From an uncultured Flavobacteriaceae bacterium (GTDB lineage Bacteria > Bacteroidota > Bacteroidia > Flavobacteriales > Flavobacteriaceae), in NCBI GenBank assembly GCA_947494325.1, contig CANLUS010000001.1, positions 806,001 to 870,000 of the forward strand: 64,000 nucleotides of DNA, given 5' to 3'. This document shows positions 1-64,000 of this stretch, piece by piece (the first letter of the stretch is position 1; the number at the start of each line of letters is the position of its first letter). The translations under genes were made by a program, and so were the position numbers. The notes beneath the pieces are model-generated. The model did not search any database. It worked only from the letters and a program-made list of their open reading frames with translations, and was not told the DNA's origin.

Positions 1-1
1 G

Positions 2-595
2 GCTGTTTTAGCCTTTGTTGATGAATATATTGCAACGTCCAATGAAAATATAAATAAGCAAGAAATCTTACAGCAAATAGAAAAGGCTACCGAGCAAATT
101 GAATCGAAATCAGAATCAGCGAACATTAAACCAGCCACTTCCGTAAAAGAAGACTCCAATAAGATCAAAGAAAAGCAGTCTGAGGAAGAGACAATTTTCG
201 TTCCTAAATTTGACTCTGTCAAAATTGATTTACAAAGTTTAAAATCGAATCAAATTAGCTCGAAGGAGGAATTTAGAGATGCAATCTCCGCTGATAAGAC
301 ATCGACTTTATTTGAAGATGATGAAGATACTTTTAAGAAGGAAAAGAAAACCTTAAACGACAAATTAGTAAATGATACGATTAAAGTCGGATTGAATGAT
401 AGAATTGCTTTCGTTAAACATTTATTTAATCAGAGTCAAGCCGATTTTAATAGAGTATTGTCTCAACTTAATACGTTTAACACCGAAAATGAGGCCAAAG
501 ACTTTATTTTAACGAAGGTTAAACCTGAATATAATTGGCAAGGAAAAGAAACCTACGAAGAACGTTTGATGAATTTGATTGAGCGAAAATTTTAA
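2..595 (+). CDS. Conserved hypothetical protein, 3' part only
   Basis: An open frame enters from the left edge and runs without a stop to 595, giving about 197 residues of C-terminal sequence; the true start lies outside the window. The visible N-terminal half is charged and probably disordered (rich in Lys, Glu and Ser). The last 70 residues form a compact, conserved-looking domain with the pattern LNDRIAFVKHLF followed by FNRVLSQLNTF. I do not recognise an assigned function. The DUF4254 gene follows 18 bp downstream on the same strand, so the two are probably co-transcribed. An internal ATG at 392 would give only the final domain, but the upstream frame is clearly coding. Confidence 0.7.
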   Translation, partial: AVLAFVDEYIATSNENINKQEILQQIEKATEQIESKSESANIKPATSVKEDSNKIKEKQSEEETIFVPKFDSVKIDLQSLKSNQISSKEEFRDAISADKTSTLFEDDEDTFKKEKKTLNDKLVNDTIKVGLNDRIAFVKHLFNQSQADFNRVLSQLNTFNTENEAKDFILTKVKPEYNWQGKETYEERLMNLIERKF

Positions 596-613
596 TAACC
601 GCAATAACAGGAA

Positions 614-1216
614 ATGAAAATTCAAGAATATAATATTCTATTCGATAAAGTAATTAACAAATATCATGTGTTAGATACGGTTGATCAACCATTTGAAAAT
701 CCGTATAACAAAACAGAATTGGAACACCTTTTATATAGAAAATGTTGGATCGATACCGTGCAATGGCACTACGAAGATATTATTCGTTTACCAGATATTA
801 ATCCGGTAGAAGCGCTAAAGCTAAAGCGCAAAATTGATGCCTCTAATCAGGATAGAACTGACATGGTTGAATATGTAGATAGTTATTTTTTAGATCGATT
901 CAAGAAGGTAACGGTGCAAAGTGACGCAACTATAAATACCGAAAGCCCAGCATGGGCAATAGATAGATTATCGATTTTGGCCTTGAAAATTTATCATATG
1001 AAAGAAGAAGCAAATAGAGAGAGCGCTTCTGAAATTCATAGAAAGAATTGTAAAGATAAATTAAACATATTGCTAGAACAGCGTAAAGACCTAACTACAG
1101 CAATAGATGACTTGTTATTAGACATTTCAAGAGGCACTAAATACATGAAAGTATATAAGCAGATGAAGATGTATAATGATGATGATTTAAATCCAATGTT
1201 ATACGCTAAAAAGTAA
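614..1216 (+). CDS. DUF4254 family protein
   Basis: A 200-residue soluble protein without signal peptide. It resembles the DUF4254 family of Bacteroidota: an N-terminal segment with NPYNKTELEHLLYRKCWIDT, then WHYEDIIRLPDINP, and a mostly alpha-helical remainder. No catalytic motif is visible and the family has no established function to my knowledge. An AGGAAATG context at the start supports the chosen ATG. It lies between the truncated hypothetical gene and a lipoprotein gene 13 bp downstream, so all three probably form one short operon. Confidence 0.75.
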   Translation: MKIQEYNILFDKVINKYHVLDTVDQPFENPYNKTELEHLLYRKCWIDTVQWHYEDIIRLPDINPVEALKLKRKIDASNQDRTDMVEYVDSYFLDRFKKVTVQSDATINTESPAWAIDRLSILALKIYHMKEEANRESASEIHRKNCKDKLNILLEQRKDLTTAIDDLLLDISRGTKYMKVYKQMKMYNDDDLNPMLYAKK

Positions 1217-1229
1217 CTTTGTTCACTAG

Positions 1230-2252
1230 ATGCGGTACTTGAAAAGTCATTTTATTAAGCTATTTTTTATTTTAATGATATGTTCGAGTTGTGAAGTAAC
1301 ATATCGCACAGTATCATTTACTGAAAAAAATAGTCCGCCAAAACCTGATTTTCATGATGAAGTAAATTGGGCAGTATTACCTTCGAAGTATACGAAAAAA
1401 CTGGAAGAAGTAACCAGTGATGCTGCCGAAGATTTAAAAGCTGATGTATTTTATGTCTACCCTACACTGATTACCGATAAAAAAGACACGCGTTGGAATA
1501 GTTCTATAAATGATGTTGAGCAGCAAGAAAAGGTGTTGAACAAAGCAGTACATTTTCAAGCCTCAGCATGGGCTGCTTCTGGAAAGGTATATGTTCCATA
1601 CTATCGACAAGCACATATAAGATCATATCGAATGCTGGAGAATGGAGGTACAGAAGCTTTAATGTTGGCATATAGTGATGTGAAAGCGGCATTTGAAGTG
1701 TATTTAAAAAAATACAATCAAGGAAGGCCTATCATAATAGCGAGTCATAGTCAAGGAACAACTCATACGCGCTTATTATTAAAAGATTTCTTTGATGATA
1801 AACCCTTGCAGAAACAGCTAGTGGCTGCGTATCTTATCGGTATCGGTATCGATAAAAATGAATTTAAAACAATTAAACCGATGATTCAAGCCAGCGAAAC
1901 GGGAGGATTTGTCTCTTGGAATACCTATAAGAAAAACAAACTTCCTAAAAAATACGACCGGTGGTATAAAGGAAAAGTAAGTTCAAATCCAGTTACCTGG
2001 GACACTTCAAGGAGTAGCTCTAGAGATGAGCATAAAGGCTTCTTATTTAGTAATGATAAGATCTATGATAAAGCGCTGAAATTACACGTAATTGATGGAA
2101 TGGTATGGACAACATTACCTCGTTTTCCTTTACGTGTATTTATCATGTTTAAGAAAAATTATCATATTGGCGACGTAAACTTGTTTTGGAAAGATATCCA
2201 AGAAAATGCCGTATTAAGAACCAATAGTTGGTTTGAAAAACAAAGAAATTAA
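1230..2252 (+). CDS. DUF3089-type alpha/beta-hydrolase-like lipoprotein
   Basis: 340 residues. The N-terminus is a lipoprotein signal (hydrophobic stretch then ICSSC lipobox near residue 21). The body matches the DUF3089 family: ADVFYVYPTLI, and a nucleophile-elbow-like SHSQG with Ser at about residue 174, as in serine esterases/lipases. The substrate is unknown; a cell-envelope esterase is plausible but inferred. Its stop codon overlaps the 3' end of the convergent ArsC-like gene by 4 bp. Confidence 0.75.
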   Translation: MRYLKSHFIKLFFILMICSSCEVTYRTVSFTEKNSPPKPDFHDEVNWAVLPSKYTKKLEEVTSDAAEDLKADVFYVYPTLITDKKDTRWNSSINDVEQQEKVLNKAVHFQASAWAASGKVYVPYYRQAHIRSYRMLENGGTEALMLAYSDVKAAFEVYLKKYNQGRPIIIASHSQGTTHTRLLLKDFFDDKPLQKQLVAAYLIGIGIDKNEFKTIKPMIQASETGGFVSWNTYKKNKLPKKYDRWYKGKVSSNPVTWDTSRSSSRDEHKGFLFSNDKIYDKALKLHVIDGMVWTTLPRFPLRVFIMFKKNYHIGDVNLFWKDIQENAVLRTNSWFEKQRN

Positions 2253-2596
2253 TTGAGAAAAGCTACAAGATTTTCTACATTTTTTTTAGAGTTTCCAATA
2301 AATATTTTTTCATCAACTATGACGACAGGTCTTTTCAAAAAGGTATATTCTTCTAGGATAAGCTGCCGATAATCTTGTTCCGTTAAGGTTTGATTTTTTA
2401 AATCCATGGCAGCATATTTTTTCGATCGTCTGCTAAAGAGCGCCTCGTAACTTTTAGAAATGGCATGCAATTCCTCTAATTGTTTTACTGTAATGGGTTG
2501 TGTTTTTATTTCTTGCAAGTCAAAACCATCAAGTGGAATTTGTTTTAAAATACGTTTACATGTATCACAAGTTTTCAAATAATATATTTTTTTCAT
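2249..2596 (-). CDS. ArsC/Spx-like reductase-family protein
   Basis: 115 residues with a thioredoxin-like fold pattern of the ArsC/Spx/YffB group: an early TCDTCKR motif (Cys10 and Cys13), then RRSKKYAAM and a late RPVVIVDEKIFIG segment. Length is typical. The CxxC arrangement is closer to Spx/YffB-type proteins than to a dedicated arsenate reductase, and there are no arsenic genes nearby, so arsenate resistance should not be assumed. It stands alone and converges with the DUF3089 gene. Confidence 0.75.
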   Translation of the reverse strand: MKKIYYLKTCDTCKRILKQIPLDGFDLQEIKTQPITVKQLEELHAISKSYEALFSRRSKKYAAMDLKNQTLTEQDYRQLILEEYTFLKRPVVIVDEKIFIGNSKKNVENLVAFLN

Positions 2597-2662
2597 GTTG
2601 TCTCACTTAATTTAACAAGTTGTAGTTTTTTACAAAATGCCGTTTCAAGTCATAAAAATAAA

Positions 2663-2692
2663 TTGTTTTCAAGAGAAAAAGCAATACTTTTA
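2663..2692 (+). promoter_or_regulatory. Candidate Bacteroidota promoter for the DinB-like gene
   Basis: TTG at 2663-2665, 19 bp, then TACTTTTA at 2685-2692, close to the TTG / TAnnTTTG consensus. Transcription would begin near 2699, which places the ATG at 2692 inside the promoter and favours the ATG at 2710. Confidence 0.4.
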
Positions 2693-2709
2693 TGGCAAAT
2701 TTGATATTT

Positions 2710-3165
2710 ATGAACAAACAGTTCGAAATTTTAAAAGCAAATAGGGTTTTGATTCTTAAGATAATTGAGAACTTAAGTTTAGAGCAGCTCAATAAGATAC
2801 CAAATGGATTTAAAAATAACATTGTTTGGAATCTTGCACATTTAACAGTTACTCAGCAGTTGTTATGTTATGAAAAATCTGGTTTGTCTACTTTAGTATC
2901 AACCGATACGATAACATCTTACAAAAAGGGAACCGCTCCTGGTAAAGATGTTTCTAAAGAAGAGTTCGAACATTTGAAAGTTGAATTTTTACAATTACCC
3001 AACAAGTTTGCCGAAGATTTCAGGTCAAATGTATTTACGACATATAATAGTTATACCACAAGCGCAAATGTTACGCTAAATAATATTCAAGATGCTCTAG
3101 AATTCAATAATTTTCATGAAGGAATTCATTTAGGAGCGATAATGTCACTAAAAAAATTAGTTTAA
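2710..3165 (+). CDS. DinB-like superfamily protein
   Basis: About 151 residues from the ATG at 2710; an in-frame ATG at 2692 exists but overlaps the likely -7 promoter element. The sequence fits the DinB/YfiT four-helix bundle: an early helix with LSLEQLNKIP, the metal-ligand-type NIVWNLAHLTVTQQ, and a late FHEGIHLGAIMSLKKL. These proteins often bind a divalent metal through three His; candidates here are in NLAHL, FHEG and IHLG. The exact reaction is unknown. The gene ends 3 bp before the antiporter gene, suggesting co-transcription. Confidence 0.75.
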   Translation: MNKQFEILKANRVLILKIIENLSLEQLNKIPNGFKNNIVWNLAHLTVTQQLLCYEKSGLSTLVSTDTITSYKKGTAPGKDVSKEEFEHLKVEFLQLPNKFAEDFRSNVFTTYNSYTTSANVTLNNIQDALEFNNFHEGIHLGAIMSLKKLV

Positions 3166-3168
3166 TTT

Positions 3169-4401
3169 ATGGATTATTTTGCAATTGCTACTGTGCTTAT
3201 CGTTTTGTCGGCTGTTTTTGGGTACATCAATACGAAATTTATAAAACTACCAGATACCATTGGTTTGATGGTCATTACTATACTGTTTACCTTCGCCGTA
3301 TTTGTATTGAGTTATTTTGATAGTACATTGCTTGAAAAAGAAATAGAGCTTATCACATCCATAGATTTTAAAACAGTATTATTAGATGTAATGTTGAGTT
3401 TTTTACTCTTTGCGGGGGCTTTGCACACCAACTTTCAACAATTAAAAATACAGCGTAAACCAATCCTGATTTTTGCGACTCTCGGAACCTTAGTTTCGAC
3501 ATTTTTGTCTGGAATATTAGTCTATTATGTATTGCAATTAATTGGATTTCCTGTTGATTTCATTTATTGTTTGTTGTTTGGTGCTCTCATATCTCCAACC
3601 GACCCTATAGCTGTCTTGGGGATTATGAAAAAAGTAGGTGCTCCGAAAAAGTTGGAAACCAAGATTGTAGGAGAATCGTTATTTAATGATGGGGTAGGTG
3701 TTGTTATTTTCTTGACTATTTACCAAATAGCGAAAGGGGGAACTGAGATTTCTGTTGGTCATATTGCCGAATTATTTTTGGTAGAAGTCCTTGGCGGAAT
3801 TGCGCTAGGACTGGCAATAGGTTGGATTACTTATCGGTTGATGAAGAGTATTGACGATTATGATATTGAAGTGATTATTACCCTAGCAGCGGTTATGGGA
3901 GGTACAATGTTGGCTCAACAATTTCATGTATCGGCTCCCTTAGCAATGGTAACGGCTGGATTAGTAGTAGGTAACGATACCATTCGAAGTACTTCGATGA
4001 GTGAACTTACCGAGCAATACGTCGATAAGTTTTGGGAACTCATAGATGTATTACTAAATACAATCCTGTTTGTGATGATTGGTATGGAAATTCTAATCTT
4101 AACTTTTGACGGGAAATTCATTTTAGCTGGTTTTATTATAATTCCAGTGCTATTATTGGCCAGATACATCTCACTATTGTTGCCGATTAAGCTATATGCT
4201 AAGAAGTTGGATTTTGTTCCGAAAACAAATTTAATTATGACTTGGGGAGGTTTAAGAGGAGGAATATCAATTGCATTAGCGTTGAGTCTTACCGAAGTAA
4301 TGGAGCGGGATTTATTTTTAGTAATTACTTATATAGTAGTAGTATTTTCGATCATAGTACAAGGGTTAACTGTTGGAAAATTAATAAAAAAGTTTGCATA
4401 G
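3169..4401 (+). CDS. NhaP-type (CPA1) Na+/H+ antiporter
   Basis: 410 residues with about 12 hydrophobic segments. Family hallmarks are visible: [18 protein letters not shown], then [16 protein letters not shown] (the Asn-Asp pair of the ion-binding site) and a late [17 protein letters not shown]. This is typical of CPA1 monovalent cation/proton antiporters of the inner membrane, used for pH and sodium homeostasis, which suits a marine bacterium. There is no long cytoplasmic regulatory tail. It starts 3 bp after the DinB-like gene. Confidence 0.88.
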
Positions 4402-4457
4402 CCATAAAATGTAAGGTTCATGTGATTTAATAGACTTAAAGCGAAAAATTTAAAGGA

Positions 4458-5603
4458 ATGAAATTCAATACCAAAACAATACATGGAGGCCAAGAACATG
4501 ATCCAGCAACTGGCGCAGTGATGCCTCCAATATATCAAACATCTACGTATGCTCAAAGTAGCCCCGGAAAACACAAGGGCTATGAATATTCACGAGCTGC
4601 AAATCCAACAAGGACAGCCTTAGAGAATAATTTTGCCTCTATTGAAAACGGAACACATGGTTTTGCTTTTTCTTCAGGTTTGGCGGCAATAGATTGCGTT
4701 TTGAAACTATTGAATCCAGGAGACGAAGTAATAGCTGGAGATGATTTGTACGGAGGAACCTACAGAATGTTTACGCGCATGTTTGAAAAATATGGGTTAA
4801 AATTTCATTTTGTAAATATGGAAGAATCAGCAAATGTTGAAGCCCTGATGAACAGCAATACGAAACTCATATGGATTGAAACGCCAACAAATCCTTTAAT
4901 GAAAATCGCAGATATTGATAAGATATCGAAAATAGTAAAAAGAAAGGACTCGAATGTATTAGTTGCAGTGGATAATACCTTTGCGACTCCTTATTTACAA
5001 CTCCCTCTAGATTTAGGAGCTGATATTGTGATGCATTCAGCCACTAAATATTTAGGCGGCCATTCAGATTTAGTCATGGGTGCTTTGATGGTAAAAGATC
5101 AACAGTTAGCGGAAGAATTGCATTTTATTCAGTTTGCCGGTGGCGCCGTTGCTGGTCCACAAGACAGTTTTTTAGCTTTGAGAGGAATAAAAACCCTACA
5201 TATACGAATGCAGCGTCATTGTGAAAACGGAATGGCAATTGCTAAATATTTGGAAACACACCCAAAAATTGCAGAAGTTTTTTATCCAGGGTTAGAAAGT
5301 GATAAGAGTCATCATATTGCAAAAAAACAAATGAAAGATTTTGGCGGAATGGTTTCTTTTAAACTCAAAGAAGAGAGTGAGGCCGCGGCCTTTAAAATTT
5401 TAGAGAGCTTTAAAGTATTTACCTTGGCAGAATCTTTAGGGGGTGTAGAAAGCCTGGTGAATCATCCAATCACTATGACGCATGCTTCAATTCCTGCAAA
5501 GGAGAGAGAAAAAATAGGAATTACAAATTCTTTAATAAGACTAAGCGTTGGTATTGAAGATATTGATGACTTATTAGCAGATCTTAAACGGGCGCTACAA
5601 TAG
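4458..5603 (+). CDS. metB: Cystathionine gamma-synthase / gamma-lyase family PLP enzyme
   Basis: 381 residues, full length for the Cys/Met-metabolism PLP family (fold type I). Seen: ETPTNPLMKI, the cofactor Asp in AVDNTFATPYL, and the Schiff-base Lys197 in HSATKYLGGHSD. C-terminal SLGGVESLVNHP and RLSVGIEDIDDL are also family-typical. Family knowledge: these enzymes perform gamma-replacement (MetB) or gamma-elimination (cystathionine gamma-lyase) and sequence inspection alone cannot separate them. It is probably a single-gene unit followed by a strong hairpin. Confidence 0.8.
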   Translation: MKFNTKTIHGGQEHDPATGAVMPPIYQTSTYAQSSPGKHKGYEYSRAANPTRTALENNFASIENGTHGFAFSSGLAAIDCVLKLLNPGDEVIAGDDLYGGTYRMFTRMFEKYGLKFHFVNMEESANVEALMNSNTKLIWIETPTNPLMKIADIDKISKIVKRKDSNVLVAVDNTFATPYLQLPLDLGADIVMHSATKYLGGHSDLVMGALMVKDQQLAEELHFIQFAGGAVAGPQDSFLALRGIKTLHIRMQRHCENGMAIAKYLETHPKIAEVFYPGLESDKSHHIAKKQMKDFGGMVSFKLKEESEAAAFKILESFKVFTLAESLGGVESLVNHPITMTHASIPAKEREKIGITNSLIRLSVGIEDIDDLLADLKRALQ

Positions 5604-5626
5604 ACATACAGCTTTAAATCAAAAAA

Positions 5627-5657
5627 CCCATTCTTTATTCAGAAAATAGAGAATGGG
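5627..5657 (+). terminator. Hairpin downstream of metB-like gene
   Basis: A 13-bp stem begins CCCATTCT and closes with AGAATGGG, containing one G.U pair and a 5-nt loop. It lies between convergent genes, and the A-run before it gives a U-run on the minus-strand transcript, so it may serve the MORN gene better than metB. Confidence 0.55.
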
Positions 5658-5734
5658 AAATTGCTATGAAAAAGGGAAACCATTTAAAGTCTCCTATCTT
5701 TTGGTCGTATTATTCTTTACAAACTTACAAATAG

Positions 5735-6316
5735 CTATCCTTTAGGCTTGAATGCATATGAATTTTGGTTGATACCAGTGCCACTTACATACTGATTATT
5801 AATATACCGACCACCAATATTCACACTTTCTTTATAGTAAAAATTAGCGATACCATGTTTTAAGTTATTTTGCCAAGTACCTTCATAAATACTACCATTT
5901 TTATAATAATATAATCCATAACCACTTCTAACACCATGGCTGTAATTTCCCATGTATTTGGAGCCATCTTTCCAGATGTATTGACCCTGCCCATGCCTTT
6001 TATCATCTTCCCAATCACCACTGTAAACATCTCCATTAGTCCATTTATAACTACCTTCACCGTGTCTTAAACCATTTTTCCAAGCGCCATAATAAGTCCC
6101 ACTAGTATAATTCATAGTTCCAGTGCCATTCTCACAATTACCAGTAATACAAACTGGTTCTCGAACAATTTTTTGTTCTTTCTTTTCTGATAAATCTGTC
6201 GTTACCATATCTGACGAAACCTCTTTATTCATCACATCCTCACTTTTTGATTGTTCTTTAACTTGACCATAAAGTCCGATGGGAAGTAATAATAACAGCG
6301 TAATTAATTTTTTCAT
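5735..6316 (-). CDS. Secreted MORN-repeat protein
   Basis: 193 residues. An N-terminal signal peptide (MKKLITLLLLLPIGLYGQ) is followed by a charged linker to about residue 55, then about five MORN repeats of the YxGxWxxGxxHGxGxxxxxxG type (for example YYGAWKNGLRHGEGSY and YSGDWEDDKRHGQGQY). Bacterial MORN proteins are mostly uncharacterised; the repeats can mediate protein or lipid contacts. It is monocistronic, between a terminator hairpin and a divergent TlpA-like gene. No enzymatic domain is present. Confidence 0.85.
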   Translation of the reverse strand: MKKLITLLLLLPIGLYGQVKEQSKSEDVMNKEVSSDMVTTDLSEKKEQKIVREPVCITGNCENGTGTMNYTSGTYYGAWKNGLRHGEGSYKWTNGDVYSGDWEDDKRHGQGQYIWKDGSKYMGNYSHGVRSGYGLYYYKNGSIYEGTWQNNLKHGIANFYYKESVNIGGRYINNQYVSGTGINQNSYAFKPKG

Positions 6317-6453
6317 ATTGTTCGCTTATTTAAAACATAGTATTACTATAACGCAAAAAACATGTGAAATAGTATTGACTTGTTGCTTGATAATGAATTA
6401 TTTATAAAATAAGTTAAATTTATTATAAAAGTACATTTTATTATGCTAACTAA

Positions 6454-7002
6454 ATGCTTGTTTATATATTTTTGTATATGAGATATTCTAGAATATATAC
6501 CTTTTTTATTATTATTTGTTGTGTACTCATTATTACTTCCTGTAAGAATGAAACTGACAGGGCGAAGGAGACTAATGAAAATGATGTAATAGAAGTTTAT
6601 AATTTTAATCAGTTAAAACCTCTATTGAATAAAAGCAATGATGACAAAATTCACGTGGTTAATTTTTGGGCAACCTGGTGTGCTCCGTGTGTAAAAGAAT
6701 TACCTTATTTTGAAGAACTGCAAGCGAATAATAAAGATGTTGAGGTGGTTTTAGTAAGTCTTGATTTTCCAGATAAGTTTGAATCTCAATTAATACCGTT
6801 CGTAAAAGAGAAAAATTTAGGTTCTCAGGTGATTTTGTTAGATGATCCAAATGAAAATGAATGGATTGCCGAGATTGATGATGCTTGGCAAGGAGCATTA
6901 CCTGCAACGCTAATATACACTGACACTAAAAGAACCTTTTATGCACAATCTTTTACACGCGAAGACTTGTTAAAAGAAATAGAAAAATTCACTAAAATTT
7001 GA
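6454..7002 (+). CDS. TlpA/ResA-like thioredoxin-fold lipoprotein
   Basis: Up to 182 residues. A hydrophobic N-terminus ends in a lipobox-like IITSC, predicting a periplasm-facing lipoprotein. The catalytic motif NFWATWCAPCVKELPYF is a clear WCxPC thioredoxin/TlpA active site, and a cis-Pro region LPATLIYTD is visible. The expected role is reduction or isomerisation of disulfides, for example in cytochrome maturation. The start is uncertain: an in-frame ATG at 6478 gives a more compact signal peptide. It ends 4 bp before another thioredoxin-fold gene and the two are almost certainly co-transcribed. Confidence 0.85.
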   Translation: MLVYIFLYMRYSRIYTFFIIICCVLIITSCKNETDRAKETNENDVIEVYNFNQLKPLLNKSNDDKIHVVNFWATWCAPCVKELPYFEELQANNKDVEVVLVSLDFPDKFESQLIPFVKEKNLGSQVILLDDPNENEWIAEIDDAWQGALPATLIYTDTKRTFYAQSFTREDLLKEIEKFTKI

Positions 7003-7006
7003 TACG

Positions 7007-7630
7007 ATGAAAAAATTAAAGATTCTTATTATTACTCTTACGGTAATTGCTGTTTCTGCATTTACAAGTGAGAACGACTTGATGATTATGAAAGATGGAT
7101 ATAAAGTCGGTGATATTGCGACCGATTTTAGCTTGAAAAATATTGACGGGGAAATGGTGTCTTTAGCCGATTTTAAAGAGGCGAAAGGATTTATTGTCGT
7201 TTTTACCTGTAATACATGTCCAGTTTCCGTTAGAAACGAAGAAAGGATACTTGCTTTAGATAAAAAATATAAAGCCTTAGGGTATCCAGTAATTGCAATT
7301 AACCCTAATAATCCAGCAGTGCAGCCAGGAGATAGTTATGCTTTAATGAAAGTGAGAGCGAAAGAAAAGAAGTTTACATTTCCGTATTTATTTGATGATG
7401 GTCAAAAAATATTTCCTCAATATGGAGCTACAGCTACACCTCATACCTATATTTTGAAAAAAGAGAAGGAAGGTTTACGGGTAAAGTATATTGGCGGAAT
7501 AGATGACAGTTCGCGAAATGCAGCTAATGTGAAATCAAAATATGTAGAAGATGCTGTTGACGCCTTATTGGCTAACAAAGAAATAAAAGTGACTTCAACA
7601 AGAGCCATTGGATGTTCTATTAAAGTATAA
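7007..7630 (+). CDS. Exported AhpC/TSA-like thioredoxin-family protein
   Basis: 207 residues with a Sec signal peptide (KILIITLTVIAVSAFTS). The redoxin fold is shown by VGDIATDFSLKNIDGEMVSL and VVFTCNTCPVSVRNEERI, where CNTCP holds two Cys in a CxxC pair. It belongs to the group of thioredoxin-family proteins often found next to TlpA-like lipoproteins in Flavobacteriia. The two genes probably act together in envelope thiol chemistry, but the partner substrate is unknown. Confidence 0.82.
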   Translation: MKKLKILIITLTVIAVSAFTSENDLMIMKDGYKVGDIATDFSLKNIDGEMVSLADFKEAKGFIVVFTCNTCPVSVRNEERILALDKKYKALGYPVIAINPNNPAVQPGDSYALMKVRAKEKKFTFPYLFDDGQKIFPQYGATATPHTYILKKEKEGLRVKYIGGIDDSSRNAANVKSKYVEDAVDALLANKEIKVTSTRAIGCSIKV

Positions 7631-7693
7631 TTTCTACATAAAAATAATGAATTGATAATGTGATTGCGTTTCTTTTAATACATTTGAATTAAG

Positions 7694-8770
7694 ATGAACG
7701 TTTACAAGATTATTGGTTTAATGTCGGGGACTTCCCTCGACGGGTTAGATTTGGCTTATTGTCATATTGAACAAAATAATGAACAATGGCAATACGAAAT
7801 TGTAAAAACAAAGAGTATTTCTTACAACGAAGAAATGCGATTGAAATTGCAAAATGCCTTACAGCTTGCCGCGGACGAATTATTAACCTTTAACGCCAGT
7901 TACGGAAATTGGTTAGGAGAGCAGTGTAAAGTATTCATAGACGAATACGGATTGCAAGTGGATGCAATTTCTAGTCATGGCCATACGGTACATCATCAAC
8001 CAGAAAATGGTTTTACTTATCAGATAGGTTCTGGCCAACATTTAGCAAATATTTCTGGACATAGAGTTATCTGTGACTTTAGAACTAATGATGTGGCGTT
8101 AGGTGGACAAGGAGCTCCGTTGGTACCGATAGGTGATCAATTGCTATTCAATCACTTTGATTTTTGTTTGAACCTTGGGGGAATTAGCAATATTTCCTTT
8201 AATCATCAAGGAAAAAGGATTGCATACGATATTGGTTTGGCGAATATGATTTTAAATTATATCGTTCAAAAAATTGATCTATCCTATGATAATGATGGAT
8301 TAATGGCCAGTCGTGGAGTTTTAAATGATGAAATGTTAAAGCGGTTAAACGATCTGGAGTATTATGAATTATCCTTTCCTAAATCTACCGGATATGAATG
8401 GTTTATAAAAGAAGTAGTTCCAATAGTCGAAACTACCGATGATACCATCGAAAATTTATTACATACAGCCGTGCATCATATTAGCGATCAGATAGTGCAT
8501 CAATTGCGGAGGTATTCGACAATACCCAAAGGTAAATTATTTATAACCGGAGGAGGTGCATTAAACTCGTTTTTGATGAAAACGATACAATCAAAATTGG
8601 ATGGCACTATTAAAATAGTTACTTCAGATAAAACGCTCATAGAATTTAAAGAAGCGCTCGTTTTTGCACTCATGGGAGTATTACGACTAGAACAGAAAAT
8701 AAATGTCTTAAGCTCCGTGACAGGAGCTAGCAAAGATTCTTCTAGTGGAGTTGTCTATGAACCAATTTAA
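7694..8770 (+). CDS. anmK: Anhydro-N-acetylmuramic acid kinase
   Basis: 358 residues, normal length. N-terminal GLMSGTSLDGLDLAYC is the AnmK signature for ATP/sugar binding; SSHGHTVHHQP, CDFRTNDVALGGQGAPLVP and FITGGGALN are further conserved blocks. AnmK phosphorylates and opens 1,6-anhydro-MurNAc released from recycled peptidoglycan, giving MurNAc-6-phosphate, in the cytoplasm. The gene stands alone on the plus strand and ends at a shared hairpin with the phasin-like genes coming from the other side. Confidence 0.93.
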   Translation: MNVYKIIGLMSGTSLDGLDLAYCHIEQNNEQWQYEIVKTKSISYNEEMRLKLQNALQLAADELLTFNASYGNWLGEQCKVFIDEYGLQVDAISSHGHTVHHQPENGFTYQIGSGQHLANISGHRVICDFRTNDVALGGQGAPLVPIGDQLLFNHFDFCLNLGGISNISFNHQGKRIAYDIGLANMILNYIVQKIDLSYDNDGLMASRGVLNDEMLKRLNDLEYYELSFPKSTGYEWFIKEVVPIVETTDDTIENLLHTAVHHISDQIVHQLRRYSTIPKGKLFITGGGALNSFLMKTIQSKLDGTIKIVTSDKTLIEFKEALVFALMGVLRLEQKINVLSSVTGASKDSSSGVVYEPI

Positions 8771-8795
8771 GCTAGATCAATCTTATATAAAAAAA

Positions 8796-8823
8796 CCAAG
8801 CTATATCCTATAGTATAGCTTGG
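8796..8823. terminator. Bidirectional terminator between anmK and the lipid island
   Basis: CCAAGCTATA and TATAGCTTGG form a 10-bp stem with an 8-nt loop. It lies in the 84-bp gap between the convergent genes. The A-run before the stem gives a U-run for the minus-strand transcript. Confidence 0.65.
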
Positions 8824-8854
8824 CTTATCAATGTCTATTTAAAAATTATAATCT

Positions 8855-9145
8855 CTAAGCGAACAATTTTGTAAATCTTTTTTTGCCTTGCTTCAATTGT
8901 CCTTTAAAAGTATCTAATGCATCAAAAACGATGTCTTGTTGATTAGATGCTAATTTAAATCCACTTGTGATTGCTTTTGTAGACACTTTTTGCCATTGTT
9001 CAGCGATTGTTAATGACTCATTAATTAGTTCTTCTGTCGACTGTAATGCTATGCTATTAACATTCTTTACACTATTTTTAGTCGTATCTAAAAGGATAGC
9101 AACCTTGTTCTTAACTGTTACTATTTTTGATTTTCTTTCTCTCAT
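8855..9145 (-). CDS. Small phasin-like protein A
   Basis: 96 residues, helical and Lys-rich, with no signal peptide. It is a clear paralogue of the 10209-10484 protein: both share the order ALxSTEE, then WQ(K/D)xSxKA, GxKLAxxQQDIxF and KGxxxxGxKR. This amphipathic helical layout resembles phasins, which coat storage granules or lipid droplets, but I cannot assign a named family. It starts 26 bp after the H1-tailed protein and may be its operon partner. A granule-surface role is inferred from the paralogues and from the lipid-synthesis genes upstream. Confidence 0.6.
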   Translation of the reverse strand: MRERKSKIVTVKNKVAILLDTTKNSVKNVNSIALQSTEELINESLTIAEQWQKVSTKAITSGFKLASNQQDIVFDALDTFKGQLKQGKKRFTKLFA

Positions 9146-9171
9146 CTATATACTATTAAAATGTGATGTTA

Positions 9172-10047
9172 TTATTTGGCTGATTTTGCTTGTTTTGCCC
9201 ATGTAGATAAATCATACATTTTTGCGTTCATGCCAGCATCAGCAAGTATTTTTTCTAATTTTGAAACAGTCGCTTTTCCAAGAACTTCAAAAGATGTAAT
9301 ACCAGCAGCATTTAATACAGTTTCCATTTTAGGGCCGATACCTTTGATGGTCTTTAAATCATCATTTTTACTTACCACTTTTTTCGCTGGAGCTTTTTTT
9401 GCAACAGTTTTCTTTTCAGCAACTTTAGTTACTGTTGCTTTCTTAGCATCTTCTTTTTTGACTACAGCTTTCTTTTCAGTAACTTTTTTTGTTGCTGTTT
9501 TTTTAGCTGGAGGTTTTTTCGATGTCGCTTTTTTTGTTGCTTTTTTCTTTTTTTCTTTTCCTTTTATAGCATCTTCAGTGTAATCCTCAACTTTTTCTTT
9601 AACGTCTTCAATAGTCTCAGTTATTTCCTTTTTCAATTTAGCTGTCATTTTTTCAGCTTTCTTCACGAGAGGGTTATCTGCTACTTCTTTTTTAAGTTTG
9701 GTTGCCATATCATCAGCTTTTTTCGCCAATGGGTTTTTAGCAACCATTTTTTTGGCTTTTTCAATCATTTTAGGATCGTATCCAACAAGATCTTTTAAAC
9801 GCTCAGTACCATTTTCTAATTGACCTTTTATGTTTTCGGCTGTATCAACAAACATGTTGATTTGTTGCTTAGTCAATGGTTCAGTCTTTTTAATCAATTT
9901 AGATGTTAATTTTTGCCATTTCTCTCCCGTTTTTACAGTAGTTTCGATCGCGTCGAAAGAGGCATCAATTAAATCACTATTAATTTTTTTAACGATTGCT
10001 TTAGCCTTAGCAATCTTGTTTTGTTTTTTACTTTTTTTCTTTGACAT
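9172..10047 (-). CDS. Phasin-like protein with H1-like Lys/Ala tail and HHH domain
   Basis: 291 residues, cytoplasmic. Residues 22-90 repeat the phasin-like module of its neighbours (GEKWQKLTSK, then QQINMFVDTAENIKGQLENG). Residues 104-141 hold two copies of a 20-residue unit (NPLxKKAxxMxxKLKKE). Residues 163-227 are a KKA/AKK-rich basic tail like histone H1 or PhaF. Residues 229-275 (TIKGIGPKMETVLNAAGI) are a helix-hairpin-helix domain of the kind found in DNA-binding proteins. By analogy with PhaF of Pseudomonas putida, a granule-to-nucleoid tether is plausible; this is inference. It has its own promoter with tandem heptamers. Confidence 0.65.
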   Translation of the reverse strand: MSKKKSKKQNKIAKAKAIVKKINSDLIDASFDAIETTVKTGEKWQKLTSKLIKKTEPLTKQQINMFVDTAENIKGQLENGTERLKDLVGYDPKMIEKAKKMVAKNPLAKKADDMATKLKKEVADNPLVKKAEKMTAKLKKEITETIEDVKEKVEDYTEDAIKGKEKKKKATKKATSKKPPAKKTATKKVTEKKAVVKKEDAKKATVTKVAEKKTVAKKAPAKKVVSKNDDLKTIKGIGPKMETVLNAAGITSFEVLGKATVSKLEKILADAGMNAKMYDLSTWAKQAKSAK

Positions 10048-10085
10048 GATATATTGTTTAATATGTTTATTTCTTTTGTATGCCG

Positions 10086-10120
10086 CAAAAATACAATGGA
10101 GGAGTTACAAATGAGTTACA
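10086..10120 (-). promoter_or_regulatory. Promoter of the H1-tailed phasin-like gene with tandem heptamers
   Basis: Read on the minus strand: TGTAACT (10114-10120), 4 bp, TGTAACT (10103-10109), 9 bp, then the -7 box TATTTTTG (10086-10093). Repeat starts are 11 bp apart. The layout is the same in the promoter at 10526-10560. Confidence 0.7.
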
Positions 10121-10208
10121 GTGATTGTTTTGCGATATGTAAACCCCAAAAAAAAGACCAAATATTCGATTAAAATACCTGACCTTTCTCTAGTGTTAAC
10201 TTTTTCTC

Positions 10209-10484
10209 TTATTTGGTCAATAATGCTTTAGATCTTTTGAATCCTTTTACTGCGTGTCCCTTTGCAGCTTCTAAAGTACTGAAAAGAATATCTTGCTGAG
10301 TGTCTGCCAATTTTAAGCCACCCTGTAATGCTTTTTTAGACAAATCTTGCCATTGTGCAGTAAACTTGATTGCTCCAGAAACCACTTCTTCTGTAGATTT
10401 TAAAGCAAATGCATTCGCTTTAGATGCTGTTTTTTTGACCGTTTCTACTGTTTTTGTAACTACTTTTTTATTTTTAGTTGCCAT
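10209..10484 (-). CDS. Small phasin-like protein B
   Basis: 91 residues, helical and basic, paralogous to the 8855-9145 protein over nearly its whole length (ALKSTEEVV, AQWQDLSKKALQGGLKLADTQ, FKRSKALL). No signal peptide or membrane segment. The regular amphipathic pattern and the genomic position beside acyltransferase genes suggest a structural protein of a storage inclusion. It is probably transcribed alone, from a well-formed promoter with two TGTAACT repeats, and its start codon follows that promoter directly. Confidence 0.6.
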   Translation of the reverse strand: MATKNKKVVTKTVETVKKTASKANAFALKSTEEVVSGAIKFTAQWQDLSKKALQGGLKLADTQQDILFSTLEAAKGHAVKGFKRSKALLTK

Positions 10485-10525
10485 AATTAAATATATTTTG
10501 TTGTTATTTTTTACTAATTATGGTG

Positions 10526-10560
10526 CAAACATACGTTAGGTAAGTTACAGATGAGTTACA
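10526..10560 (-). promoter_or_regulatory. Promoter of phasin-like gene B with tandem heptamers
   Basis: Minus strand: TGTAACT (10554-10560), 4 bp, TGTAACT (10543-10549), 9 bp, then the -7 box TATGTTTG (10526-10533). Spacings are identical to those at 10086-10120. Confidence 0.7.
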
Positions 10561-10582
10561 AATGAGAAGGTGTTATTAGTTC

Positions 10583-11386
10583 TTAGCTTATTTCTTGTAT
10601 TTCTCTCATCAATTTTTTCGTTTCTGGAAGTGGGTCAACACCGTATTCTTGATCTAAAACTAACTCACATTTCTGAAAAGTTTTAATTGCTTGAGGTCTA
10701 TTTCCTTTAGCTACATAAGCTTGCATCTGCAGCCTGTATGCATCTTCCCATGTTGGATCAATGGCCAATGCATTTTGTGTTAAACGAATGGTTTCTAAAG
10801 GATTTTCCTCTAAAAGTATTTCTGCTAAACTAATATATGCACTCAAAATAAGGAGTTGCGCTTTTTCGCGTTCCTCCGAAGACCAATCTTCATAAATTCT
10901 GTTTGGTAAGTAGGCTCCTTGATATATCGCGATGGCCAATTTATATGCTTTTTTCGCACTAGTGAAATCGTTACCAAATGTTTCGTTACCGATTATAATA
11001 TATTTTTCCAACATGTCGATATCAATCCAAATTTTCTCTAGGTTTAATTGATAACTAACACCTTGTCGAATAACGTATGTTGGTTCTGTTCTTGAAGGCC
11101 TAGCAGGTTCTAGAACTTTATGAATTCCGTGTAATGCCACTTTAAAATCTCTGTCATCACCATCTTCCCATAGATTATCCATAATTGTCTCTTTATGTTG
11201 GGCATTTCGGCGACGATTTGAAATAAGGTATTGTAATAATTGAATAGTTTTATCTCTTCCCCATTCTTTCGAATCTATTTTATCACTTCCTCGCCAAATA
11301 GAAAATTGACCCAACGTTTGAATGCGAATAGGAGCATATTCCTGGAAGGAGATCAATTTTTCTAATTTTTTAATGGATTCAGACAT
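10583..11386 (-). CDS. SARP-like regulator (winged helix + BTAD)
   Basis: 267 residues. Residues about 18-110 fit an OmpR-type winged-helix domain (IRIQTLGQFSIWRGSDKI, KTIQLLQYLI, then LHGIHKVLEP with a terminal YVIRQGVSYQLN hairpin). Residues about 120-267 fit the bacterial transcriptional activator domain, a TPR-like helical repeat (GAYLPNRIYEDW, EDAYRLQMQAYVAKGNRPQAI, DQEYGVDPLPET). This is the minimal SARP architecture, common in Actinobacteria and less so in Bacteroidota. It is the last gene of the putative lipid operon, 8 bp after the coiled-coil gene, and lies next to two promoters with SARP-style tandem heptamers. Direct regulation is inferred. Confidence 0.78.
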   Translation of the reverse strand: MSESIKKLEKLISFQEYAPIRIQTLGQFSIWRGSDKIDSKEWGRDKTIQLLQYLISNRRRNAQHKETIMDNLWEDGDDRDFKVALHGIHKVLEPARPSRTEPTYVIRQGVSYQLNLEKIWIDIDMLEKYIIIGNETFGNDFTSAKKAYKLAIAIYQGAYLPNRIYEDWSSEEREKAQLLILSAYISLAEILLEENPLETIRLTQNALAIDPTWEDAYRLQMQAYVAKGNRPQAIKTFQKCELVLDQEYGVDPLPETKKLMREIQEIS

Positions 11387-11394
11387 GTAAAAAC

Positions 11395-11910
11395 TTATTT
11401 ATTTTTACTGATATCGTCAATTTTTTCAGAGAGTTTTTTGATTTGCGCTGAAAGTTCGTTAATCGATTTTTTAACTTTTTTATAATCTGACCTTGATGCA
11501 TTTCTCCATTCATCAATTTGAACTTTCTCACTAATTTCTTCTCCAATTGAACTAATTTGTCCTTGAATTTGATCTTGGAACTGTGAAAGCTGTTTTTTGG
11601 GATCTTTAATGGTTTCCATCAACACTTTTGGCCCTACTTCTTTCATAGTTTTCCACATGTATAAACTTTTTTGCAGAATACCTTCTTGCTGCTCGGTTGT
11701 TTTATCTTTGGTTGCCTCTTTCGTAAGATTTGCCAATTTTTGTTGCATAAAAATTAAGGCATCATTAAAATCAGTAAAGTTTTGCTCATCACCTTCTTGT
11801 ACATGAGAGATTTTACCTCGCCATTGCACTTTTGATTCACCATCTTCTTCGAAGATATTTTGGTTAAATCTAACCATAAACGAAGCTGTTTGATCTTGTT
11901 TTTTACTCAT
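11395..11910 (-). CDS. Coiled-coil protein, possible granule-associated (PhaE/phasin-like)
   Basis: 171 residues. The N-terminal 60 residues (SFMVRFNQNIF, WRGKISHVQEGDEQNFTDF) form a small domain of the WRGxIxHVQSGE type seen in various bacterial proteins. The C-terminus (ASRSDYKKVKKSINELSAQI and on to residue 171) is a heptad-repeat coiled coil like the C-terminal zipper of PhaI/PhaF phasins and PhaE. No signal peptide. It sits between gpsA and the SARP-like gene, so a role at the surface of a lipid inclusion is possible but unproven. Confidence 0.5.
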   Translation of the reverse strand: MSKKQDQTASFMVRFNQNIFEEDGESKVQWRGKISHVQEGDEQNFTDFNDALIFMQQKLANLTKEATKDKTTEQQEGILQKSLYMWKTMKEVGPKVLMETIKDPKKQLSQFQDQIQGQISSIGEEISEKVQIDEWRNASRSDYKKVKKSINELSAQIKKLSEKIDDISKNK

Positions 11911-11943
11911 AATAGTTTGTATTTTGTATGTAACTATATACTA

Positions 11944-12945
11944 TTATCCAGGCTCTCCTTCAGAACCCACTTCTATTTTTAATAAACCTTTAAATGCATC
12001 GTTGACCGTATTTCCTTCGTAAAGCACTTTATATACTTCTGTCGAAATTGGCATATCAACACCATAGTCTTTTGAAAGTTCCATCACAACTTTTGCGGTT
12101 TTTACACCTTCGGCAACTTCTGACATTTCCTCAATAATTTGATCAAGGCTTTTTCCACGACCGATTTGATATCCAACATGATGGTTTCTACTTTTTGCAC
12201 TTGAACAAGTGGCGACCAAATCTCCCATCCCAGCAAGACCAGAGAAAGTTCTTCGTTTACCTCCCATTGCGACGCCTAGACGGGTAAGTTCTGAGAGCCC
12301 TCTTGTTATAACCGCTGCTCTTGTATTATCACCAGCATTAGCACCGTCACCCATTCCTGATGCGATGGCCATAATGTTCTTTAAGGCTCCGCCGAGCTCA
12401 CAACCAATAACGTCATGATTGGTATAAACTCTAAACAGACCAGAACTAAATACCGATTGTAATCTTTTAGCGATAGTATCGTCGACCATGGCAATTACTG
12501 CTGCGGCTGCTTTACCATAATGTATTTCTTTCGCTAGATTAGGACCGGTAAGAACTCCTGCGGGATGACCGGGTAATTCTTCCTCAATAATTTCGGTCAT
12601 TCTCATTTTTGTTCCCATTTCTAACCCTTTAGCTAAACTAATAATGGGCACCCATGGCCTTATAAAAGGCTTCGCGTTTTTCAAGACTTCTCTGAAGTTT
12701 TGAGAAGGTATTCCCATGACAATGACATCTGCATCTTGCACCGTTTCTTGAATAGAATTTGAAGCTTTTAAATTTTTATGTAATTTGGCATCGGGCAAAT
12801 ACTTTCGATTGGTGCCGTGCTCATTGATTTCCTTAACGGTATCGGCATTTCTTGCCCATAAGATGACTTCACTGTTTTTTGCTGTTAAGGATGCTACCGT
12901 AGTACCCCACGAGCCTCCACCAAGTAATCCAACCTTTAACTTCAT
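11944..12945 (-). CDS. gpsA: NAD(P)-dependent glycerol-3-phosphate dehydrogenase
   Basis: 333 residues, full length. GLLGGGSWGTTVASL is the N-terminal dinucleotide-binding loop; GPNLAKEI, the catalytic-Lys region LGGALKNIMAIASG and the late RNHHVGYQIGRG are GpsA signatures. It reduces dihydroxyacetone phosphate to sn-glycerol-3-phosphate in the cytoplasm, the backbone for glycerolipids. It lies 11 bp after the acyltransferase fusion gene, placing backbone supply and acylation in one transcript. Another gpsA elsewhere in the genome cannot be excluded. Confidence 0.93.
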   Translation of the reverse strand: MKLKVGLLGGGSWGTTVASLTAKNSEVILWARNADTVKEINEHGTNRKYLPDAKLHKNLKASNSIQETVQDADVIVMGIPSQNFREVLKNAKPFIRPWVPIISLAKGLEMGTKMRMTEIIEEELPGHPAGVLTGPNLAKEIHYGKAAAAVIAMVDDTIAKRLQSVFSSGLFRVYTNHDVIGCELGGALKNIMAIASGMGDGANAGDNTRAAVITRGLSELTRLGVAMGGKRRTFSGLAGMGDLVATCSSAKSRNHHVGYQIGRGKSLDQIIEEMSEVAEGVKTAKVVMELSKDYGVDMPISTEVYKVLYEGNTVNDAFKGLLKIEVGSEGEPG

Positions 12946-12956
12946 AATACTATTAA

Positions 12957-15900
12957 TTAATTTTCTAATTCTTTTAAAAATAGATTCCGGACCTCTTCAA
13001 CGTAACTATTGATTTTCTTTAGTTTCCACTCAGAGGTATCAATCGGATCCAAGACAACAACTTCTATATGCGTAGGCTTGAAAAATTTACTCCCTTTTGG
13101 CATCGCCATATATGCATTTTTTATTACAATTGGAACAATAGGAACACCACCTTGTATTGCCAAATGAAAAGCCCCTTTCTTAAACTTGCCGAGTTCTTTA
13201 CTACCACTTCTGGTTCCTTCGGGGGCAATAACGACTGAAATTCCATTTTTTAAAGCTTCCACAGCTGGCTTCATCGCCTCAATGGCCTTCTTTTTATCAG
13301 ATCGATCAATAAAAATAGCTCCCAATGCTTTAAAGATAGGGCCAATAGGTGTGAATTCTAATTCTTTTTTGGCCACCCCCGTAATGTCTTTTCGCAATAG
13401 TTTCATGACAATGAAAAAATCTGCTGAACTTTGATGATTAAAACAAAAAACTGCGGGTCTAAAATCCTCTAAATTTTGTTTCCCTTTTACGTTGATATTT
13501 AATCCCGCCAACTTGGTGCCTAGATCTCCGATACTGGCAAATGTTGTATTCGCGGCTTCCTGTTTAGACATGGTTAAAACACCTTTGGCAATACCTCTAA
13601 GAGCAGATGGATATATAGAAGCGGCCGCTAAAACACTTCGAAATCCATTTACTACAGGCTTTTCTTCGTTGTCATCAAATCTTAATATGGGCCAGTTATT
13701 CTCGAAAGCCAGTTGCGAGAGCCTATTATCAGGGTTTGTTGCATGTGGTTTACCTACAATTTCTAATAGAGGGTAATCTTCAATACTATCGGTGTAGAAA
13801 AAACTTTTAGATAGGTCTATGTCATTTTTTTTAGCATATTTCTTTCCTGCATTCGCTTTACCTTCACCCCAACACATTTCTTTTATAGTACCGGCAAATT
13901 TTCCTTTTTTCACATCCATTTCAGTACAAAAAATATCTTTCACCCCGAGTTCATCGGCTATAGGTTTGATCTGATATATCGTGGCTGCCGAAACAATTAC
14001 GACTTTATGCCCTTTTTCTAAATGAGAAGCAATTAAGGTTCTTGATTCAGGATAAATAGTAGTGGCCAAATGATTCGAATATACCTGCTTTCCGAGGTCA
14101 AAAAAGTCCTTTTCTTTAATACCTTTAACGCCTAGAGCAGATATTTTTGTTAGGACTTCAAAATCGCGATTTCCAGCAGCATAGGCTACGGCAGTTGCAA
14201 ATTGGGATAGTAATTCCTTGGGCGTCGTTTTCCCGCTTAAAATTCTTGACTGCACAAACTTTTTTGCAGAAAAATCATTTATAAGCGTTCTGTCTAAATC
14301 AAAAAATGCTGCAATATGCGGCCCTTCTTCTTGCTTTAAAATTTTGTTTGAGAAGCTATTAAAATCGGCACCTGGCACCAATTCTTTTTCTTCGATATTT
14401 TCTGGATTATCTATTTTCTTAGTTGTTGTTATTTCCAACTGTTGTAAATAGTTTAATCTATCTGTTAAGTCTTCTAATAACTGTGTTAATTGATCAATTT
14501 TATCATAATTGATAGTTCCATCGACGGGCGTTAGATTACTGTTTTTAGCAAAACGTAAGGCACTTATTAAAAAAGGTTTTGACACACTATCTAATCGACT
14601 AATTCGAGTTTGCCAATGTAATTCTCGGCCTTTAAACAGACATAAATCTATGAATTCACTGTCAGAAAATTCATCTTCTAAATCCCAACTTTTAAGGGTA
14701 TGGCATACTACTTTATTAGCTTCCAAATAAATAATTAAAAGGGCTTTAGATACAAAAAGTTCTTGTTTTGCTAAGAGTTTAGCAATGTCCTCTGCTGGGT
14801 TTGAAATAATAGTTCTCCAATTCTTATCGAAAATTGAAAGTTCTGCTTCAATTTCACTACTAAATTGCGGTTTGTTTGTGTAAAAAAATTCGAATTTGAA
14901 TAAGTTTCGAAGGCGCATGATTTCTTCCCAGAAATGGAGAATTCTATCACTGGACGTATCATCTTTTATTTTCACCAATGCCATTTCAATAAAAGCACGA
15001 TGATAGAGATGTCCTGAAGCCATGTTTGCATAATAAGTTGCAGATAAATACTCGCTTGGAGCCAAACTATATTGAACTTTTAAACCGGCCTTACTTTTTC
15101 GAATGATACGAGCACTGAGTAATAAATTTAAGGCTTTTTGAATGGTTACACTGATACTATTTCCACGATCTATAAGAACATCTTTTTTACGATGCCCAAT
15201 ATAATTCATAAGCTTACTAACATTGAGTTCCAATTCTTTTTTGGTGAGCGCAAAATTGTTTAACAAGAGATTGGAAACAAGTGAAACAGTGGTTACTGGT
15301 GTGATCATATTTGCTTTATGAATCAGTTCAAAAGCAAAACGTGGAAGGGTATTTTTATCAGCATAACTATCATCTTCTAAATCTGGAATCACTGCATTAT
15401 GATGTTCGCTGACATCTACGGGCTCTCCAAATCTGATGGCCGCTCTACCATGCTCACTGCCTAGTTTTCGAATATAATTTACAAATGTTTCCAAATTTTC
15501 ATTCTTCTTCTCTTTGCCCTTTCCTTCTTCAGTCATCTCTTTAACATCAGGAATAAGATCATAAACAATTGATACAGGCACATATTTGATAGCGCGTGCA
15601 CTTTGACGTTCACCTTCTAAAATATATTTTAATATGCCCATTTGAGGGTATACTATTTTACCCGTTCTTGAACGTGTTCCTTCTATATTCCAGGTTAAAT
15701 GATCTCCATTATCGATAAGTGAAGCGATATAATGCCTCAAGGCCGCTTTATAGACTTTATTGTCTTTAAAACTTCTTCTAATAAATATGAGTCCAGAATT
15801 TTTTCCTAACTGCTTTACTCCAGGCATGGCTAAATTAATTCCACCAAAAGCGAAAGGAATTGGCATTCCATAGCGGGCTAAAGTATTTATTAAAACCACT

Positions 15901-16199
15901 GTATCTAAATACGTTTTGTGGGTAAGAATGAAGGCGACAGAATCTTGTCGCATTAATTTCATTAATTTTTTTATCTCTTTTGGATCAACATCAATTTTGT
16001 CACCATAGGCTTTAGAAATCATATACTGGAATCCTTTTACAGATACCATATTGGCTACTGGATGTTGATCGGCATACAGCTCTTTAATGCACAACGCTCC
16101 TTCTTTTTGAACCTCCGTTAGGTCTAACTTCTGATTTTTAGCAATTTCTTGAAGTTTATCTTGAAATTTAGGATGGTTAATAATTTTTTCTATGTGCAT
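12957..16199 (-). CDS. GPAT-HAD phosphatase-AGPAT fusion protein
   Basis: 1080 residues from the ATG at 16199; a longer frame to 16310 would overlap the upstream gene by 98 bp and adds no recognisable sequence. Residues about 40-330: PlsB-like acyltransferase (HKTYLD, His94/Asp99; GLIFIRR 136-142; EGTRS 173-177). Residues about 345-590: helical region typical of PlsB C-termini. Residues about 628-830: HAD-IB (SerB-like) phosphatase with DLDRT (Asp634, Asp636), VSAAT and DSIEDYP. Residues about 890-1080: PlsC-like AGPAT with NHQSSAD (His922/Asp927) and EGTRS (994-998). Three consecutive Kennedy-pathway steps, from glycerol-3-phosphate to diacylglycerol, may reside in one chain; that the HAD acts on phosphatidate is inferred. 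Confidence 0.85.
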   Translation of the reverse strand: MHIEKIINHPKFQDKLQEIAKNQKLDLTEVQKEGALCIKELYADQHPVANMVSVKGFQYMISKAYGDKIDVDPKEIKKLMKLMRQDSVAFILTHKTYLDTVVLINTLARYGMPIPFAFGGINLAMPGVKQLGKNSGLIFIRRSFKDNKVYKAALRHYIASLIDNGDHLTWNIEGTRSRTGKIVYPQMGILKYILEGERQSARAIKYVPVSIVYDLIPDVKEMTEEGKGKEKKNENLETFVNYIRKLGSEHGRAAIRFGEPVDVSEHHNAVIPDLEDDSYADKNTLPRFAFELIHKANMITPVTTVSLVSNLLLNNFALTKKELELNVSKLMNYIGHRKKDVLIDRGNSISVTIQKALNLLLSARIIRKSKAGLKVQYSLAPSEYLSATYYANMASGHLYHRAFIEMALVKIKDDTSSDRILHFWEEIMRLRNLFKFEFFYTNKPQFSSEIEAELSIFDKNWRTIISNPAEDIAKLLAKQELFVSKALLIIYLEANKVVCHTLKSWDLEDEFSDSEFIDLCLFKGRELHWQTRISRLDSVSKPFLISALRFAKNSNLTPVDGTINYDKIDQLTQLLEDLTDRLNYLQQLEITTTKKIDNPENIEEKELVPGADFNSFSNKILKQEEGPHIAAFFDLDRTLINDFSAKKFVQSRILSGKTTPKELLSQFATAVAYAAGNRDFEVLTKISALGVKGIKEKDFFDLGKQVYSNHLATTIYPESRTLIASHLEKGHKVVIVSAATIYQIKPIADELGVKDIFCTEMDVKKGKFAGTIKEMCWGEGKANAGKKYAKKNDIDLSKSFFYTDSIEDYPLLEIVGKPHATNPDNRLSQLAFENNWPILRFDDNEEKPVVNGFRSVLAAASIYPSALRGIAKGVLTMSKQEAANTTFASIGDLGTKLAGLNINVKGKQNLEDFRPAVFCFNHQSSADFFIVMKLLRKDITGVAKKELEFTPIGPIFKALGAIFIDRSDKKKAIEAMKPAVEALKNGISVVIAPEGTRSGSKELGKFKKGAFHLAIQGGVPIVPIVIKNAYMAMPKGSKFFKPTHIEVVVLDPIDTSEWKLKKINSYVEEVRNLFLKELEN

Positions 16200-16201
16200 A
16201 C

Positions 16202-16219
16202 TAAGTAATTTATTACTTA
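16202..16219 (-). repeat. Short inverted repeat at an operon junction
   Basis: TAAGTAA, 4 nt, TTACTTA: a 7-bp perfect palindrome covering the stop codon of the upstream hydrolase gene, just before the ATG at 16199. It may be an RNA hairpin tuning translation or processing; it is AT-only apart from one pair and could be chance. Confidence 0.3.
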
Positions 16220-17391
16220 AAAAATAAGTTTGTGAATTTAGAGAGCCCTTTTTCCTTCCAAAACCTTGGAAAAAATAGGTCTTCAATATTATGAACCAAG
16301 CGACTCTCAAATGGTTCGAGATTTAAATTTTCACCTAATGAATGTGCCACTGTAAATAATATGGAAGCATTCGCACCCATACCAATATGACTACCATAAA
16401 CTTCGATATTTTTAATATCACCACGAAGAGTTTCGGCTTCTTGACAATGTTTCCATGGTAAAAGACCATCTGTTTTCGTATAGATACAAGTAATTGGTAC
16501 CTTCGGAATATCCTCAAGCTCTTTTAAAAACTTCTCATTTCGCTCTCGAAGTGTTTTACCTCTTAGAAATTCTAACATTTTTATTAAAGGAGTATTCATG
16601 TTTTTTACGCCCCAAACAGGAGAGCCAATGGTAATTAATTGCGCTACCTTATCAGGATGTCTATTGGCGATTATTTTGGCAAACATGCCTCCGCCACTCC
16701 ATCCAACAAGACTTACCTTTTCTTGATGTTCCTCGTAAATTTCGTCAAGTCTCTCAACTAGATTAGGTAAATATTTAGAATTGAGCATATTCACTCCTAA
16801 ATCCCATTTATAGGTTTTAAAGCCTAGAGAGGTTAGATATTTTCTCACGAAACGGGTAGAAAAATCGTTGCCTAAATAGGGAGGCATAATCAATACAGGT
16901 TTACCTTTTCCCTTTTTACGTTTAGGAATAAAAGGGTAGATATAAAAAATAGACGACCATTCTAAAAGACCGCGAGTTTCAAGAATGGCATTATAAGTTG
17001 GAGGTGCATCAATTTTTTTATTAATACGCTCAATTTCCTCTTTAAAACGATTCACAATAAAATCAACGATTTGTAATTTATCTTTTTTAACCTTTCTTGT
17101 TCTCATCGGTTCAGAGGTCACTTTTTCTAAGATTAACACCAAAGCAATATAATCTCTGTCGGGGCCAAAATCCTCACAAACAACAATGCTATCGGCTAAT
17201 AGTGGCTCTAACTCTTGATGTTTGTCATACTCAACGCTTGATGCGTATTTTTTAATTTCTCTACTATAAGGATGATGATTGAAACTTTTATAAATGAGTT
17301 TTCTAGCCTCTTTAAGTTCTACGCCGCCTTTCATGGCGGTATGAATAGCTAGTTTGGCAAATGATTTGTATAAGGTTTTATTATTTTCCAT
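16213..17391 (-). CDS. Alpha/beta-hydrolase in lipid operon
   Basis: 392 residues, no signal peptide. A helical N-terminal 150 residues is followed by an alpha/beta-hydrolase core: PVLIMPPYLGNDFS, then the nucleophile elbow LVGWSGGGMFAK (GWSGG), an acid region with CIYTKTDGLLPW and a late GSHIGMG holding the candidate His. The nucleophile is Ser, not the Cys of PHA synthases, so a lipase/esterase is likelier than a polymerase. Its position between WS/DGAT-linked genes and the acyltransferase fusion suggests turnover or remodelling of neutral lipids. Exact substrate unknown. Confidence 0.75.
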   Translation of the reverse strand: MENNKTLYKSFAKLAIHTAMKGGVELKEARKLIYKSFNHHPYSREIKKYASSVEYDKHQELEPLLADSIVVCEDFGPDRDYIALVLILEKVTSEPMRTRKVKKDKLQIVDFIVNRFKEEIERINKKIDAPPTYNAILETRGLLEWSSIFYIYPFIPKRKKGKGKPVLIMPPYLGNDFSTRFVRKYLTSLGFKTYKWDLGVNMLNSKYLPNLVERLDEIYEEHQEKVSLVGWSGGGMFAKIIANRHPDKVAQLITIGSPVWGVKNMNTPLIKMLEFLRGKTLRERNEKFLKELEDIPKVPITCIYTKTDGLLPWKHCQEAETLRGDIKNIEVYGSHIGMGANASILFTVAHSLGENLNLEPFESRLVHNIEDLFFPRFWKEKGLSKFTNLFFK

Positions 17392-17398
17392 GATTTAT

Positions 17399-18337
17399 TT
17401 AGTTGGCTACTATTTTTTCGTTGAGCCAATTCAAGACGTCTTGTTCTACTTCTTCTTTATTTACTTCGTTTAACATTTCGTGACGACCACCTTTATAAAG
17501 TTTAAAGGTTAGGTCATTGATACCTGCTTTTTTATACTGTTTTACAACTCGCTTAATTCCTTTTCCCATTTCACCAACAGGATCCTTATCGCCGGAAAAA
17601 ATAAATATAGGCAACTTCTTAGGAGTAGCATTAAAGGTAGCTTGCTTGTTTATTTCTTTACTTCCCTTGAGGATATCTAAAAATATACTTAGTGAGAAGT
17701 CTTCAATTCTATAAGGATCCGCATCAAAAAGATCTACTTGATGCGTATCACTGCTAATCCAATCTACCTTCGTTCTATTCGGCTTAAACTTTTTATTAAA
17801 TTCAGAAAAGAAAACAGACTTTAGTAGATCATTGCTTTTAGTTCTACCCCTAAAAGTACTAATGACTTTGGCACTAAATAAGCCAATTTCACCAAGTCCT
17901 TTCAAAAAGCCACCAGTACCTGATAAAATTAAAGCTTGTAGATCTTCTCCATATTGAATAACGTATTTTCTGCTTAATAGTGCGCCCATACTATGTCCAA
18001 ATAAGATAATTTTTCTTTTAGGATGCTCTTTTAGGATGAGTAATGTTAACTGACGCATATCTTCGATCGCGTCATCAAAATAATTTTCACCGTCATATAC
18101 CCCCATTAAGGCTTTTGATCTTGCCGATCGTCCATGTACTCTATGGTCATTTGCGTAAACATCATACCCTTGTTTTTGTAACAAGCTTGCAATTGGTTGA
18201 TATCTTCCTGCATGTTCACCAACGCCATGAGAGATTTGTACAATTCCTTTTAAGGAAACATTTGCTTCATGCGTCCATTTATAGTAAAAAATAGCGTCGC
18301 CATTGCTGGTTGAAAAGGTGTTCGTTGTACAGTCCAT
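17399..18337 (-). CDS. Monoacylglycerol lipase-like alpha/beta-hydrolase
   Basis: 312 residues. Matches the Hydrolase_4 / monoglyceride lipase group: GIVQISHGVGEHAGRY (oxyanion region), VYANDHRVHGRS, the elbow GHSMGALLSRKYV with the nucleophile Ser, IFSGDKDPVGEMG with the acid, and YKGGRHEMLNEVN with the His. Family knowledge: these hydrolyse monoacylglycerols or lysophospholipids. Cytoplasmic by sequence. It starts 2 bp after the WS/DGAT stop and ends 7 bp before the next hydrolase gene, so all three are one unit. Likely role: mobilising acyl chains from stored lipid. Confidence 0.82.
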   Translation of the reverse strand: MDCTTNTFSTSNGDAIFYYKWTHEANVSLKGIVQISHGVGEHAGRYQPIASLLQKQGYDVYANDHRVHGRSARSKALMGVYDGENYFDDAIEDMRQLTLLILKEHPKRKIILFGHSMGALLSRKYVIQYGEDLQALILSGTGGFLKGLGEIGLFSAKVISTFRGRTKSNDLLKSVFFSEFNKKFKPNRTKVDWISSDTHQVDLFDADPYRIEDFSLSIFLDILKGSKEINKQATFNATPKKLPIFIFSGDKDPVGEMGKGIKRVVKQYKKAGINDLTFKLYKGGRHEMLNEVNKEEVEQDVLNWLNEKIVAN

Positions 18338-18339
18338 GG

Positions 18340-20160
18340 TTATCTTGCTAAAAATTGAGACATGAATTCCATGAATTTAGATTCGTAGGAGTTTTCACCA
18401 TGAAACTTAATGCGTTCTTGGATTTTTAACTCTTTCAATAGAAGTTTTTTGTCATACAATTGCTTCAAATACAGATCTTCGATTTCAACGGTAATATGTG
18501 ATTTCGATCCCTTTCGCTTTCTTACAATGGCTTCTTTTGTTGTAAAATCGATTAGCCAATTAGCTTGTTTAGTATCAAGTTTAACATTGAGTTGATAAAT
18601 ACCTTTGTATTTTTTATGTATTGTGGGATTCTTTTTAAGGTACCTTTTTATGGCGCCGAAGACGGAATCGCTCTCAAATTTTGACACAGTACTCGGTGTT
18701 TTTTTCGCTGCTTTTTTCTTAATGATTTTTTCTAATTCATTAGCAGACTCTCTAATATAACGTGAGAATTTATCTGCGTCTGGCATTGTGTTCGCATCTG
18801 AGGTAGTTGTAATTGTTACCTGACCATTATAGCTAAATGCGGCAATGATTAACCCAAAATTGTCTAAAACAGGGGTGAGTCCAAAAACCGAAACAATTTT
18901 ATGTCCTTTTAAATATAAAAGGCCACGAGGTCCAGGTACGTTGGTAATGGTGACATTAAATGGAGGTCTATGCAATTCTTTTATGTTGTATTTACTATAT
19001 AGACCTGCGGCAAGATTTGCTAAGCCAAAGGGAACAGAATCGGCCATTTTGGCTAAGGTTTTAGCTCCCATCGCTTTATGTCTAGTTTTTCCTTGAATTG
19101 TTTGTTCCTGAATATATTCAAGACGCGCAATAGGATCTTCAATATGAGTGGCAATACGCACCAACATATTGGAGATCTGATTATTTAATTCATCTTTACT
19201 ACTTTCTGTTCTGATCGAAATAGGCACATTGGCTACTAGGGGTTGAGAAGGTAATTTTTCTCGTTCTTGCAAATATCTTCGTATTGCACCCGCACATATT
19301 GCCAATATAATATCATTGATACTTACGCCCATTATTTTTCTTAAAGCATTGATTCGGTCAAAAGATAAAATAGCCGTTCCCCAGGTTCTTTTCGGAGATA
19401 CTGAACCATTAAAGATAGTCTTAGGTACAGGAAAAGAGGGTTTGTTAAAATCCTTTTTCCCATTCAACGTATTGTTAGCTCTACCCTTCAGCATAGAAAG
19501 TATGGTTTCTCCTACTGTGACTGGAATTTTTAAGGGGTTTTTCAAAAATTTATAAGAGCTTTTGAGTAAAAGGCTTAACTCATCCGGTAACGGATCTGGT
19601 TCGTAAGGTTTAGGAGGTTTAATCTTTTCTTCATTATCAAACAAAACACCCATAATACCAACTCCAGAACTTCCATCAATCATGACATGATGTACTTTGG
19701 TTACAATGGCTACTGATCCTTTAGGTATCTGTGAAATTTCATCTAAACCTTCAATAAAGCTGATGGACCATAATGGTCTACGTAAATCTAAAGAACCGCT
19801 AAAAATTGAAGAAGTTTGCTCTCGTAATGTTTTCCAGTTCGCTGGGTCTGGAAGTTTAATTCTATTGATGTGGAGATCTAAATCAAAATTAGGATCATCG
19901 ACCCAATATGGATAATCTAAATCAAAAGGAACGTTCATTAATCGCTGTCGAAACTTCGGAATTAAATGAAGTTTAGAAGCAATAATATCTTTAAAATCTT
20001 GATATTTTAGTGAATCTTCAACAATAATTAGAGACCCTACATGCATAGGACTTGAAGGAGATTCGGCATATAAAAATGTGGCATCAAAACCTGAAATCTG
20101 TTTTGCTGAAGTTTCAAGGGCGTCTTGAACAATATCTTTAATAAGCGTTTTTTTCGCCAT
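18340..20160 (-). CDS. WS/DGAT acyltransferase with C-terminal SCP2-like domain
   Basis: 606 residues, about 140 longer than usual WS/DGAT enzymes. Residues 20-475 are the acyltransferase: SPMHVGSLII near the N-terminus, RPLWSISFIEGL, catalytic HHVMIDG (157-163, the HHxxxDG motif), VSINDIILAICAGAIRRYL and FNVTITNVPGP. Residues 476-500 form a Lys-rich linker. Residues about 505-604 resemble the SCP2 sterol/lipid-carrier fold (YQLNVKLDTKQANWLIDF, then HITVEIEDLYLKQLY and KIQERIKFHG). The enzyme uses acyl-CoA to esterify diacylglycerol or fatty alcohol. No fatty-alcohol-forming gene is nearby, so triacylglycerol is the likelier product. First gene of the operon. Confidence 0.87.
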   Translation of the reverse strand: MAKKTLIKDIVQDALETSAKQISGFDATFLYAESPSSPMHVGSLIIVEDSLKYQDFKDIIASKLHLIPKFRQRLMNVPFDLDYPYWVDDPNFDLDLHINRIKLPDPANWKTLREQTSSIFSGSLDLRRPLWSISFIEGLDEISQIPKGSVAIVTKVHHVMIDGSSGVGIMGVLFDNEEKIKPPKPYEPDPLPDELSLLLKSSYKFLKNPLKIPVTVGETILSMLKGRANNTLNGKKDFNKPSFPVPKTIFNGSVSPKRTWGTAILSFDRINALRKIMGVSINDIILAICAGAIRRYLQEREKLPSQPLVANVPISIRTESSKDELNNQISNMLVRIATHIEDPIARLEYIQEQTIQGKTRHKAMGAKTLAKMADSVPFGLANLAAGLYSKYNIKELHRPPFNVTITNVPGPRGLLYLKGHKIVSVFGLTPVLDNFGLIIAAFSYNGQVTITTTSDANTMPDADKFSRYIRESANELEKIIKKKAAKKTPSTVSKFESDSVFGAIKRYLKKNPTIHKKYKGIYQLNVKLDTKQANWLIDFTTKEAIVRKRKGSKSHITVEIEDLYLKQLYDKKLLLKELKIQERIKFHGENSYESKFMEFMSQFLAR

Positions 20161-20194
20161 GTATCTTACTGAAATTGAATGATCATAATACTTT

Positions 20195-20222
20195 TAAAAA
20201 TAGAAGCATCAAGTCTTTGCAA
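20195..20222 (-). promoter_or_regulatory. Candidate promoter of the lipid-island operon
   Basis: Minus strand: TTG at 20220-20222, 17 bp, then TATTTTTA at 20195-20202, 35 bp before the WS/DGAT ATG. No TGTAACT repeats are present, so it would not share the phasin-like genes' control. The remaining 220 bp to the divergent regulator gene hold nothing recognisable. Confidence 0.4.
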
Positions 20223-20443
20223 GATAGATAATTTTTAGAAATTAATAATTCGGGAGTATAAGTGAGTTTTTTGATTAGATATTTTAGGCAAAATTTAGAA
20301 TGTTTAATGGGATATGAAAAAGTCATTCGTTAAATAAAATTTAGTTCATTTTTAAGCGTAAAAATATCTTTAAAAAACTATACAAAATATAAAGCTTTCA
20401 TTAAATAAGCAGTTTAATCTAATACAAATATGTATATTTAGAC

Positions 20444-23308
20444 ATGATTTCTGAATTTAATAACTATACATTAATGTTGTATACCTTTAATGAGGCATAT
20501 AAACGTATTTTTTGTCTTTTGACAATACTTGTTCTTATTCAAAACGGATTTGGACAAGAGTTACCACCAATTCAAAATTTTTCTTCAAAAGATTATGAAG
20601 GCGAGAATCAAAATTGGGCAATTTCACAAAGCTCAGAAAAATTAATATACGTTGCCAACAACCGAGGATTACTTGAGTATAATGGTGCAGAATGGAAACT
20701 ATACGCATTACCTAATGAATCTATTGTTCGATCTGTTCATGTAGTTAACAACCGTATATATACGGGTAGTTTTATGGAATTTGGTTATTGGGAAAAGAAT
20801 GACTTGGGTATACTAGAGTTCAATTCAATATCTCAAGAAATGAATGTTGAAATGATTGAAGATGAAGAGTTTTGGCATATTTTGAATACAGATGACGGCG
20901 TTGTGTTTCAATCATTAAATAGAATATATATTTATGATGAAACAAGTGAAACCGTTAGTACGATAAATTCGTCCACAACGATTACAAATATTTTTAAAGT
21001 CAACGAACTTATTTATTTCCAACGTATAGGTATTGGGATATTTAAAATTGAAAATGGTAGAGCGGTTTTAGTGTTCAACGATAAAATTATTAGAGACGCA
21101 GATGTCATAAATATTTTTCAGGAAGGAGAAGAATTACTTTTGTTAACACGCGACAATGGTTTTTATAAGTCTGAAAATGGAGAATTGTTAAAGTGGGATA
21201 TTGAGTCTAAAGAAGTATTATCAAAGGTTAGTGTGTATAATGGAATTCGATTAAATGATAGTAGTTATGCACTTGGAACAATTTCGGATGGACTTATCCA
21301 GTTGGATTCATATGGAGCGCTTATGTACCATATAGATCAGAATAAGGGTATATCAAATAATACGGTATTGGCGGTTTTTGAGGATATGGATGACAATATT
21401 TGGTTCGGTCTAGATAATGGAATAAGTTATATGAATAGGAAGTCCCCTTTCAAAGAATATAATGATTATAAAGGAATTTTAGGGAGTGTATATACATCTG
21501 TCATTGTTAACAATACTTTATACTTAGGGACCAATCAAGGATTGTTTTATAAGGAATTAGAAGCAGATACAGAATTTAAATTTGTTAACGGCACTCAAGG
21601 TCAAGTGTGGTTTTTGGAGAAGATCAATCAAACCCTATTTTGTGGACATAATCTAGGAACATTTATTATTGATGGAAATCAGGCAACAAAAATATTTGGT
21701 ACGAAAGGAACCTGGAATATCGATATACTTGATGGTAAGCCCAATTTATTACTTCAAGGAAATTATGACGGCTTATATATTCTCGAAAAATCCAATGATA
21801 CCTGGAAATTACGGAATAAAATAAGGGGGTTTAATAATTCGTCAAGATATTTTGAAGCTTTTGAAAATGAAATTTTCGTGAATCATGAGTATAAAGGGGT
21901 TTTTAAAATAGATATTGATGAAAGTTTTAAAAGAGCGATAAATGTTTCCATTGACACTTTACTGAAAGGTTCTAATTCTGGGATAGTAAAATACAATAGT
22001 GAGTTGTTATATGCCTATCAAAAAGGAATTTATAAGTACCAACCTGCGCAGAAAAAATTTGTAAAAGATACAATCTTAAGTAAGGTATATTCTCCTAATG
22101 ACTATATTTCTGGTAAATTAATTGTAGATGACAATAATGTGTTATGGGTGTTTACAAATACCAATGTTGGCTATATCTCCGCCGGCGGTTTAAGAAGTGC
22201 TCCAAAAATTAATAACATTCCGTTAAAAAAAGAAATTAGACGAGGTGTTATTGGGTATGAAAATATTTTAAACCTCCAAGAAAAACAAAAGAATACCTAT
22301 TTGATGGGTACTACGAGAGGGTATATCACAGCGAATTTAAATGCCCTGAACGTAGAGAATTTTCAAGTGCACATAGATGGTGTCATAAAGGGCAGTAACA
22401 AAAAAGATAGTGAGGCGAAAATGAGACTCGATAAGAATTTGAACGGAGATTTTAAAAGTGATGAGAATGATTTAGAATTTTCATATTACACGCCAGAATT
22501 CAAGAAATTTTTGAGTCCAAATTATCAATATCAATTATTAGGTATTTATGATGAATGGAGTTCTTGGACGGAAAGCTCAACCACAGCTTTTGAAAATCTT
22601 CCCTTCGGAAAATATACGTTTAGAGTAAGGGCAAAAATTGGCGACACGTTTTCAAATAATATTGCCACCTATTCTTTTACCATCGCTAAACCTTGGTATA
22701 TTTCAAATTTAATGATCGGGATGTACATTTTAGGGGTGTTGCTTTTCTCTTTGTTTATGCATACTATATACAAAAGGTACTACAGTAAACAACGACACAA
22801 ACTTATTGAAACGAATAAAAGAGAATTGGAGTTAGCTCAACTTCAAAATGAAAAGGAAATAATTAGAATTAAAAACGAACAATTAGAAGTTGATGTTAAA
22901 AATAAAAGTAAAGAATTGGCCGCTTCAACAATGAGTATTATTAAAAAAAATGAGTTGTTGACCACAATTAAAGGGGAACTTTACCATCTAAGTGACAACG
23001 ATTCAGTAAAACCGGTTATAAATATTATCGATAAAAATTTAAGACAAAATGACGATTGGGAATTCTTTCAAGAAGCTTTTAATAATGCCGATAGTGGATT
23101 TCTTAAGAAAGTAAAAACCTTACACCCATCGCTCTCTCCAAATGACCTTAAATTATGTGCATATTTAAGGTTGAATTTATCCTCTAAAGAGATTGCTCCC
23201 CTCCTTAATATTTCATCGAGAAGTGTAGAAATAAAAAGATATAGATTACGAAAAAAACTAAATTTACTTAACAAAGAGAATCTTGTAAACTATATTCTAG
23301 AGCTTTAA
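20444..23308 (+). CDS. Membrane-spanning regulator: Reg_prop propeller, Y_Y_Y domain, LuxR-type HTH
   Basis: 954 residues (an ATG at 20474 is an alternative start). An N-terminal signal segment is followed by a periplasmic region to about residue 745 with two-component-regulator propeller repeats (NRGLLEYNGAEWKLY, DNIWFGLDNGISYM) and a triple-tyrosine-type domain near 640-745. One membrane helix lies at about 754-777, then a coiled coil, then a C-terminal LuxR-like HTH (LSSKEIAPLLNISSRSVEIKRYRLRKKL region, about 895-954). There is no histidine kinase or receiver domain, so sensing and DNA binding are in one chain, as in SusR. It sits directly upstream of the glucan operons and is their likely regulator. 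Confidence 0.85.
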   Translation: MISEFNNYTLMLYTFNEAYKRIFCLLTILVLIQNGFGQELPPIQNFSSKDYEGENQNWAISQSSEKLIYVANNRGLLEYNGAEWKLYALPNESIVRSVHVVNNRIYTGSFMEFGYWEKNDLGILEFNSISQEMNVEMIEDEEFWHILNTDDGVVFQSLNRIYIYDETSETVSTINSSTTITNIFKVNELIYFQRIGIGIFKIENGRAVLVFNDKIIRDADVINIFQEGEELLLLTRDNGFYKSENGELLKWDIESKEVLSKVSVYNGIRLNDSSYALGTISDGLIQLDSYGALMYHIDQNKGISNNTVLAVFEDMDDNIWFGLDNGISYMNRKSPFKEYNDYKGILGSVYTSVIVNNTLYLGTNQGLFYKELEADTEFKFVNGTQGQVWFLEKINQTLFCGHNLGTFIIDGNQATKIFGTKGTWNIDILDGKPNLLLQGNYDGLYILEKSNDTWKLRNKIRGFNNSSRYFEAFENEIFVNHEYKGVFKIDIDESFKRAINVSIDTLLKGSNSGIVKYNSELLYAYQKGIYKYQPAQKKFVKDTILSKVYSPNDYISGKLIVDDNNVLWVFTNTNVGYISAGGLRSAPKINNIPLKKEIRRGVIGYENILNLQEKQKNTYLMGTTRGYITANLNALNVENFQVHIDGVIKGSNKKDSEAKMRLDKNLNGDFKSDENDLEFSYYTPEFKKFLSPNYQYQLLGIYDEWSSWTESSTTAFENLPFGKYTFRVRAKIGDTFSNNIATYSFTIAKPWYISNLMIGMYILGVLLFSLFMHTIYKRYYSKQRHKLIETNKRELELAQLQNEKEIIRIKNEQLEVDVKNKSKELAASTMSIIKKNELLTTIKGELYHLSDNDSVKPVINIIDKNLRQNDDWEFFQEAFNNADSGFLKKVKTLHPSLSPNDLKLCAYLRLNLSSKEIAPLLNISSRSVEIKRYRLRKKLNLLNKENLVNYILEL

Positions 23309-23402
23309 TACTTAACATAGCCTCTTTCCACCACAACATTACCTATACAAGTCCTGTTTTAATTCTTTGTTAAAGTTTTTTGCAGCAACATTAAACAGTG
23401 AG

Positions 23403-23419
23403 TATTTTATAGTAAAATA
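23403..23419 (+). promoter_or_regulatory. Palindrome upstream of glucan operon 1
   Basis: TATTTTATAGTAAAATA: perfect 7-bp arms with a 3-bp centre, in the 225-bp gap before the barrel-glycosidase gene. It is a possible operator for the adjacent regulator. It is AT-rich, so chance is not excluded. Confidence 0.3.
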
Positions 23420-23533
23420 GCTATAATAATGCAAAAATACAGATGTTTTTTTAACATGTATACTTTTTGTTTAGGTGTTTTTTATGGATTTCATAATTTT
23501 CGATACTAAGTTTAGTGTCTCAAATAGAAGCAC

Positions 23534-26500
23534 ATGAATACAATAAAAAACAATCTTCTAGTATTAGCACTTTTAGTATCGGTTATAAGCACCTTCGCTC
23601 AAGTCGAAAAAGTGACTGTAGTAAATAATGATCAAGGATCAAAGTTAATGGTAAATGGGAAAGAATTTATCATTAATGGAATGAACTGGGATTATATACC
23701 AATCGGGACCAATACGGTAAATGCTAATTTTTGGAAGAAATCAGATGCCGTAATAAAGGCAGGATTAGACGGTGAGATGGGACTATTAAAAAATATGGGT
23801 GTGAATGCTATCCGCCAGTATACAGGAGTTCCAGCGAAATGGATTAAATATATATATGAAAACTATGGTATTTATACCATGCTAAACGATTCTTTCGGGC
23901 GTTACGGACTTACATTAGACGGTGTTTGGACACCAGTAACCGATTATGCCGATCCGAAGACACAGAAATTCCTCCTTAGTGAAGTAGAAAAACTAGCAAA
24001 AGAATATAAAAATACGCCTGGTCTGTTATTATACCTTTTAGGTAATGAGAACAATTATGGACTTTTTTGGGCAGGAGCCGAAACAGAAGATTTTCCTGAT
24101 GATGAAGGAGAGAAACAATTTATAGGAGAAAAAAGAGGACGCCCAATGTATAAACTCATGAACGAGGCAGCCAAAATAATTAAAGCTGCAGATATGTCTC
24201 ATCCTGTTGCTATCTGTAATGGAGATGTGTTGTTCATAGATATTGTAGCCGAAGAATGTAAAGATGTAGACATCTATGGAACAAACACCTATAGAGGAGC
24301 TTCGTTTGGAGACATGTTTCAAGTTGTTAAAAATAAATTGAATAAACCCTTAATGTTTACCGAGTTTGGAGCCGATGCCTTTAGTGCAACAAAAAATGCT
24401 GAGGATCAAGAGTCTCAAGCGTATTATATGGTAGAAAACTGGAAAGAGATTTATGAAAATGCTGCTGGTGTTGGTAAAGTAGGTAATTCTATCGGAGGTT
24501 TTACTTTTCAATTTAGTGATGGCTGGTGGAAGTTCGGTTTTGACGATAGAAAAAATGCAGATCAACACGATAACAATGCCTCATGGTCAAATGGAGGTTA
24601 TGCGCGAGATTTAGAGGGTAAGGAAAATAATATGAATGAGGAGTGGTTTGGTATTTGCGCCAAAGGGCCAACGGATGCTCGGGGTCTCTATGAGTTATAC
24701 CCGAGAGCTGCCTATTATGCCTTAAAAGAAGCTCATAAATTTAATCCGTACAATGAGAACACCAACTTAGAATCTGTTGAAAATCACTTTGACGATATCC
24801 AATTAATGGAAGCTGTACTAAAAGCTCGAGGTGACAAAGCAGCTTTGGAAGCGAAAGATGGTGGAAAAATAAAAATTAGTCAACTAAGAGCTGAATTTAC
24901 AACTTTTAATACAGGGGGTAATTTACTTACTACGCCAAGTACAGCAGATCCAGATAATATTACTTTTCCAAATGAAACAGGATTTGATCATATGCAATCG
25001 TATTATGTAGGTGTAGAGGGTAGGCCTTCGCCAAATATGCGTGCTAACGTAAACTTCAATATTCTGGGTAATGTAGCGGCAAATCCTATCAATGAAATTT
25101 TCTATGAAAATAGAGGGAGATCAATTTCAATAAATACCAACAACGGAGAAGTAACTTTAGGGGACGCCAATAGAGTACAAGTATATAATGCCGAGTTCGA
25201 ATGGAAAACGAAAGACGCAGACGTCAAAGGATTCTATAGAGTAGGTCACAACCATTGGGGATACGAAGGTGATTTCTTTGGATTATATCCTGAAGCGAAC
25301 TATGGCCCAAATTTAGATATCTATAATGGTGAAATATTAGGGTTAGAAATAGATGGTAAAAGATCCTTTAAGGGATTAAAAGCAGCGTTTGGCCCTCAAC
25401 TTTGGTGGGGAGCAAATCCTGCATTCTTAGTGAAGTATAGTAAAACAATAAAACATATTGATATTACTGGTATTTTTCATGAAGATATTGATCAACAAGG
25501 AGCTGCAGTTACTTCTATTGCTATACCAGTACCGAAAACACGTCGAGCAACTTTATATGCCAAGAGAAAATTTGGACACTTTGGTTTAGAAGTAGGAGGT
25601 ATCTGGGGCGGACAACCCTTAAACGGAAGAGAGTTTCAATTCGTACAAGGTGAACCTGGAAACTATGTTGTATTTAACGATAAAATAAATTCGGATGATA
25701 ATTGGGGAGCAAAAGCTAAAATAACATATGAAGGAGGTAAATTTAATTGGTACGCCTTAGGGGCAACTGCAGGGTTAGTTGCAAACGGTGGTGCTGATCA
25801 AACAAGAACTTTTACCGGTTGGAAATTGAAAGATAACGGTAGCGGAAACCAAAATAGTTTCCTTACAGGATTTACCTATACTGTTGGTGATCTTCAAATA
25901 GCGCCAAACTTTTTATGGCAAGAGCCTCTAGTAGATGCTATACCAAATGATGTAGGTGGGGCTGGCAGACTTCGAAACATTCAAGATGATCCATTTGCCG
26001 TCAGATCAAATAGAAAAACAACGGCTGGTGAGTTATTGTTAACATATGACCCGACACCTGGCTCATGGTTTTACGAATGGGACAACGACCGTGCAGAAGA
26101 TGCTAAGTTTGCCTTCAACCTTGGTTTTGTGTATCGTCATTTACCTACTACTATGGATGCTGCCATTGGTTTCTTCGCAGGTTCTCGTATAGGGGCACCT
26201 TTCGCAAACTCAGTGCCTGCACAAGATCTGTGGGAAGGAAGTTCACGAATAGTCTCTAAAATAAATCCTGATCTAGCTTTAATCGCTAATCTATATGTCG
26301 GTAACGGACAATCAAATGGTAGTGACGACAGAGTTATTAATAGAGCTGGAGGTGATTTGAGATTAATCTATAAAAAATGGAAAGTTGAATCTGCAATAAA
26401 AATAAATGATTGGGGACCATATGATTATCACCGTGATTTTAACTTAACATACCCTGTTCAGTTTATGTTAGATATCTCCACTTCACTAGGAAAGCCAGAT

Positions 26501-26695
26501 TGGTTTATCCTACCAGATACGAAGATAGGTATTCGCGGTACTTGGCGTTCATTGAATGAATTTTCACCTCGTTTCCTTCCAAATCAAGTAAATCCTGATG
26601 CCTTTCCGCCAATACCTGCGGTAAGTCCAGTTGGTTTTGATAATGGTCAAGAGTGGGAAATTAGAACATACGTACATATTAACATTGGAAAATAA
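23534..26695 (+). CDS. Clan GH-A glycosidase fused to predicted outer-membrane beta-barrel
   Basis: 1053 residues with a Sec signal peptide (cleavage near Ala22-Gln23). Residues about 28-410 form a TIM-barrel glycosidase of the GH2/GH5/GH72-like type: start VNGKEFIINGMNWDY, acid/base Glu172 in LLGNENNYG, nucleophile Glu277 in LMFTEFGADAF, 105 residues apart as expected. From about 440 to the end the sequence alternates polar and hydrophobic residues in many beta-strands separated by Gly/Asp/Asn turns (for example FLTGFTYTVGDLQIAPNFLW, KFAFNLGFVYRHL, DLRLIYKKWKVESAIKI), as in outer-membrane barrels. It ends INIGK without a terminal aromatic, which is atypical. No SusC/SusD pair is present, so it may serve both cleavage and passage of glucan fragments; that is inference. 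Confidence 0.75.
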   Translation: MNTIKNNLLVLALLVSVISTFAQVEKVTVVNNDQGSKLMVNGKEFIINGMNWDYIPIGTNTVNANFWKKSDAVIKAGLDGEMGLLKNMGVNAIRQYTGVPAKWIKYIYENYGIYTMLNDSFGRYGLTLDGVWTPVTDYADPKTQKFLLSEVEKLAKEYKNTPGLLLYLLGNENNYGLFWAGAETEDFPDDEGEKQFIGEKRGRPMYKLMNEAAKIIKAADMSHPVAICNGDVLFIDIVAEECKDVDIYGTNTYRGASFGDMFQVVKNKLNKPLMFTEFGADAFSATKNAEDQESQAYYMVENWKEIYENAAGVGKVGNSIGGFTFQFSDGWWKFGFDDRKNADQHDNNASWSNGGYARDLEGKENNMNEEWFGICAKGPTDARGLYELYPRAAYYALKEAHKFNPYNENTNLESVENHFDDIQLMEAVLKARGDKAALEAKDGGKIKISQLRAEFTTFNTGGNLLTTPSTADPDNITFPNETGFDHMQSYYVGVEGRPSPNMRANVNFNILGNVAANPINEIFYENRGRSISINTNNGEVTLGDANRVQVYNAEFEWKTKDADVKGFYRVGHNHWGYEGDFFGLYPEANYGPNLDIYNGEILGLEIDGKRSFKGLKAAFGPQLWWGANPAFLVKYSKTIKHIDITGIFHEDIDQQGAAVTSIAIPVPKTRRATLYAKRKFGHFGLEVGGIWGGQPLNGREFQFVQGEPGNYVVFNDKINSDDNWGAKAKITYEGGKFNWYALGATAGLVANGGADQTRTFTGWKLKDNGSGNQNSFLTGFTYTVGDLQIAPNFLWQEPLVDAIPNDVGGAGRLRNIQDDPFAVRSNRKTTAGELLLTYDPTPGSWFYEWDNDRAEDAKFAFNLGFVYRHLPTTMDAAIGFFAGSRIGAPFANSVPAQDLWEGSSRIVSKINPDLALIANLYVGNGQSNGSDDRVINRAGGDLRLIYKKWKVESAIKINDWGPYDYHRDFNLTYPVQFMLDISTSLGKPDWFILPDTKIGIRGTWRSLNEFSPRFLPNQVNPDAFPPIPAVSPVGFDNGQEWEIRTYVHINIGK

Positions 26696-26705
26696 TACGA
26701 TCAAG

Positions 26706-28109
26706 ATGAAAAATATAAAACACTTAAATTTTAAAAGCCTGTTTTTGTTATTGGTTTTTATGACGTTGATAGGTTGTGAGAGAGAACTTTCAGATGAGGC
26801 CGAGTTTGCTACTTTCTCTAAAACAGGAGAGATTTTTACGGATAACTTTGTAGGTTTAGGAACGAACTTTTTCTTTCCTTTTGTGAGTGATGGTGCTAAG
26901 GCCGATGTATTCTCGGTAGATGAAGATGTTGCTTTTGAAAGCTCAGCTTCTATTCGTATCGATGTTCCAAATGCCAATGATCCAGACGGGAGTTTTGCCG
27001 GAGCTATTTTTATAGTTGATGGCTCGGGGAGAAATCTTACGGAATTTGACGCCTTAACTTTTTGGGCTAAATCTACCCAAGGCGTATCAGATATTACTAT
27101 GGGGTTTGGTGAAAGTAAATTTCAAGTAGCCAGAAATGACATTAGTTTTTCTACAAACTGGGTGAAGCACATAATTCCAATACCCGACCCTTCAAAGCTA
27201 ACGGAAGAAAAAGGGATGCTTTTCTTTTCTGCAGGAACCGGAAATACTGGCGGGTTTGGATATACATTCTGGTTAGACGAAGTAAAATTTGAAAAATTAG
27301 GTACAATCGCACAGGCACAACCAGCTATTCTGAATGGAGTCGATGTAGCGCAAGATGCATTTATTGATATACCAGTACAATTGACAGGTCTTTCGCAAAC
27401 ATTAAATGCAGCTGGCCGAAATATAACCGTAACTGCAGCGCCGTCCTATTTTGAATTTAAATCTTCTGATATTGACGTAGCTAGAGCAAATGAAACAGGA
27501 TTAGTTTCGGTGGTTGGAAATGGACAAGCAACAATTTCTGCAACATTAGCAAATGTTGCTGCCCAAGGATCATTAGCTCTAAATGTCAACGGAACATTTG
27601 ATTTCGCTCCAACACCACCCGCAAGAAATACAAATGATGTCATATCGATATTCAGTGATGCTTATACAAACGCTCCGGTAGATTATTTTAATGGCTTCTT
27701 TTCTGATGGTTTCCAAACAACACTTGGTGGTGCGCCACCATTAGATGTAAATGGCGATGCAGTTATTAATTATACAGTTTTAAATTTTGTTGGTATTGGA
27801 ACTTTTCAAGATGTTCCATCAATTAATACTACCGAAATGACACATCTTCATATAGATATTAAAGTTAACGAATCTATAGATCCAGGTGATTTTATTACAA
27901 TTCAGTTACTCAATTCTGTTGGTGATAATGAAACATCAGGTTCGGTTAGGTTCGAGTCGGATGCCTTCACCAGAGATCAATGGGTAAGTCTTGACATTCC
28001 ACTAAATGATTTCGGACTTGCCGATAGATCAAAAATCGGATTGTTATTTTTTATATCTGATGCGACGATCTCAGATATATTCGTAGACAATATCTATTAC
28101 TATAAATAG
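26706..28109 (+). CDS. Surface glycan-binding-type lipoprotein with Big2-like domain
   Basis: 467 residues from the ATG at 26706; this start gives a lipoprotein signal (lipobox LIGC) and avoids a 65-bp overlap with the upstream gene. The residues after Cys are acidic, in line with surface export. Two beta-sandwich regions flank a bacterial Ig-like (Big2) segment: residues about 45-200 with FDALTFWAKSTQ and FWLDEVKFEKLG, Ig-like about 205-300 (VDVARANETGLVSVVGNGQA), and about 315-467 ending FVDNIYYYK, a CBM4/9- or CBM6-like pattern. No catalytic residues are evident. Probably binds beta-glucan at the cell surface; family not firmly assigned. Confidence 0.7.
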   Translation: MKNIKHLNFKSLFLLLVFMTLIGCERELSDEAEFATFSKTGEIFTDNFVGLGTNFFFPFVSDGAKADVFSVDEDVAFESSASIRIDVPNANDPDGSFAGAIFIVDGSGRNLTEFDALTFWAKSTQGVSDITMGFGESKFQVARNDISFSTNWVKHIIPIPDPSKLTEEKGMLFFSAGTGNTGGFGYTFWLDEVKFEKLGTIAQAQPAILNGVDVAQDAFIDIPVQLTGLSQTLNAAGRNITVTAAPSYFEFKSSDIDVARANETGLVSVVGNGQATISATLANVAAQGSLALNVNGTFDFAPTPPARNTNDVISIFSDAYTNAPVDYFNGFFSDGFQTTLGGAPPLDVNGDAVINYTVLNFVGIGTFQDVPSINTTEMTHLHIDIKVNESIDPGDFITIQLLNSVGDNETSGSVRFESDAFTRDQWVSLDIPLNDFGLADRSKIGLLFFISDATISDIFVDNIYYYK

Positions 28110-28136
28110 GCGGTTAATTTTAAAACAAAGAATAAG

Positions 28137-28976
28137 ATGAACAAAAATAATATCTACAAAAGCTTAAAAGTGGCATTATTGCCTTCATTTTTGCTAACGA
28201 TGCTCTTGGTTATTTCAAGTTGTGATACCGATGAAACACAAACGGTGACTACTTTTACGAAACTTGTTATGGCCGATGAATTTGATACTGAAGGAGCTCC
28301 AAATAACAGTATGTGGACTTTCGACATTGGTAGAGGACCTAATGGAGATGGATGGGGAAATCAAGAACTACAATATTATACAGATCGTACTGAAAATGTA
28401 AAGGTCGAAAATGGTTTTCTCTTGATTACTGCTAAAGAAGAATCTTTCGAGGGTGCTTCCTATACTTCTGCGCGACTGAAGACTGAAGGTTTATTTGAGC
28501 AGCAATATGGACGTTTCGAAGCTCGAATACGATTGCCATACGGTAAAGGGTTATGGCCAGCATTTTGGTTGTTGGGCAACGATTGTGACACCAACATTTG
28601 GCCAAATTGTGGGGAAATTGATATCATGGAATATCTCGGTGATTCACCAACTGTTGTTTTTGGTAGTGCGCATGGCCCAGGATATTCTGCAGGTGAAGCC
28701 GAAACCAAAGAATATTCTTTAGTGAATGATCGATTTGACACTGGATTTCACATTTTCGGCATAGAATGGGGTCCGAATTACATCAATTACTACGTAGATG
28801 ATGTCTTATACAACCAGATAACTCCAGAAGATGTATCTGGGGAATGGGTGTTCGATCATCCTTTTTATATCATTATGAATGTTGCCGTTGGAGGAAGTTT
28901 TCCTGGATCACCTGATTCAGAAACTGTATTCCCGCAAACAATGGTGGTAGATTATGTACGTGTATATCAACAATAG
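28137..28976 (+). CDS. GH16 endo-beta-1,3-glucanase (laminarinase), lipoprotein
   Basis: 279 residues. Lipoprotein signal (lipobox VISSC) followed by acidic residues, suggesting surface display. The catalytic core is GEIDIMEYLG with Glu160 (nucleophile), Asp162 and Glu165 (acid/base), the ExDxxE form of bacterial laminarinases. WGNQELQYYT, RFEARIRLPYGKGLWPAFWLLG and the end VVDYVRVYQQ are further GH16_3 signatures. It cuts internal beta-1,3 bonds of laminarin. No extra binding module; the neighbouring binding lipoproteins could provide that function. Confidence 0.93.
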   Translation: MNKNNIYKSLKVALLPSFLLTMLLVISSCDTDETQTVTTFTKLVMADEFDTEGAPNNSMWTFDIGRGPNGDGWGNQELQYYTDRTENVKVENGFLLITAKEESFEGASYTSARLKTEGLFEQQYGRFEARIRLPYGKGLWPAFWLLGNDCDTNIWPNCGEIDIMEYLGDSPTVVFGSAHGPGYSAGEAETKEYSLVNDRFDTGFHIFGIEWGPNYINYYVDDVLYNQITPEDVSGEWVFDHPFYIIMNVAVGGSFPGSPDSETVFPQTMVVDYVRVYQQ

Positions 28977-29004
28977 AAAGTAAACAATTAACTAATAAGA
29001 AATT

Positions 29005-32000
29005 ATGAAAGAAGTAATCAAAAGAACTAAGATACTATGGTTATTCGTTCTCGCAATATCATTTGTAAGTTGTGAAAATGATGATGATGCTGTTTTGCCA
29101 GAACTTATAGCGAGTTTTGCACATACCATAAATGAAGACACAGGTGCCGTGTCATTTCTGAATTTATCAGAAAACGCTGATACCTATACATGGGATTTCG
29201 GTGATGGTACATCTTCAACCGAGATTAATCCAATAAGAAGTTTTCCAACAGGGACCTATACAATAACTTTAACGGCTAATAATGCTGCTGGAGCATCTGG
29301 AACTTTTGAGGACCAAATAGTAATTAATATACCGCTTCCTATAAATCTACCTGTAACGTTTGACGATCCGAACGTAAATTATGAGGTTACCACATTTAAC
29401 GGTGCAGCTTTTATGATCGTTGATAATCCGGATGCATCGGGAACAAATACGAGTACATCGAAAGTAGGAGCTATAACAAATAGTGGAGCGGCTTTTGAAG
29501 GGATTTTCTTTGATTTAGGAATGGGTATAGATTTAACTACATTAAAATCGGTACAAGCCAATTTTTGGTCAGATACTCCAGTAGACGTGTTGTTGAAGCT
29601 TGAAGAAGGTACTGGTGCTGATATAGAAACAACAGCTAGTCATGGCGGTACAGGATGGGAAATGATCACGTTTAATTTCACATCGGATGCTAGTTATTCA
29701 AGATTTACGATGTTTGTTGACGGTCCAGGCACAGCAGCAGGAACCTTTTACATTGACGATATTGTTCAAATTGAGACACCTCCAGCGACCAATGGCTGTA
29801 CAGAAACTCCAATAGCAGCAACTTCTCTTCCTTTAGATTTTGAAGGTTGTGCGACATTTCCTTCATCTGACAATTTCGGAGCTGGAATCACATCTGAATT
29901 GACTGTAAACCCTTCAAAAACAGGAATTAATACGTCAGATTTTGTGTTGAAAGTTGATAAACCTACAGGGTCAGATTTCTTTGCTGGAATACAAAATACA
30001 TTTGCCGAAAACTTTGATCTTACTACAACAGATATTTTTAAGGTAAAAGTATATTCGACCAAAGCGAATGTGGTATTACGATTTGAGCTATTAGCGAATC
30101 CAAATGATGGAAGCATTGGTAATCCCGCTCCAGTATTTGTAACTGTTGCTACTGCGAATGAATGGACTGAAGTTGAAGTTAACTTTACTGGGTTACCGGC
30201 TGGGCCAATGGCTTACAATCAGCTAGTAATAAAACCAGACAATGACCAAAGCGATAGCGCCATTACCGCGGGTGGAACCTATTATTTTGATGATCTTACA
30301 CTTAACGAAGATGATCCAGGAAGTACCTTTGATAGTGGTTTATTGACAAATGGTGACTTTGAAAGCGGAGCCGCACCTTGGACAATTGGAGTTGGTACAG
30401 ATCCCGTTCCTGTAGTAACAGATGCTGGAAATAGTTTTTACTCGGTAGATGTAACCGCAGCTGGAAATCCATTCGATGTGAATATGAGTCAAAAACTAGA
30501 GATCGTTGAGAATTCTACCTACACCTTAACCTTTGATGCATGGTCTGATCGAGCAAGGGCGTTAGTTGCAGGAATAGGTCTTAGTGGAGGTAGTTTTGCT
30601 AATACAACAGGGTCAGTGAATTTAACAACGACAAGAACAACATTTACGCTTACATTAACTGCTACAGGATTTGGAGCCACGGATGCGCGTGTTTTATTTG
30701 ATTCTGGAGCAGAGGTTGGTGTAGTGAATATCGATAATGTGTCATTGGTTTTAGATACTGGTTCGGGAGCAGATACAGAAGCTCCAGTTATTACCTTGAA
30801 TGGAGACGCGACTGTCACAGTAATTGTTGGCGAAACGTTTACAGATCCAGGTGCGCAGGCAAACGATAACGTAGATGGTGATCTTTCTGGAAGTATTACA
30901 GTGGGAGGAGATACCGTCGATACAAATACAATCGGAACGTATGTGATAACCTATAATGTAAGTGATGCCGCTGGGAATGCAGCAACCGAGGTTACAAGAA
31001 CGGTAAATGTTGAAGCCCCTGCTCCATTTGACAGTGGTTTATTAACCAACGGTGATTTTGAAAGTGGTGCTGCTCCTTGGACGATAGGAGTTGGAACAGA
31101 TCCAGTACCAGTTGTAACTGATGCTGGCAATAGTTTTTATTCTGTAGACGTAACTGCAGCCGGTAATTCATTTGATGTGAATATGAGTCAAAAATTAGAA
31201 ATTGTAGAGAACTCTACATACACATTAACTTTTGATGCGTGGTCTGACCGTGCAAGATCAATTATTGCAGGTATTGGTTTAAGTGGAGGAAGTTTTGCAA
31301 ATACTTCAGAAGCAGTAAATATCACTACAACGAGAACAACATATACCTTGACACTGGCAGCAACTGGATTTGGAGCTACAGATGCACGTGTATTATTCGA
31401 TTCTGGTGCAGAAGTAGGACTGGTGAACATTGACAATGTATCTTTAGAACTAGATGGAGGTTCTTCGGGAACTGGAGGGTGCAGTGATACACCAATTGCA
31501 GCTACAGAGCTTCCGTTAGATTTTGAAGGATGTCAAACATTTGTTTCATCATTTTCGAGTATTGGTGATGGAGGTGTTACACCTAGTTTAGATGCGAATC
31601 CATCAAAATCTGGAATCAACACGTCAGATAATGTATTAAAGGTTGTAAGAGCTAGCGGTATCAATCGTTGGGGAGGTGTTCAAAATTCGTTTCCGGCTGG
31701 AACTATAGATATTACAACAAAAGTATTTAAAGTTAAGGTATACTCTAGTGTAGCTGATGTTACCTATCGATTTGAGTTGGCTTTAGATCCTCAGACGGAT
31801 CCAGTTACAGGGAATCCTGCACCGCAGTTTGTACAGGTATCTGGAGGTGCTAATGAGTGGGTTGAAATAGAATTTACATTTACCAATCTACCTGCGACAC
31901 CAACTACATATAACCAGTTGGTAATTAAACCAGATAATCCTGACGGTTCTGATGGAGAAGTAACTACAGAAGAACGCGTATTCTATTTTGATGATTTACG

Positions 32001-32010
32001 ACTTGAGTAG
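29005..32010 (+). CDS. Large multi-module surface lipoprotein (PKD and CBM-like repeats)
   Basis: 1001 residues. Lipoprotein signal (lipobox FVSC) with acidic residues after Cys, a surface-export signature. Modules: PKD about 33-109 (YTWDFGDGTSS); a CBM-like sandwich about 110-255; Cys-starting module A about 265-435 (TPIAATSLPLDFEGC); CBM4/9-like module B1 about 443-588 (LLTNGDFESGAAPW); Ig-like/DUF5011 about 592-672 (DPGAQANDNVDGDLSG); B2 about 676-819, almost identical to B1; and A' about 826-1001. No catalytic domain. PKD/CBM lipoproteins of this kind in laminarin loci bind glucan on the cell surface. It closes operon 1, before a hairpin. Confidence 0.83.
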   Translation: MKEVIKRTKILWLFVLAISFVSCENDDDAVLPELIASFAHTINEDTGAVSFLNLSENADTYTWDFGDGTSSTEINPIRSFPTGTYTITLTANNAAGASGTFEDQIVINIPLPINLPVTFDDPNVNYEVTTFNGAAFMIVDNPDASGTNTSTSKVGAITNSGAAFEGIFFDLGMGIDLTTLKSVQANFWSDTPVDVLLKLEEGTGADIETTASHGGTGWEMITFNFTSDASYSRFTMFVDGPGTAAGTFYIDDIVQIETPPATNGCTETPIAATSLPLDFEGCATFPSSDNFGAGITSELTVNPSKTGINTSDFVLKVDKPTGSDFFAGIQNTFAENFDLTTTDIFKVKVYSTKANVVLRFELLANPNDGSIGNPAPVFVTVATANEWTEVEVNFTGLPAGPMAYNQLVIKPDNDQSDSAITAGGTYYFDDLTLNEDDPGSTFDSGLLTNGDFESGAAPWTIGVGTDPVPVVTDAGNSFYSVDVTAAGNPFDVNMSQKLEIVENSTYTLTFDAWSDRARALVAGIGLSGGSFANTTGSVNLTTTRTTFTLTLTATGFGATDARVLFDSGAEVGVVNIDNVSLVLDTGSGADTEAPVITLNGDATVTVIVGETFTDPGAQANDNVDGDLSGSITVGGDTVDTNTIGTYVITYNVSDAAGNAATEVTRTVNVEAPAPFDSGLLTNGDFESGAAPWTIGVGTDPVPVVTDAGNSFYSVDVTAAGNSFDVNMSQKLEIVENSTYTLTFDAWSDRARSIIAGIGLSGGSFANTSEAVNITTTRTTYTLTLAATGFGATDARVLFDSGAEVGLVNIDNVSLELDGGSSGTGGCSDTPIAATELPLDFEGCQTFVSSFSSIGDGGVTPSLDANPSKSGINTSDNVLKVVRASGINRWGGVQNSFPAGTIDITTKVFKVKVYSSVADVTYRFELALDPQTDPVTGNPAPQFVQVSGGANEWVEIEFTFTNLPATPTTYNQLVIKPDNPDGSDGEVTTEERVFYFDDLRLE
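30331..30768 (+). repeat. CBM-like module B, copy 1
   Basis: About 438 bp encoding residues about 443-588. The protein is nearly identical to copy 2 at 31030-31470 (for example LLTNGDFESGAAPW and FGATDARVLFDSGAE in both), while many third codon positions differ. Confidence 0.8.
31030..31470 (+). repeat. CBM-like module B, copy 2
   Basis: Second copy of the module at 30331-30768, offset by 699 bp with an Ig-like module between. Differences are mainly synonymous, with a few conservative replacements (for example VVNIDNVSLVLD against LVNIDNVSLELD). Confidence 0.8.
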
Positions 32011-32042
32011 TTTAAAAATTAAAAATATTATTTAAATTGGTT

Positions 32043-32070
32043 AAGGTCGAGAAGTAAAAAACTCGGCCTT
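32043..32070 (+). terminator. Hairpin separating glucan operons 1 and 2
   Basis: AAGGTCGAG and CTCGGCCTT pair over 9 bp (one G.U) with a 10-nt A-rich loop, followed by ATTTTACC. It lies in the 98-bp gap between the binding lipoprotein and the phosphorylase gene. It could be a full or partial terminator. Confidence 0.55.
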
Positions 32071-32108
32071 ATTTTACCATAATATAATAGAAAGAAGATA
32101 TAGTAAAC

Positions 32109-35100
32109 ATGTTAATGGAGCATACCGAAATCAATAAAAAAGTTATTCTTGAGCATTTAAAGATTGATAATGAAGAGTTCTTCAAAATCTCTAATAATGA
32201 TCACATGCGTCCGTTTTTTATGAGCATAGTTAGTGATTCTAATCATTGGATGTTTATATCAAGTAACGGCGGTTTAACAGCGGGTCGACAAAATGCAGAA
32301 TTCTCGCTGTTTCCTTATTACACAGACGATAAAATAACGGAATCGGCAGAAATTACAGGAAGTAAATCGATATTTCAAGTAGAAAAGTTAGGGAAAATTC
32401 ACGTTTGGGAACCTTTTTCTGAACGTTTTGAAGGTCGTTTTCATATTACCAGAAATCTTTATAAAAATGTGTATGGAAATAAAGTGCTGTTTGAAGAGAT
32501 AAACCATGATTTACAACTTGTATTTCGATATCAATGGAACTCGAGTGATCTTTTCGGTTTTGTTAAAAAAAGTCAACTGATTAATATCGATAATGAAGAT
32601 GTTAGAATTACAATTTTAGATGGTATTCAAAACATTTTACCGTATGGAGTGAGTAGTGATTTACAAAATGCAAGTAGTAACCTTGTTGATGCCTATAAGC
32701 GAAGTGAATTAGAAAAAACAACAGGACTAGGTATTTTTGCTTTAAGTGCTATTATTGTCGATAAAGCAGAGCCTAGTGAAGCACTTAAAGCTAATATGGT
32801 ATGGTCATTAGGATTAGAAAATGTAACCTATTTACTGTCCTCACAACAACTTAAAAAATTCAGAAAACAACATCCAATCACGGAAGAAACTGATGTAAAG
32901 GCCGAAAAAGGAGCATATTTCGTACATACTGAAATTCGTTTGACACCTAATTCAGAGAAACAGTGGCTGATAGTTGCCGATGTAAATAAGAATCATGCTG
33001 CAATTGCGCGACTTTCAAATACGATCATTGAAGATGAAGAATTATTAGAAAAAGTTCACCAAGATATTGAGAACGGAACTCAAAATTTGATTGCATTAGA
33101 TGCCGCAGCTGACGGATTACAACTAACGGCCGACTTCGCTAGAGATAAAAGACATTTTGCAAATACGCTGTTTAATGTAATGCGCGGAGGGATCTTCGAT
33201 AATAATTATAATATCGAGCAGTGGGATTTTAAAAATTACATAGAGAAGGCCAATAAGAAAGTGGCTCGGAATAATGAAGAAATTATTAATCGCTTACCAA
33301 AAGTTTTTCCAATTTTTAAATTGAAAGAAGTGGCTAATCAAACGGCTGACAAAAATTTTAGACGTTTATGTTTAGAATATATGCCGCTTAAGTTTAGTCG
33401 CCGTCATGGTGATCCTAGTCGCCCTTGGAATAAATTTTCTATAAATACTAAAAGTGAAATTGATGGATCGAAAATATTAGACTATGAGGGAAACTGGCGT
33501 GATATTTTTCAAAACTGGGAGGCGTTAGCGTTATCATATCCTGAGTTTATCGAAAGCATGATTCACAAGTTTTTAAATGCTACAACTTTCGATGGATATA
33601 ACCCATATCGTGTTACTAAAGATGGTTTCGATTGGGAAGCTATTGAGCCAGATGACCCATGGAGTTATATTGGTTATTGGGGAGATCATCAGATTATATA
33701 TTTACTCAAATTCTTGGAATTTTCGGAGAATTTATCACCAAAAAAATTAGAGAGTCTATTTAATAAAGACCTATTTGTTTATGCAAATGTTCCCTATAAA
33801 ATTAAGACATATCAAGATATTTTAAAAAACCCAAAAGATACCATAAATTTTGACGAGGAGCTTGATCACAAAATACGAAATGAACGCAATGACTTAGGGG
33901 CAGATGGAGCGTTGTTACGCGATGAAAATCGATTTATAGTGAAAGTCAATTTCGTAGAAAAAATTCTGGCCACTACATTGGCAAAAATATCAAACTTTAT
34001 TCCTGAGGGTGGCATTTGGATGAACACGCAAAGACCCGAATGGAATGATGCAAATAATGCGTTAGTCGGTAACGGCGTATCTATGGTGACTTTATGTTAT
34101 TTACGTCGCTTCTTTGATTTTTTTGAGAACGTATTTGCGAATTCGAATACAGACAAGATTGAAATTTCTAAAGAGCTAGTAAGTTTTTTTAACGCCGTAG
34201 TTTCAACATTCGATAAGCATCAACATATCTTAACTAGTACTTTTAATGATGTACAACGTAAAGAAGTGTTAGATGGTCTTGGTCAGGCCGGAAGTGATTA
34301 TAGAGATCAAATCTATAACCACGCTTTTTCTGGCAGAAAGGAAGTTTTAACTTTGGAAGAGTTGAAGCATTTTGTTCGAATTAGTCTAACATATTTAGAA
34401 CATGCCATTGACGCAAATAAGCGGGCTGATAATCTATACCATGCCTATAATTTAATGACCGTAAATGACAACAAGGTTTCTATCTCATTTTTAGATGAAA
34501 TGTTAGAAGGTCAAGTAGCTGCTTTAAGTTCAAAACATCTTACATCGCACGAAGTGTTGGTTGTTTTAGATGCTATGAAGAATAGTGCTTTATTTAGAAA
34601 AGATCAATATAGTTATTTGTTATATCCAAACAAGGATCTAAAGGGCTTTATTGCTCGTAATACGATTGCAAATGAAGCCGTTGAACAATCTGATTTATTA
34701 CAGCGACTTGTTTCGGATGGGAATGTACAAATTGTAGAGAAAGATGTTAAAGGAGTTTATCATTTTAATGGAAACTTTAGAAATGCAACCGATCTCAAAA
34801 ATGCCTTAGGCGAACTTTCTATCGACTATGAAATAGCACTTAAGAAAGAAAATTCTAAAATTTTAGATCTATTTGAAGAAGTGTTCAATCACAAAGCTTT
34901 TACTGGGCGGTCGGGTACTTTTTATGGTTATGAAGGTTTAGGCTCTATTTATTGGCACATGGTATCTAAACTGCAATTAGCCGTTCAAGAGTGTTGTTTA
35001 AAAGCCATTGATGATAAAGAAAGTGATGAGGTAATAGGGAGATTGTTAGCGCACTATTATGAGATTAATGAAGGAATTGGAGTGCATAAATCACCAGAAC

Positions 35101-35552
35101 TTTATGGCGCTTTTCCTACTGATCCATATTCGCATACGCCTGCTGGCAAAGGGGCGCAGCAACCCGGTATGACCGGACAAGTAAAAGAAGATATTCTAAG
35201 TCGATTTGGAGAACTTGGAGTTTTCGTAAAAGAAGGAAAACTAAATTTTAACCCAGTTTTACTCCGTAAAGATGAATTTCTAAAAACGTCAGAAATCTAT
35301 ACTTATGTAGATGTTCATCAAAATAGGAATTCAATTACAGTTCAAGAAGAGTCTCTTTGCTTTACATATTGTCAAGTACCAATTATTTATACTATTTCTA
35401 ATAAAGAAATGGTAACGGTAAACTTAAAAAATGGTGATTCAACACTATTTCACACATTGACTTTAGAAGAAGGTTTAAGTAAAGAAATCTTTCAGCGTTC
35501 TGGAGAGATATTGTCAATTAGGGTAGGGATAAAAAAAGAACTATTAAAATAA
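32109..35552 (+). CDS. GH149-type beta-1,3-glucan phosphorylase
   Basis: 1147 residues, no signal peptide, hence cytoplasmic. It has the layout of GH94/GH149 inverting phosphorylases: an N-terminal sandwich (MFISSNGGLTAGRQNAEFSL), then an (alpha/alpha)6 region with LDYEGNWRDIFQNWEALALS, DDPWSYIGYWGDHQIIYLLK, and WMNTQRPEWNDANNALVGNG where the catalytic Asp is expected, and HKSPELYGAFPTDPYSHTPA. Length and context favour GH149, which phosphorolyses beta-1,3-glucan oligosaccharides to glucose-1-phosphate, over cellobiose phosphorylase. First gene of operon 2; it conserves bond energy after import of oligosaccharides. Confidence 0.85.
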   Translation: MLMEHTEINKKVILEHLKIDNEEFFKISNNDHMRPFFMSIVSDSNHWMFISSNGGLTAGRQNAEFSLFPYYTDDKITESAEITGSKSIFQVEKLGKIHVWEPFSERFEGRFHITRNLYKNVYGNKVLFEEINHDLQLVFRYQWNSSDLFGFVKKSQLINIDNEDVRITILDGIQNILPYGVSSDLQNASSNLVDAYKRSELEKTTGLGIFALSAIIVDKAEPSEALKANMVWSLGLENVTYLLSSQQLKKFRKQHPITEETDVKAEKGAYFVHTEIRLTPNSEKQWLIVADVNKNHAAIARLSNTIIEDEELLEKVHQDIENGTQNLIALDAAADGLQLTADFARDKRHFANTLFNVMRGGIFDNNYNIEQWDFKNYIEKANKKVARNNEEIINRLPKVFPIFKLKEVANQTADKNFRRLCLEYMPLKFSRRHGDPSRPWNKFSINTKSEIDGSKILDYEGNWRDIFQNWEALALSYPEFIESMIHKFLNATTFDGYNPYRVTKDGFDWEAIEPDDPWSYIGYWGDHQIIYLLKFLEFSENLSPKKLESLFNKDLFVYANVPYKIKTYQDILKNPKDTINFDEELDHKIRNERNDLGADGALLRDENRFIVKVNFVEKILATTLAKISNFIPEGGIWMNTQRPEWNDANNALVGNGVSMVTLCYLRRFFDFFENVFANSNTDKIEISKELVSFFNAVVSTFDKHQHILTSTFNDVQRKEVLDGLGQAGSDYRDQIYNHAFSGRKEVLTLEELKHFVRISLTYLEHAIDANKRADNLYHAYNLMTVNDNKVSISFLDEMLEGQVAALSSKHLTSHEVLVVLDAMKNSALFRKDQYSYLLYPNKDLKGFIARNTIANEAVEQSDLLQRLVSDGNVQIVEKDVKGVYHFNGNFRNATDLKNALGELSIDYEIALKKENSKILDLFEEVFNHKAFTGRSGTFYGYEGLGSIYWHMVSKLQLAVQECCLKAIDDKESDEVIGRLLAHYYEINEGIGVHKSPELYGAFPTDPYSHTPAGKGAQQPGMTGQVKEDILSRFGELGVFVKEGKLNFNPVLLRKDEFLKTSEIYTYVDVHQNRNSITVQEESLCFTYCQVPIIYTISNKEMVTVNLKNGDSTLFHTLTLEEGLSKEIFQRSGEILSIRVGIKKELLK

Positions 35553-35567
35553 CCAATACACGATCAT

Positions 35568-36854
35568 ATGAGAACAATAAAATACATGTTTTTTCTAATA
35601 ATAGTTAGTATAATTATTGTTTCTTGTAATAAAAAATCGAAAACCAATACAAGCATGCAACATCGAAAAGACGTGACGGCGAAAGATATTATAGGAAATC
35701 CAGAGTACTTAGCGATTTCATATGGAGGATACAGGCATAGTGATCATGGTATTGAACCTACCTTAGAAGAATTGAAAGAAGATATGAAAATCTTGGCCGC
35801 TATGGGGATCAAGGTACTTCGAACATATAAAGTACACAAGCCTCATGCGGCTAATGTGCTAAAAGCCATCCATGAGTTAAAAAAAGAAGATCCAAGTTTC
35901 GAAATGTATGTGATGTTAGGTATTTGGATGGACTGTAAAAATGCTTGGACGGAATTGCCTCCAAATCATGAAGAGGAGAGTGAACGAAATAAAACCGAAA
36001 TAGAAACAGCCGTTAAGTTAGCTCAAGAATACCAAGATATTGTGAAAGTATTGGCTGTGGGTAATGAAGCCATGGTGAAATGGGCTACTAGCTATTTCGT
36101 ACAGCCCTGGGTGATTTTAAAGTGGGTGAACTATTTACAAGACTTTAAAAAGAAGGGTGAATTATCAAAAGACCTTTGGATTACCAGTTCAGATAATTTT
36201 GCTTCTTGGGGAGGTGGTGACAATGAATACCATGTTGAGGATTTGAATAAATTGATAAAAGCGGTCGACTTTATTTCGATGCATACCTATCCAATGCATG
36301 ATACGCATTACAATCCACAGTTTTGGGGCGTACTAGATGAAGAAAAAGAGTTGTCTGACCTAGAAAAGATTGAAAAAGCCATGGAACGTTCCTTAGAATA
36401 TTCTAAAGCGCAGTATGAAAGTGTGAAACAATACATGAATAGTGTAGGCGCGGATAAACCCATACATATTGGAGAAACTGGTTGGGCGAGTTATTCAAAT
36501 GGTCATTACGGTAATGATGGTTCTAAGGCTACTGATGAATTTAAAGAAGCATTATTCTACAAGCTAATACGAAATTGGACGAACGAAAACAAAATTGCCT
36601 GTTTTTATTTTGAAGCTTTTAATGAACCATGGAAAGATGCCGCTAATCAAGGTGGATCAGAAAACCATTTCGGATTGTTTACTGTAGATGGTAAAGCTAA
36701 ATATGTTCTTTGGGATTTAGTAGATAACCAAACTTTTGACGGATTGACACGAGGAGGGAATTCTATTACAAAAACGTACGATGGAAATAAAGAGTTATTA
36801 CTCAAAGAAGTCTTTGTGCCGGCTATTAAAGATTCATTAGCTGTTAGTTTTTAG
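35568..36854 (+). CDS. GH17 beta-1,3-glucanase, lipoprotein
   Basis: 428 residues. Lipoprotein signal (lipobox IIVSC) followed by Asn-Lys-Lys rather than acidic residues, so probably periplasm-facing. GH17 signatures: ISYGGYRHSDHG near the start, AVGNEAMVKW with acid/base Glu167, and IHIGETGWAS with nucleophile Glu303; the 136-residue distance agrees with plant GH17 enzymes. ACFYFEAFNEPWK is also typical. It cleaves beta-1,3-glucan or oligosaccharides. It lies 15 bp after the phosphorylase gene and 10 bp before GH30. Confidence 0.88.
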   Translation: MRTIKYMFFLIIVSIIIVSCNKKSKTNTSMQHRKDVTAKDIIGNPEYLAISYGGYRHSDHGIEPTLEELKEDMKILAAMGIKVLRTYKVHKPHAANVLKAIHELKKEDPSFEMYVMLGIWMDCKNAWTELPPNHEEESERNKTEIETAVKLAQEYQDIVKVLAVGNEAMVKWATSYFVQPWVILKWVNYLQDFKKKGELSKDLWITSSDNFASWGGGDNEYHVEDLNKLIKAVDFISMHTYPMHDTHYNPQFWGVLDEEKELSDLEKIEKAMERSLEYSKAQYESVKQYMNSVGADKPIHIGETGWASYSNGHYGNDGSKATDEFKEALFYKLIRNWTNENKIACFYFEAFNEPWKDAANQGGSENHFGLFTVDGKAKYVLWDLVDNQTFDGLTRGGNSITKTYDGNKELLLKEVFVPAIKDSLAVSF

Positions 36855-36864
36855 GATTAAAATT

Positions 36865-38355
36865 ATGTTGAAGAAAATCTGTTTAATCATATTAATTTGT
36901 TTTATGTCAAGCGCCTGTTCGAAAAAGGAACAACCTCTAAATGTTGAGGTAATCGAAACTTCCGCCAACGGAAATAAGTTGGCATTGATGACAAAATTTT
37001 CTAAAAACGAAGATGCCACTTTAATTAAATTATTTCCTGCTAAAGAGAAACAAACGATAACAGGTTTTGGAGGTTCTTTTACCGAATCTTCGGCGTATTT
37101 ATTAAATAAATTGGGGGAAGAAAACCGAAAAAAAATTATAAATGCCTATTTCGGACCTGATGGCGCTAAGTATTCTTTAACAAGAACACATATGAACTCT
37201 TGTGATTTTTCATTAAGTCAGTATTCGTATACACCTACTAAGGATAAAGAGTTAAGTGATTTCTCTGTAAAGGAAGATCAAGATGATATCATTCCTTTTA
37301 TTAAAGAAGCAATGTCCGTTTCGGAAGACGGGTTTAAGATACTTTCTTCTCCATGGACGGCTCCACCTTGGATGAAAGACAATAACGATTGGGTTGGCGG
37401 TAAGCTACTTCTCGAATATTATGATACGTGGGCGTTGTTTTTCTCAAAATATGTAGATGCGTATAAAGCAGAAGGTATTGATATATGGGGTTTTACGGTT
37501 GAAAATGAACCTCTCGGGAATGGGAATAATTGGGAAAGTATGCACTATTCACCTGATGAAATGACCAACTTTGTTCAGAATCATTTGGGTCCAAAACTAG
37601 CAGCAGACGGAAAAGGAGATGTGAAAATTTTAGGGTATGATCAAAACAGAGAGCATTTAAAAGAATGGATAGATGCTCAATATAAAAATGAAGAAACTTC
37701 GAAATACTTTGACGGAACTGCGATACATTGGTATGCGAGTACCTATGATTATTTTGCTGAAGAATTACAATATGCACACGAAAAAGCTCCACAAAAGTAC
37801 TTGATACAATCTGAAGCCTGTATCGATGCCGAAATACCAAAATGGCAAGATGACGCTTGGTATTGGAGAAAAGAAGCGACTGATTGGGGTTGGGATTGGG
37901 CGCCAGAAAAAGATAAACCGATGCACCCTAAATACGTGCCCGTCTATAGGTATGCACGAGATATTATTGGTTGTTTAAATAATTGGGTTGACGGATGGGT
38001 TGATTGGAATATGGTACTCGATACAAAAGGAGGCCCTAATTGGTTCAAGAATTGGTGTGTAGCTCCTGTAATTGTAGATCCCGAAAAGGATGAGGTATAT
38101 TTTACACCCCTGTACTACACAATGGCACATTTTAGTAAATATATACGTCCTAGAGCCAAGATAATTGAAGTTGAAAATTCAGATGATGAGCTTTTAGTGA
38201 CAGCAGCAAAGAATGAGAACGATTCCTTAGTTGTAGTGGTGTTGAATCAGGGCAAAAAAGAAAAGCATTTCTCAATTCAATTAGACGAGAAATATAAAAG
38301 CATAAGTATTAACCCTCAAGCTATTCAAACTATTGTAATAGCTAATAAAAACTAA
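36865..38355 (+). CDS. GH30 glucanase (probable beta-1,6-glucanase), lipoprotein
   Basis: 496 residues. Lipobox SSAC followed by Ser-Lys-Lys, suggesting periplasmic anchoring. GH30_1-type features: ITGFGGSFTESSAYLL, YSLTRTHMNSCDFSLS, ILSSPWTAPPWMK, acid/base Glu215 in FTVENEPLGN, nucleophile Glu317 in LIQSEACID, and a C-terminal beta-sandwich (SLVVVVLNQGKKEKHF). GH30 enzymes in laminarin loci typically remove beta-1,6-linked glucosyl branches, letting GH16/GH17 act on the backbone. Substrate assignment is from family and context. Confidence 0.87.
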   Translation: MLKKICLIILICFMSSACSKKEQPLNVEVIETSANGNKLALMTKFSKNEDATLIKLFPAKEKQTITGFGGSFTESSAYLLNKLGEENRKKIINAYFGPDGAKYSLTRTHMNSCDFSLSQYSYTPTKDKELSDFSVKEDQDDIIPFIKEAMSVSEDGFKILSSPWTAPPWMKDNNDWVGGKLLLEYYDTWALFFSKYVDAYKAEGIDIWGFTVENEPLGNGNNWESMHYSPDEMTNFVQNHLGPKLAADGKGDVKILGYDQNREHLKEWIDAQYKNEETSKYFDGTAIHWYASTYDYFAEELQYAHEKAPQKYLIQSEACIDAEIPKWQDDAWYWRKEATDWGWDWAPEKDKPMHPKYVPVYRYARDIIGCLNNWVDGWVDWNMVLDTKGGPNWFKNWCVAPVIVDPEKDEVYFTPLYYTMAHFSKYIRPRAKIIEVENSDDELLVTAAKNENDSLVVVVLNQGKKEKHFSIQLDEKYKSISINPQAIQTIVIANKN

Positions 38356-38361
38356 CTAACT

Positions 38362-39912
38362 ATGTCACAATCTGTAAAAGTTCCTATTGGTCAAAAAGCC
38401 ACCTTCGGAGCAGGTCATTTTATTTTAAATATTTTACCTGGAACATTAGGTGTGTTTATTCAATTCTTTTTGTTAACTGCATGGGGCGTTGATCCTCTTT
38501 GGGCTGGACTTTTAGGAGGATTACCTAGAATATTCGATTCAATAACAGATCCAATAATGGGTTTCATTTCTGATAATACTACATCGAAATGGGGAAGAAG
38601 AAGACCTTATATTTTCATTGGAGCAATTATTAGCGGTATCTTATTCTTTTTGATGTGGCAGATTGATGATAACGCTTCACAATCATACATTATATGGCAT
38701 GTGATGGTAGTTCAATTGCTTTTTCTTATTGGAAATACGATGTTCGCGACACCATTGGTTGGCTTAGGTTATGAAATGACATCAGATTATAATGAGCGAA
38801 CTAGAATCATGGCTTTTTCTAATACAATGGGACAAATTGCTTGGATGATAGTTCCTTGGTTGTACGTAATTATACCAGACACAAATACCTTTAATACCCA
38901 AACTGAAGGAGTACGAACAATGGCTCTTATTGTAGGTGTCATGTGTATAGTTTTCGGAATTTTACCGGCAATTTTCAATAAGGGTATTGACTCTGCCAAT
39001 ATGGGAAATAGGAAAGAAATCAATTTTAAAACGTTGGCAGCGAATATGAAAGATTTATGGGCAGGTATATTGCAGGTCTCTAAAAATAAACCTTTTATGA
39101 AATTATGTGGGGCAACATTTTTAGTGTTTAATGGATTTCAATTAGTGGCGGCCTTTGGTGTTTTTATTATAGTTTTTTACATGTATAATGGTAGTTATGA
39201 GCTAGCGGGCACTTGGCCTGCTTGGTTTAATACAATTAATGCCATGATTACCGCCTTTATTGTTATTCCTATTATTTCGAGAATGGCAAGAAAATGGGGT
39301 AAGAGAAAAGCATTTATAATTTCGACCATTTTATCTATTGTCGGATATGTTTTAAAATGGTGGGGATTTGACAAAGAATTAAACAGCCAATTTAGTCAAA
39401 CTGGTTTAGGTAAAAGCATGAATTCAGCTGTAGGGTCTATTTTCGAATCTTTGAATCCTTTTTTAGAAAGCGTTGGTATGTCATGGTTTACGATTGATCC
39501 AGGTAGTGAAATACCATGGTTAATATTTCTACCAATTCCGCTGTTTGCATTTGGAATGGGAGGATTATTTACATTAATGATGTCTATGACAGCTGACGTA
39601 TGCGATTTAGATGAGTTAGAAAATGGAATGCCGCGTAAAGAAGGTACTTTTGGAGCAATTTATTGGTTGATGGTAAAAATAGGTCAATCGATAGCGCTTG
39701 TTTTAGGAGGAGTTATATTGAGTATTGTTGGTTTCGACCCTAATGCTACGGAGCAGTCAATAGAAACTATGAATAACTTGAGGATAGCAGATATATTAGT
39801 TCCATCGCTTACCGCCGGACTTGCCGTTTGGGTAATGTGGAAATATAGTTTGAATGAGTCAAGAGCCAAAGAAATAAAAGAAGAATTGGTAAAACGTAGA
39901 GGAGAATTGTAA
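38362..39912 (+). CDS. GPH-family (MFS) glycoside:cation symporter
   Basis: 516 residues with about 12 hydrophobic segments. N-terminal FGAGHFILNILPGTLGVFI and LGGLPRIFDSITDPIMGFISDNTTSKWGRR are characteristic of the glycoside-pentoside-hexuronide:cation symporter family; SMTADVCDLDELENGMPRKEG is the matching C-terminal loop. A glucan-oligosaccharide substrate is inferred from the surrounding GH genes. It would bring oligosaccharides to the cytoplasmic phosphorylase. An insert around residues 345-390 between helices is longer than in MelB-type members. It starts 6 bp after GH30. Confidence 0.85.
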   Translation: MSQSVKVPIGQKATFGAGHFILNILPGTLGVFIQFFLLTAWGVDPLWAGLLGGLPRIFDSITDPIMGFISDNTTSKWGRRRPYIFIGAIISGILFFLMWQIDDNASQSYIIWHVMVVQLLFLIGNTMFATPLVGLGYEMTSDYNERTRIMAFSNTMGQIAWMIVPWLYVIIPDTNTFNTQTEGVRTMALIVGVMCIVFGILPAIFNKGIDSANMGNRKEINFKTLAANMKDLWAGILQVSKNKPFMKLCGATFLVFNGFQLVAAFGVFIIVFYMYNGSYELAGTWPAWFNTINAMITAFIVIPIISRMARKWGKRKAFIISTILSIVGYVLKWWGFDKELNSQFSQTGLGKSMNSAVGSIFESLNPFLESVGMSWFTIDPGSEIPWLIFLPIPLFAFGMGGLFTLMMSMTADVCDLDELENGMPRKEGTFGAIYWLMVKIGQSIALVLGGVILSIVGFDPNATEQSIETMNNLRIADILVPSLTAGLAVWVMWKYSLNESRAKEIKEELVKRRGEL

Positions 39913-39926
39913 AATATAAGTAGAGA

Positions 39927-40835
39927 ATGTCATATCGAATTGAAGATTATCATGCCTATAATGGTGTAAATTTTTTAGAACACTCAGGTATAGATTTTAG
40001 CGAATACACTGCCGAAGATTTGATTAGGTTGTGGAGAGCTACACTTAATAAAGGAATGCATGGAATATGCTTTAGTATGTATGAGGATGGTCAACAACCA
40101 GGAGATACCATTACTGAGGGGCAAGTAGAACGACGTGTAAAGATTTTAAAACCATATGCTAAATGGATACGTTCATTTTCATGTATTGAAGGCAATGAAC
40201 ATGTACCACGAATTGCCCATAAAAACGGGATGAAAACCATGGTAGGAGCATGGTTAAGCGACAACAAAGAAGATAACGAGAAAGAGATTGCAGGACTAAT
40301 TCAATTAGGGAAAGAAGGATGTGTAAATATTGCTGCTGTTGGTAACGAGGTTTTGTATAGAAATGACTTAACATTAGAAGAACTACTTGGTTATATTAGG
40401 CGTGTTAAGGAAGCTTTGCCAGATATTCCTGTTGGTTATGTCGATGCGTACTACGAATTTTCAAAACATCCTGAGCTCGTTGAAATTAGTGATGTTATAT
40501 TGAGTAATTGTTACCCTTATTGGGAAGGTTGTCATATAGATGGATCATTAGGTCATATGGAGCAGATGTTTGGTCAGGCAACTGACGCTGCGCAAGGCAA
40601 GAAAGTTATTATTACAGAAACTGGATGGCCAAGTGAAGGAGGAAGCTTTAAAGGAGCCGATTCGTCAGAAGAAAATGCCATAAAATATTTTATAAACACA
40701 CAAGTTTGGGCTAAAAAACAAAAAGCTGAAGTATTTTATTTTTCTTCATTTGATGAATCTTGGAAAACAGGAGATGAAGGAGATGTTGGCGCTTATTGGG
40801 GGCTTTGGGATAAAGATGAAAATTTGAAATTTTAG
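39927..40835 (+). CDS. Cytoplasmic GH17 glucanase with a probable C-terminal frameshift
   Basis: 302 residues, no signal peptide. GH17 features: YNGVNFLEHSG at the start, AVGNEVLYRNDL (acid/base Glu141), IITETGWPSEGG (nucleophile Glu231) and YFSSFDESWKTGDEGDVGAYWGLWD. The frame stops at TAG (40833-40835), but the -1 frame stays open for another 27 codons to a TAA that overlaps the next gene's ATG, so the natural protein is probably about 330 residues. Its location suggests action on imported oligosaccharides beside the phosphorylase, though export by an unrecognised route cannot be excluded. Confidence 0.8.
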   Translation: MSYRIEDYHAYNGVNFLEHSGIDFSEYTAEDLIRLWRATLNKGMHGICFSMYEDGQQPGDTITEGQVERRVKILKPYAKWIRSFSCIEGNEHVPRIAHKNGMKTMVGAWLSDNKEDNEKEIAGLIQLGKEGCVNIAAVGNEVLYRNDLTLEELLGYIRRVKEALPDIPVGYVDAYYEFSKHPELVEISDVILSNCYPYWEGCHIDGSLGHMEQMFGQATDAAQGKKVIITETGWPSEGGSFKGADSSEENAIKYFINTQVWAKKQKAEVFYFSSFDESWKTGDEGDVGAYWGLWDKDENLKF

Positions 40836-40918
40836 GAGGAGAGTATGTTCATCATCTTGATCGTATTACTTTTGAAGTAAAAGAATTGCCTATATTTGAG
40901 GTAAATGGTATGATGTAA
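40835..40918 (+). other. Detached C-terminal coding tail of the GH17 gene
   Basis: In the frame -1 to the GH17 gene the sequence reads GGEYVHHLDRITF and on to VNGMM, then TAA at 40916-40918, which overlaps the ATG of the GH16 gene as TAATG. The stop-start overlap and the plausible protein argue that this was, or is, the true end of the GH17 protein. Confidence 0.65.
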
Positions 40919-41685
40919 TGGGGCATTTAAAAATCAAATTATTTTTACTAAGTTTTTTTTGGGTACTAGTCATTAATGCACAAGAAAGAAAACTAGTCTG
41001 GGAGGAAAATTTTGATGGAGCACAATTAAATGAGAAATCCTGGAATTTTGAACGTGGAGATGGTTGTCCGAATCTCTGCGGTTGGGGGAATGCTGAAAAA
41101 CAGCGATATACGAAGAAAAATCATAGCTTGAAAGATGGTTTTTTAACGATCAACATCCTCAAAGAAGGAACTAACTACACGTCGACACGTATTACGACCA
41201 AAGGAAAACGCCAATTTAAATACGGTTATATTGAAACAAGAGCCAAATTGCCCATTGGTAAAGGGATATGGCCTGCTTTTTGGATGCTCGGCAAGAATAT
41301 TAAGAAAGTTGGGTGGCCTACTTGTGGAGAAATCGATATTTTAGAGTATGTAGGTAAAGAGCCTCATACTATATATACTTCTCTGCATACGAAAGCCAGC
41401 CATGGAAATACTATTAATAGTAAAAAAACGGAAATTAAAAATATTGAAGAAGGTTTTCATGTATATGCCATTGACTGGACAAAAGAGAAGATCGCTTTTT
41501 ATGTAGACCATAAGCTTGTGTATACCTTTCAGCCAAAGGAAAAAACCAAGGAAACATGGCCCTTTAAACAGCCCTTTTATTTCATTTTAAACGCTGCGGT
41601 AGGAGGCAATTTTGGAGGTCCTGAAATTGACGACTCTATATTTCCACAAGAGTTTGTTATTGATTACATAAAAGTATACGAATGA
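40918..41685 (+). CDS. GH16 laminarinase, exported
   Basis: 255 residues with a Sec signal peptide (FLLSFFWVLVINAQ) and no lipobox, so periplasmic or secreted. Catalytic motif GEIDILEYVG: Glu138, Asp140, Glu143. CGWGNAEKQRYT, YIETRAKLPIGKGIWPAFWMLG and the C-terminal FVIDYIKVYE mark GH16_3. It is related to the surface GH16 at 28137-28976 but lacks the lipid anchor, suggesting the two act in different compartments. Its ATG overlaps the stop of the GH17 extended frame, and its TGA overlaps the next ATG (ATGA). Confidence 0.92.
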   Translation: MGHLKIKLFLLSFFWVLVINAQERKLVWEENFDGAQLNEKSWNFERGDGCPNLCGWGNAEKQRYTKKNHSLKDGFLTINILKEGTNYTSTRITTKGKRQFKYGYIETRAKLPIGKGIWPAFWMLGKNIKKVGWPTCGEIDILEYVGKEPHTIYTSLHTKASHGNTINSKKTEIKNIEEGFHVYAIDWTKEKIAFYVDHKLVYTFQPKEKTKETWPFKQPFYFILNAAVGGNFGGPEIDDSIFPQEFVIDYIKVYE

Positions 41686-43016
41686 GGGCTAGGATTGTAC
41701 TATTGTGCTGCTTCTCTTTGTTGACCATGGCGTGCAACAAAGGACAACAACTTGATGAAATTAACGATGAGGAAGTTGTTGATCAACTTTCAGATAACGA
41801 ATTATTGGATCTAGTTCAAAAACAAACCTTTAATTACTTCTGGGATGGAGCCGAATCGAATTCAGGAATGGCCAGAGAACGCATCCATATTGACGAACCA
41901 AGTTTAGACCAGGATGTTGTAACCACAGGAGGCTCGGGATTTGGTTTAATGACAATGTTGGTTGGTGTAAAACGAGGCTTTATTACCAGAAATCAGGCAT
42001 TAGAAAGGCTTGAAAGAATAGTTGCTTTTTTAAAAACAGCCGATCGATTTCATGGAGCTTGGCCACATTGGTTAAATGGTAAAACAGGGAAAGTTATTCC
42101 TTTTAGCTCAAAAGATGATGGAGGAGATCTTGTAGAAACTGCTTTTCTTGTACAGGGATTGTTAACAGTGCAAGAATACTTTAAGAATGGAAATGAGGAA
42201 GAGAAAGAATTGGTGCTTAAAATACAGCAACTTTGGGAAGAAGTTGAATGGAATTGGTATACAAAAAATGATGAAGATGTTCTCTATTGGCATTGGTCAC
42301 CCAATTTTGAATGGGATCTTAATTTTAAGTTGAGCGGATATAACGAGACATTAATTACGTATATATTAGCAGCGGCCTCTCCAACACATGCTATTACTAA
42401 AGAGGTATATGAAAAAGGATGGGCAAATACAGGGGCTATCACTAGTTCAGAAACCTCATACGACTTACCAACGATTCTAAAACATAATGTACATCCTGTT
42501 GGTCCACTCTTTTGGGCGCATTATTCATATCTAGGGTTAAATCCTACTAGATTAAAAGATCAATTTGCAAATTATTGGACACTTAATCAAAATCATGCAA
42601 AAATCATGTATAATTATTGTGTAGAGAATCCTGAAAATTTTGAGGGATATGGTGAAAAATATTGGGGATTAACGGCAAGTTACTCAATTAATGGATATGC
42701 GGCGCATAGCCCAAGTGAAGATTTGGGCGTCATTTCTCCGACAGCCGCCCTATCTTCGTTTCCATATACTCCACAGGAGAGTATGCGATTTTTAAGAGCA
42801 CTTTATGAAGAACAACAAAAGCTTATAGGTTTATATGGCCCTTATGATGCTTTTAGTATGAGTGACGATTGGTTTGTAACGAGGTATTTGGCGATAGACC
42901 AAGGCCCCATTCCTATAATGATTGAGAATTATAGATCTCAGTTTATTTGGAATCTCTTTATGGAGAATGCTGAAGTTCAAAATGGACTTTCAAAACTAGG
43001 GTTTACTTCAAATTAA
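41682..43016 (+). CDS. Glucoamylase-like (PF10091-type, GH144-related) lipoprotein
   Basis: 444 residues. Lipoprotein signal (lipobox TMAC). The body matches the bacterial 'glycoamylase' (alpha/alpha)6 domain: FNYFWDGAESNSGMARERI, TTGGSGFGLMTMLVGVKRG, DDGGDLVETAFLVQGLL, FWAHYSYLGLNP, YGEKYWGLTASYS and PIPIMIENYRS. Characterised relatives in GH144 are endo-beta-1,2-glucanases, but members in laminarin loci may act on other beta-glucans. It ends operon 2, overlapping the GH16 gene by 4 bp (translational coupling). Confidence 0.82.
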   Translation: MRARIVLLCCFSLLTMACNKGQQLDEINDEEVVDQLSDNELLDLVQKQTFNYFWDGAESNSGMARERIHIDEPSLDQDVVTTGGSGFGLMTMLVGVKRGFITRNQALERLERIVAFLKTADRFHGAWPHWLNGKTGKVIPFSSKDDGGDLVETAFLVQGLLTVQEYFKNGNEEEKELVLKIQQLWEEVEWNWYTKNDEDVLYWHWSPNFEWDLNFKLSGYNETLITYILAAASPTHAITKEVYEKGWANTGAITSSETSYDLPTILKHNVHPVGPLFWAHYSYLGLNPTRLKDQFANYWTLNQNHAKIMYNYCVENPENFEGYGEKYWGLTASYSINGYAAHSPSEDLGVISPTAALSSFPYTPQESMRFLRALYEEQQKLIGLYGPYDAFSMSDDWFVTRYLAIDQGPIPIMIENYRSQFIWNLFMENAEVQNGLSKLGFTSN

Positions 43017-43027
43017 TGGATTTTGTT

Positions 43028-43051
43028 AAAAAATACCTGTTAGTATTTTTT
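43028..43051 (+). terminator. Candidate terminator of glucan operon 2
   Basis: AAAAAATAC, 6-nt loop, GTATTTTTT: a 9-bp stem running into a U-rich run, 12 bp after the last PUL gene. It is AT-rich, so moderate strength. A second weak hairpin lies near 43089-43115. Confidence 0.5.
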
Positions 43052-43175
43052 TTGATATGATTATTAGCTTGCCTATGAGTGATTTTAGTAAAAAAATACT
43101 AACTAGTATCTTTTTAGTCTATTAAAATGAGGGTAATTTTACGCATTTAAGCACTGAATAAGGGTCAAAAAAATA

Positions 43176-43198
43176 AAATCCGCATACTATGCGGATTT
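43176..43198 (-). terminator. Intrinsic terminator downstream of tmRNA
   Basis: AAATCCGCAT, loop of 3, ATGCGGATTT: 10-bp stem followed on the minus strand by TTTTATTTTTTT. It is oriented to end transcripts coming from the tmRNA gene. Confidence 0.75.
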
Positions 43199-43206
43199 AT
43201 TATTTA

Positions 43207-43223
43207 TTGTGGAGACGGAGGGA
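43207..43223. repeat. Distal copy of the tmRNA 3' end (direct repeat)
   Basis: TTGTGGAGACGGAGGGA, identical to 43364-43380, which covers the last 14 nt of the tmRNA gene and 3 nt beyond. The copies are 157 bp apart. It may be an attachment-site scar. Confidence 0.6.
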
Positions 43224-43259
43224 GTAGCTTACGCTGGGCCCTAGTGTCTCCCATCCTGA

Positions 43260-43361
43260 GAATCAAATTTTACCAGCCATACTGTTATTTTTCATCAAGC
43301 CCGCTTAAGAAAGTAAACTTTCTACACGTGCTTTTTTGAAAAATTTCTTAAAATTTGATTC
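43260..43361. repeat. Inverted repeat between the tmRNA 3'-end copies
   Basis: GAATCAAATTTTA (43260-43272) and its exact reverse complement (43349-43361), 13 bp each, inside the segment bounded by the 17-bp direct repeats. The 76-bp interior has no recognisable gene. Confidence 0.6.
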
Positions 43362-43366
43362 ATTTG

Positions 43367-43757
43367 TGGAGACGGAGGGACTCGAACCCTCGTCCAAACA
43401 AGCAGCCAAAGTGCTTTCTACATGTTTATTTCTCGATTAATTTTCGACGAATAACTGACCAAGAACAGCCCACCATTCGCTTATCTTCTTTAGTTTCAAA
43501 ATACGATCGAAGTCTCGTATTTCTATGCTTACTTTTACGATGTCTCAAAGTTGAACGCGGTTAGCAAACGCTTTCAGGAGACATAAAGCTTCTCTACCTA
43601 GTAGAGACGAGGCTAAATCCTACTGTAATTCAGATTATGCAGCTAAAGCGTAGTTATTCTCGCCGTTTAAAAGTTGAAATTGAGTTTTACGAGTACTATT
43701 TCATTGCTCGACATGCTTACATTTTCACTGATCTCGCTGTCAAAACCAGTCGTCCCC
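43367..43757 (-). ncRNA. ssrA: tmRNA (transfer-messenger RNA)
   Basis: About 391 nt, one-piece tmRNA. The 5' end GGGGACGACTGG pairs with the 3' end CGTCTCC to give the 7-bp acceptor stem (one G.U). The T arm reads GAGGGTTCGAGTCCCTC. CCA is not encoded. The tag reading frame (43664 down to 43635) starts at GGC and encodes GENNYALAA followed by TAA, so the full tag is (A)GENNYALAA. tmRNA rescues stalled ribosomes and tags the unfinished protein. A 69-codon plus-strand ORF over this gene is an artefact. Confidence 0.95.
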
Positions 43758-43913
43758 AAAATTTCAAAGAAATAAGATTGCAAACTTAGGCATTTTTTAT
43801 AAATACTAAACTTGTGAAATCTTATTATTCATAATACCTTGCAGCAAATTCTATACCAAGGGCACACAAGTGCCTTTATGTCTTTATTTTACGAACAATA
43901 AAATTATTTTTGA

Positions 43914-45119
43914 ATGAAATTCGCCCTTATAACCGAACGTAAAAATCCGCCTGACCGTCGTGTAGTACTCTCACCCGAAGCCTGTCAAAAATTAGTTCAA
44001 GACTTTCCACAAGCCTCTGTTGTCGTTGAATCTTCAGATATTCGTGTATTTAAGGACGAAGCATATATTAAATTTGGACTTCCTATCACAAACGACGTGA
44101 GTGATGCTGATGTCTTATTAGGCGTAAAAGAAGTGCCAATTGAAGCCTTGATACCGAATAGATCTTATTTTTTCTTTTCACATACCATCAAAAAACAGCC
44201 TTACAACAGAAAACTATTAAGAGCCATTTTGGACAAAAATATCACGTTTTATGATCACGAAACAATTACGAATTCTAGAGGGAATCGTTTGATAGGGTTC
44301 GGATACTACGCTGGTGTTGTAGGAGCGTATAACGGTTTAAGGGCCTATGGGTTGAAATATGGAAATATCAACCTTCCAAAAGCCGAACATGTTAAAAATA
44401 GAACTGAACTCGAAGCCGAATTAGACAACATAACACTCCCTAATATCAAAATAGTACTTACTGGTAAGGGAAGAGTTGGTAAAGGAGCAAAAGAAATTCT
44501 TGATCATTTAAAGATTAAAGAAGTTTCTGTTGAAGACTATCTGTCTAAAGATTTTGATGAAGCGGTCTATACAAATATTGATGTACTCGATTATAATATC
44601 CGCAAAGATGGAAAAACACTGAATAATCAAGATTTTTATGAAAACCCTCAAGAATATGAGGCAAATTTTATGCGTTTTGCAAAGGTAAGTGACCTCTATA
44701 TTGCTGGACATTTTTTTGGAGAAGGTTCGCCATATGTTTTTACCCGTGAAGATGCCAAATTACCCGATTTCAATATCAAGATAGTGGCAGATATTAGTTG
44801 TGATATTGATGGGCCCGTAGCATGTACGATTCGTCCTTCTACCATTGCTGATCCAGTGTATGGATATGATCCAATTAATGAAAAAGAGGTTGATTATAAG
44901 GATGAAAATGCCATTACGGTCATGGCGGTGGATAATTTACCTTGTGAATTACCAGATAATGCAAGTAGAGGGTTCGGATTTATGTTTTTGAAAGACGTAA
45001 TTCCAGCATTTTTTAACGGAGATAAAGATGGTGTTTTGGCGAGAGCTAAAATGACAGAAAAAGGTAAATTAACTGAAAAGTACGCATATCTTCAAGCATA
45101 CGTTGACGGTTTAGAATAA
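43914..45119 (+). CDS. AlaDH/PNT-type NAD(P)-dependent dehydrogenase (saccharopine dehydrogenase-like)
   Basis: 401 residues. The N-terminus KFALITERKNPPDRRVVLSP is the alanine dehydrogenase/transhydrogenase N-domain with the substrate-binding Lys/Arg; residues about 160-200 contain the dinucleotide loop IVLTGKGRVGKGAKEIL; the C-terminal part has VADISCDIDGPVACTIRPST. The pattern resembles lysine-forming saccharopine dehydrogenase (LYS1) homologues, common and uncharacterised in Bacteroidota. No lysine-pathway gene is adjacent, so the substrate is open. The DUF3820 gene begins immediately after its stop codon. Confidence 0.8.
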   Translation: MKFALITERKNPPDRRVVLSPEACQKLVQDFPQASVVVESSDIRVFKDEAYIKFGLPITNDVSDADVLLGVKEVPIEALIPNRSYFFFSHTIKKQPYNRKLLRAILDKNITFYDHETITNSRGNRLIGFGYYAGVVGAYNGLRAYGLKYGNINLPKAEHVKNRTELEAELDNITLPNIKIVLTGKGRVGKGAKEILDHLKIKEVSVEDYLSKDFDEAVYTNIDVLDYNIRKDGKTLNNQDFYENPQEYEANFMRFAKVSDLYIAGHFFGEGSPYVFTREDAKLPDFNIKIVADISCDIDGPVACTIRPSTIADPVYGYDPINEKEVDYKDENAITVMAVDNLPCELPDNASRGFGFMFLKDVIPAFFNGDKDGVLARAKMTEKGKLTEKYAYLQAYVDGLE

Positions 45120-45347
45120 ATGTTGCAAGACAAACAATTCTTAATAGATTTGGCACATACCAAAATGCCATATGGTAAATATAAAGGCACATACTTGATT
45201 GATTTACCCGAGCATTATGTAGTTTGGTATCATGCAAAAGGATTTCCAAAAGGTAAAATAGGGTTACAATTAGGGTTGATATATGAATTGAAATTAAATG
45301 GGTTAGAACATTTAATAAGAACAATTCGAAAGAATTCTCAATGTTAA
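45120..45347 (+). CDS. DUF3820 family small protein
   Basis: 75 residues. MPYGKYKGTYLIDLPEHYVVWYHAKGFPKGKIG is the DUF3820 signature (GKYKG, LP, YW/YH, GFPxGxLG). The start codon abuts the stop of the dehydrogenase gene (TAAATG), indicating co-transcription and probable translational coupling. The family's name mentions quorum-sensing-regulated virulence factors, but no function can be read from this sequence. Confidence 0.83.
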   Translation: MLQDKQFLIDLAHTKMPYGKYKGTYLIDLPEHYVVWYHAKGFPKGKIGLQLGLIYELKLNGLEHLIRTIRKNSQC

Positions 45348-45439
45348 ATTTCATTAAAATTCTGTTAAATATAGGCTAGAGAAAGTATCTAACATTGTTT
45401 TTTCTTAATTTTAGATGATAACAACCAAAACCTTTTAAT

Positions 45440-45802
45440 ATGTCTACACAAAAAGTTGCCAATCGATTAGTAGAACTCATGCGTCAAGGAGATGGAATGA
45501 CTGCTATTGAAGAATTATATGCTGATAATATTGTAAGTAAAGAAATGCCAGGCTACCCAGGAGGAGAACTTGTTTCAGGGAAAGAAGCGGTGACCCAAAA
45601 GAGTATTGCTTGGTTGAATAATATTCAAGAGTTTCATAGTAGCGCAATTTCTGAACCTCAAGTAGCAGGGAACCATTTTTCATGTACTATGGATTTTGAT
45701 GTTACTTTTAAGGATAGCGGAAGACAGAAAATGTCGGAAGTTTGTGTATATGAAGTAAATGATAATAAGATTGTTAATGAACAATTCTTTTACAATATGT
45801 GA
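45440..45802 (+). CDS. SnoaL/NTF2-like fold protein
   Basis: 120 residues, cytoplasmic. The order of secondary structure and motifs (VANRLVELMRQGDGMTAIEELYADNIVSKEMPG, VSGKEAVTQKSIAWL, FSCTMDFDVTF, VCVYEVNDNKIVNEQFFY) fits the NTF2-like/SnoaL superfamily, which includes enzymes and small-ligand binders. No catalytic residues can be fixed. Single gene with a short hairpin-like GCGAGAGAATG..CTATCGC region downstream. Confidence 0.75.
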   Translation: MSTQKVANRLVELMRQGDGMTAIEELYADNIVSKEMPGYPGGELVSGKEAVTQKSIAWLNNIQEFHSSAISEPQVAGNHFSCTMDFDVTFKDSGRQKMSEVCVYEVNDNKIVNEQFFYNM

Positions 45803-45850
45803 TAACCTAAAAATCTGTTTCTATTTTAAAAAAGCGAGAGAATGTATGTT

Positions 45851-46210
45851 CTATCGCTTTTTTTCTATAAACAATACACATAGTATTCCAAAACTATACG
45901 CGATAAGATCTGTTACTTCAAAGGTATTTCCCAAAATAAGATGTGCTAGTTTATTATGTTCTAAATTCAAGAAGGCTAATAAGTTGGTCATTTGCAGAAA
46001 TTCTATGACGAAAGCAAATAGTAGCACGCCAGTGGCAATAAATATAGGCTTCGCATTGATAAAACTTTTCAAAAAATAGTAGAGCATAATTACAACTAAA
46101 AAGTCACCAAAAATATAACGAATAAACCCTGTTTTAAAAAAGAGTACGATGAGTACTTCTAGTAAAAACAAAATGATGAAATTGAGAAATGATTTGGGGT
46201 TGAATTTCAT
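45851..46210 (-). CDS. DUF2809-type membrane protein
   Basis: 119 residues with four hydrophobic segments. It matches the DUF2809 family (RYIFGDFLVVIMLYYFLK, VIEFLQMTNLL, LGNTFEVTDLIAYSFGI), small inner-membrane proteins of unknown function, distantly VanZ-like. Its ATG overlaps the stop of the DUF1361 gene by 4 bp (ATGA). Last gene of the five-gene membrane operon. Confidence 0.8.
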   Translation of the reverse strand: MKFNPKSFLNFIILFLLEVLIVLFFKTGFIRYIFGDFLVVIMLYYFLKSFINAKPIFIATGVLLFAFVIEFLQMTNLLAFLNLEHNKLAHLILGNTFEVTDLIAYSFGILCVLFIEKKR

Positions 46211-46875
46211 TGTATGTGTTTTTTATTGATTGAGATAGTTTTCATAAAACTCGAGATTAACATGTTTATGAGCAGGAACCCAACAAGAAAGAAAAGACCA
46301 TAACTAATAGTGAATCCCCATGTTTTTAAATGCGCAAAAGGATCCGTAAATCGATCGGCGATATTGAAAAATAAGGGCTTTGGATTCGAAAGAACATCCC
46401 AACTATTAAATCGTAAAAACCTACCGAGATAAATCCCAAACCCTGTTAGAAACATAATACCTGAGCTTATAATCCATGCGATGCTATATGAGAACCTCTT
46501 TATCAAAATATTATGCATTTGATAAGTTGATATAAAGAATAATAGCATTCCGTTCATTGCGAATGAAAAAATCATTAATAGATCAAACCATAATGGAACG
46601 AATGTTCTATTTGTCAAATGAAATATATCAGTGATGATATATGGAGCGTTAGGCAGAAATAAGAGCCACGTTCCGAACGCGAACATAAATTTAGTTAGAC
46701 GTTGCCTTTTACGCACCATTTGTTGACTAATCAAAAATGGAATATATGCTAAAAATAGATTCCATATTAGAAATTTATACAAAGTCGAATCGGTTAGCCA
46801 AGCCCTAAAAATTAGTAAAGAAATAGCATATGCCGAAAATAATATAAGTAGATATAGCTGTTTAGTTGTTTTCAT
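46207..46875 (-). CDS. DUF1361 membrane protein
   Basis: 222 residues from the ATG at 46875; the longer frame to 46944 would overlap the upstream gene by 83 bp and starts with non-membrane sequence. About seven hydrophobic segments. FGTWLLFLPNAPYIITDIFHL is the DUF1361 hallmark. Function unknown. It overlaps the upstream gene's end by 14 bp and the downstream gene by 4 bp, so the genes are translationally coupled. Confidence 0.8.
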   Translation of the reverse strand: MKTTKQLYLLILFSAYAISLLIFRAWLTDSTLYKFLIWNLFLAYIPFLISQQMVRKRQRLTKFMFAFGTWLLFLPNAPYIITDIFHLTNRTFVPLWFDLLMIFSFAMNGMLLFFISTYQMHNILIKRFSYSIAWIISSGIMFLTGFGIYLGRFLRFNSWDVLSNPKPLFFNIADRFTDPFAHLKTWGFTISYGLFFLVGFLLINMLISSFMKTISINKKHIQ

Positions 46876-47272
46876 TTTTTTCAATGTTCTTTTTATTTTC
46901 TTTAAAAAACCACACCCAAGATTGCATAGCTGTGATATAGGCAATGATAAAGATGATGTTGGTAATAGCGTCGAAATTTTGATTCCAGATTATATAGGTA
47001 CAGGCTAAAAAGAATACTATTGCATACAAAGGGAAATACTTATTAAACTTTTGAATCACAGTTAACTTTGGTGTTAATTCGTAAATAGGTACAATTGTAA
47101 AAAGTATCATAATGAATGAGATGATAAATGTTATAATAATCGATAAAATGAAAATAAGAGGTACACTATTGAAATTAACAGATTCTAAGGCTCTTATCGC
47201 CAAGCTCAAAAGAAACGATGCTAGTAGGGCCGCTTTAGCGGCAGTTACGATTGTCCGTGATAGCGTCTTCAT
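46862..47272 (-). CDS. Small membrane protein, unknown
   Basis: 136 residues with four hydrophobic helices and a charged C-terminal tail (ENKKNIEKNENN). I do not recognise the family. It overlaps the DUF4173 gene by 4 bp (ATGA) and the DUF1361 gene by 14 bp, so it is part of the same tightly packed operon. Such packing suggests a membrane complex, but this is speculative. Confidence 0.65.
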   Translation of the reverse strand: MKTLSRTIVTAAKAALLASFLLSLAIRALESVNFNSVPLIFILSIIITFIISFIMILFTIVPIYELTPKLTVIQKFNKYFPLYAIVFFLACTYIIWNQNFDAITNIIFIIAYITAMQSWVWFFKENKKNIEKNENN

Positions 47273-48666
47273 TTTTTAATTTTTAAATTGTCATACGTAA
47301 ATTCTTGCCAGGAATTGACGTTTAGTTGTTGGGTATAAGCAAGATATTTTTTAGTTATTCTTTCGGCTTGTTGTTTAGTTGTTTTCCGTTTATTATTTTC
47401 TACATACTCCTTCAATTCAACGACGTTATTATTTGATAAGTTAATGAGGTAATCGATGTCGGTTATTTGGGCATGATTTATATTATACTTTGTGATGAGT
47501 TGATCCCAATTAACAACACTTGAAAAGACCAAGATCATAAAAGCAATATGGATGTTTTTTCTAAGTAAATACCATAAATTGTATCGAGCATGTACTTTTA
47601 TATAGGTGGTAATTAAACCAACTGATGATAGAAATAAATAGATAAAAACACCAATTCTTTTATAGGTAAATCCATAATGAGTTACGTATAAATAATTTTT
47701 ATATGCCGTTATGACTACTAATACTACATTCAGTAGGATCCAAATGGTCGCTAAGGTTTTTAAATGTTGATTTTTCTTATAGTAATTTAAATTACCTCTG
47801 AAGAAATATAAAATAATAATGATCGCAAAAATAAGCGAGGTTATTAGAGCATAGATCCCTTCATGAACACTTTTCGATAAATCAGATGCAGCTACGTCAA
47901 TAAGGGAACGCAAATAGAAAAGGTCGGTGGTTAAGAAAAATCCGATAAGTAGGTTAAGTGAAATTAGCAAAATGATACCAAGTTGATTTTCTTGGAGCAA
48001 ACTAGTTGAAGACTGCATCGGTATTGTTGATTTATCTAATTGGTTTTCAGTTTCTGAATCCATTTGTGTAAGAGGCTGAATCGTTTGAGGATCACTAAAA
48101 TTAAGCAGAATAAAGTATCCTAATAGGGTAAAGAGAACCCACTTAAGATTGATAAAACTAAGATCGATTGTACTGACAATACGATTAAAATTAGGATTTG
48201 CATTGCTGTACAATAAGATAAAAATACCGACAATCAATATTGGAATTCCGATTGTTTTGATCCAGTAAGAATAGTTAATATTCTTTTTTTTAACCGCTTC
48301 GGTCTCTTCGAGCATATGATGGTAATAATTTGTAAAACTTGAGGCGATTGCGGTGTAGCATCCGTTTAAGAATTCTACGTAAAGAGATGCTTTAAATGTT
48401 GGGAGCGCTCCTAATAAAGCGAATAGACTAACAATACTCACAAATATCGATAAGGACGAGTTGTATATAAAGACAAAGGTGGAGGCGGCTAAGTAGTATA
48501 AGGTTCGAATGAGAATCTTTTTCGTTTTGAATTTTTTAGGTTGGAGGGTGGCAAGTAAAAGAATGACCAATATTGAAAACAATAGATAATTTAGGCCTAT
48601 GTTTTTTCCATAAAACAAAATACTAAATAGAAATGAAGAGATGAATAATGTTATTTTTTTAAGCAT
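47269..48666 (-). CDS. DUF4153/DUF4173-type polytopic membrane protein
   Basis: 465 residues with about ten hydrophobic segments and a soluble C-terminal stretch (about 385-465). Features typical of DUF4173: a central INLKWVLFTLLGYFILLN and the later YGFTYKRIGVFIYLFL (the TYxR pattern) followed by a C-terminal YNINHAQITDIDYLINLS. The function of the family is unknown. It overlaps the Coq4-like gene by 8 bp upstream and the small membrane-protein gene by 4 bp downstream. Confidence 0.8.
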   Translation of the reverse strand: MLKKITLFISSFLFSILFYGKNIGLNYLLFSILVILLLATLQPKKFKTKKILIRTLYYLAASTFVFIYNSSLSIFVSIVSLFALLGALPTFKASLYVEFLNGCYTAIASSFTNYYHHMLEETEAVKKKNINYSYWIKTIGIPILIVGIFILLYSNANPNFNRIVSTIDLSFINLKWVLFTLLGYFILLNFSDPQTIQPLTQMDSETENQLDKSTIPMQSSTSLLQENQLGIILLISLNLLIGFFLTTDLFYLRSLIDVAASDLSKSVHEGIYALITSLIFAIIIILYFFRGNLNYYKKNQHLKTLATIWILLNVVLVVITAYKNYLYVTHYGFTYKRIGVFIYLFLSSVGLITTYIKVHARYNLWYLLRKNIHIAFMILVFSSVVNWDQLITKYNINHAQITDIDYLINLSNNNVVELKEYVENNKRKTTKQQAERITKKYLAYTQQLNVNSWQEFTYDNLKIKK

Positions 48667-49156
48667 GATGATATGTTTTTAAGGTGTTAATTTGAGATGT
48701 TGAAAATATACAAGAGCGAACATCTAAATAGGAGGCGTTTAGTAATTGACGAAAATCAAGATTATGAAATGTATTTGCTTTTTTTCCTATTTGATAGGAT
48801 CTTAGATAGTGACCTAAATAATCGGGTAATAAGAATGTGCCTAAAATGACAACTCCGAATAAATATGAACTACGTTTGCCATTGCCCAAGCATAAGTACT
48901 GTTGTGCTATTTCATCTTCAACAGTTGTGCTATAACCAGTCAATACATGATAGGCATCATGACGTTCAACTTTTGGAATAAGATCAAAACCATTGTCTTC
49001 TAAGAATTGCCCCAAATGAAAGCCAAAAGTATGTTTTTCATAGGTGAGTAAATCTGATTTAGTAAGGCTCCAGGGGGTGTTTTTCTTGAAGTATCGTGTG
49101 TATATTGATTCTGATTTTTCGAATAACCATTGTATGAGTTTTTTTCTTTTCTTCAT
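48659..49156 (-). CDS. Coq4-family protein
   Basis: 165 residues. It contains a perfect HDxxH-x11-E motif (His66, Asp67, His70, Glu82), the metal-ligand motif of Coq4. N-terminal LTYEKHTFGFHLGQFLEDNGF and C-terminal SYLDVRSCIF are compatible with the helical family fold. In eukaryotes and some proteobacteria Coq4 acts in ubiquinone biosynthesis; Bacteroidota generally use menaquinone, so a different role is likely. It is the first gene of the membrane operon, preceded by a 19-bp palindromic operator candidate. Confidence 0.8.
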   Translation of the reverse strand: MKKRKKLIQWLFEKSESIYTRYFKKNTPWSLTKSDLLTYEKHTFGFHLGQFLEDNGFDLIPKVERHDAYHVLTGYSTTVEDEIAQQYLCLGNGKRSSYLFGVVILGTFLLPDYLGHYLRSYQIGKKANTFHNLDFRQLLNASYLDVRSCIFSTSQINTLKTYHHA

Positions 49157-49164
49157 TTTAAAAG

Positions 49165-49183
49165 TACTTTGTATTTCAAAGTA
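49165..49183 (-). promoter_or_regulatory. Palindromic operator candidate, site A
   Basis: TACTTTG, 5 bp, CAAAGTA: perfect 7-bp arms, 9-27 bp upstream of the Coq4-like start codon. The same palindrome precedes the gene at 50115 (site B). On the transcribed strand a -7-like TACTTTTA overlaps its end, so a bound repressor would block the promoter. Confidence 0.6.
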
Positions 49184-49198
49184 ATTGTATAAAAAAAT

Positions 49199-49498
49199 TT
49201 ACAATCTACCTTTGATCAGTTGTTCTAATGCGTTTATATGTTTTTTAAACTCTAAGGTTCCTAATTTTGTACTACTATATTTAGTGTTAGGTTTTTTTCC
49301 AATAAATTCTTTGTGAATATGTATGTATTTTTCTTTTTCAAGAGATTTTAAATGACTGGCTAAGTTACCATCAGTAACTCCTAATAGCTCCTTAAGTGAA
49401 TTGAAATCAACATAATCGTTTACCATAAGAGCAGACATAATGCCAAGTCTCACGCGATGGTCAAAAATTTTGTTGATATTCTCTATAATACTCTTCAT
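49199..49498 (-). CDS. Winged-helix transcriptional regulator (HTH_34/MarR-like)
   Basis: 99 residues. A single winged-helix domain: RVRLGIMSALMVNDYVDFNS, LKELLGVTDGNLASHLKSLEKEKYIHIHKEFIGKKPNTKYSSTKLG (helix-turn-helix then wing with the YSxTxxG pattern). No ligand domain. It overlaps the upstream membrane-protein gene at TAATG. The pair is bracketed by the two copies of the TACTTTG..CAAAGTA palindrome, so it probably represses itself and the Coq4-like/membrane operon; this is inferred from position. Confidence 0.83.
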   Translation of the reverse strand: MKSIIENINKIFDHRVRLGIMSALMVNDYVDFNSLKELLGVTDGNLASHLKSLEKEKYIHIHKEFIGKKPNTKYSSTKLGTLEFKKHINALEQLIKGRL

Positions 49499-50115
49499 TA
49501 TTCTTCCTTCTTAAAGTGCATAAGTGCACCATATACAATATGTAGCACGCCAAATCCTAATGCCCAAAAGAGTAAACCATTTCCTAAAAATACAAATGCC
49601 AAAAGACCAAGTAAAATCTCCATAACTCCTAGATATTTTACCCAACTAAAGGTGTATTTGCTAGCATTTACCAAAGCTAGACCGTAAAAAATTAAGGTCG
49701 CAGGAGCAATTAACCCGTAATAGCCTCGATATATTAATAGTAAAACGAAAATACCGCCAGTCACCATTGGTATTAAAAAATTGAGTAGCAATTGTTTTGA
49801 CACCGGTGTCCAAATTTTTTCATTGTTTTTTCGAGCCTGCTTTCTTGTTAGGATGAATGCGGTTACAACAGATAGTAAAGCAATTACAAATGCCACTGTC
49901 AAAATAATGACTTCTAAAATCACTAAGGGCATCAAATTAGTGCCATCTCCATAACCACCATAGCCTGATAATAATTGATGTCCGATAAAGGCACCAATTA
50001 GAGCGTATATTCCAGCTAAAATCCCAGACATACCACTCAAGGAAAGAAATCGAGTTGATTTGTTCATGATATCTTTAATATCAGAAATATCTTTTAGATA
50101 ATCTTTTTCTGTCAT
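49498..50115 (-). CDS. Membrane protein co-transcribed with winged-helix regulator
   Basis: 205 residues from the ATG at 50115 (MTEKDYLKDI); the frame extends to 50163 but that would cover the palindrome and promoter. Five to six hydrophobic segments (for example FLSLSGMSGILAGIYALIGA, GLIAPATLIFYGLALVNASK). It resembles membrane proteins that are commonly paired with small HTH_34 regulators in Bacteroidota; no function is known. A sensory link to the adjacent regulator is possible. The promoter contains palindrome site B. Confidence 0.7.
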   Translation of the reverse strand: MTEKDYLKDISDIKDIMNKSTRFLSLSGMSGILAGIYALIGAFIGHQLLSGYGGYGDGTNLMPLVILEVIILTVAFVIALLSVVTAFILTRKQARKNNEKIWTPVSKQLLLNFLIPMVTGGIFVLLLIYRGYYGLIAPATLIFYGLALVNASKYTFSWVKYLGVMEILLGLLAFVFLGNGLLFWALGFGVLHIVYGALMHFKKEE

Positions 50116-50123
50116 AATAAAAG

Positions 50124-50142
50124 TACTTTGAAATACAAAGTT
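50124..50142 (-). promoter_or_regulatory. Palindromic operator candidate, site B
   Basis: TACTTTG, AAATA, CAAAGTT: 6-bp perfect arms (ACTTTG/CAAAGT), 9 bp upstream of the ATG at 50115. The spacer is the reverse complement of that in site A, so the two sites match over nearly all 19 bp in opposite orientation. Confidence 0.6.
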
Positions 50143-50184
50143 AATTAAAATTTCTGATTCCACAACATTTTTTAATTTTGAGCT

Positions 50185-50550
50185 ATGAATCCATCCGAAG
50201 CGTACATCTTAGAACAACAAGAACCATTTAGATCAATTCTATTACATCTACAAATAGTCATTGAGAATAATGTGCCAGATGTAGAACTAAAATTCAAGTA
50301 CAAAATACCTTTCTATTATATTGATGGGAATCCGTTTTGTTACTTAAATGTGCCTAAGCATAAAAATTATGTTGACCTAGGCTTTTGGAATGCTGCTCAT
50401 CTCACCGTTAATAAAGAACATTTAACGAAAGCGGGTAGAAAAGTTATGAAGTCGTTGCGTTATCCATCTTTAGAGGAAATTAATAATGAAATTTTAATCG
50501 AAGTATTGAAAGACGCCTATGTCGTTAGGGATAAAAAATTCTATAAATGA
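50185..50550 (+). CDS. DUF1801 (YdhG-like) family protein
   Basis: 121 residues. VELKFKYKIPFYYIDGNPFCYLNVPKHKNYVDLGFW matches the YdhG/DUF1801 fold (an acidic-to-basic beta-sheet protein with KxPxY and GF). Family function is unknown. It is divergent from the membrane protein/regulator pair, with only a short shared upstream region, and converges with the transglutaminase-like gene 4 bp away. Confidence 0.75.
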   Translation: MNPSEAYILEQQEPFRSILLHLQIVIENNVPDVELKFKYKIPFYYIDGNPFCYLNVPKHKNYVDLGFWNAAHLTVNKEHLTKAGRKVMKSLRYPSLEEINNEILIEVLKDAYVVRDKKFYK

Positions 50551-50554
50551 ATCC

Positions 50555-51529
50555 TTATTTTTTAACTTGAACCTTATAATGTAAGGCTGTTTTACGATTT
50601 GCAATGATAAATAGTTCAGTATTATTTGTTTGAGAAAAAGGGATCGAAAACGAACATGAAGACCCCGAACAGACGGGCTCAATTACTTGTGGTCTCATAG
50701 TGTCTCTAAAAGCATAATGTAAGGTTACTCCCTCTGGAATTAGACCCATTTTGAAATCAATAGTTGATCCAGATGCCACAACTAATTTGCCTTGATTTGG
50801 AGCTTCTAATTGTAGTTTATTTTTAAAAAAAGCTTTCGAAAACAATGGAGTACTATAAAATTCTTTGAGTCCAACTTTTTTATTCGTAAACGAGAATTCC
50901 TTGTCTGCAGGTAAATGTGTTAAGGCAAATTCATTAGGGTTCGTAAAGAAAAAATAATCATCGAAAAAGGGTTTCCATTGTTTATTTTCTGAATGGCCTG
51001 CTCCCCAAGTTACATCTACGAGCTTCCAAGTGTTTCCAATTTTAATCGCATTCCATGCGTGATCTTCTTGTGGAGGAATATTCCCAATATCATTGATGGC
51101 AGCCTTCGAATATCCTCCAATAAACAAGCAGGGTATATTTAACAACTCAGCTACTTTTTTAAAAGTTCTAGCGTATCCTTCGCAAACTGCCTTGTTTGTT
51201 CTAAGAGTTTCATTTACTGAATGCGCATTTACAGCAGCTAATTTTCGCTGGAAATCAGCCTGATCAGTATAGCTAAAATTTACCTTGGTATTACCCTGAT
51301 AAAAACGCTGGAGGTCATAGGTAATGTTTTTAGCAAGCCAAGTAAAAATAGCTCGTGCTTGTTCGCTTTCTGTAGTAAAATCTTTGGCGATCTGCGAAGC
51401 TAAACCTTCAGCAGAAGCGTAGTGTTTAGGATACGTACCTACTTTTTGATCAACAGCACTAAAATCTTGAGCTTGTAGAACAAAACATGAGAAAAACAGA
51501 AAAAGGCTTGCAAATAATTTCATACACAT
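50555..51529 (-). CDS. Exported transglutaminase-like protein
   Basis: About 324 residues from the ATG at 51529 (51523 is also possible); the longer frame to 51604 would overlap kdsA. A signal peptide (MKLFASLFLFFSCFVLQAQ) precedes a transglutaminase-like core: ARAIFTWLAKNITYD, NKAVCEGYARTFKKV (catalytic Cys), EDHAWNAIKIGNTWKLVDVTWGAG (His and Asp). C-terminal beta-rich domain of unknown type. Envelope cysteine protease or transglutaminase activity is plausible. Confidence 0.82.
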   Translation of the reverse strand: MCMKLFASLFLFFSCFVLQAQDFSAVDQKVGTYPKHYASAEGLASQIAKDFTTESEQARAIFTWLAKNITYDLQRFYQGNTKVNFSYTDQADFQRKLAAVNAHSVNETLRTNKAVCEGYARTFKKVAELLNIPCLFIGGYSKAAINDIGNIPPQEDHAWNAIKIGNTWKLVDVTWGAGHSENKQWKPFFDDYFFFTNPNEFALTHLPADKEFSFTNKKVGLKEFYSTPLFSKAFFKNKLQLEAPNQGKLVVASGSTIDFKMGLIPEGVTLHYAFRDTMRPQVIEPVCSGSSCSFSIPFSQTNNTELFIIANRKTALHYKVQVKK

Positions 51530-51572
51530 AGTTAAACACGAATTATACCAAAAAATTGTCAGACGAGATAAC

Positions 51573-52391
51573 TTATAATGTATTGATCGTTTTGCGAATG
51601 GCAACCAAATTACTTAATAGCGTTTCTAAGTGATCTAAATGCAACATATTGGCACCATCACTCTTCGCATTTGCGGGGTCAAAATGAGTCTCAATGAATA
51701 AACCATCTACGCCCGTGGCTATACCAGCCCGCGAAATGGTTTCGATCATATCGGGTCTTCCGCCAGTCACCCCAGAAGTTTGATTAGGTTGTTGCAAAGA
51801 ATGTGTCACATCAAGAACCGTTGTCGCGTATTGTTTCATGGTAGGAATGCCTCTAAAATCGACGATCATATCTTGATACCCGAACATAGTTCCTCTGTCT
51901 GTTATCATTACGTTTTCATTGCCACTATCGATAACTTTTTTTACGGCATGCTGCATGCTTTCAGCGCTCATAAATTGTCCTTTTTTGAGGTTTACTACTT
52001 TTCCTGTTTTCGCTGCAGCAACAACCAAATCAGTTTGACGCACTAAAAAAGCTGGAATTTGCAATATATCAACATATTCAGCAGCCTTAGCCGCATCAGA
52101 AACTTCATGAATATCGGTAACCGTAGGAACTTTAAAAGAAGTACTCACTTTATGTAAGATTTGAAGTGCTTTTTCATCTCCTATTCCAGTAAAACTATCG
52201 ACTCTAGATCGATTTGCCTTTTTAAAACTGCCTTTAAATACGTACGGAATTTCGAGTTTGTCTGTTATCGAAATTACCTTTTCGGCAATTCGCATGGCCA
52301 TATCCTCACTTTCAATAGCACATGGGCCAGCAAGCAAGAAAAAACTGCCATTATCTGTATATTTTATATTAGGAATTAAAGAGATATCCAT
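51573..52391 (-). CDS. kdsA: 3-deoxy-8-phosphooctulonate (KDO-8-P) synthase
   Basis: 272 residues. FFLLAGPCAIES, VFKGSFKKANRSRVDSFTG, DILQIPAFLVRQTDL, NVMITDRGTMFGYQ and QTSGVTGGRPDMI define KdsA and exclude DAHP synthase. It condenses PEP with arabinose-5-phosphate in the first committed step of KDO for LPS. The gene stands alone; the downstream transglutaminase-like gene begins 43 bp after its stop. Confidence 0.95.
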   Translation of the reverse strand: MDISLIPNIKYTDNGSFFLLAGPCAIESEDMAMRIAEKVISITDKLEIPYVFKGSFKKANRSRVDSFTGIGDEKALQILHKVSTSFKVPTVTDIHEVSDAAKAAEYVDILQIPAFLVRQTDLVVAAAKTGKVVNLKKGQFMSAESMQHAVKKVIDSGNENVMITDRGTMFGYQDMIVDFRGIPTMKQYATTVLDVTHSLQQPNQTSGVTGGRPDMIETISRAGIATGVDGLFIETHFDPANAKSDGANMLHLDHLETLLSNLVAIRKTINTL

Positions 52392-52565
52392 TGCTCAAAA
52401 TTTTAAACAAAAATACACTTTTTTAGTGTTCATAGAATGATGATTTTAGCGAATATCTATTGTATATTTATTTTTATAATAAAACTTGTTGTCTTGTGAA
52501 ATGTAATGCTAAAAAAAACGTTATAAAGGTGATACTTAATTATCAGTACTTCTAATTCAAAAAAC

Positions 52566-55181
52566 ATGAAAAAAATCTTCAAAATACTAATAGGAGTATT
52601 TTTATTTTTAATTGCACTCATTATCATCATTCCATTTGCTTTTGAAGACAAAATTGTTGAATTAATAAAGCAAACGGCCAACAATAATATGAACGCAACA
52701 CTTGACTTTGAAGAAGCCGATCTGAGTATTTTTAGCAGTTTTCCGAGTACTACAGTTTCTTTATCAGGAGTATCAATTGTAAATCACGCGCCCTTTGAGG
52801 GGGATACTCTAGTGTATGCAAGGGCTATACATTTAGAAATGCCCTTTTCTGATTTGTTTAAAAGTGATTCAAAAATTGGAATTACTAGTTTTGTTGTGAA
52901 TGAGGCCGACGTTGCGATTAAAATTGACTCGAACGGTACTGCGAATTATGACATTACCAAAAAGAGTGAAAAAAATGAAACTCCTTCAAAGAATTCAGAA
53001 GGATTTCAACTTGGATTGGCATCGTATCAGATTAAGAATAGTCGTATTTCGTATGATGATCACTCAAGCAAAATTAATTTTGAGTTAAGCAATTTCAATC
53101 ATGGAGGTAATGGAAATTTATCGTCTGATAAATCAGAATTACAAACACAATCTTCGGCGCTTATTTCTTTTAAAAAAGATAGTACGTCATATTTAAAAAA
53201 TAACAAGCTTGATTTAGATGCAACCTTGGCAATTGACTTAAAAGAAAACAAGTATCGTTTTTTAGAAAATCAATTGATGTTAAATCAGTTACCGCTGACT
53301 TTTGACGGTTTTGTCAAAATAAATGAGTCAAATCAGGAAGTAGCGTTAAGTTTTAAAACGCCATCTTCAGATTTCAAGAATTTCTTAGCGTTGATCCCTG
53401 AAGTATACTCTAAAAATATTGAAGGGGTAACAACTACGGGTAATTTCGATGTAAGAGGAACATTAGAAGGAATAATAGATGAGAATCACGTTCCGAAATT
53501 TTCAATTCTAATAAACTCTAACAATGCGTCATTTAAGTACCCTGAATTACCGAAATCATTGTCTAATATTAACATCAATACAGAAATTATTAATGAAACA
53601 GGGCTTGTAAAAGACACCTATGTGAACATTGATAAATTATCTTTTAAAATTGATGATGAAGTTTTTAATGCAACAGCGAAATTATCAAATATCTCAGAAA
53701 ACATGAAGGTCGCGGCAAGTTTAAAAGGAATTGTAAACCTTGCTAGTTTAGAAGAGATATATCCGGCGGAAGCCGTAAAAGGAGTAAAAGGAATATTAGA
53801 TTTAGATGCGACGACAAGCTTTGATATGAACGCGCTCAAAAATCATCACTACGAAAAAACAAAGACTACGGGTACGTTTAGCGTAGAAGATTTTAAGTAT
53901 GAATCAAAAGAATTAAATAGCCCCTTAGAGGTTAAGAATGCCGAGATTTCATTTAATCCGAGAACGGTGAATTTAAATGATTTTGAAGCGCAATTAGGCG
54001 ATACAGATTTTAGTGCTTCGGGAGCCATACATAATTTACTTGGATTTATATTTGCAAAGGAAAATATTGAAGGGAAATTTACAGTAACATCGAATACGTT
54101 CTCAGTAAATGATTTTATGGTTTCAGAATCCGAAGGGATGCCCACCGATGAGGAGCCCATCCAGAATGTGCCTGAGCGTATTAAGATTCCATCATTTTTA
54201 GATTGTACAATTGATGCAAAAGCGAACACTGTTTTATATGACAATATTTCATTAAAAAATGTGTCAGCTTTACTGTTTATTAAGGATGAAAAAGCAATCC
54301 TTAAAAACGTGAAATCTGCTATTTTCGGAGGTACTCTTGGACTTAACGGAAATGTTTCAACGAAAGATAAAGTTTCGAAGTTTGAAATGGATATGGATGC
54401 CAAAAATTTTAATATTGGTCAATCTTTTACCTCGTTGGAAATGTTTCAAGCATTGGCGCCTATCGCAAAAGCAATCGATGGTAAAATTAACTCAACTATC
54501 CGTGTGTCGGGCGATTTAAATGATGATTTGACTCCAGATCTAAGTTCATTAAATGGAACCATGTTGGCTCAATTACTATCTTCTAAAATTACAACCAAAA
54601 ATACACCATTATTACAGACGTTAGAGCAGCAGCTACCTTTTTTAGACACGAAGAAATTAAATCTTGAAAATTTAAAAACAGCTTTAACTTTTAAAGATGG
54701 TAAGGTAGCGTTAAAACCATTTCAATTAAATTATGAAGACATAGAAATAGCGATCGCTGGTGGTCATGGTTTCGATAAATCATTGGCCTATGATGCTGTT
54801 TTAAATGTGCCAGCGAAGTACTTAGGGAAAGAGGCTTCTCAACTGATTGCTCAATTAAATGATGAGGAATCCAAAAATATTAAAGTACCTGTAAGCGCAT
54901 TGATTTCGGGAAAATTCTCGCAACCACGTGTTAAAACCGACTTAAAGGCGGCTGTAGGTAATTTAGGAAAACAGGTTGCGAATAACCAAAAAGATAAATT
55001 ACTAAATAAGGGTAAAGATAAAATTACCAATGCCTTGGATAACCTTTTAGGAAAGAAAAAAGATTCTTCTAACACCGATTCTTTGAAAAAAGACCCGACG
55101 AAAACAGGAGCTAAAGAATTATTGAATAATTTATTTAAACGCAAAAAAAAGAAAAAAGATACTACAGGAAATAAACCATAA
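52566..55181 (+). CDS. AsmA-family protein
   Basis: 871 residues. One N-terminal membrane anchor (FKILIGVFLFLIALIIIIPFAF) is followed by a long beta-rich periplasmic region: FPSTTVSLSGVSIVNHAPF (AsmA N-terminal signature), repeated grooves, and a C-terminal AsmA_2-like region (LSSLNGTMLAQLLSSKITTK, LALKPFQLNYEDIEIAIAGG-type pattern). The extreme C-terminus is Lys-rich and low-complexity. AsmA-like proteins are proposed phospholipid carriers between inner and outer membrane. Single gene. Confidence 0.88.
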   Translation: MKKIFKILIGVFLFLIALIIIIPFAFEDKIVELIKQTANNNMNATLDFEEADLSIFSSFPSTTVSLSGVSIVNHAPFEGDTLVYARAIHLEMPFSDLFKSDSKIGITSFVVNEADVAIKIDSNGTANYDITKKSEKNETPSKNSEGFQLGLASYQIKNSRISYDDHSSKINFELSNFNHGGNGNLSSDKSELQTQSSALISFKKDSTSYLKNNKLDLDATLAIDLKENKYRFLENQLMLNQLPLTFDGFVKINESNQEVALSFKTPSSDFKNFLALIPEVYSKNIEGVTTTGNFDVRGTLEGIIDENHVPKFSILINSNNASFKYPELPKSLSNININTEIINETGLVKDTYVNIDKLSFKIDDEVFNATAKLSNISENMKVAASLKGIVNLASLEEIYPAEAVKGVKGILDLDATTSFDMNALKNHHYEKTKTTGTFSVEDFKYESKELNSPLEVKNAEISFNPRTVNLNDFEAQLGDTDFSASGAIHNLLGFIFAKENIEGKFTVTSNTFSVNDFMVSESEGMPTDEEPIQNVPERIKIPSFLDCTIDAKANTVLYDNISLKNVSALLFIKDEKAILKNVKSAIFGGTLGLNGNVSTKDKVSKFEMDMDAKNFNIGQSFTSLEMFQALAPIAKAIDGKINSTIRVSGDLNDDLTPDLSSLNGTMLAQLLSSKITTKNTPLLQTLEQQLPFLDTKKLNLENLKTALTFKDGKVALKPFQLNYEDIEIAIAGGHGFDKSLAYDAVLNVPAKYLGKEASQLIAQLNDEESKNIKVPVSALISGKFSQPRVKTDLKAAVGNLGKQVANNQKDKLLNKGKDKITNALDNLLGKKKDSSNTDSLKKDPTKTGAKELLNNLFKRKKKKKDTTGNKP

Positions 55182-55247
55182 GAATACCTTTTCGCTGCCA
55201 TAGAAATCAGTTCAGATTGACTAGCTTTGTGATTCTTATATGAAATC

Positions 55248-56945
55248 ATGCGTTGGAATTTAAAACCTATACCTTTATTAGAAAAAGTAAAAAGCCTATC
55301 GGAATCTCTATCGATAAGCGAAACTTTAGCGTCTTTATTGGTACAACGTAATGTTGAAAGTTTTGAAGATGCTAAACATTTTTTTAGGCCAAGTTTAAAC
55401 GATCTGCATGACCCTTTTTTATTACAAGATATGCAACAAGCTGTGGAGCGTATCGAACGCGCAATACGATCTGAAGAAAACATTTTGGTTTTTGGGGATT
55501 ATGATGTAGATGGAACTACTGCAGTTTCGTTAGTATCGACATATTTGAAATCATATTATACCAATGTAGCTTCCTACATTCCTGACAGATATGAAGAAGG
55601 ATATGGTGTTTCGTATCAAGGTATTGATTTTGCGGATGATAATAATTTTACGCTAATTATTGCATTAGATTGTGGGGTTAAGGCTGTAGATAAAGTCGCC
55701 TACGCAACTCAAAAAGGAATTGATTTTATTATTTGTGATCATCATCGGCCAGGAAATGAACTGCCGAAAGCTGTTGCTATTCTTGACGCCAAAAGAGACG
55801 ATTGCTCCTATCCTTATGATGAGTTGTGTGGCTGTGGAGTAGGGTTTAAGTTGATTCAGGCATTGGGTTCACGAAGAGGGCAAACAATACATGATTTTAC
55901 AGAATACCTCGATTTAGTAGCTACGGCAATTGCAGCTGATATTGTTCCGATGACAGGCGAAAACAGAATATTAGCTTATTATGGTTTAAAGCAAATTAAT
56001 ACCAAACCTAGATTAGGAATCAAAGCCATCATTAGTCAACTCAAAAAAAAGGTGTTGACAATAACAGATGTTGTTTTTATCATTGCTCCACGTATCAATG
56101 CCGCAGGTCGTATGAAACATGGTATCCATGCTGTCGAATTATTAACTTCAGATGATTTGGAATCGGCAATGGATTTTGCAAAATCTATTGAAATCTATAA
56201 TACCGATCGTAAAGATTTGGATAAAAAAATTACGGTAGAAGCACTAGCTCAAATCGAGGAAAACAAGGAAGAAAATGATTATACTTCGGTCGTTTATCAA
56301 GAAGATTGGCACAAAGGAGTGATCGGTATCGTCGCTTCTCGTTTGATAGAAACCTATTACCGACCTACGCTTGTTTTTACAAAGAATGCTAATAAATTAG
56401 CGGCTTCTGCTCGTTCTGTGCAAGGTTTTGATGTGTACAATGCCTTGGAGGCCTGTAGTGAGCATATTGAGCAGTTTGGAGGTCATAAATATGCGGCAGG
56501 GTTGACCTTACTGGAGGAAAATTACGAACCATTCAAATTGAAATTTGAAGAGGTGGTGAAAAAATCAATTCCAGATGAATTAAGAACACCAGAGATTAAA
56601 ATTGATACTGAGATATCTTTAGAAGAAATCTCAGATAAAACAATGCGTATTATCAATCAGTTCGGTCCTTTTGGGCCGCAAAATATGAAACCCGTTTTTG
56701 TAGCACGTAATTTGAAAGACAATGGTTACGGGAGAACTGTCGGTGCAGATGATAGTCATTTGAAACTGAGTATTACTTCTGATAATAGTACTGTAGTGTA
56801 CAATGCTATCGGATTTAATTTAGGTCATTATTATCAGCAACTAAAAGATGGACAATTTTTTGACGCGGTTTTTACTATTGAAGAGAACGTTTGGAATGGA
56901 AGAACTTCGCTACAATTGAATCTGAAAGATTTAAGGATACAATAA
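55248..56945 (+). CDS. recJ: Single-stranded-DNA-specific exonuclease RecJ
   Basis: 565 residues, full length. DHH-family motifs: ILVFGDYDVDGTTAV (motif I), IALDCGVKAVDK, FIICDHHRPG (DHH), then APRINAAGRMKHG, and the DHHA1 part GVIGIVASRLIE and QFGGHKYAAGLTL. It degrades ssDNA 5' to 3' in recombination and repair. It starts 66 bp after the AsmA-like gene and converges on rpe. Confidence 0.95.
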   Translation: MRWNLKPIPLLEKVKSLSESLSISETLASLLVQRNVESFEDAKHFFRPSLNDLHDPFLLQDMQQAVERIERAIRSEENILVFGDYDVDGTTAVSLVSTYLKSYYTNVASYIPDRYEEGYGVSYQGIDFADDNNFTLIIALDCGVKAVDKVAYATQKGIDFIICDHHRPGNELPKAVAILDAKRDDCSYPYDELCGCGVGFKLIQALGSRRGQTIHDFTEYLDLVATAIAADIVPMTGENRILAYYGLKQINTKPRLGIKAIISQLKKKVLTITDVVFIIAPRINAAGRMKHGIHAVELLTSDDLESAMDFAKSIEIYNTDRKDLDKKITVEALAQIEENKEENDYTSVVYQEDWHKGVIGIVASRLIETYYRPTLVFTKNANKLAASARSVQGFDVYNALEACSEHIEQFGGHKYAAGLTLLEENYEPFKLKFEEVVKKSIPDELRTPEIKIDTEISLEEISDKTMRIINQFGPFGPQNMKPVFVARNLKDNGYGRTVGADDSHLKLSITSDNSTVVYNAIGFNLGHYYQQLKDGQFFDAVFTIEENVWNGRTSLQLNLKDLRIQ

Positions 56946-56977
56946 CTGTCTTCTTGAGAAAATTTTATGAGTTTGAG

Positions 56978-57628
56978 CTAAACCCTCTTTAAGGCCGCAA
57001 TCGTCTCTGTAGGATTTTCACTTTTAAACACAAAACTACCAGCGACTAAAACATCGGCACCAGCTGCTAATAATTTGCCCGCATTTTTATCATTTACACC
57101 ACCATCAATTTCAATTTTTGTTGGTGCACCTGATTTTTCAATCAAGTCTTTTAATTGGATGATTTTTTTGTAGGTGTTTTCTATAAAACTTTGTCCGCCA
57201 AAACCCGGATTCACACTCATCAAACACACTAGGTCGATATCGCGAATGACATCTTCTAAAACAGCGATGGGTGTATGAGGATTGAGCGCAACGCCGGCTT
57301 GCATATCTTCAGCTTTGATGGCTTGTAATGTTCTGTGTAAATGTGAACATGCTTCATAATGCACGGTTAAAATATCTGCACCAACATTTTTAAAATCTGA
57401 TATATAACGATCAGGATCTACAATCATTAAATGCACATCCATTATTTTAGTTGCATGTTTTTTTATGGCTTTGATAACCGGCATTCCGAATGATATATTA
57501 GGAACAAATAGTCCATCCATAACATCTATATGAAACCAATCGGCTTCACTATTATTAATCATTTCTACGTCACGTTGTAGGTTGGCAAAATCAGCGGCAA
57601 GTACGGATGGGGCAATTAAATGTTTCAT
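56978..57628 (-). CDS. rpe: Ribulose-phosphate 3-epimerase
   Basis: 216 residues. IAPSVLAADFANL at the start, DWFHIDVMDGLFVPNIS, VHLMIVDPDRYI, LVCLMSVNPGFGGQSFI and EIDGGVNDKNAG are the conserved TIM-barrel blocks with metal-binding His/Asp. It interconverts ribulose-5-phosphate and xylulose-5-phosphate. It stands alone between convergent recJ and a terminator shared with rpoD. Confidence 0.95.
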   Translation of the reverse strand: MKHLIAPSVLAADFANLQRDVEMINNSEADWFHIDVMDGLFVPNISFGMPVIKAIKKHATKIMDVHLMIVDPDRYISDFKNVGADILTVHYEACSHLHRTLQAIKAEDMQAGVALNPHTPIAVLEDVIRDIDLVCLMSVNPGFGGQSFIENTYKKIIQLKDLIEKSGAPTKIEIDGGVNDKNAGKLLAAGADVLVAGSFVFKSENPTETIAALKRV

Positions 57629-57772
57629 TAAAACGAATCGTTATTTGGTTGTACAAATATACTTTTTTTCGTCATGTAAACCCGAAAAACAACCATTTTA
57701 GAGATCACAATCATATTTGAATATTATTTGAGCAACCGAGCACAAATTATAGTGGGCTTCGACCTCAAAAAG

Positions 57773-57799
57773 AAAACCCTCAACATTGTTGAGGGTTTT
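57773..57799 (-). terminator. Terminator downstream of rpoD
   Basis: AAAACCCTCAAC, loop ATT, GTTGAGGGTTTT: 12-bp perfect stem. On the minus strand it follows the rpoD stop by about 70 bp; the stem's own U-run ends the hairpin. The remaining 57629-57772 holds only the rpe upstream region. Confidence 0.75.
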
Positions 57800-57870
57800 C
57801 AATTCATTAATCAAAAAACGAATAGTTCTTGACTACTCATAATGTGATAAAAGTATAAAACTTATAGAGA

Positions 57871-58734
57871 TTAACCTAAATAAGTTCTTAAAATTTTACT
57901 TCTAGAAGTATGCTTTAATCTTCTAATTGCTTTTTCCTTTATTTGACGAACTCTCTCACGAGTTAAATCGAAAGTTTCACCAATTTCTTCTAAAGTCATT
58001 GGGTGTGCATCACCTAATCCAAAATATAATAAAACAACATCAGCTTCACGAGGTGTTAACGTTTCTAACGCACGTTCAATTTCAACTTTCAATGATTCAT
58101 GTAATAAACTCTTATCAGGATTTGGAGACTCTCCAGAACGCAATACGTCATATAAATTAGAATCCTCACCTTCAATTAAAGGAGCATCCATAGATACATG
58201 ACGACCAGAATTCTTCATCGATTCTTTTACATCGTTAATGGTCATATCTAGTTCTTTTGCAATTTCTTCTGCAGAAGGAGGTCTTTCATTTTCTTGTTCT
58301 AAACGAGCAAATGTTTTATTGATCTTATTAATAGATCCAATTTTATTCAATGGCAAACGTACAATACGAGATTGCTCTGCTAATGCTTGTAAGATAGATT
58401 GACGAATCCACCAAACAGCATATGATATAAATTTAAAACCACGAGTTTCATCAAAACGTTTTGCCGCTTTGATCAAACCTAAGTTACCTTCATTTATCAA
58501 ATCAGGTAAAGTTAACCCTTGATTTTGATATTGCTTAGCAACAGAAACTACGAACCTTAAATTTGCTTTTGTTAATCTTTCTAAAGCTACTTGATCTCCA
58601 GCTTTGATACGTTGAGCTAATTCAACTTCCATATCAGCAGTAATCAAATCTACTTTACCTATTTCTTGCAAATATTTGTCTAAAGAGGCAGTTTCTCTAT
58701 TGGTAACTTGTTTTGTAATTTTAAGTTGTCTCAT
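57871..58734 (-). CDS. rpoD: Primary-type RNA polymerase sigma factor (RpoD/SigA)
   Basis: 287 residues, the short form typical of Bacteroidota. It contains region 1.2 ([20 protein letters not shown]), region 2 ([56 protein letters not shown]), region 3 and region 4 ([42 protein letters not shown]). It directs RNA polymerase to TTG / TAnnTTTG promoters. Monocistronic; its upstream region contains heptamers like those of the phasin-like promoters. Confidence 0.95.
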
Positions 58735-58771
58735 ATATTTACTTTAATTAATACTTATTTTTTGTTGTGTA

Positions 58772-58806
58772 CTTATATATACGCAAGAAGTTACGAGAAT
58801 GTTACA
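58772..58806 (-). promoter_or_regulatory. rpoD upstream tandem heptamers (phasin-promoter-like)
   Basis: Minus strand: TGTAACA (58800-58806), 4 bp, CGTAACT (58789-58795), 9 bp, then TATATAAG (58772-58779) as a weak -7 match. Repeat starts are 11 bp apart, as in the two phasin-like promoters. The rest of the 396-bp gap to 59131 shows nothing else recognisable. Confidence 0.5.
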
Positions 58807-59130
58807 AAAACATTATTTTTTTCACTCCATTTTGCTAAATAGAACAACTTAGAAGAGAAAATTCCCCTGTTAGTAACTTGTTAAGTAGTTTTAAATCTCT
58901 CTATAATTTCATTTTAATTAATAACATATCTTATTGATTATAAGCTAAACAATACCCGAATGAATAATTACTGAAATAAAATGTGACTTTTAAAAAAAGT
59001 ATGTGTCATAAGAGTAAACATACTATATAAATTAAGTGAAACATAAAGTAAACTTATCCATAGTCACTAACAAGAAACATTTATTTTATATAGTTTTTCA
59101 TAGTACATCTAAACCATAATAGGAAACTAA

Positions 59131-59700
59131 TTGAAACCTTCTGTCAAGATTAACCTGCTCAGTGATGAGGAACTGGTTAGCGAAATAATAAAAACTAAAG
59201 ATAGTACGCTGTTCGCTCAGTTGTACGATCGATATGCACCATTGGTGTATAATAAATGTTTAAGCTTTGCAAAAAACAAAGTAGAGGCAGAGGATTTAAC
59301 ACATGACATATTTATTAAGTTATATGTAAAGTTAAAATCCTTTAAGGGAAATTCGAAATTTTCAACATGGTTGTATTCATTTACGTATAATTTTTGCGTG
59401 AATTACGTACAAAGAGATGCATATAAAAATAAAGAGCAAGTAAATGAAGTTGAAGTAGAAAAAAGATCAGCTGTTGCAGACGATGTGAGTGACGATGACA
59501 TTTTACAGTTAAAAGCCGAAAAGTTGCAGAAAGTATTATCGATGGTCGATCCGAACTATAAAATGATACTGTTAATGAAATACCAAGATGATCTTTCTAT
59601 CAAAGAAATTTCGTCAGCACTGGATATTGGAGAGAGCGCTGTGAAAATGAGAGTAAAAAGAGCGAAAGAAAAAGTAATGGAAATGTATACAAAACTCTAA
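59131..59700 (+). CDS. ECF-type RNA polymerase sigma factor (TTG start)
   Basis: 189 residues. The start codon is TTG with AGGAAA 7 bp upstream; no in-frame ATG precedes region 2, so the TTG is needed. Region 2: LFAQLYDRYAPLVYNKCLSF, AEDLTHDIFIKLYVKLKSF, FSTWLYSFTYNFCVNYV. Region 4: MILLMKYQDDLSIKEISSALDIGESAVKMRVKRAKEKV. It is followed 3 bp later by a 61-aa gene and then a mechanosensitive channel gene, suggesting an envelope or osmotic stress unit. No anti-sigma factor with a membrane helix is visible. Confidence 0.88.
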   Translation: MKPSVKINLLSDEELVSEIIKTKDSTLFAQLYDRYAPLVYNKCLSFAKNKVEAEDLTHDIFIKLYVKLKSFKGNSKFSTWLYSFTYNFCVNYVQRDAYKNKEQVNEVEVEKRSAVADDVSDDDILQLKAEKLQKVLSMVDPNYKMILLMKYQDDLSIKEISSALDIGESAVKMRVKRAKEKVMEMYTKL

Positions 59701-59703
59701 TAT

Positions 59704-59889
59704 ATGGGAAACCCTTTTAAAGAAATATTGCACCAAGAGGCGCTTCCTGAAAAGTTGAAAGGAAAAGTGATGAGTGACATCTCATTTATTAAACTGGCAA
59801 TAGATTTTGCTGATTTAATGGTGGTAAAGTATCCTGAAGCGGTAGATGACCTTTTGAGAATAAAAGATAATAAAAACAAAAACGACTAA
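59704..59889 (+). CDS. Small conserved protein next to ECF sigma factor
   Basis: 61 residues: MGNPFKEILHQEALPEKLKG then a predicted helix with IKLAIDFADLMVVKYPEAVDDLLRI. No membrane segment. I do not recognise a function. Its position directly after the sigma gene (3 bp gap) and before the channel gene (15 bp) makes it a candidate modulator of the sigma factor, by position only. Confidence 0.65.
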   Translation: MGNPFKEILHQEALPEKLKGKVMSDISFIKLAIDFADLMVVKYPEAVDDLLRIKDNKNKND

Positions 59890-59904
59890 CTTAATATAAT
59901 AGAT

Positions 59905-60732
59905 ATGGCAACGCAAATTGAAGGAGTGAACCTCTCTTTTTTACAAGATATGTGGCAGAACATTATTGGTTTTATGCCAAAATTAATTTCACTGATAGTT
60001 TTATTAATCGTTGGATTAATAATTTTGAAAATCGTAACCTTATTTCTAAGAAAGACTTTAAAAGTAGCAAACGTAGATAGGTTTGGAGATAAAATAAAGG
60101 AGATACAAATTTTTCAGAATACCAACTTTCAAGTATCAGGTATCATTATTAAGATAGTGAGATGGATTATAATCTTATTGATTACTATCTCTGCAGCAGG
60201 TATTTTAGAACTGCAAATGGTTACCGACGGAATTACAGCGATTATCGCTTATTTACCTAAATTATTTACTGCCATTGCGATTTTTATCATTGGTGTGTTT
60301 TTAGCGAATGTGGTAAAAAATGCCATTTTATCATCATTTAAGGCGCTAGATATTGGAGGCTCTCAAGTGATCGGAAACATTGTATTTTTTGCAATCACTA
60401 TTATTATCGGAATTACGGCGTTAAATCATGCGATGATTGATACAGAAATGATCACCAATAATCTAACTATCATATTTGGCTCTTTCTTATTAGCATTTAC
60501 AATTGCTTTTGGGTTAGGTTCAAGAGATATTGTACAACGATTATTATTTGGATTCTATTCTCGAAAAAACTTAGCTATCGGACAAAAAATAAAAATAGGT
60601 GAAGTACAAGGGACAATTAAATCTATTGATAATATTTATTTAGTATTGGTAAATGATGATGGGAGATTTATCTTTCCTATTAAAGAAGTCAATGATAAAA
60701 TCATTCAGGTAGTGGATGAAATAAATGAATAA
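59905..60732 (+). CDS. MscS-type mechanosensitive channel protein
   Basis: 275 residues. Five hydrophobic helices with two conserved TM_helix repeats (MPKLISLIVLLIVGLIILKI and LPKLFTAIAIFIIGVFLANV), then FGSFLLAFTIAFGLGSRDIVQRLLFGFYSRKNLAIGQKIKIGEVQGTI, the pore-lining helix and start of the beta domain of MscS/CmpX-like proteins. The C-terminal domain is short. It opens on membrane tension to release solutes. It is the last gene of the ECF sigma operon. Confidence 0.83.
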   Translation: MATQIEGVNLSFLQDMWQNIIGFMPKLISLIVLLIVGLIILKIVTLFLRKTLKVANVDRFGDKIKEIQIFQNTNFQVSGIIIKIVRWIIILLITISAAGILELQMVTDGITAIIAYLPKLFTAIAIFIIGVFLANVVKNAILSSFKALDIGGSQVIGNIVFFAITIIIGITALNHAMIDTEMITNNLTIIFGSFLLAFTIAFGLGSRDIVQRLLFGFYSRKNLAIGQKIKIGEVQGTIKSIDNIYLVLVNDDGRFIFPIKEVNDKIIQVVDEINE

Positions 60733-60773
60733 CCAAAAATTAATTAAACAGAGGTTTGACAGAGCCTCTCCTA

Positions 60774-60835
60774 TTGATAAATCAGTCAGGTTTTCTATAA
60801 ATAAAGGGGTTTATTATATAGATTGCATTTATCAA
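60774..60835 (+). repeat. Intergenic element, copy 1
   Basis: 62-nt unit bounded by TTGATAAAT and ATTTATCAA (inverted, 9 bp) with a core AAAGGGGTTTATTATATAG. It is matched by copy 2 at 60935-60994 and directly followed by a terminator-like hairpin. Confidence 0.65.
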
Positions 60836-60837
60836 TA

Positions 60838-60876
60838 AAAAGCTTTCTCTCTCGAGAGATTGGGAGGGAAGCTTTT
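60838..60876 (+). terminator. Terminator-like hairpin after element copy 1
   Basis: AAAAGCTT pairs with AAGCTTTT and the stem extends inward by 3 further pairs with two G.U; ATAAAATTTT follows. Stem about 11 bp. Confidence 0.55.
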
Positions 60877-60934
60877 ATAAAATTTTGAAAAAGGGAAAGG
60901 GAAAGTGCTATGAAAAAGAGTTAACTCCAAAACC

Positions 60935-60994
60935 TGATAAATCAACCAAAATCTATTGAAGTAAAGGGGTTTATTATATAGATTAGATTTATCA
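60935..60994 (+). repeat. Intergenic element, copy 2
   Basis: 60-nt unit with ends TGATAAATC and GATTTATCA and the same core AAAGGGGTTTATTATATAG as copy 1. Over the right-hand 34 nt the two copies differ at only 2 positions; the left half is less alike. Confidence 0.65.
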
Positions 60995-61000
60995 AACCAA

Positions 61001-61022
61001 GACCTCTCCAAACGGAGAGGTC
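61001..61022. terminator. Terminator after element copy 2
   Basis: GACCTCTCC, loop AAAC, GGAGAGGTC: 9-bp perfect stem followed by TTTACTTTTT on the plus strand. It lies between the convergent channel operon and the HTH-protein gene. Confidence 0.7.
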
Positions 61023-61030
61023 TTTACTTT

Positions 61031-62029
61031 TTAGTCAAACCCTAGAGCTTTATCGATAGTAATTCGCTCTCTTAGCTTGTTTATTTTTTGATGCATTTTA
61101 TTAAAAAATAAGGTTCTGTCTTTCTCTCCAGAATGTACCAGTAATTTTGAGTTAGTCATTTGTCTATTGAAAAAGTCGTCCATAATACTACAAGTCTCTT
61201 GATGTTCAATTTTTAAATACTCTAGAACAGTATAAGGCACAAAAAAAGCTTTTCTATGGGTAGTTTTTACCATAATTATATTACTCATAGTTAACAAATC
61301 ACTCTTGTATAAATTATAAGAAGCATTGGTTTTTGAATCGATAATACTTTGTTGAATAGTTTGCTGTTCTACATGATGTACTATCTCTTCTAAATCATCG
61401 CATATTCTTAAAGCGAGATTCTTTGATAATAATTGAGAATCATAAAAATAGATGATTTGCTCTAAGGTACCATTGATGGTATTATCATTCCAAAATTCAG
61501 TAATATTTATAAAGTTATATGTTCGACCCAATTCAAAGGCTTTGTCAAGAAGCGACTTAGGAATAGTTTCTATAAAAGTATCGAAAGAAACTTTGTTTTT
61601 AGTCATTTCTTTATTAGTGAGTTTGAGCCATACATAAATTTTGTAACGTGTAATAAACGAATCTTTTAGTGTATAAAATAGAGGGATGTCTTTAGCTGAA
61701 TAGAGAATAGAAGCGCTTGCTAATTTTGTAAGAGGAATTAAGTTTTCTATTGACCTAGAGAAATAAGATTCTAAATGTACCATATCTAAAATCCTTGGTG
61801 ATTTTTCGACAACAATAGTATTTGGGCTTCCAACTTCGTATAATTTGTTCAATGAGATTTTGTAATGTTTGGCCAGAATGACCCCCTCTTCGAGCGTTAA
61901 ATTGGTTTTTAAATTTATTCTTCTATAAGCTGCATCATAGCCGATGTCTAAAACAGAAGCAATCTCATCAATAAATGAACTATTTCCGACATTTTTCTCT
62001 TTTAAAAACTTGATAAATTGATTTTGCAT
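61031..62029 (-). CDS. HTH-domain protein of unknown target
   Basis: 332 residues. The N-terminal 60 residues look like a Cro/CI-type helix-turn-helix (FIDEIASVLDIGYDAAYRRINLKTNLTLEEGVILAKHYKIS). The remaining 270 residues are helical, without a recognisable domain (DMVHLESYFSRSIENLI, ADICDDLEEIVHHVEQQ-like segments). Similar proteins occur widely in Flavobacteriia as uncharacterised regulators. It is divergent from the barrel-protein gene at 62167, with a 9-bp tandem repeat in the gap, suggesting regulation of that gene. Confidence 0.7.
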   Translation of the reverse strand: MQNQFIKFLKEKNVGNSSFIDEIASVLDIGYDAAYRRINLKTNLTLEEGVILAKHYKISLNKLYEVGSPNTIVVEKSPRILDMVHLESYFSRSIENLIPLTKLASASILYSAKDIPLFYTLKDSFITRYKIYVWLKLTNKEMTKNKVSFDTFIETIPKSLLDKAFELGRTYNFINITEFWNDNTINGTLEQIIYFYDSQLLSKNLALRICDDLEEIVHHVEQQTIQQSIIDSKTNASYNLYKSDLLTMSNIIMVKTTHRKAFFVPYTVLEYLKIEHQETCSIMDDFFNRQMTNSKLLVHSGEKDRTLFFNKMHQKINKLRERITIDKALGFD

Positions 62030-62136
62030 TATTTACAAATTATAAATTAAAGAAGATTATTTTTTGTGAAATTTAGTATTTATTTTTCAGATTAACGCCA
62101 AATTTATGATAATTACTTCAAATATCGCAAGTAGTT

Positions 62137-62154
62137 TTAACCGTGTTAACCGTA
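62137..62154 (+). promoter_or_regulatory. Tandem 9-bp repeat upstream of the barrel gene
   Basis: TTAACCGTG directly followed by TTAACCGTA, 12 bp before the ATG at 62167 and inside the divergent gap to the HTH-protein gene. Possible operator. Confidence 0.35.
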
Positions 62155-62166
62155 AACAGTTGAATT

Positions 62167-62718
62167 ATGAAAACTACATTTAGACAACAAGTACGACCTC
62201 TATTCTTTATTATTTTGTTTATGTATAGTAATTACAGCATCTATTCACAAAATGTAAAAGAACAGAACAATAGTAGCAATGAATTAAAAATCAATATGGG
62301 CTCTTTATTATTAGAATTTCCTGAAATAAGTTATGAGCATATTCTTAATGAAGAGTCATCTATTGGTATCTCAGTTGCATTTCCATTAGATCGAGACATA
62401 AGTTATCGATTTATGGTTTTTCCTAACTATCGTATTTTTTTTGGAGAAAAAAGAGCAGCAGGATTTTTTATTGAGGCGAACTCAGCTATTTTCTCGCAAA
62501 GATTTCAAAAGGATCTAATTTTTGGAAGCGTTAATGATCCTACAACAGAGGACACCAAGATAGGCTGGGGTTTAGGAATTGCTGTTGGAGGAAAATTTTT
62601 AACTAAGAATGGTTTCATTGGAGAGATTTATGTGGGAGGTGGCCGAAATTTCATTAATACGGATAAAATTGATGGAGGGTATCCGAGAGTTGGAATTTCA
62701 ATAGGTAAAAGGTTTTAA
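62167..62718 (+). CDS. Small outer-membrane beta-barrel-like protein (DUF3575-like)
   Basis: 183 residues with a signal peptide (FFIILFMYSNYSIYSQ) and an eight-strand-like pattern: LKINMGSLLLEFPEISYEHIL, SSIGISVAFPL, YRFMVFPNYRIFFG, GFFIEANSAIFS, WGLGIAVGGKFLTKNGFIGEIYVGGGRNF and a C-terminal RVGISIGKRF ending in Phe, as outer-membrane proteins do. It resembles DUF3575. Function unknown. It is probably co-transcribed with the SDR gene 9 bp downstream. Confidence 0.75.
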   Translation: MKTTFRQQVRPLFFIILFMYSNYSIYSQNVKEQNNSSNELKINMGSLLLEFPEISYEHILNEESSIGISVAFPLDRDISYRFMVFPNYRIFFGEKRAAGFFIEANSAIFSQRFQKDLIFGSVNDPTTEDTKIGWGLGIAVGGKFLTKNGFIGEIYVGGGRNFINTDKIDGGYPRVGISIGKRF

Positions 62719-62727
62719 TACGATACT

Positions 62728-63513
62728 ATGAATAAAACGGCATTAATTACTGGGGCGGCTTCGGGTATTGGCTATGAATTATCACTTTTATTGGCTAAAG
62801 ATTCCTATAATTTGATATTGATTGACCTAAATATGGCCAACTTACAAGAAGTCAAAACAACAATTTTGAATTTATATTCATGTAAAATTAACTGTATTGA
62901 GAAAGATTTATCAAGAAAAGATGCCGCTTCGGAAGTTTATGCCGAAATAAAAGAAACGTCAGTTGATGTTTTGATCAATAATGCAGGGTTTGGTATTTTT
63001 GGTACTTTTTCTAAAACAGATTGGCAAAGAGAATCTGAAATGTTGAATTTACATATTCATACGACTACGCATTTAACGAAGTTATTTTTACCACAAATGA
63101 TAGATCGTAATTCGGGTAAGATTTTGAATATAGCCTCACTTGCGGCATTTCAACCGGGGCCATTAATGGCATTGTATTATGCATCAAAGGCTTACATACT
63201 ATCATTTTCTGAAGCAATTGCCAATGAATTGAAGGGAACGGGAGTTTCAATTACCGTTTTATGTCCAGGGCAAACAAAAACAGCATTTCAAAAGACTGTC
63301 TCAAAAACCTCAAGTAAAATTGCTGGAGACTTCTACGGTGCATGTCCTAAGAAAGTTGCTAAATCGGGGTATAATGCCTTATTAAAAGGTAAAACTGTGA
63401 TCGTTCCAGGTAGATTTAATAAATTTTTATCTTTTTTACCAAGGGTTGTACCGAGGAGTTTTGCGACAAGCATGGTTCGAAAAATTCAAGAAAAAAATAG
63501 GACTAGTGCTTAG
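62728..63513 (+). CDS. Short-chain dehydrogenase/reductase (SDR)
   Basis: 261 residues. TALITGAASGIGYE is the TGxxxGIG cofactor loop; NNAGFGIFG follows; the catalytic set is the Ser in NIASLAAFQ and YYASKAY (YxxxK); CPGQTKTAF is the PG motif. The FGIFG/TDWQRE pattern is typical of the DltE-like group of classical SDRs. Substrate unknown. It ends before a bidirectional terminator facing pnp. Confidence 0.88.
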   Translation: MNKTALITGAASGIGYELSLLLAKDSYNLILIDLNMANLQEVKTTILNLYSCKINCIEKDLSRKDAASEVYAEIKETSVDVLINNAGFGIFGTFSKTDWQRESEMLNLHIHTTTHLTKLFLPQMIDRNSGKILNIASLAAFQPGPLMALYYASKAYILSFSEAIANELKGTGVSITVLCPGQTKTAFQKTVSKTSSKIAGDFYGACPKKVAKSGYNALLKGKTVIVPGRFNKFLSFLPRVVPRSFATSMVRKIQEKNRTSA

Positions 63514-63540
63514 ATGATAAGGGAGATTGCTATAAAAAAA

Positions 63541-63562
63541 GCCCGTCAAATTTATGACGGGC
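63541..63562. terminator. Bidirectional terminator between SDR gene and pnp
   Basis: GCCCGTCA, loop of 6, TGACGGGC: 8-bp stem with A-run before and TTTAAATTT after, so it can serve the SDR gene on the plus strand and pnp on the minus strand. Confidence 0.8.
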
Positions 63563-63585
63563 TTTAAATTTATAATAGAAAAGAA

Positions 63586-64000
63586 TTAATCTTCCTTTTT
63601 ATTTTCTCTAGGTCTTCTATCGTCTCTACGATTATCTCTACCTCGATTATCTCTACTACGGTTATCACGTCCGCCTCTATTATTATCTCTTGGAGGCCGC
63701 TCAACAAAACCTTCTGGTTTTGGTAAAATTGCCTTCCGAGATACTTTCTCTTTACGAGTACGTTTGTCAATACCGAAGTATTTAACATCGAATACATCTC
63801 CCATGTTTACCACATCAGAAACATTTTCAGTGCGTTCCCAAGCAAGTTCAGAAACATGCAATAATACTTCGTTTCCTGGAGCTTCCATATATTCTACGAC
63901 GGCACCAAAATCTAACATTTTGATAACTTTTACTTCATAAACACTACCAACTTCAGGCTTGAAAGTCAAAGAGTCGATTTTTGCCAATACAGCATCGATT
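63586..64000 (-). CDS. pnp: Polyribonucleotide nucleotidyltransferase, C-terminal part
   Basis: The frame runs off the right edge; visible are the last 137 residues ([13 protein letters not shown] and on). It contains the end of a KH-to-S1 linker and the S1 RNA-binding domain ([44 protein letters not shown]), then an Arg/Asp/Gly-rich disordered tail ([17 protein letters not shown]) typical of Bacteroidota PNPase. PNPase degrades RNA 3' to 5' by phosphorolysis. The apparent start at 63987 is an internal TTG Leu, not the true start. Confidence 0.9.

Follow-up and report, generated by a model that had tools for sequence, protein, structure and literature searches.

A ten-gene row in an uncultured Flavobacteriaceae bacterium that looks like a kit for making, coating and re-using oil droplets

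Could ten neighbouring genes of a flavobacterium encode a storage organelle for oil? The question is raised by a gene row in the window, by which we mean the whole 64,000-nucleotide stretch of DNA analysed. The row resembles a complete kit to make, coat, control and re-use oil droplets, and its hosts belong to a largely marine group of bacteria whose oil storage has received little study. Judging from the genes, we consider it likely that this island makes, coats and re-mobilizes triacylglycerol. What we observed are the genes present, with intact motifs and operon-like spacing, their conserved synteny and their co-occurrence; from these we infer every biochemical and cellular step of the storage model.

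Gene content and layout

The original prediction of a same-strand run was borne out: all ten genes lie on the minus strand, from 20160 down to 8855, each where it had been placed. In gene order, the features are:

18340..20160, minus strand: WS/DGAT, 606 aa, with a C-terminal SCP2 domain (profile hits, HHxxxDG motif)
17399..18337, minus strand: hydrolase 1, monoacylglycerol-lipase-like, 312 aa (Hydrolase_4, Ser-Asp-His)
16213..17391, minus strand: hydrolase 2, putative lipase, 392 aa, an N-terminal helical domain and a serine alpha/beta hydrolase
12957..16199, minus strand: GPAT-HAD-AGPAT three-domain fusion, 1080 aa from ATG (profile hits, motifs)
11944..12945, minus strand: GpsA paralogue, glycerol-3-phosphate dehydrogenase, 333 aa (NF009098)
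11395..11910, minus strand: coiled-coil protein, 171 aa, a short N-terminal beta part and long amphipathic helices (alignment A2)
10583..11386, minus strand: BTAD (SARP-type) regulator, 267 aa (PF03704)
10209..10484, minus strand: phasin-like small protein, 91 aa, putative droplet coat (alignment A3)
9172..10047, minus strand: phasin-like domain with a Lys/Ala-rich tail and helix-hairpin-helix end, 291 aa, putative droplet-DNA tether (A3 profile)
8855..9145, minus strand: phasin-like small protein, 96 aa, putative droplet coat (alignment A3)
8793..8826, minus strand: terminator-like hairpin, 13 pairs then a T run, 3' of the last gene (hairpin scan)

Spacing is operon-like, with intergenic gaps of 2, 7, 11, 33 and 8 bp and 13 bp from hydrolase 2 to the ATG of the fusion. 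This ATG at 16199 is most likely the true start; the listed TTG start overlaps hydrolase 2. Terminator-like sites number 13 in the scanned region against a mean of 8.0 in shuffles. A consensus promoter scan gave no excess (41 found, shuffle mean 42.7), and no TAnnTTTG was found in the 250 bp upstream of the ten genes. The island lies within the base composition of the window: three 4-kb blocks covering most of it have 32.8–36.7% GC, and the window ranges over 30.9–39.4%. No insertion boundary was seen round anmK in G119, G776 and G781, genus members far from the window and three of the 10 others with an anmK homologue; no other window ORF of at least 100 aa matches these stretches.

The predicted identities of the WS/DGAT, hydrolase 1, the fusion, GpsA and the BTAD regulator all stand above curated cut-offs. 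The WS/DGAT scores 415.5 bits with TIGR02946 (cut-off 309.95), 181.6 with PF03007 (23.6) and 98.1 with PF06974 (20.7), and its SCP2 domain 23.3 bits (cut-off 21.3). HHxxxDG, which we take to be the active-site motif of this class, is present as H157, H158, D162 and G163 and is invariant in 16/16 aligned sequences. A profile search against the PDB returned 7nxg, 6chj and SCP2 structures. Hydrolase 1 (Hydrolase_4, 168.8 bits; cut-off 27) has S116, D252 and H286 invariant in 16/16; its PDB ranking puts generic alpha/beta hydrolases first (5o7g, 6khk) and monoglyceride lipases such as 6eic after them. Hydrolase 2 passes as an alpha/beta-hydrolase marginally (PGAP1, 27.1 bits; cut-off 24.3).

The fusion carries all three domains in one frame and above cut-offs: GPAT_C at 200.1 bits (25), HAD at 111.5 (27) and Acyltransferase at 157.3 (23). 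Its catalytic motifs are intact in all 15 aligned sequences: each acyltransferase domain keeps HX4D and EGTRS without variation, and HAD motif I keeps its two Asp and its Thr (15/15). The genome has two more acyltransferase-like matches outside the island, at 35% and 27% identity, which suggest a separate housekeeping route. GpsA reaches 498.1 bits with the NCBIfam equivalog NF009098 (cut-off 436), and a second gpsA elsewhere in the genome, 31% identical, supports the predicted backbone supply by a dedicated enzyme. Sequence leaves undecided the order of acylation by the fusion and the substrates of the hydrolases. Mycobacterial PlsB2, which is related to the GPAT part, works in two acylation orders according to one abstract (PMC10593935).

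The coiled-coil protein has a low-confidence predicted structure (mean pLDDT 56.8), and PF05597 matches 1 of 14 such proteins (E 0.0075). The regulator scores 62.1 bits with BTAD PF03704 (cut-off 22.1). Its N-terminal Trans_reg_C DNA-binding domain stays at 15.4 bits, under the cut-off of 26.2, so we call the protein a BTAD regulator, SARP-type in layout only.

The three small proteins, predicted to be phasin-like, share one common domain; the N-terminal part of the 291-aa protein matches the A3 profile at 42.6 bits. They agree with the prediction in size, amphipathicity and position, which is the weak sense in which ‘phasin-like’ may be used here; phasin family cut-offs are not reached. Mean helical moment exceeds shuffles by z 3.2 for the 91-aa and z 3.8 for the 96-aa protein (z 3.2–4.5 in the tested set), with controls that are not flat (GpsA z 2.8, WS/DGAT z 1.6). 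The 91-aa protein scores 14.5 bits with Phasin_2 (cut-off 24.9), a family that matches 2/25 members of the small-protein family at E <= 0.1; PF05597 is absent from the listed matches. The 291-aa protein, with 27% Lys in its tail, scores 37.8 bits with the NCBIfam PhasinPhaH model NF045508 (cut-off 250), which covers only the Lys-rich tail and end, and falls under the cut-offs of HC2 (23.4 bits) and HHH_5 (21.1 bits). No small protein is above the curated cut-offs of PF09361, PF05597 or NF045508, and a PDB profile search for a phasin link gave a best E of 0.14, to an entry named sC4. PHA phasins are likewise small and amphipathic, occur in several copies and include one with a basic tail; PhaF/PhaM is presumably the parallel to the island's tail protein. 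We rejected a PHA-granule role, against which the absence of PhaC_N counts: the genome (99.39% complete) has 0 matches, and the same search matched 1 of 14 control genomes (Caulobacter).

Conservation and described relatives

The five synthesis genes keep the same order in 14/16 Flavobacteriaceae loci, the window included; contig ends truncate the remaining two (L009, G124). All 15 loci that reach the fusion keep it together with the WS/DGAT and the two hydrolases; this set of four does not stay together on the Saprospiraceae contig L010. As the gene order recurs in other genomes, the arrangement is more than chance. Among the 16 Flavobacteriaceae loci, six have the coat/regulator block after the synthesis genes and nine have it before them; all nine have a TetR-type gene and an ABC1 kinase in between. 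Locus L011 shows none of the small coat genes in the 1.6 kb of sequence available beyond its regulator.

The coiled-coil gene occurs in exactly 5 of 149 Flavobacteriaceae genomes, those with a WS/DGAT; the small proteins occur in the same five, with a marginal sixth match. Among the 144 sampled genomes lacking a WS/DGAT, none has the coiled-coil gene and 143 lack the small proteins. Both profiles were built from WS/DGAT-adjacent loci, so four of the five genome matches arise by construction, and the independent part of the co-occurrence is the absences and G124, which is in neither profile. Pairwise distances of the WS/DGAT, fusion and regulator correlate (r 0.87–0.90).

Part of this setting has been reported. 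Passages of a 2023 PLoS One paper describe Bacteroidota WS/DGATs of 613 +/- 15 aa, with SCP2 in 2/4 metagenomic sequences, an AGPAT/hydrolase gene in their context, and homologues of about that length in seven genera of flavobacteria (PMC10351704). They resemble the island's WS/DGAT in length, SCP2 domain and AGPAT/hydrolase neighbour; the same passages do not mention the GPAT-HAD-AGPAT fusion, GpsA, the hydrolase pair, the regulator or coat-like genes. The original prediction was right to be cautious on novelty: a WS/DGAT with SCP2 near an AGPAT/hydrolase was already known in Bacteroidota. The fusion and the co-inherited coat/regulator block did not turn up in the literature searched. That search found no paper joining Flavobacteria with wax ester synthase and diacylglycerol acyltransferase, and none joining phasin, triacylglycerol, wax ester and Bacteroidetes; a paper on droplets in gut bacteria has no word starting ‘Bacteroid’ (PMC10019568).

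Clusters in actinobacteria contain these kinds of enzyme too, with the acyltransferases as separate genes. The plsB2, HAD-PlsC, WS/DGAT and lipQ cluster cited in the original prediction is in print as Mycobacterium tuberculosis Rv2482c–Rv2486, where a passage sets GPAT, PlsC-type enzyme, WS/DGAT and esterase side by side (PMC10699116). Rhodococcus jostii RHA1 has atf9, plsB and an AGPAT-HAD gene in one operon, atf9-plsB-plsC (as told in a passage of PMC10351704). Alignment of the fusion with the two acyltransferase parts on a Mycobacterium paragordonae plasmid gives 29% and 35%; neither island hydrolase matches any of the five genes compared, and that stretch has no island-like coat/regulator block annotated. 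Kennedy-pathway clusters of the gammaproteobacteria Arenicella and Woeseia combine a WS/DGAT with GPAT, PAP/AGPAT, alpha/beta hydrolase, lipase or GpsA, depending on the member; their description, in the passages concerned, mentions neither a GPAT-HAD-AGPAT fusion nor coat genes (PMC10351704). A coat parallel is found in R. jostii RHA1, where passages describe MLDS, a protein of droplets that binds DNA through its Lys-rich C terminus, and the regulator MLDSR in the same operon (PMC5504291). As described there, MLDS is like the 291-aa protein in its Lys-rich tail and operon with a regulator. However, MLDSR has a helix-turn-helix domain of another type than the island regulator, and most island-type tether proteins, unlike MLDS, end in a helix-hairpin-helix-like region.

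A storage model and its alternatives

In the storage model, GpsA would turn dihydroxyacetone phosphate into glycerol-3-phosphate, which the GPAT and AGPAT domains of one polypeptide would acylate twice. The HAD domain would then take off the phosphate to give diacylglycerol, and the WS/DGAT would add a third acyl chain from acyl-CoA, its SCP2 tail perhaps serving to hold lipid or feed it in. The droplet coat would consist of the three small amphipathic proteins, and the 291-aa protein could link the droplet to DNA through its Lys/Ala-rich tail. For mobilization, hydrolase 2 may take triacyl- or diacylglycerol as substrate, hydrolase 1 may take monoacylglycerol, and both would free fatty acids. 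The BTAD protein might control the coat or perhaps the entire operon. The predicted synthesis and mobilization fit the gene content, intact motifs and synteny and stay at the level of inference. ‘Self-contained’ was too strong, as the ten genes include no acyl-CoA synthetase.

The alternative we take most seriously, though we think it unlikely, grants triacylglycerol synthesis and assigns the Lys-rich small proteins, the coiled-coil protein and the regulator to a nucleoid or stress module whose only tie to the synthesis genes is linkage. It draws on the unreached phasin cut-offs, the weak likeness of the 291-aa protein to H1-like HC2 and HHH domains, and the shift of the coat/regulator block as a unit relative to the synthesis block; yet the linkage persists through that rearrangement, and genomes lacking a WS/DGAT lack the coiled-coil gene (144/144) and the small proteins (143/144). 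There is little chance that the product is mainly wax ester, with the WS/DGAT joining acyl-CoA to fatty alcohols and the fusion supplying phospholipid precursors only. The WS/DGAT class can make both triacylglycerol and wax ester, and the genome has 6 matches to PF07993, which we take to mark fatty acyl-CoA reductases. But this family is uninformative here, matching 14/14 control genomes as well, the six frames here are 243–361 aa, and no reductase lies within the island; the fusion, moreover, would itself give diacylglycerol and has its own adjoining GpsA. It is more improbable still that the fusion is an alternative phospholipid pathway, that the WS/DGAT makes an unrelated ester and that there are no droplets. 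PlsB/PlsC-type enzymes do usually serve phospholipid synthesis. Against this, the two other acyltransferase-like matches point to a separate housekeeping route, the HAD domain would use up phosphatidic acid, and the WS/DGAT, hydrolases and fusion stay linked in 15/16 Flavobacteriaceae loci, though not on the Saprospiraceae contig L010.

Within the preferred reading of triacylglycerol storage we add a bolder proposal, at rather less than even confidence. The coiled-coil, regulator and three-protein block may be an independent system for coating droplets and tethering them to the nucleoid, with no relation to known phasins or MLDS; droplet surface or lipid state would be sensed by the regulator or by the TetR-type/ABC1-kinase pair. 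Together with the three-in-one enzyme the block would form a Bacteroidota-specific oil organelle.

Neutral-lipid storage in Bacteroidota is called unexplored in a passage of PMC10351704. The question of storage would become directly testable in flavobacteria through an island this compact and conserved, which brings its own fused pathway enzyme and candidate coat and regulator genes. Two further gains would be a bacterial droplet coat that may be independent of its actinobacterial counterpart, and a way from glycerol-3-phosphate to diacylglycerol within one polypeptide.

Island layout and surroundings

The island is real, conserved and operon-like, and its gene content is best read as a putative triacylglycerol-storage set. 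As the original prediction placed it, it runs from 20160 to 8855 of the window as ten minus-strand genes. Domain scans recognise a WS/DGAT with an SCP2 tail, a Hydrolase_4 protein, a GPAT-HAD-AGPAT fusion, GpsA and a BTAD regulator; hydrolase 2, an alpha/beta hydrolase, matches marginally, the coiled-coil protein is unrecognised, and the three small proteins (91, 96 and 291 aa) match no family above cut-off. The predicted gene names are correct, except that ‘phasin’ is too strong for the small proteins, which do not reach the phasin cut-offs. Intergenic gaps are 2, 7, 11, 33 and 8 bp, with 13 bp between hydrolase 2 and the fusion given a fusion start at ATG 16199; from the regulator through the small-protein genes they are 98, 161 and 26 bp. 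The last gene is followed by a hairpin of 13 pairs and a T run.

Divergent from the island, positions 20444–39912 encode Y_Y_Y/LuxR-type regulator, GH2-C, GH16, CBM_4_9/PKD, GH17, GH30 and MFS_2 proteins. From domain scans of part of its ORFs, this run resembles a utilisation locus for beta-glucans (laminarin-type); the first five ORFs of the run stay beside the island in the stretches L006 and L007. A tmRNA gene (tag peptide GENNYALAA) lies at 43366–43757.

Distribution and synteny

The window's genome has one WS_DGAT_C gene. Counting that genome, WS/DGAT genes occur in 5 of 149 Flavobacteriaceae and 20 of 395 genomes sampled across the phylum; PMC10351704 gives 3% of Bacteroidota genomes. 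The fusion was found in 11 of 397 Flavobacteriaceae (E limit 1e-100), with same-genus G119 and G694 lacking it, and in the phylum sample only in the window's own genome (1/395, E limit 1e-60). The complete island is present in L006 and L007, two stretches whose coordinates point to genus members G786 and G785. Of the phylum sample's 22 other WS/DGAT sites, we compared 13 from outside the family as 20-kb stretches, some near contig ends. Each had a WS/DGAT at 23–27% identity and no match to the other nine island genes at E 1e-3. In a Saprospiraceae contig (L010), WS/DGAT adjoins a fusion with no hydrolases between; the contig stops ~330 bp past the fusion.

Sixteen Flavobacteriaceae loci were compared: the window, L006, L007, L008, L009, L011 and loci from ten sampled genomes (G076, G085, G086, G124, G552, G587, G659, G667, G716 and G718). 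Fourteen keep WS/DGAT, hydrolase 1, hydrolase 2, the fusion and GpsA in this order; L009 stops inside hydrolase 2 and the G124 contig inside the fusion. Fifteen have the coiled-coil gene paired with the regulator gene, L009 being too short. The pair lies downstream of GpsA in arrangement A (window, L006, L007, L008, L011 and G085) and precedes WS/DGAT in arrangement B (the nine sampled-genome loci other than G085). All nine B loci have two further genes between the small proteins and WS/DGAT, with domains read from the G076 copies and the others scored as relatives of these:

L034, 1091–3067: TetR_C_23 and ABC1/UbiB-type (atypical) kinase gene pair; counterparts in G086, G552, G587, G659, G667, G716, G718 and G124

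ABC1 kinases occur on plant plastoglobules, a parallel to the B-locus kinase. Small-protein genes are present in 13 of the 16 loci. They are out of view in L008, whose contig stops after the regulator, and in L009; L011, with none within 1.6 kb after the regulator, was counted as a miss. L008, L011 and G085 each have one extra gene inside the run. Immediately upstream of WS/DGAT in G085, an open frame cut by the stretch end (L035:17037–20000) has glycerol kinase (FGGY) and FAD-dependent glycerol-phosphate oxidase/dehydrogenase (DAO) domains.

Co-inheritance and the candidate coat block

Among the 149 Flavobacteriaceae, a coiled-coil profile matches exactly the five WS/DGAT genomes. A small-protein profile finds three or more copies in each of the five and a single marginal match (E 7e-4) in a sixth, G032. 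As four of these genomes contributed sequences to the profiles, their matches arise by construction; the independent evidence is the absence from other genomes and the G124 matches. Pairwise distances in trees of WS/DGAT (15 loci), the fusion (15) and the regulator (14) are correlated (r 0.90, 0.87 and 0.90), which, on gene trees alone, fits vertical descent and joint transfer alike. For the A/B split, the fusion tree gives good support (B clade 0.94), the other two trees weak support (0.27 and 0.60).

One domain is common to the 91-aa protein, the 96-aa protein and the N-terminal part of the 291-aa protein. Helical amphipathicity exceeds that of shuffles, with z 3.2, 3.8 and 4.5 for these three segments and 4.7 for the coiled-coil protein's C-terminal part; two control enzymes give 2.8 and 1.6. 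Members of the coiled-coil family have weak, low-complexity-prone matches to ApoA-II apolipoprotein (3/14) and phasin PF05597 (1/14). No PHA synthase was found in the window's genome. The 291-aa protein has a 27% Lys tail (20–31% across 12 orthologues), and a helix-hairpin-helix-like end was seen by eye in 10 of 12 orthologues of this putative tether (3 by a strict pattern script). Its layout, with a Lys-rich tail and a regulator nearby, resembles that of Rhodococcus jostii MLDS, homology not implied; MLDS is described in PMC5504291 as a droplet protein whose Lys-rich end binds DNA, in one operon with its own regulator.

Relation to published systems

This island, with its proposed triacylglycerol-storage role, is partly anticipated in print. 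PMC10351704 describes a Bacteroidota WS/DGAT type of ~613 aa whose genomic context includes an AGPAT/hydrolase gene. Two of its four metagenomic sequences show an SCP2 domain, and seven flavobacterial genera have homologues of about this length; the paper terms storage in Bacteroidota unexplored and AGPAT-HAD enzymes still to be elucidated. The Mycobacterium tuberculosis cluster is described in PMC10699116. On a Mycobacterium paragordonae plasmid the corresponding genes are separate. In the accessible portion of the open-licence literature, we found no description of the Bacteroidota fusion, hydrolase pair, dedicated GpsA or coat/regulator block. Two points are new and testable: the fusion as a single-chain enzyme and the co-inheritance of the candidate coat/regulator block.
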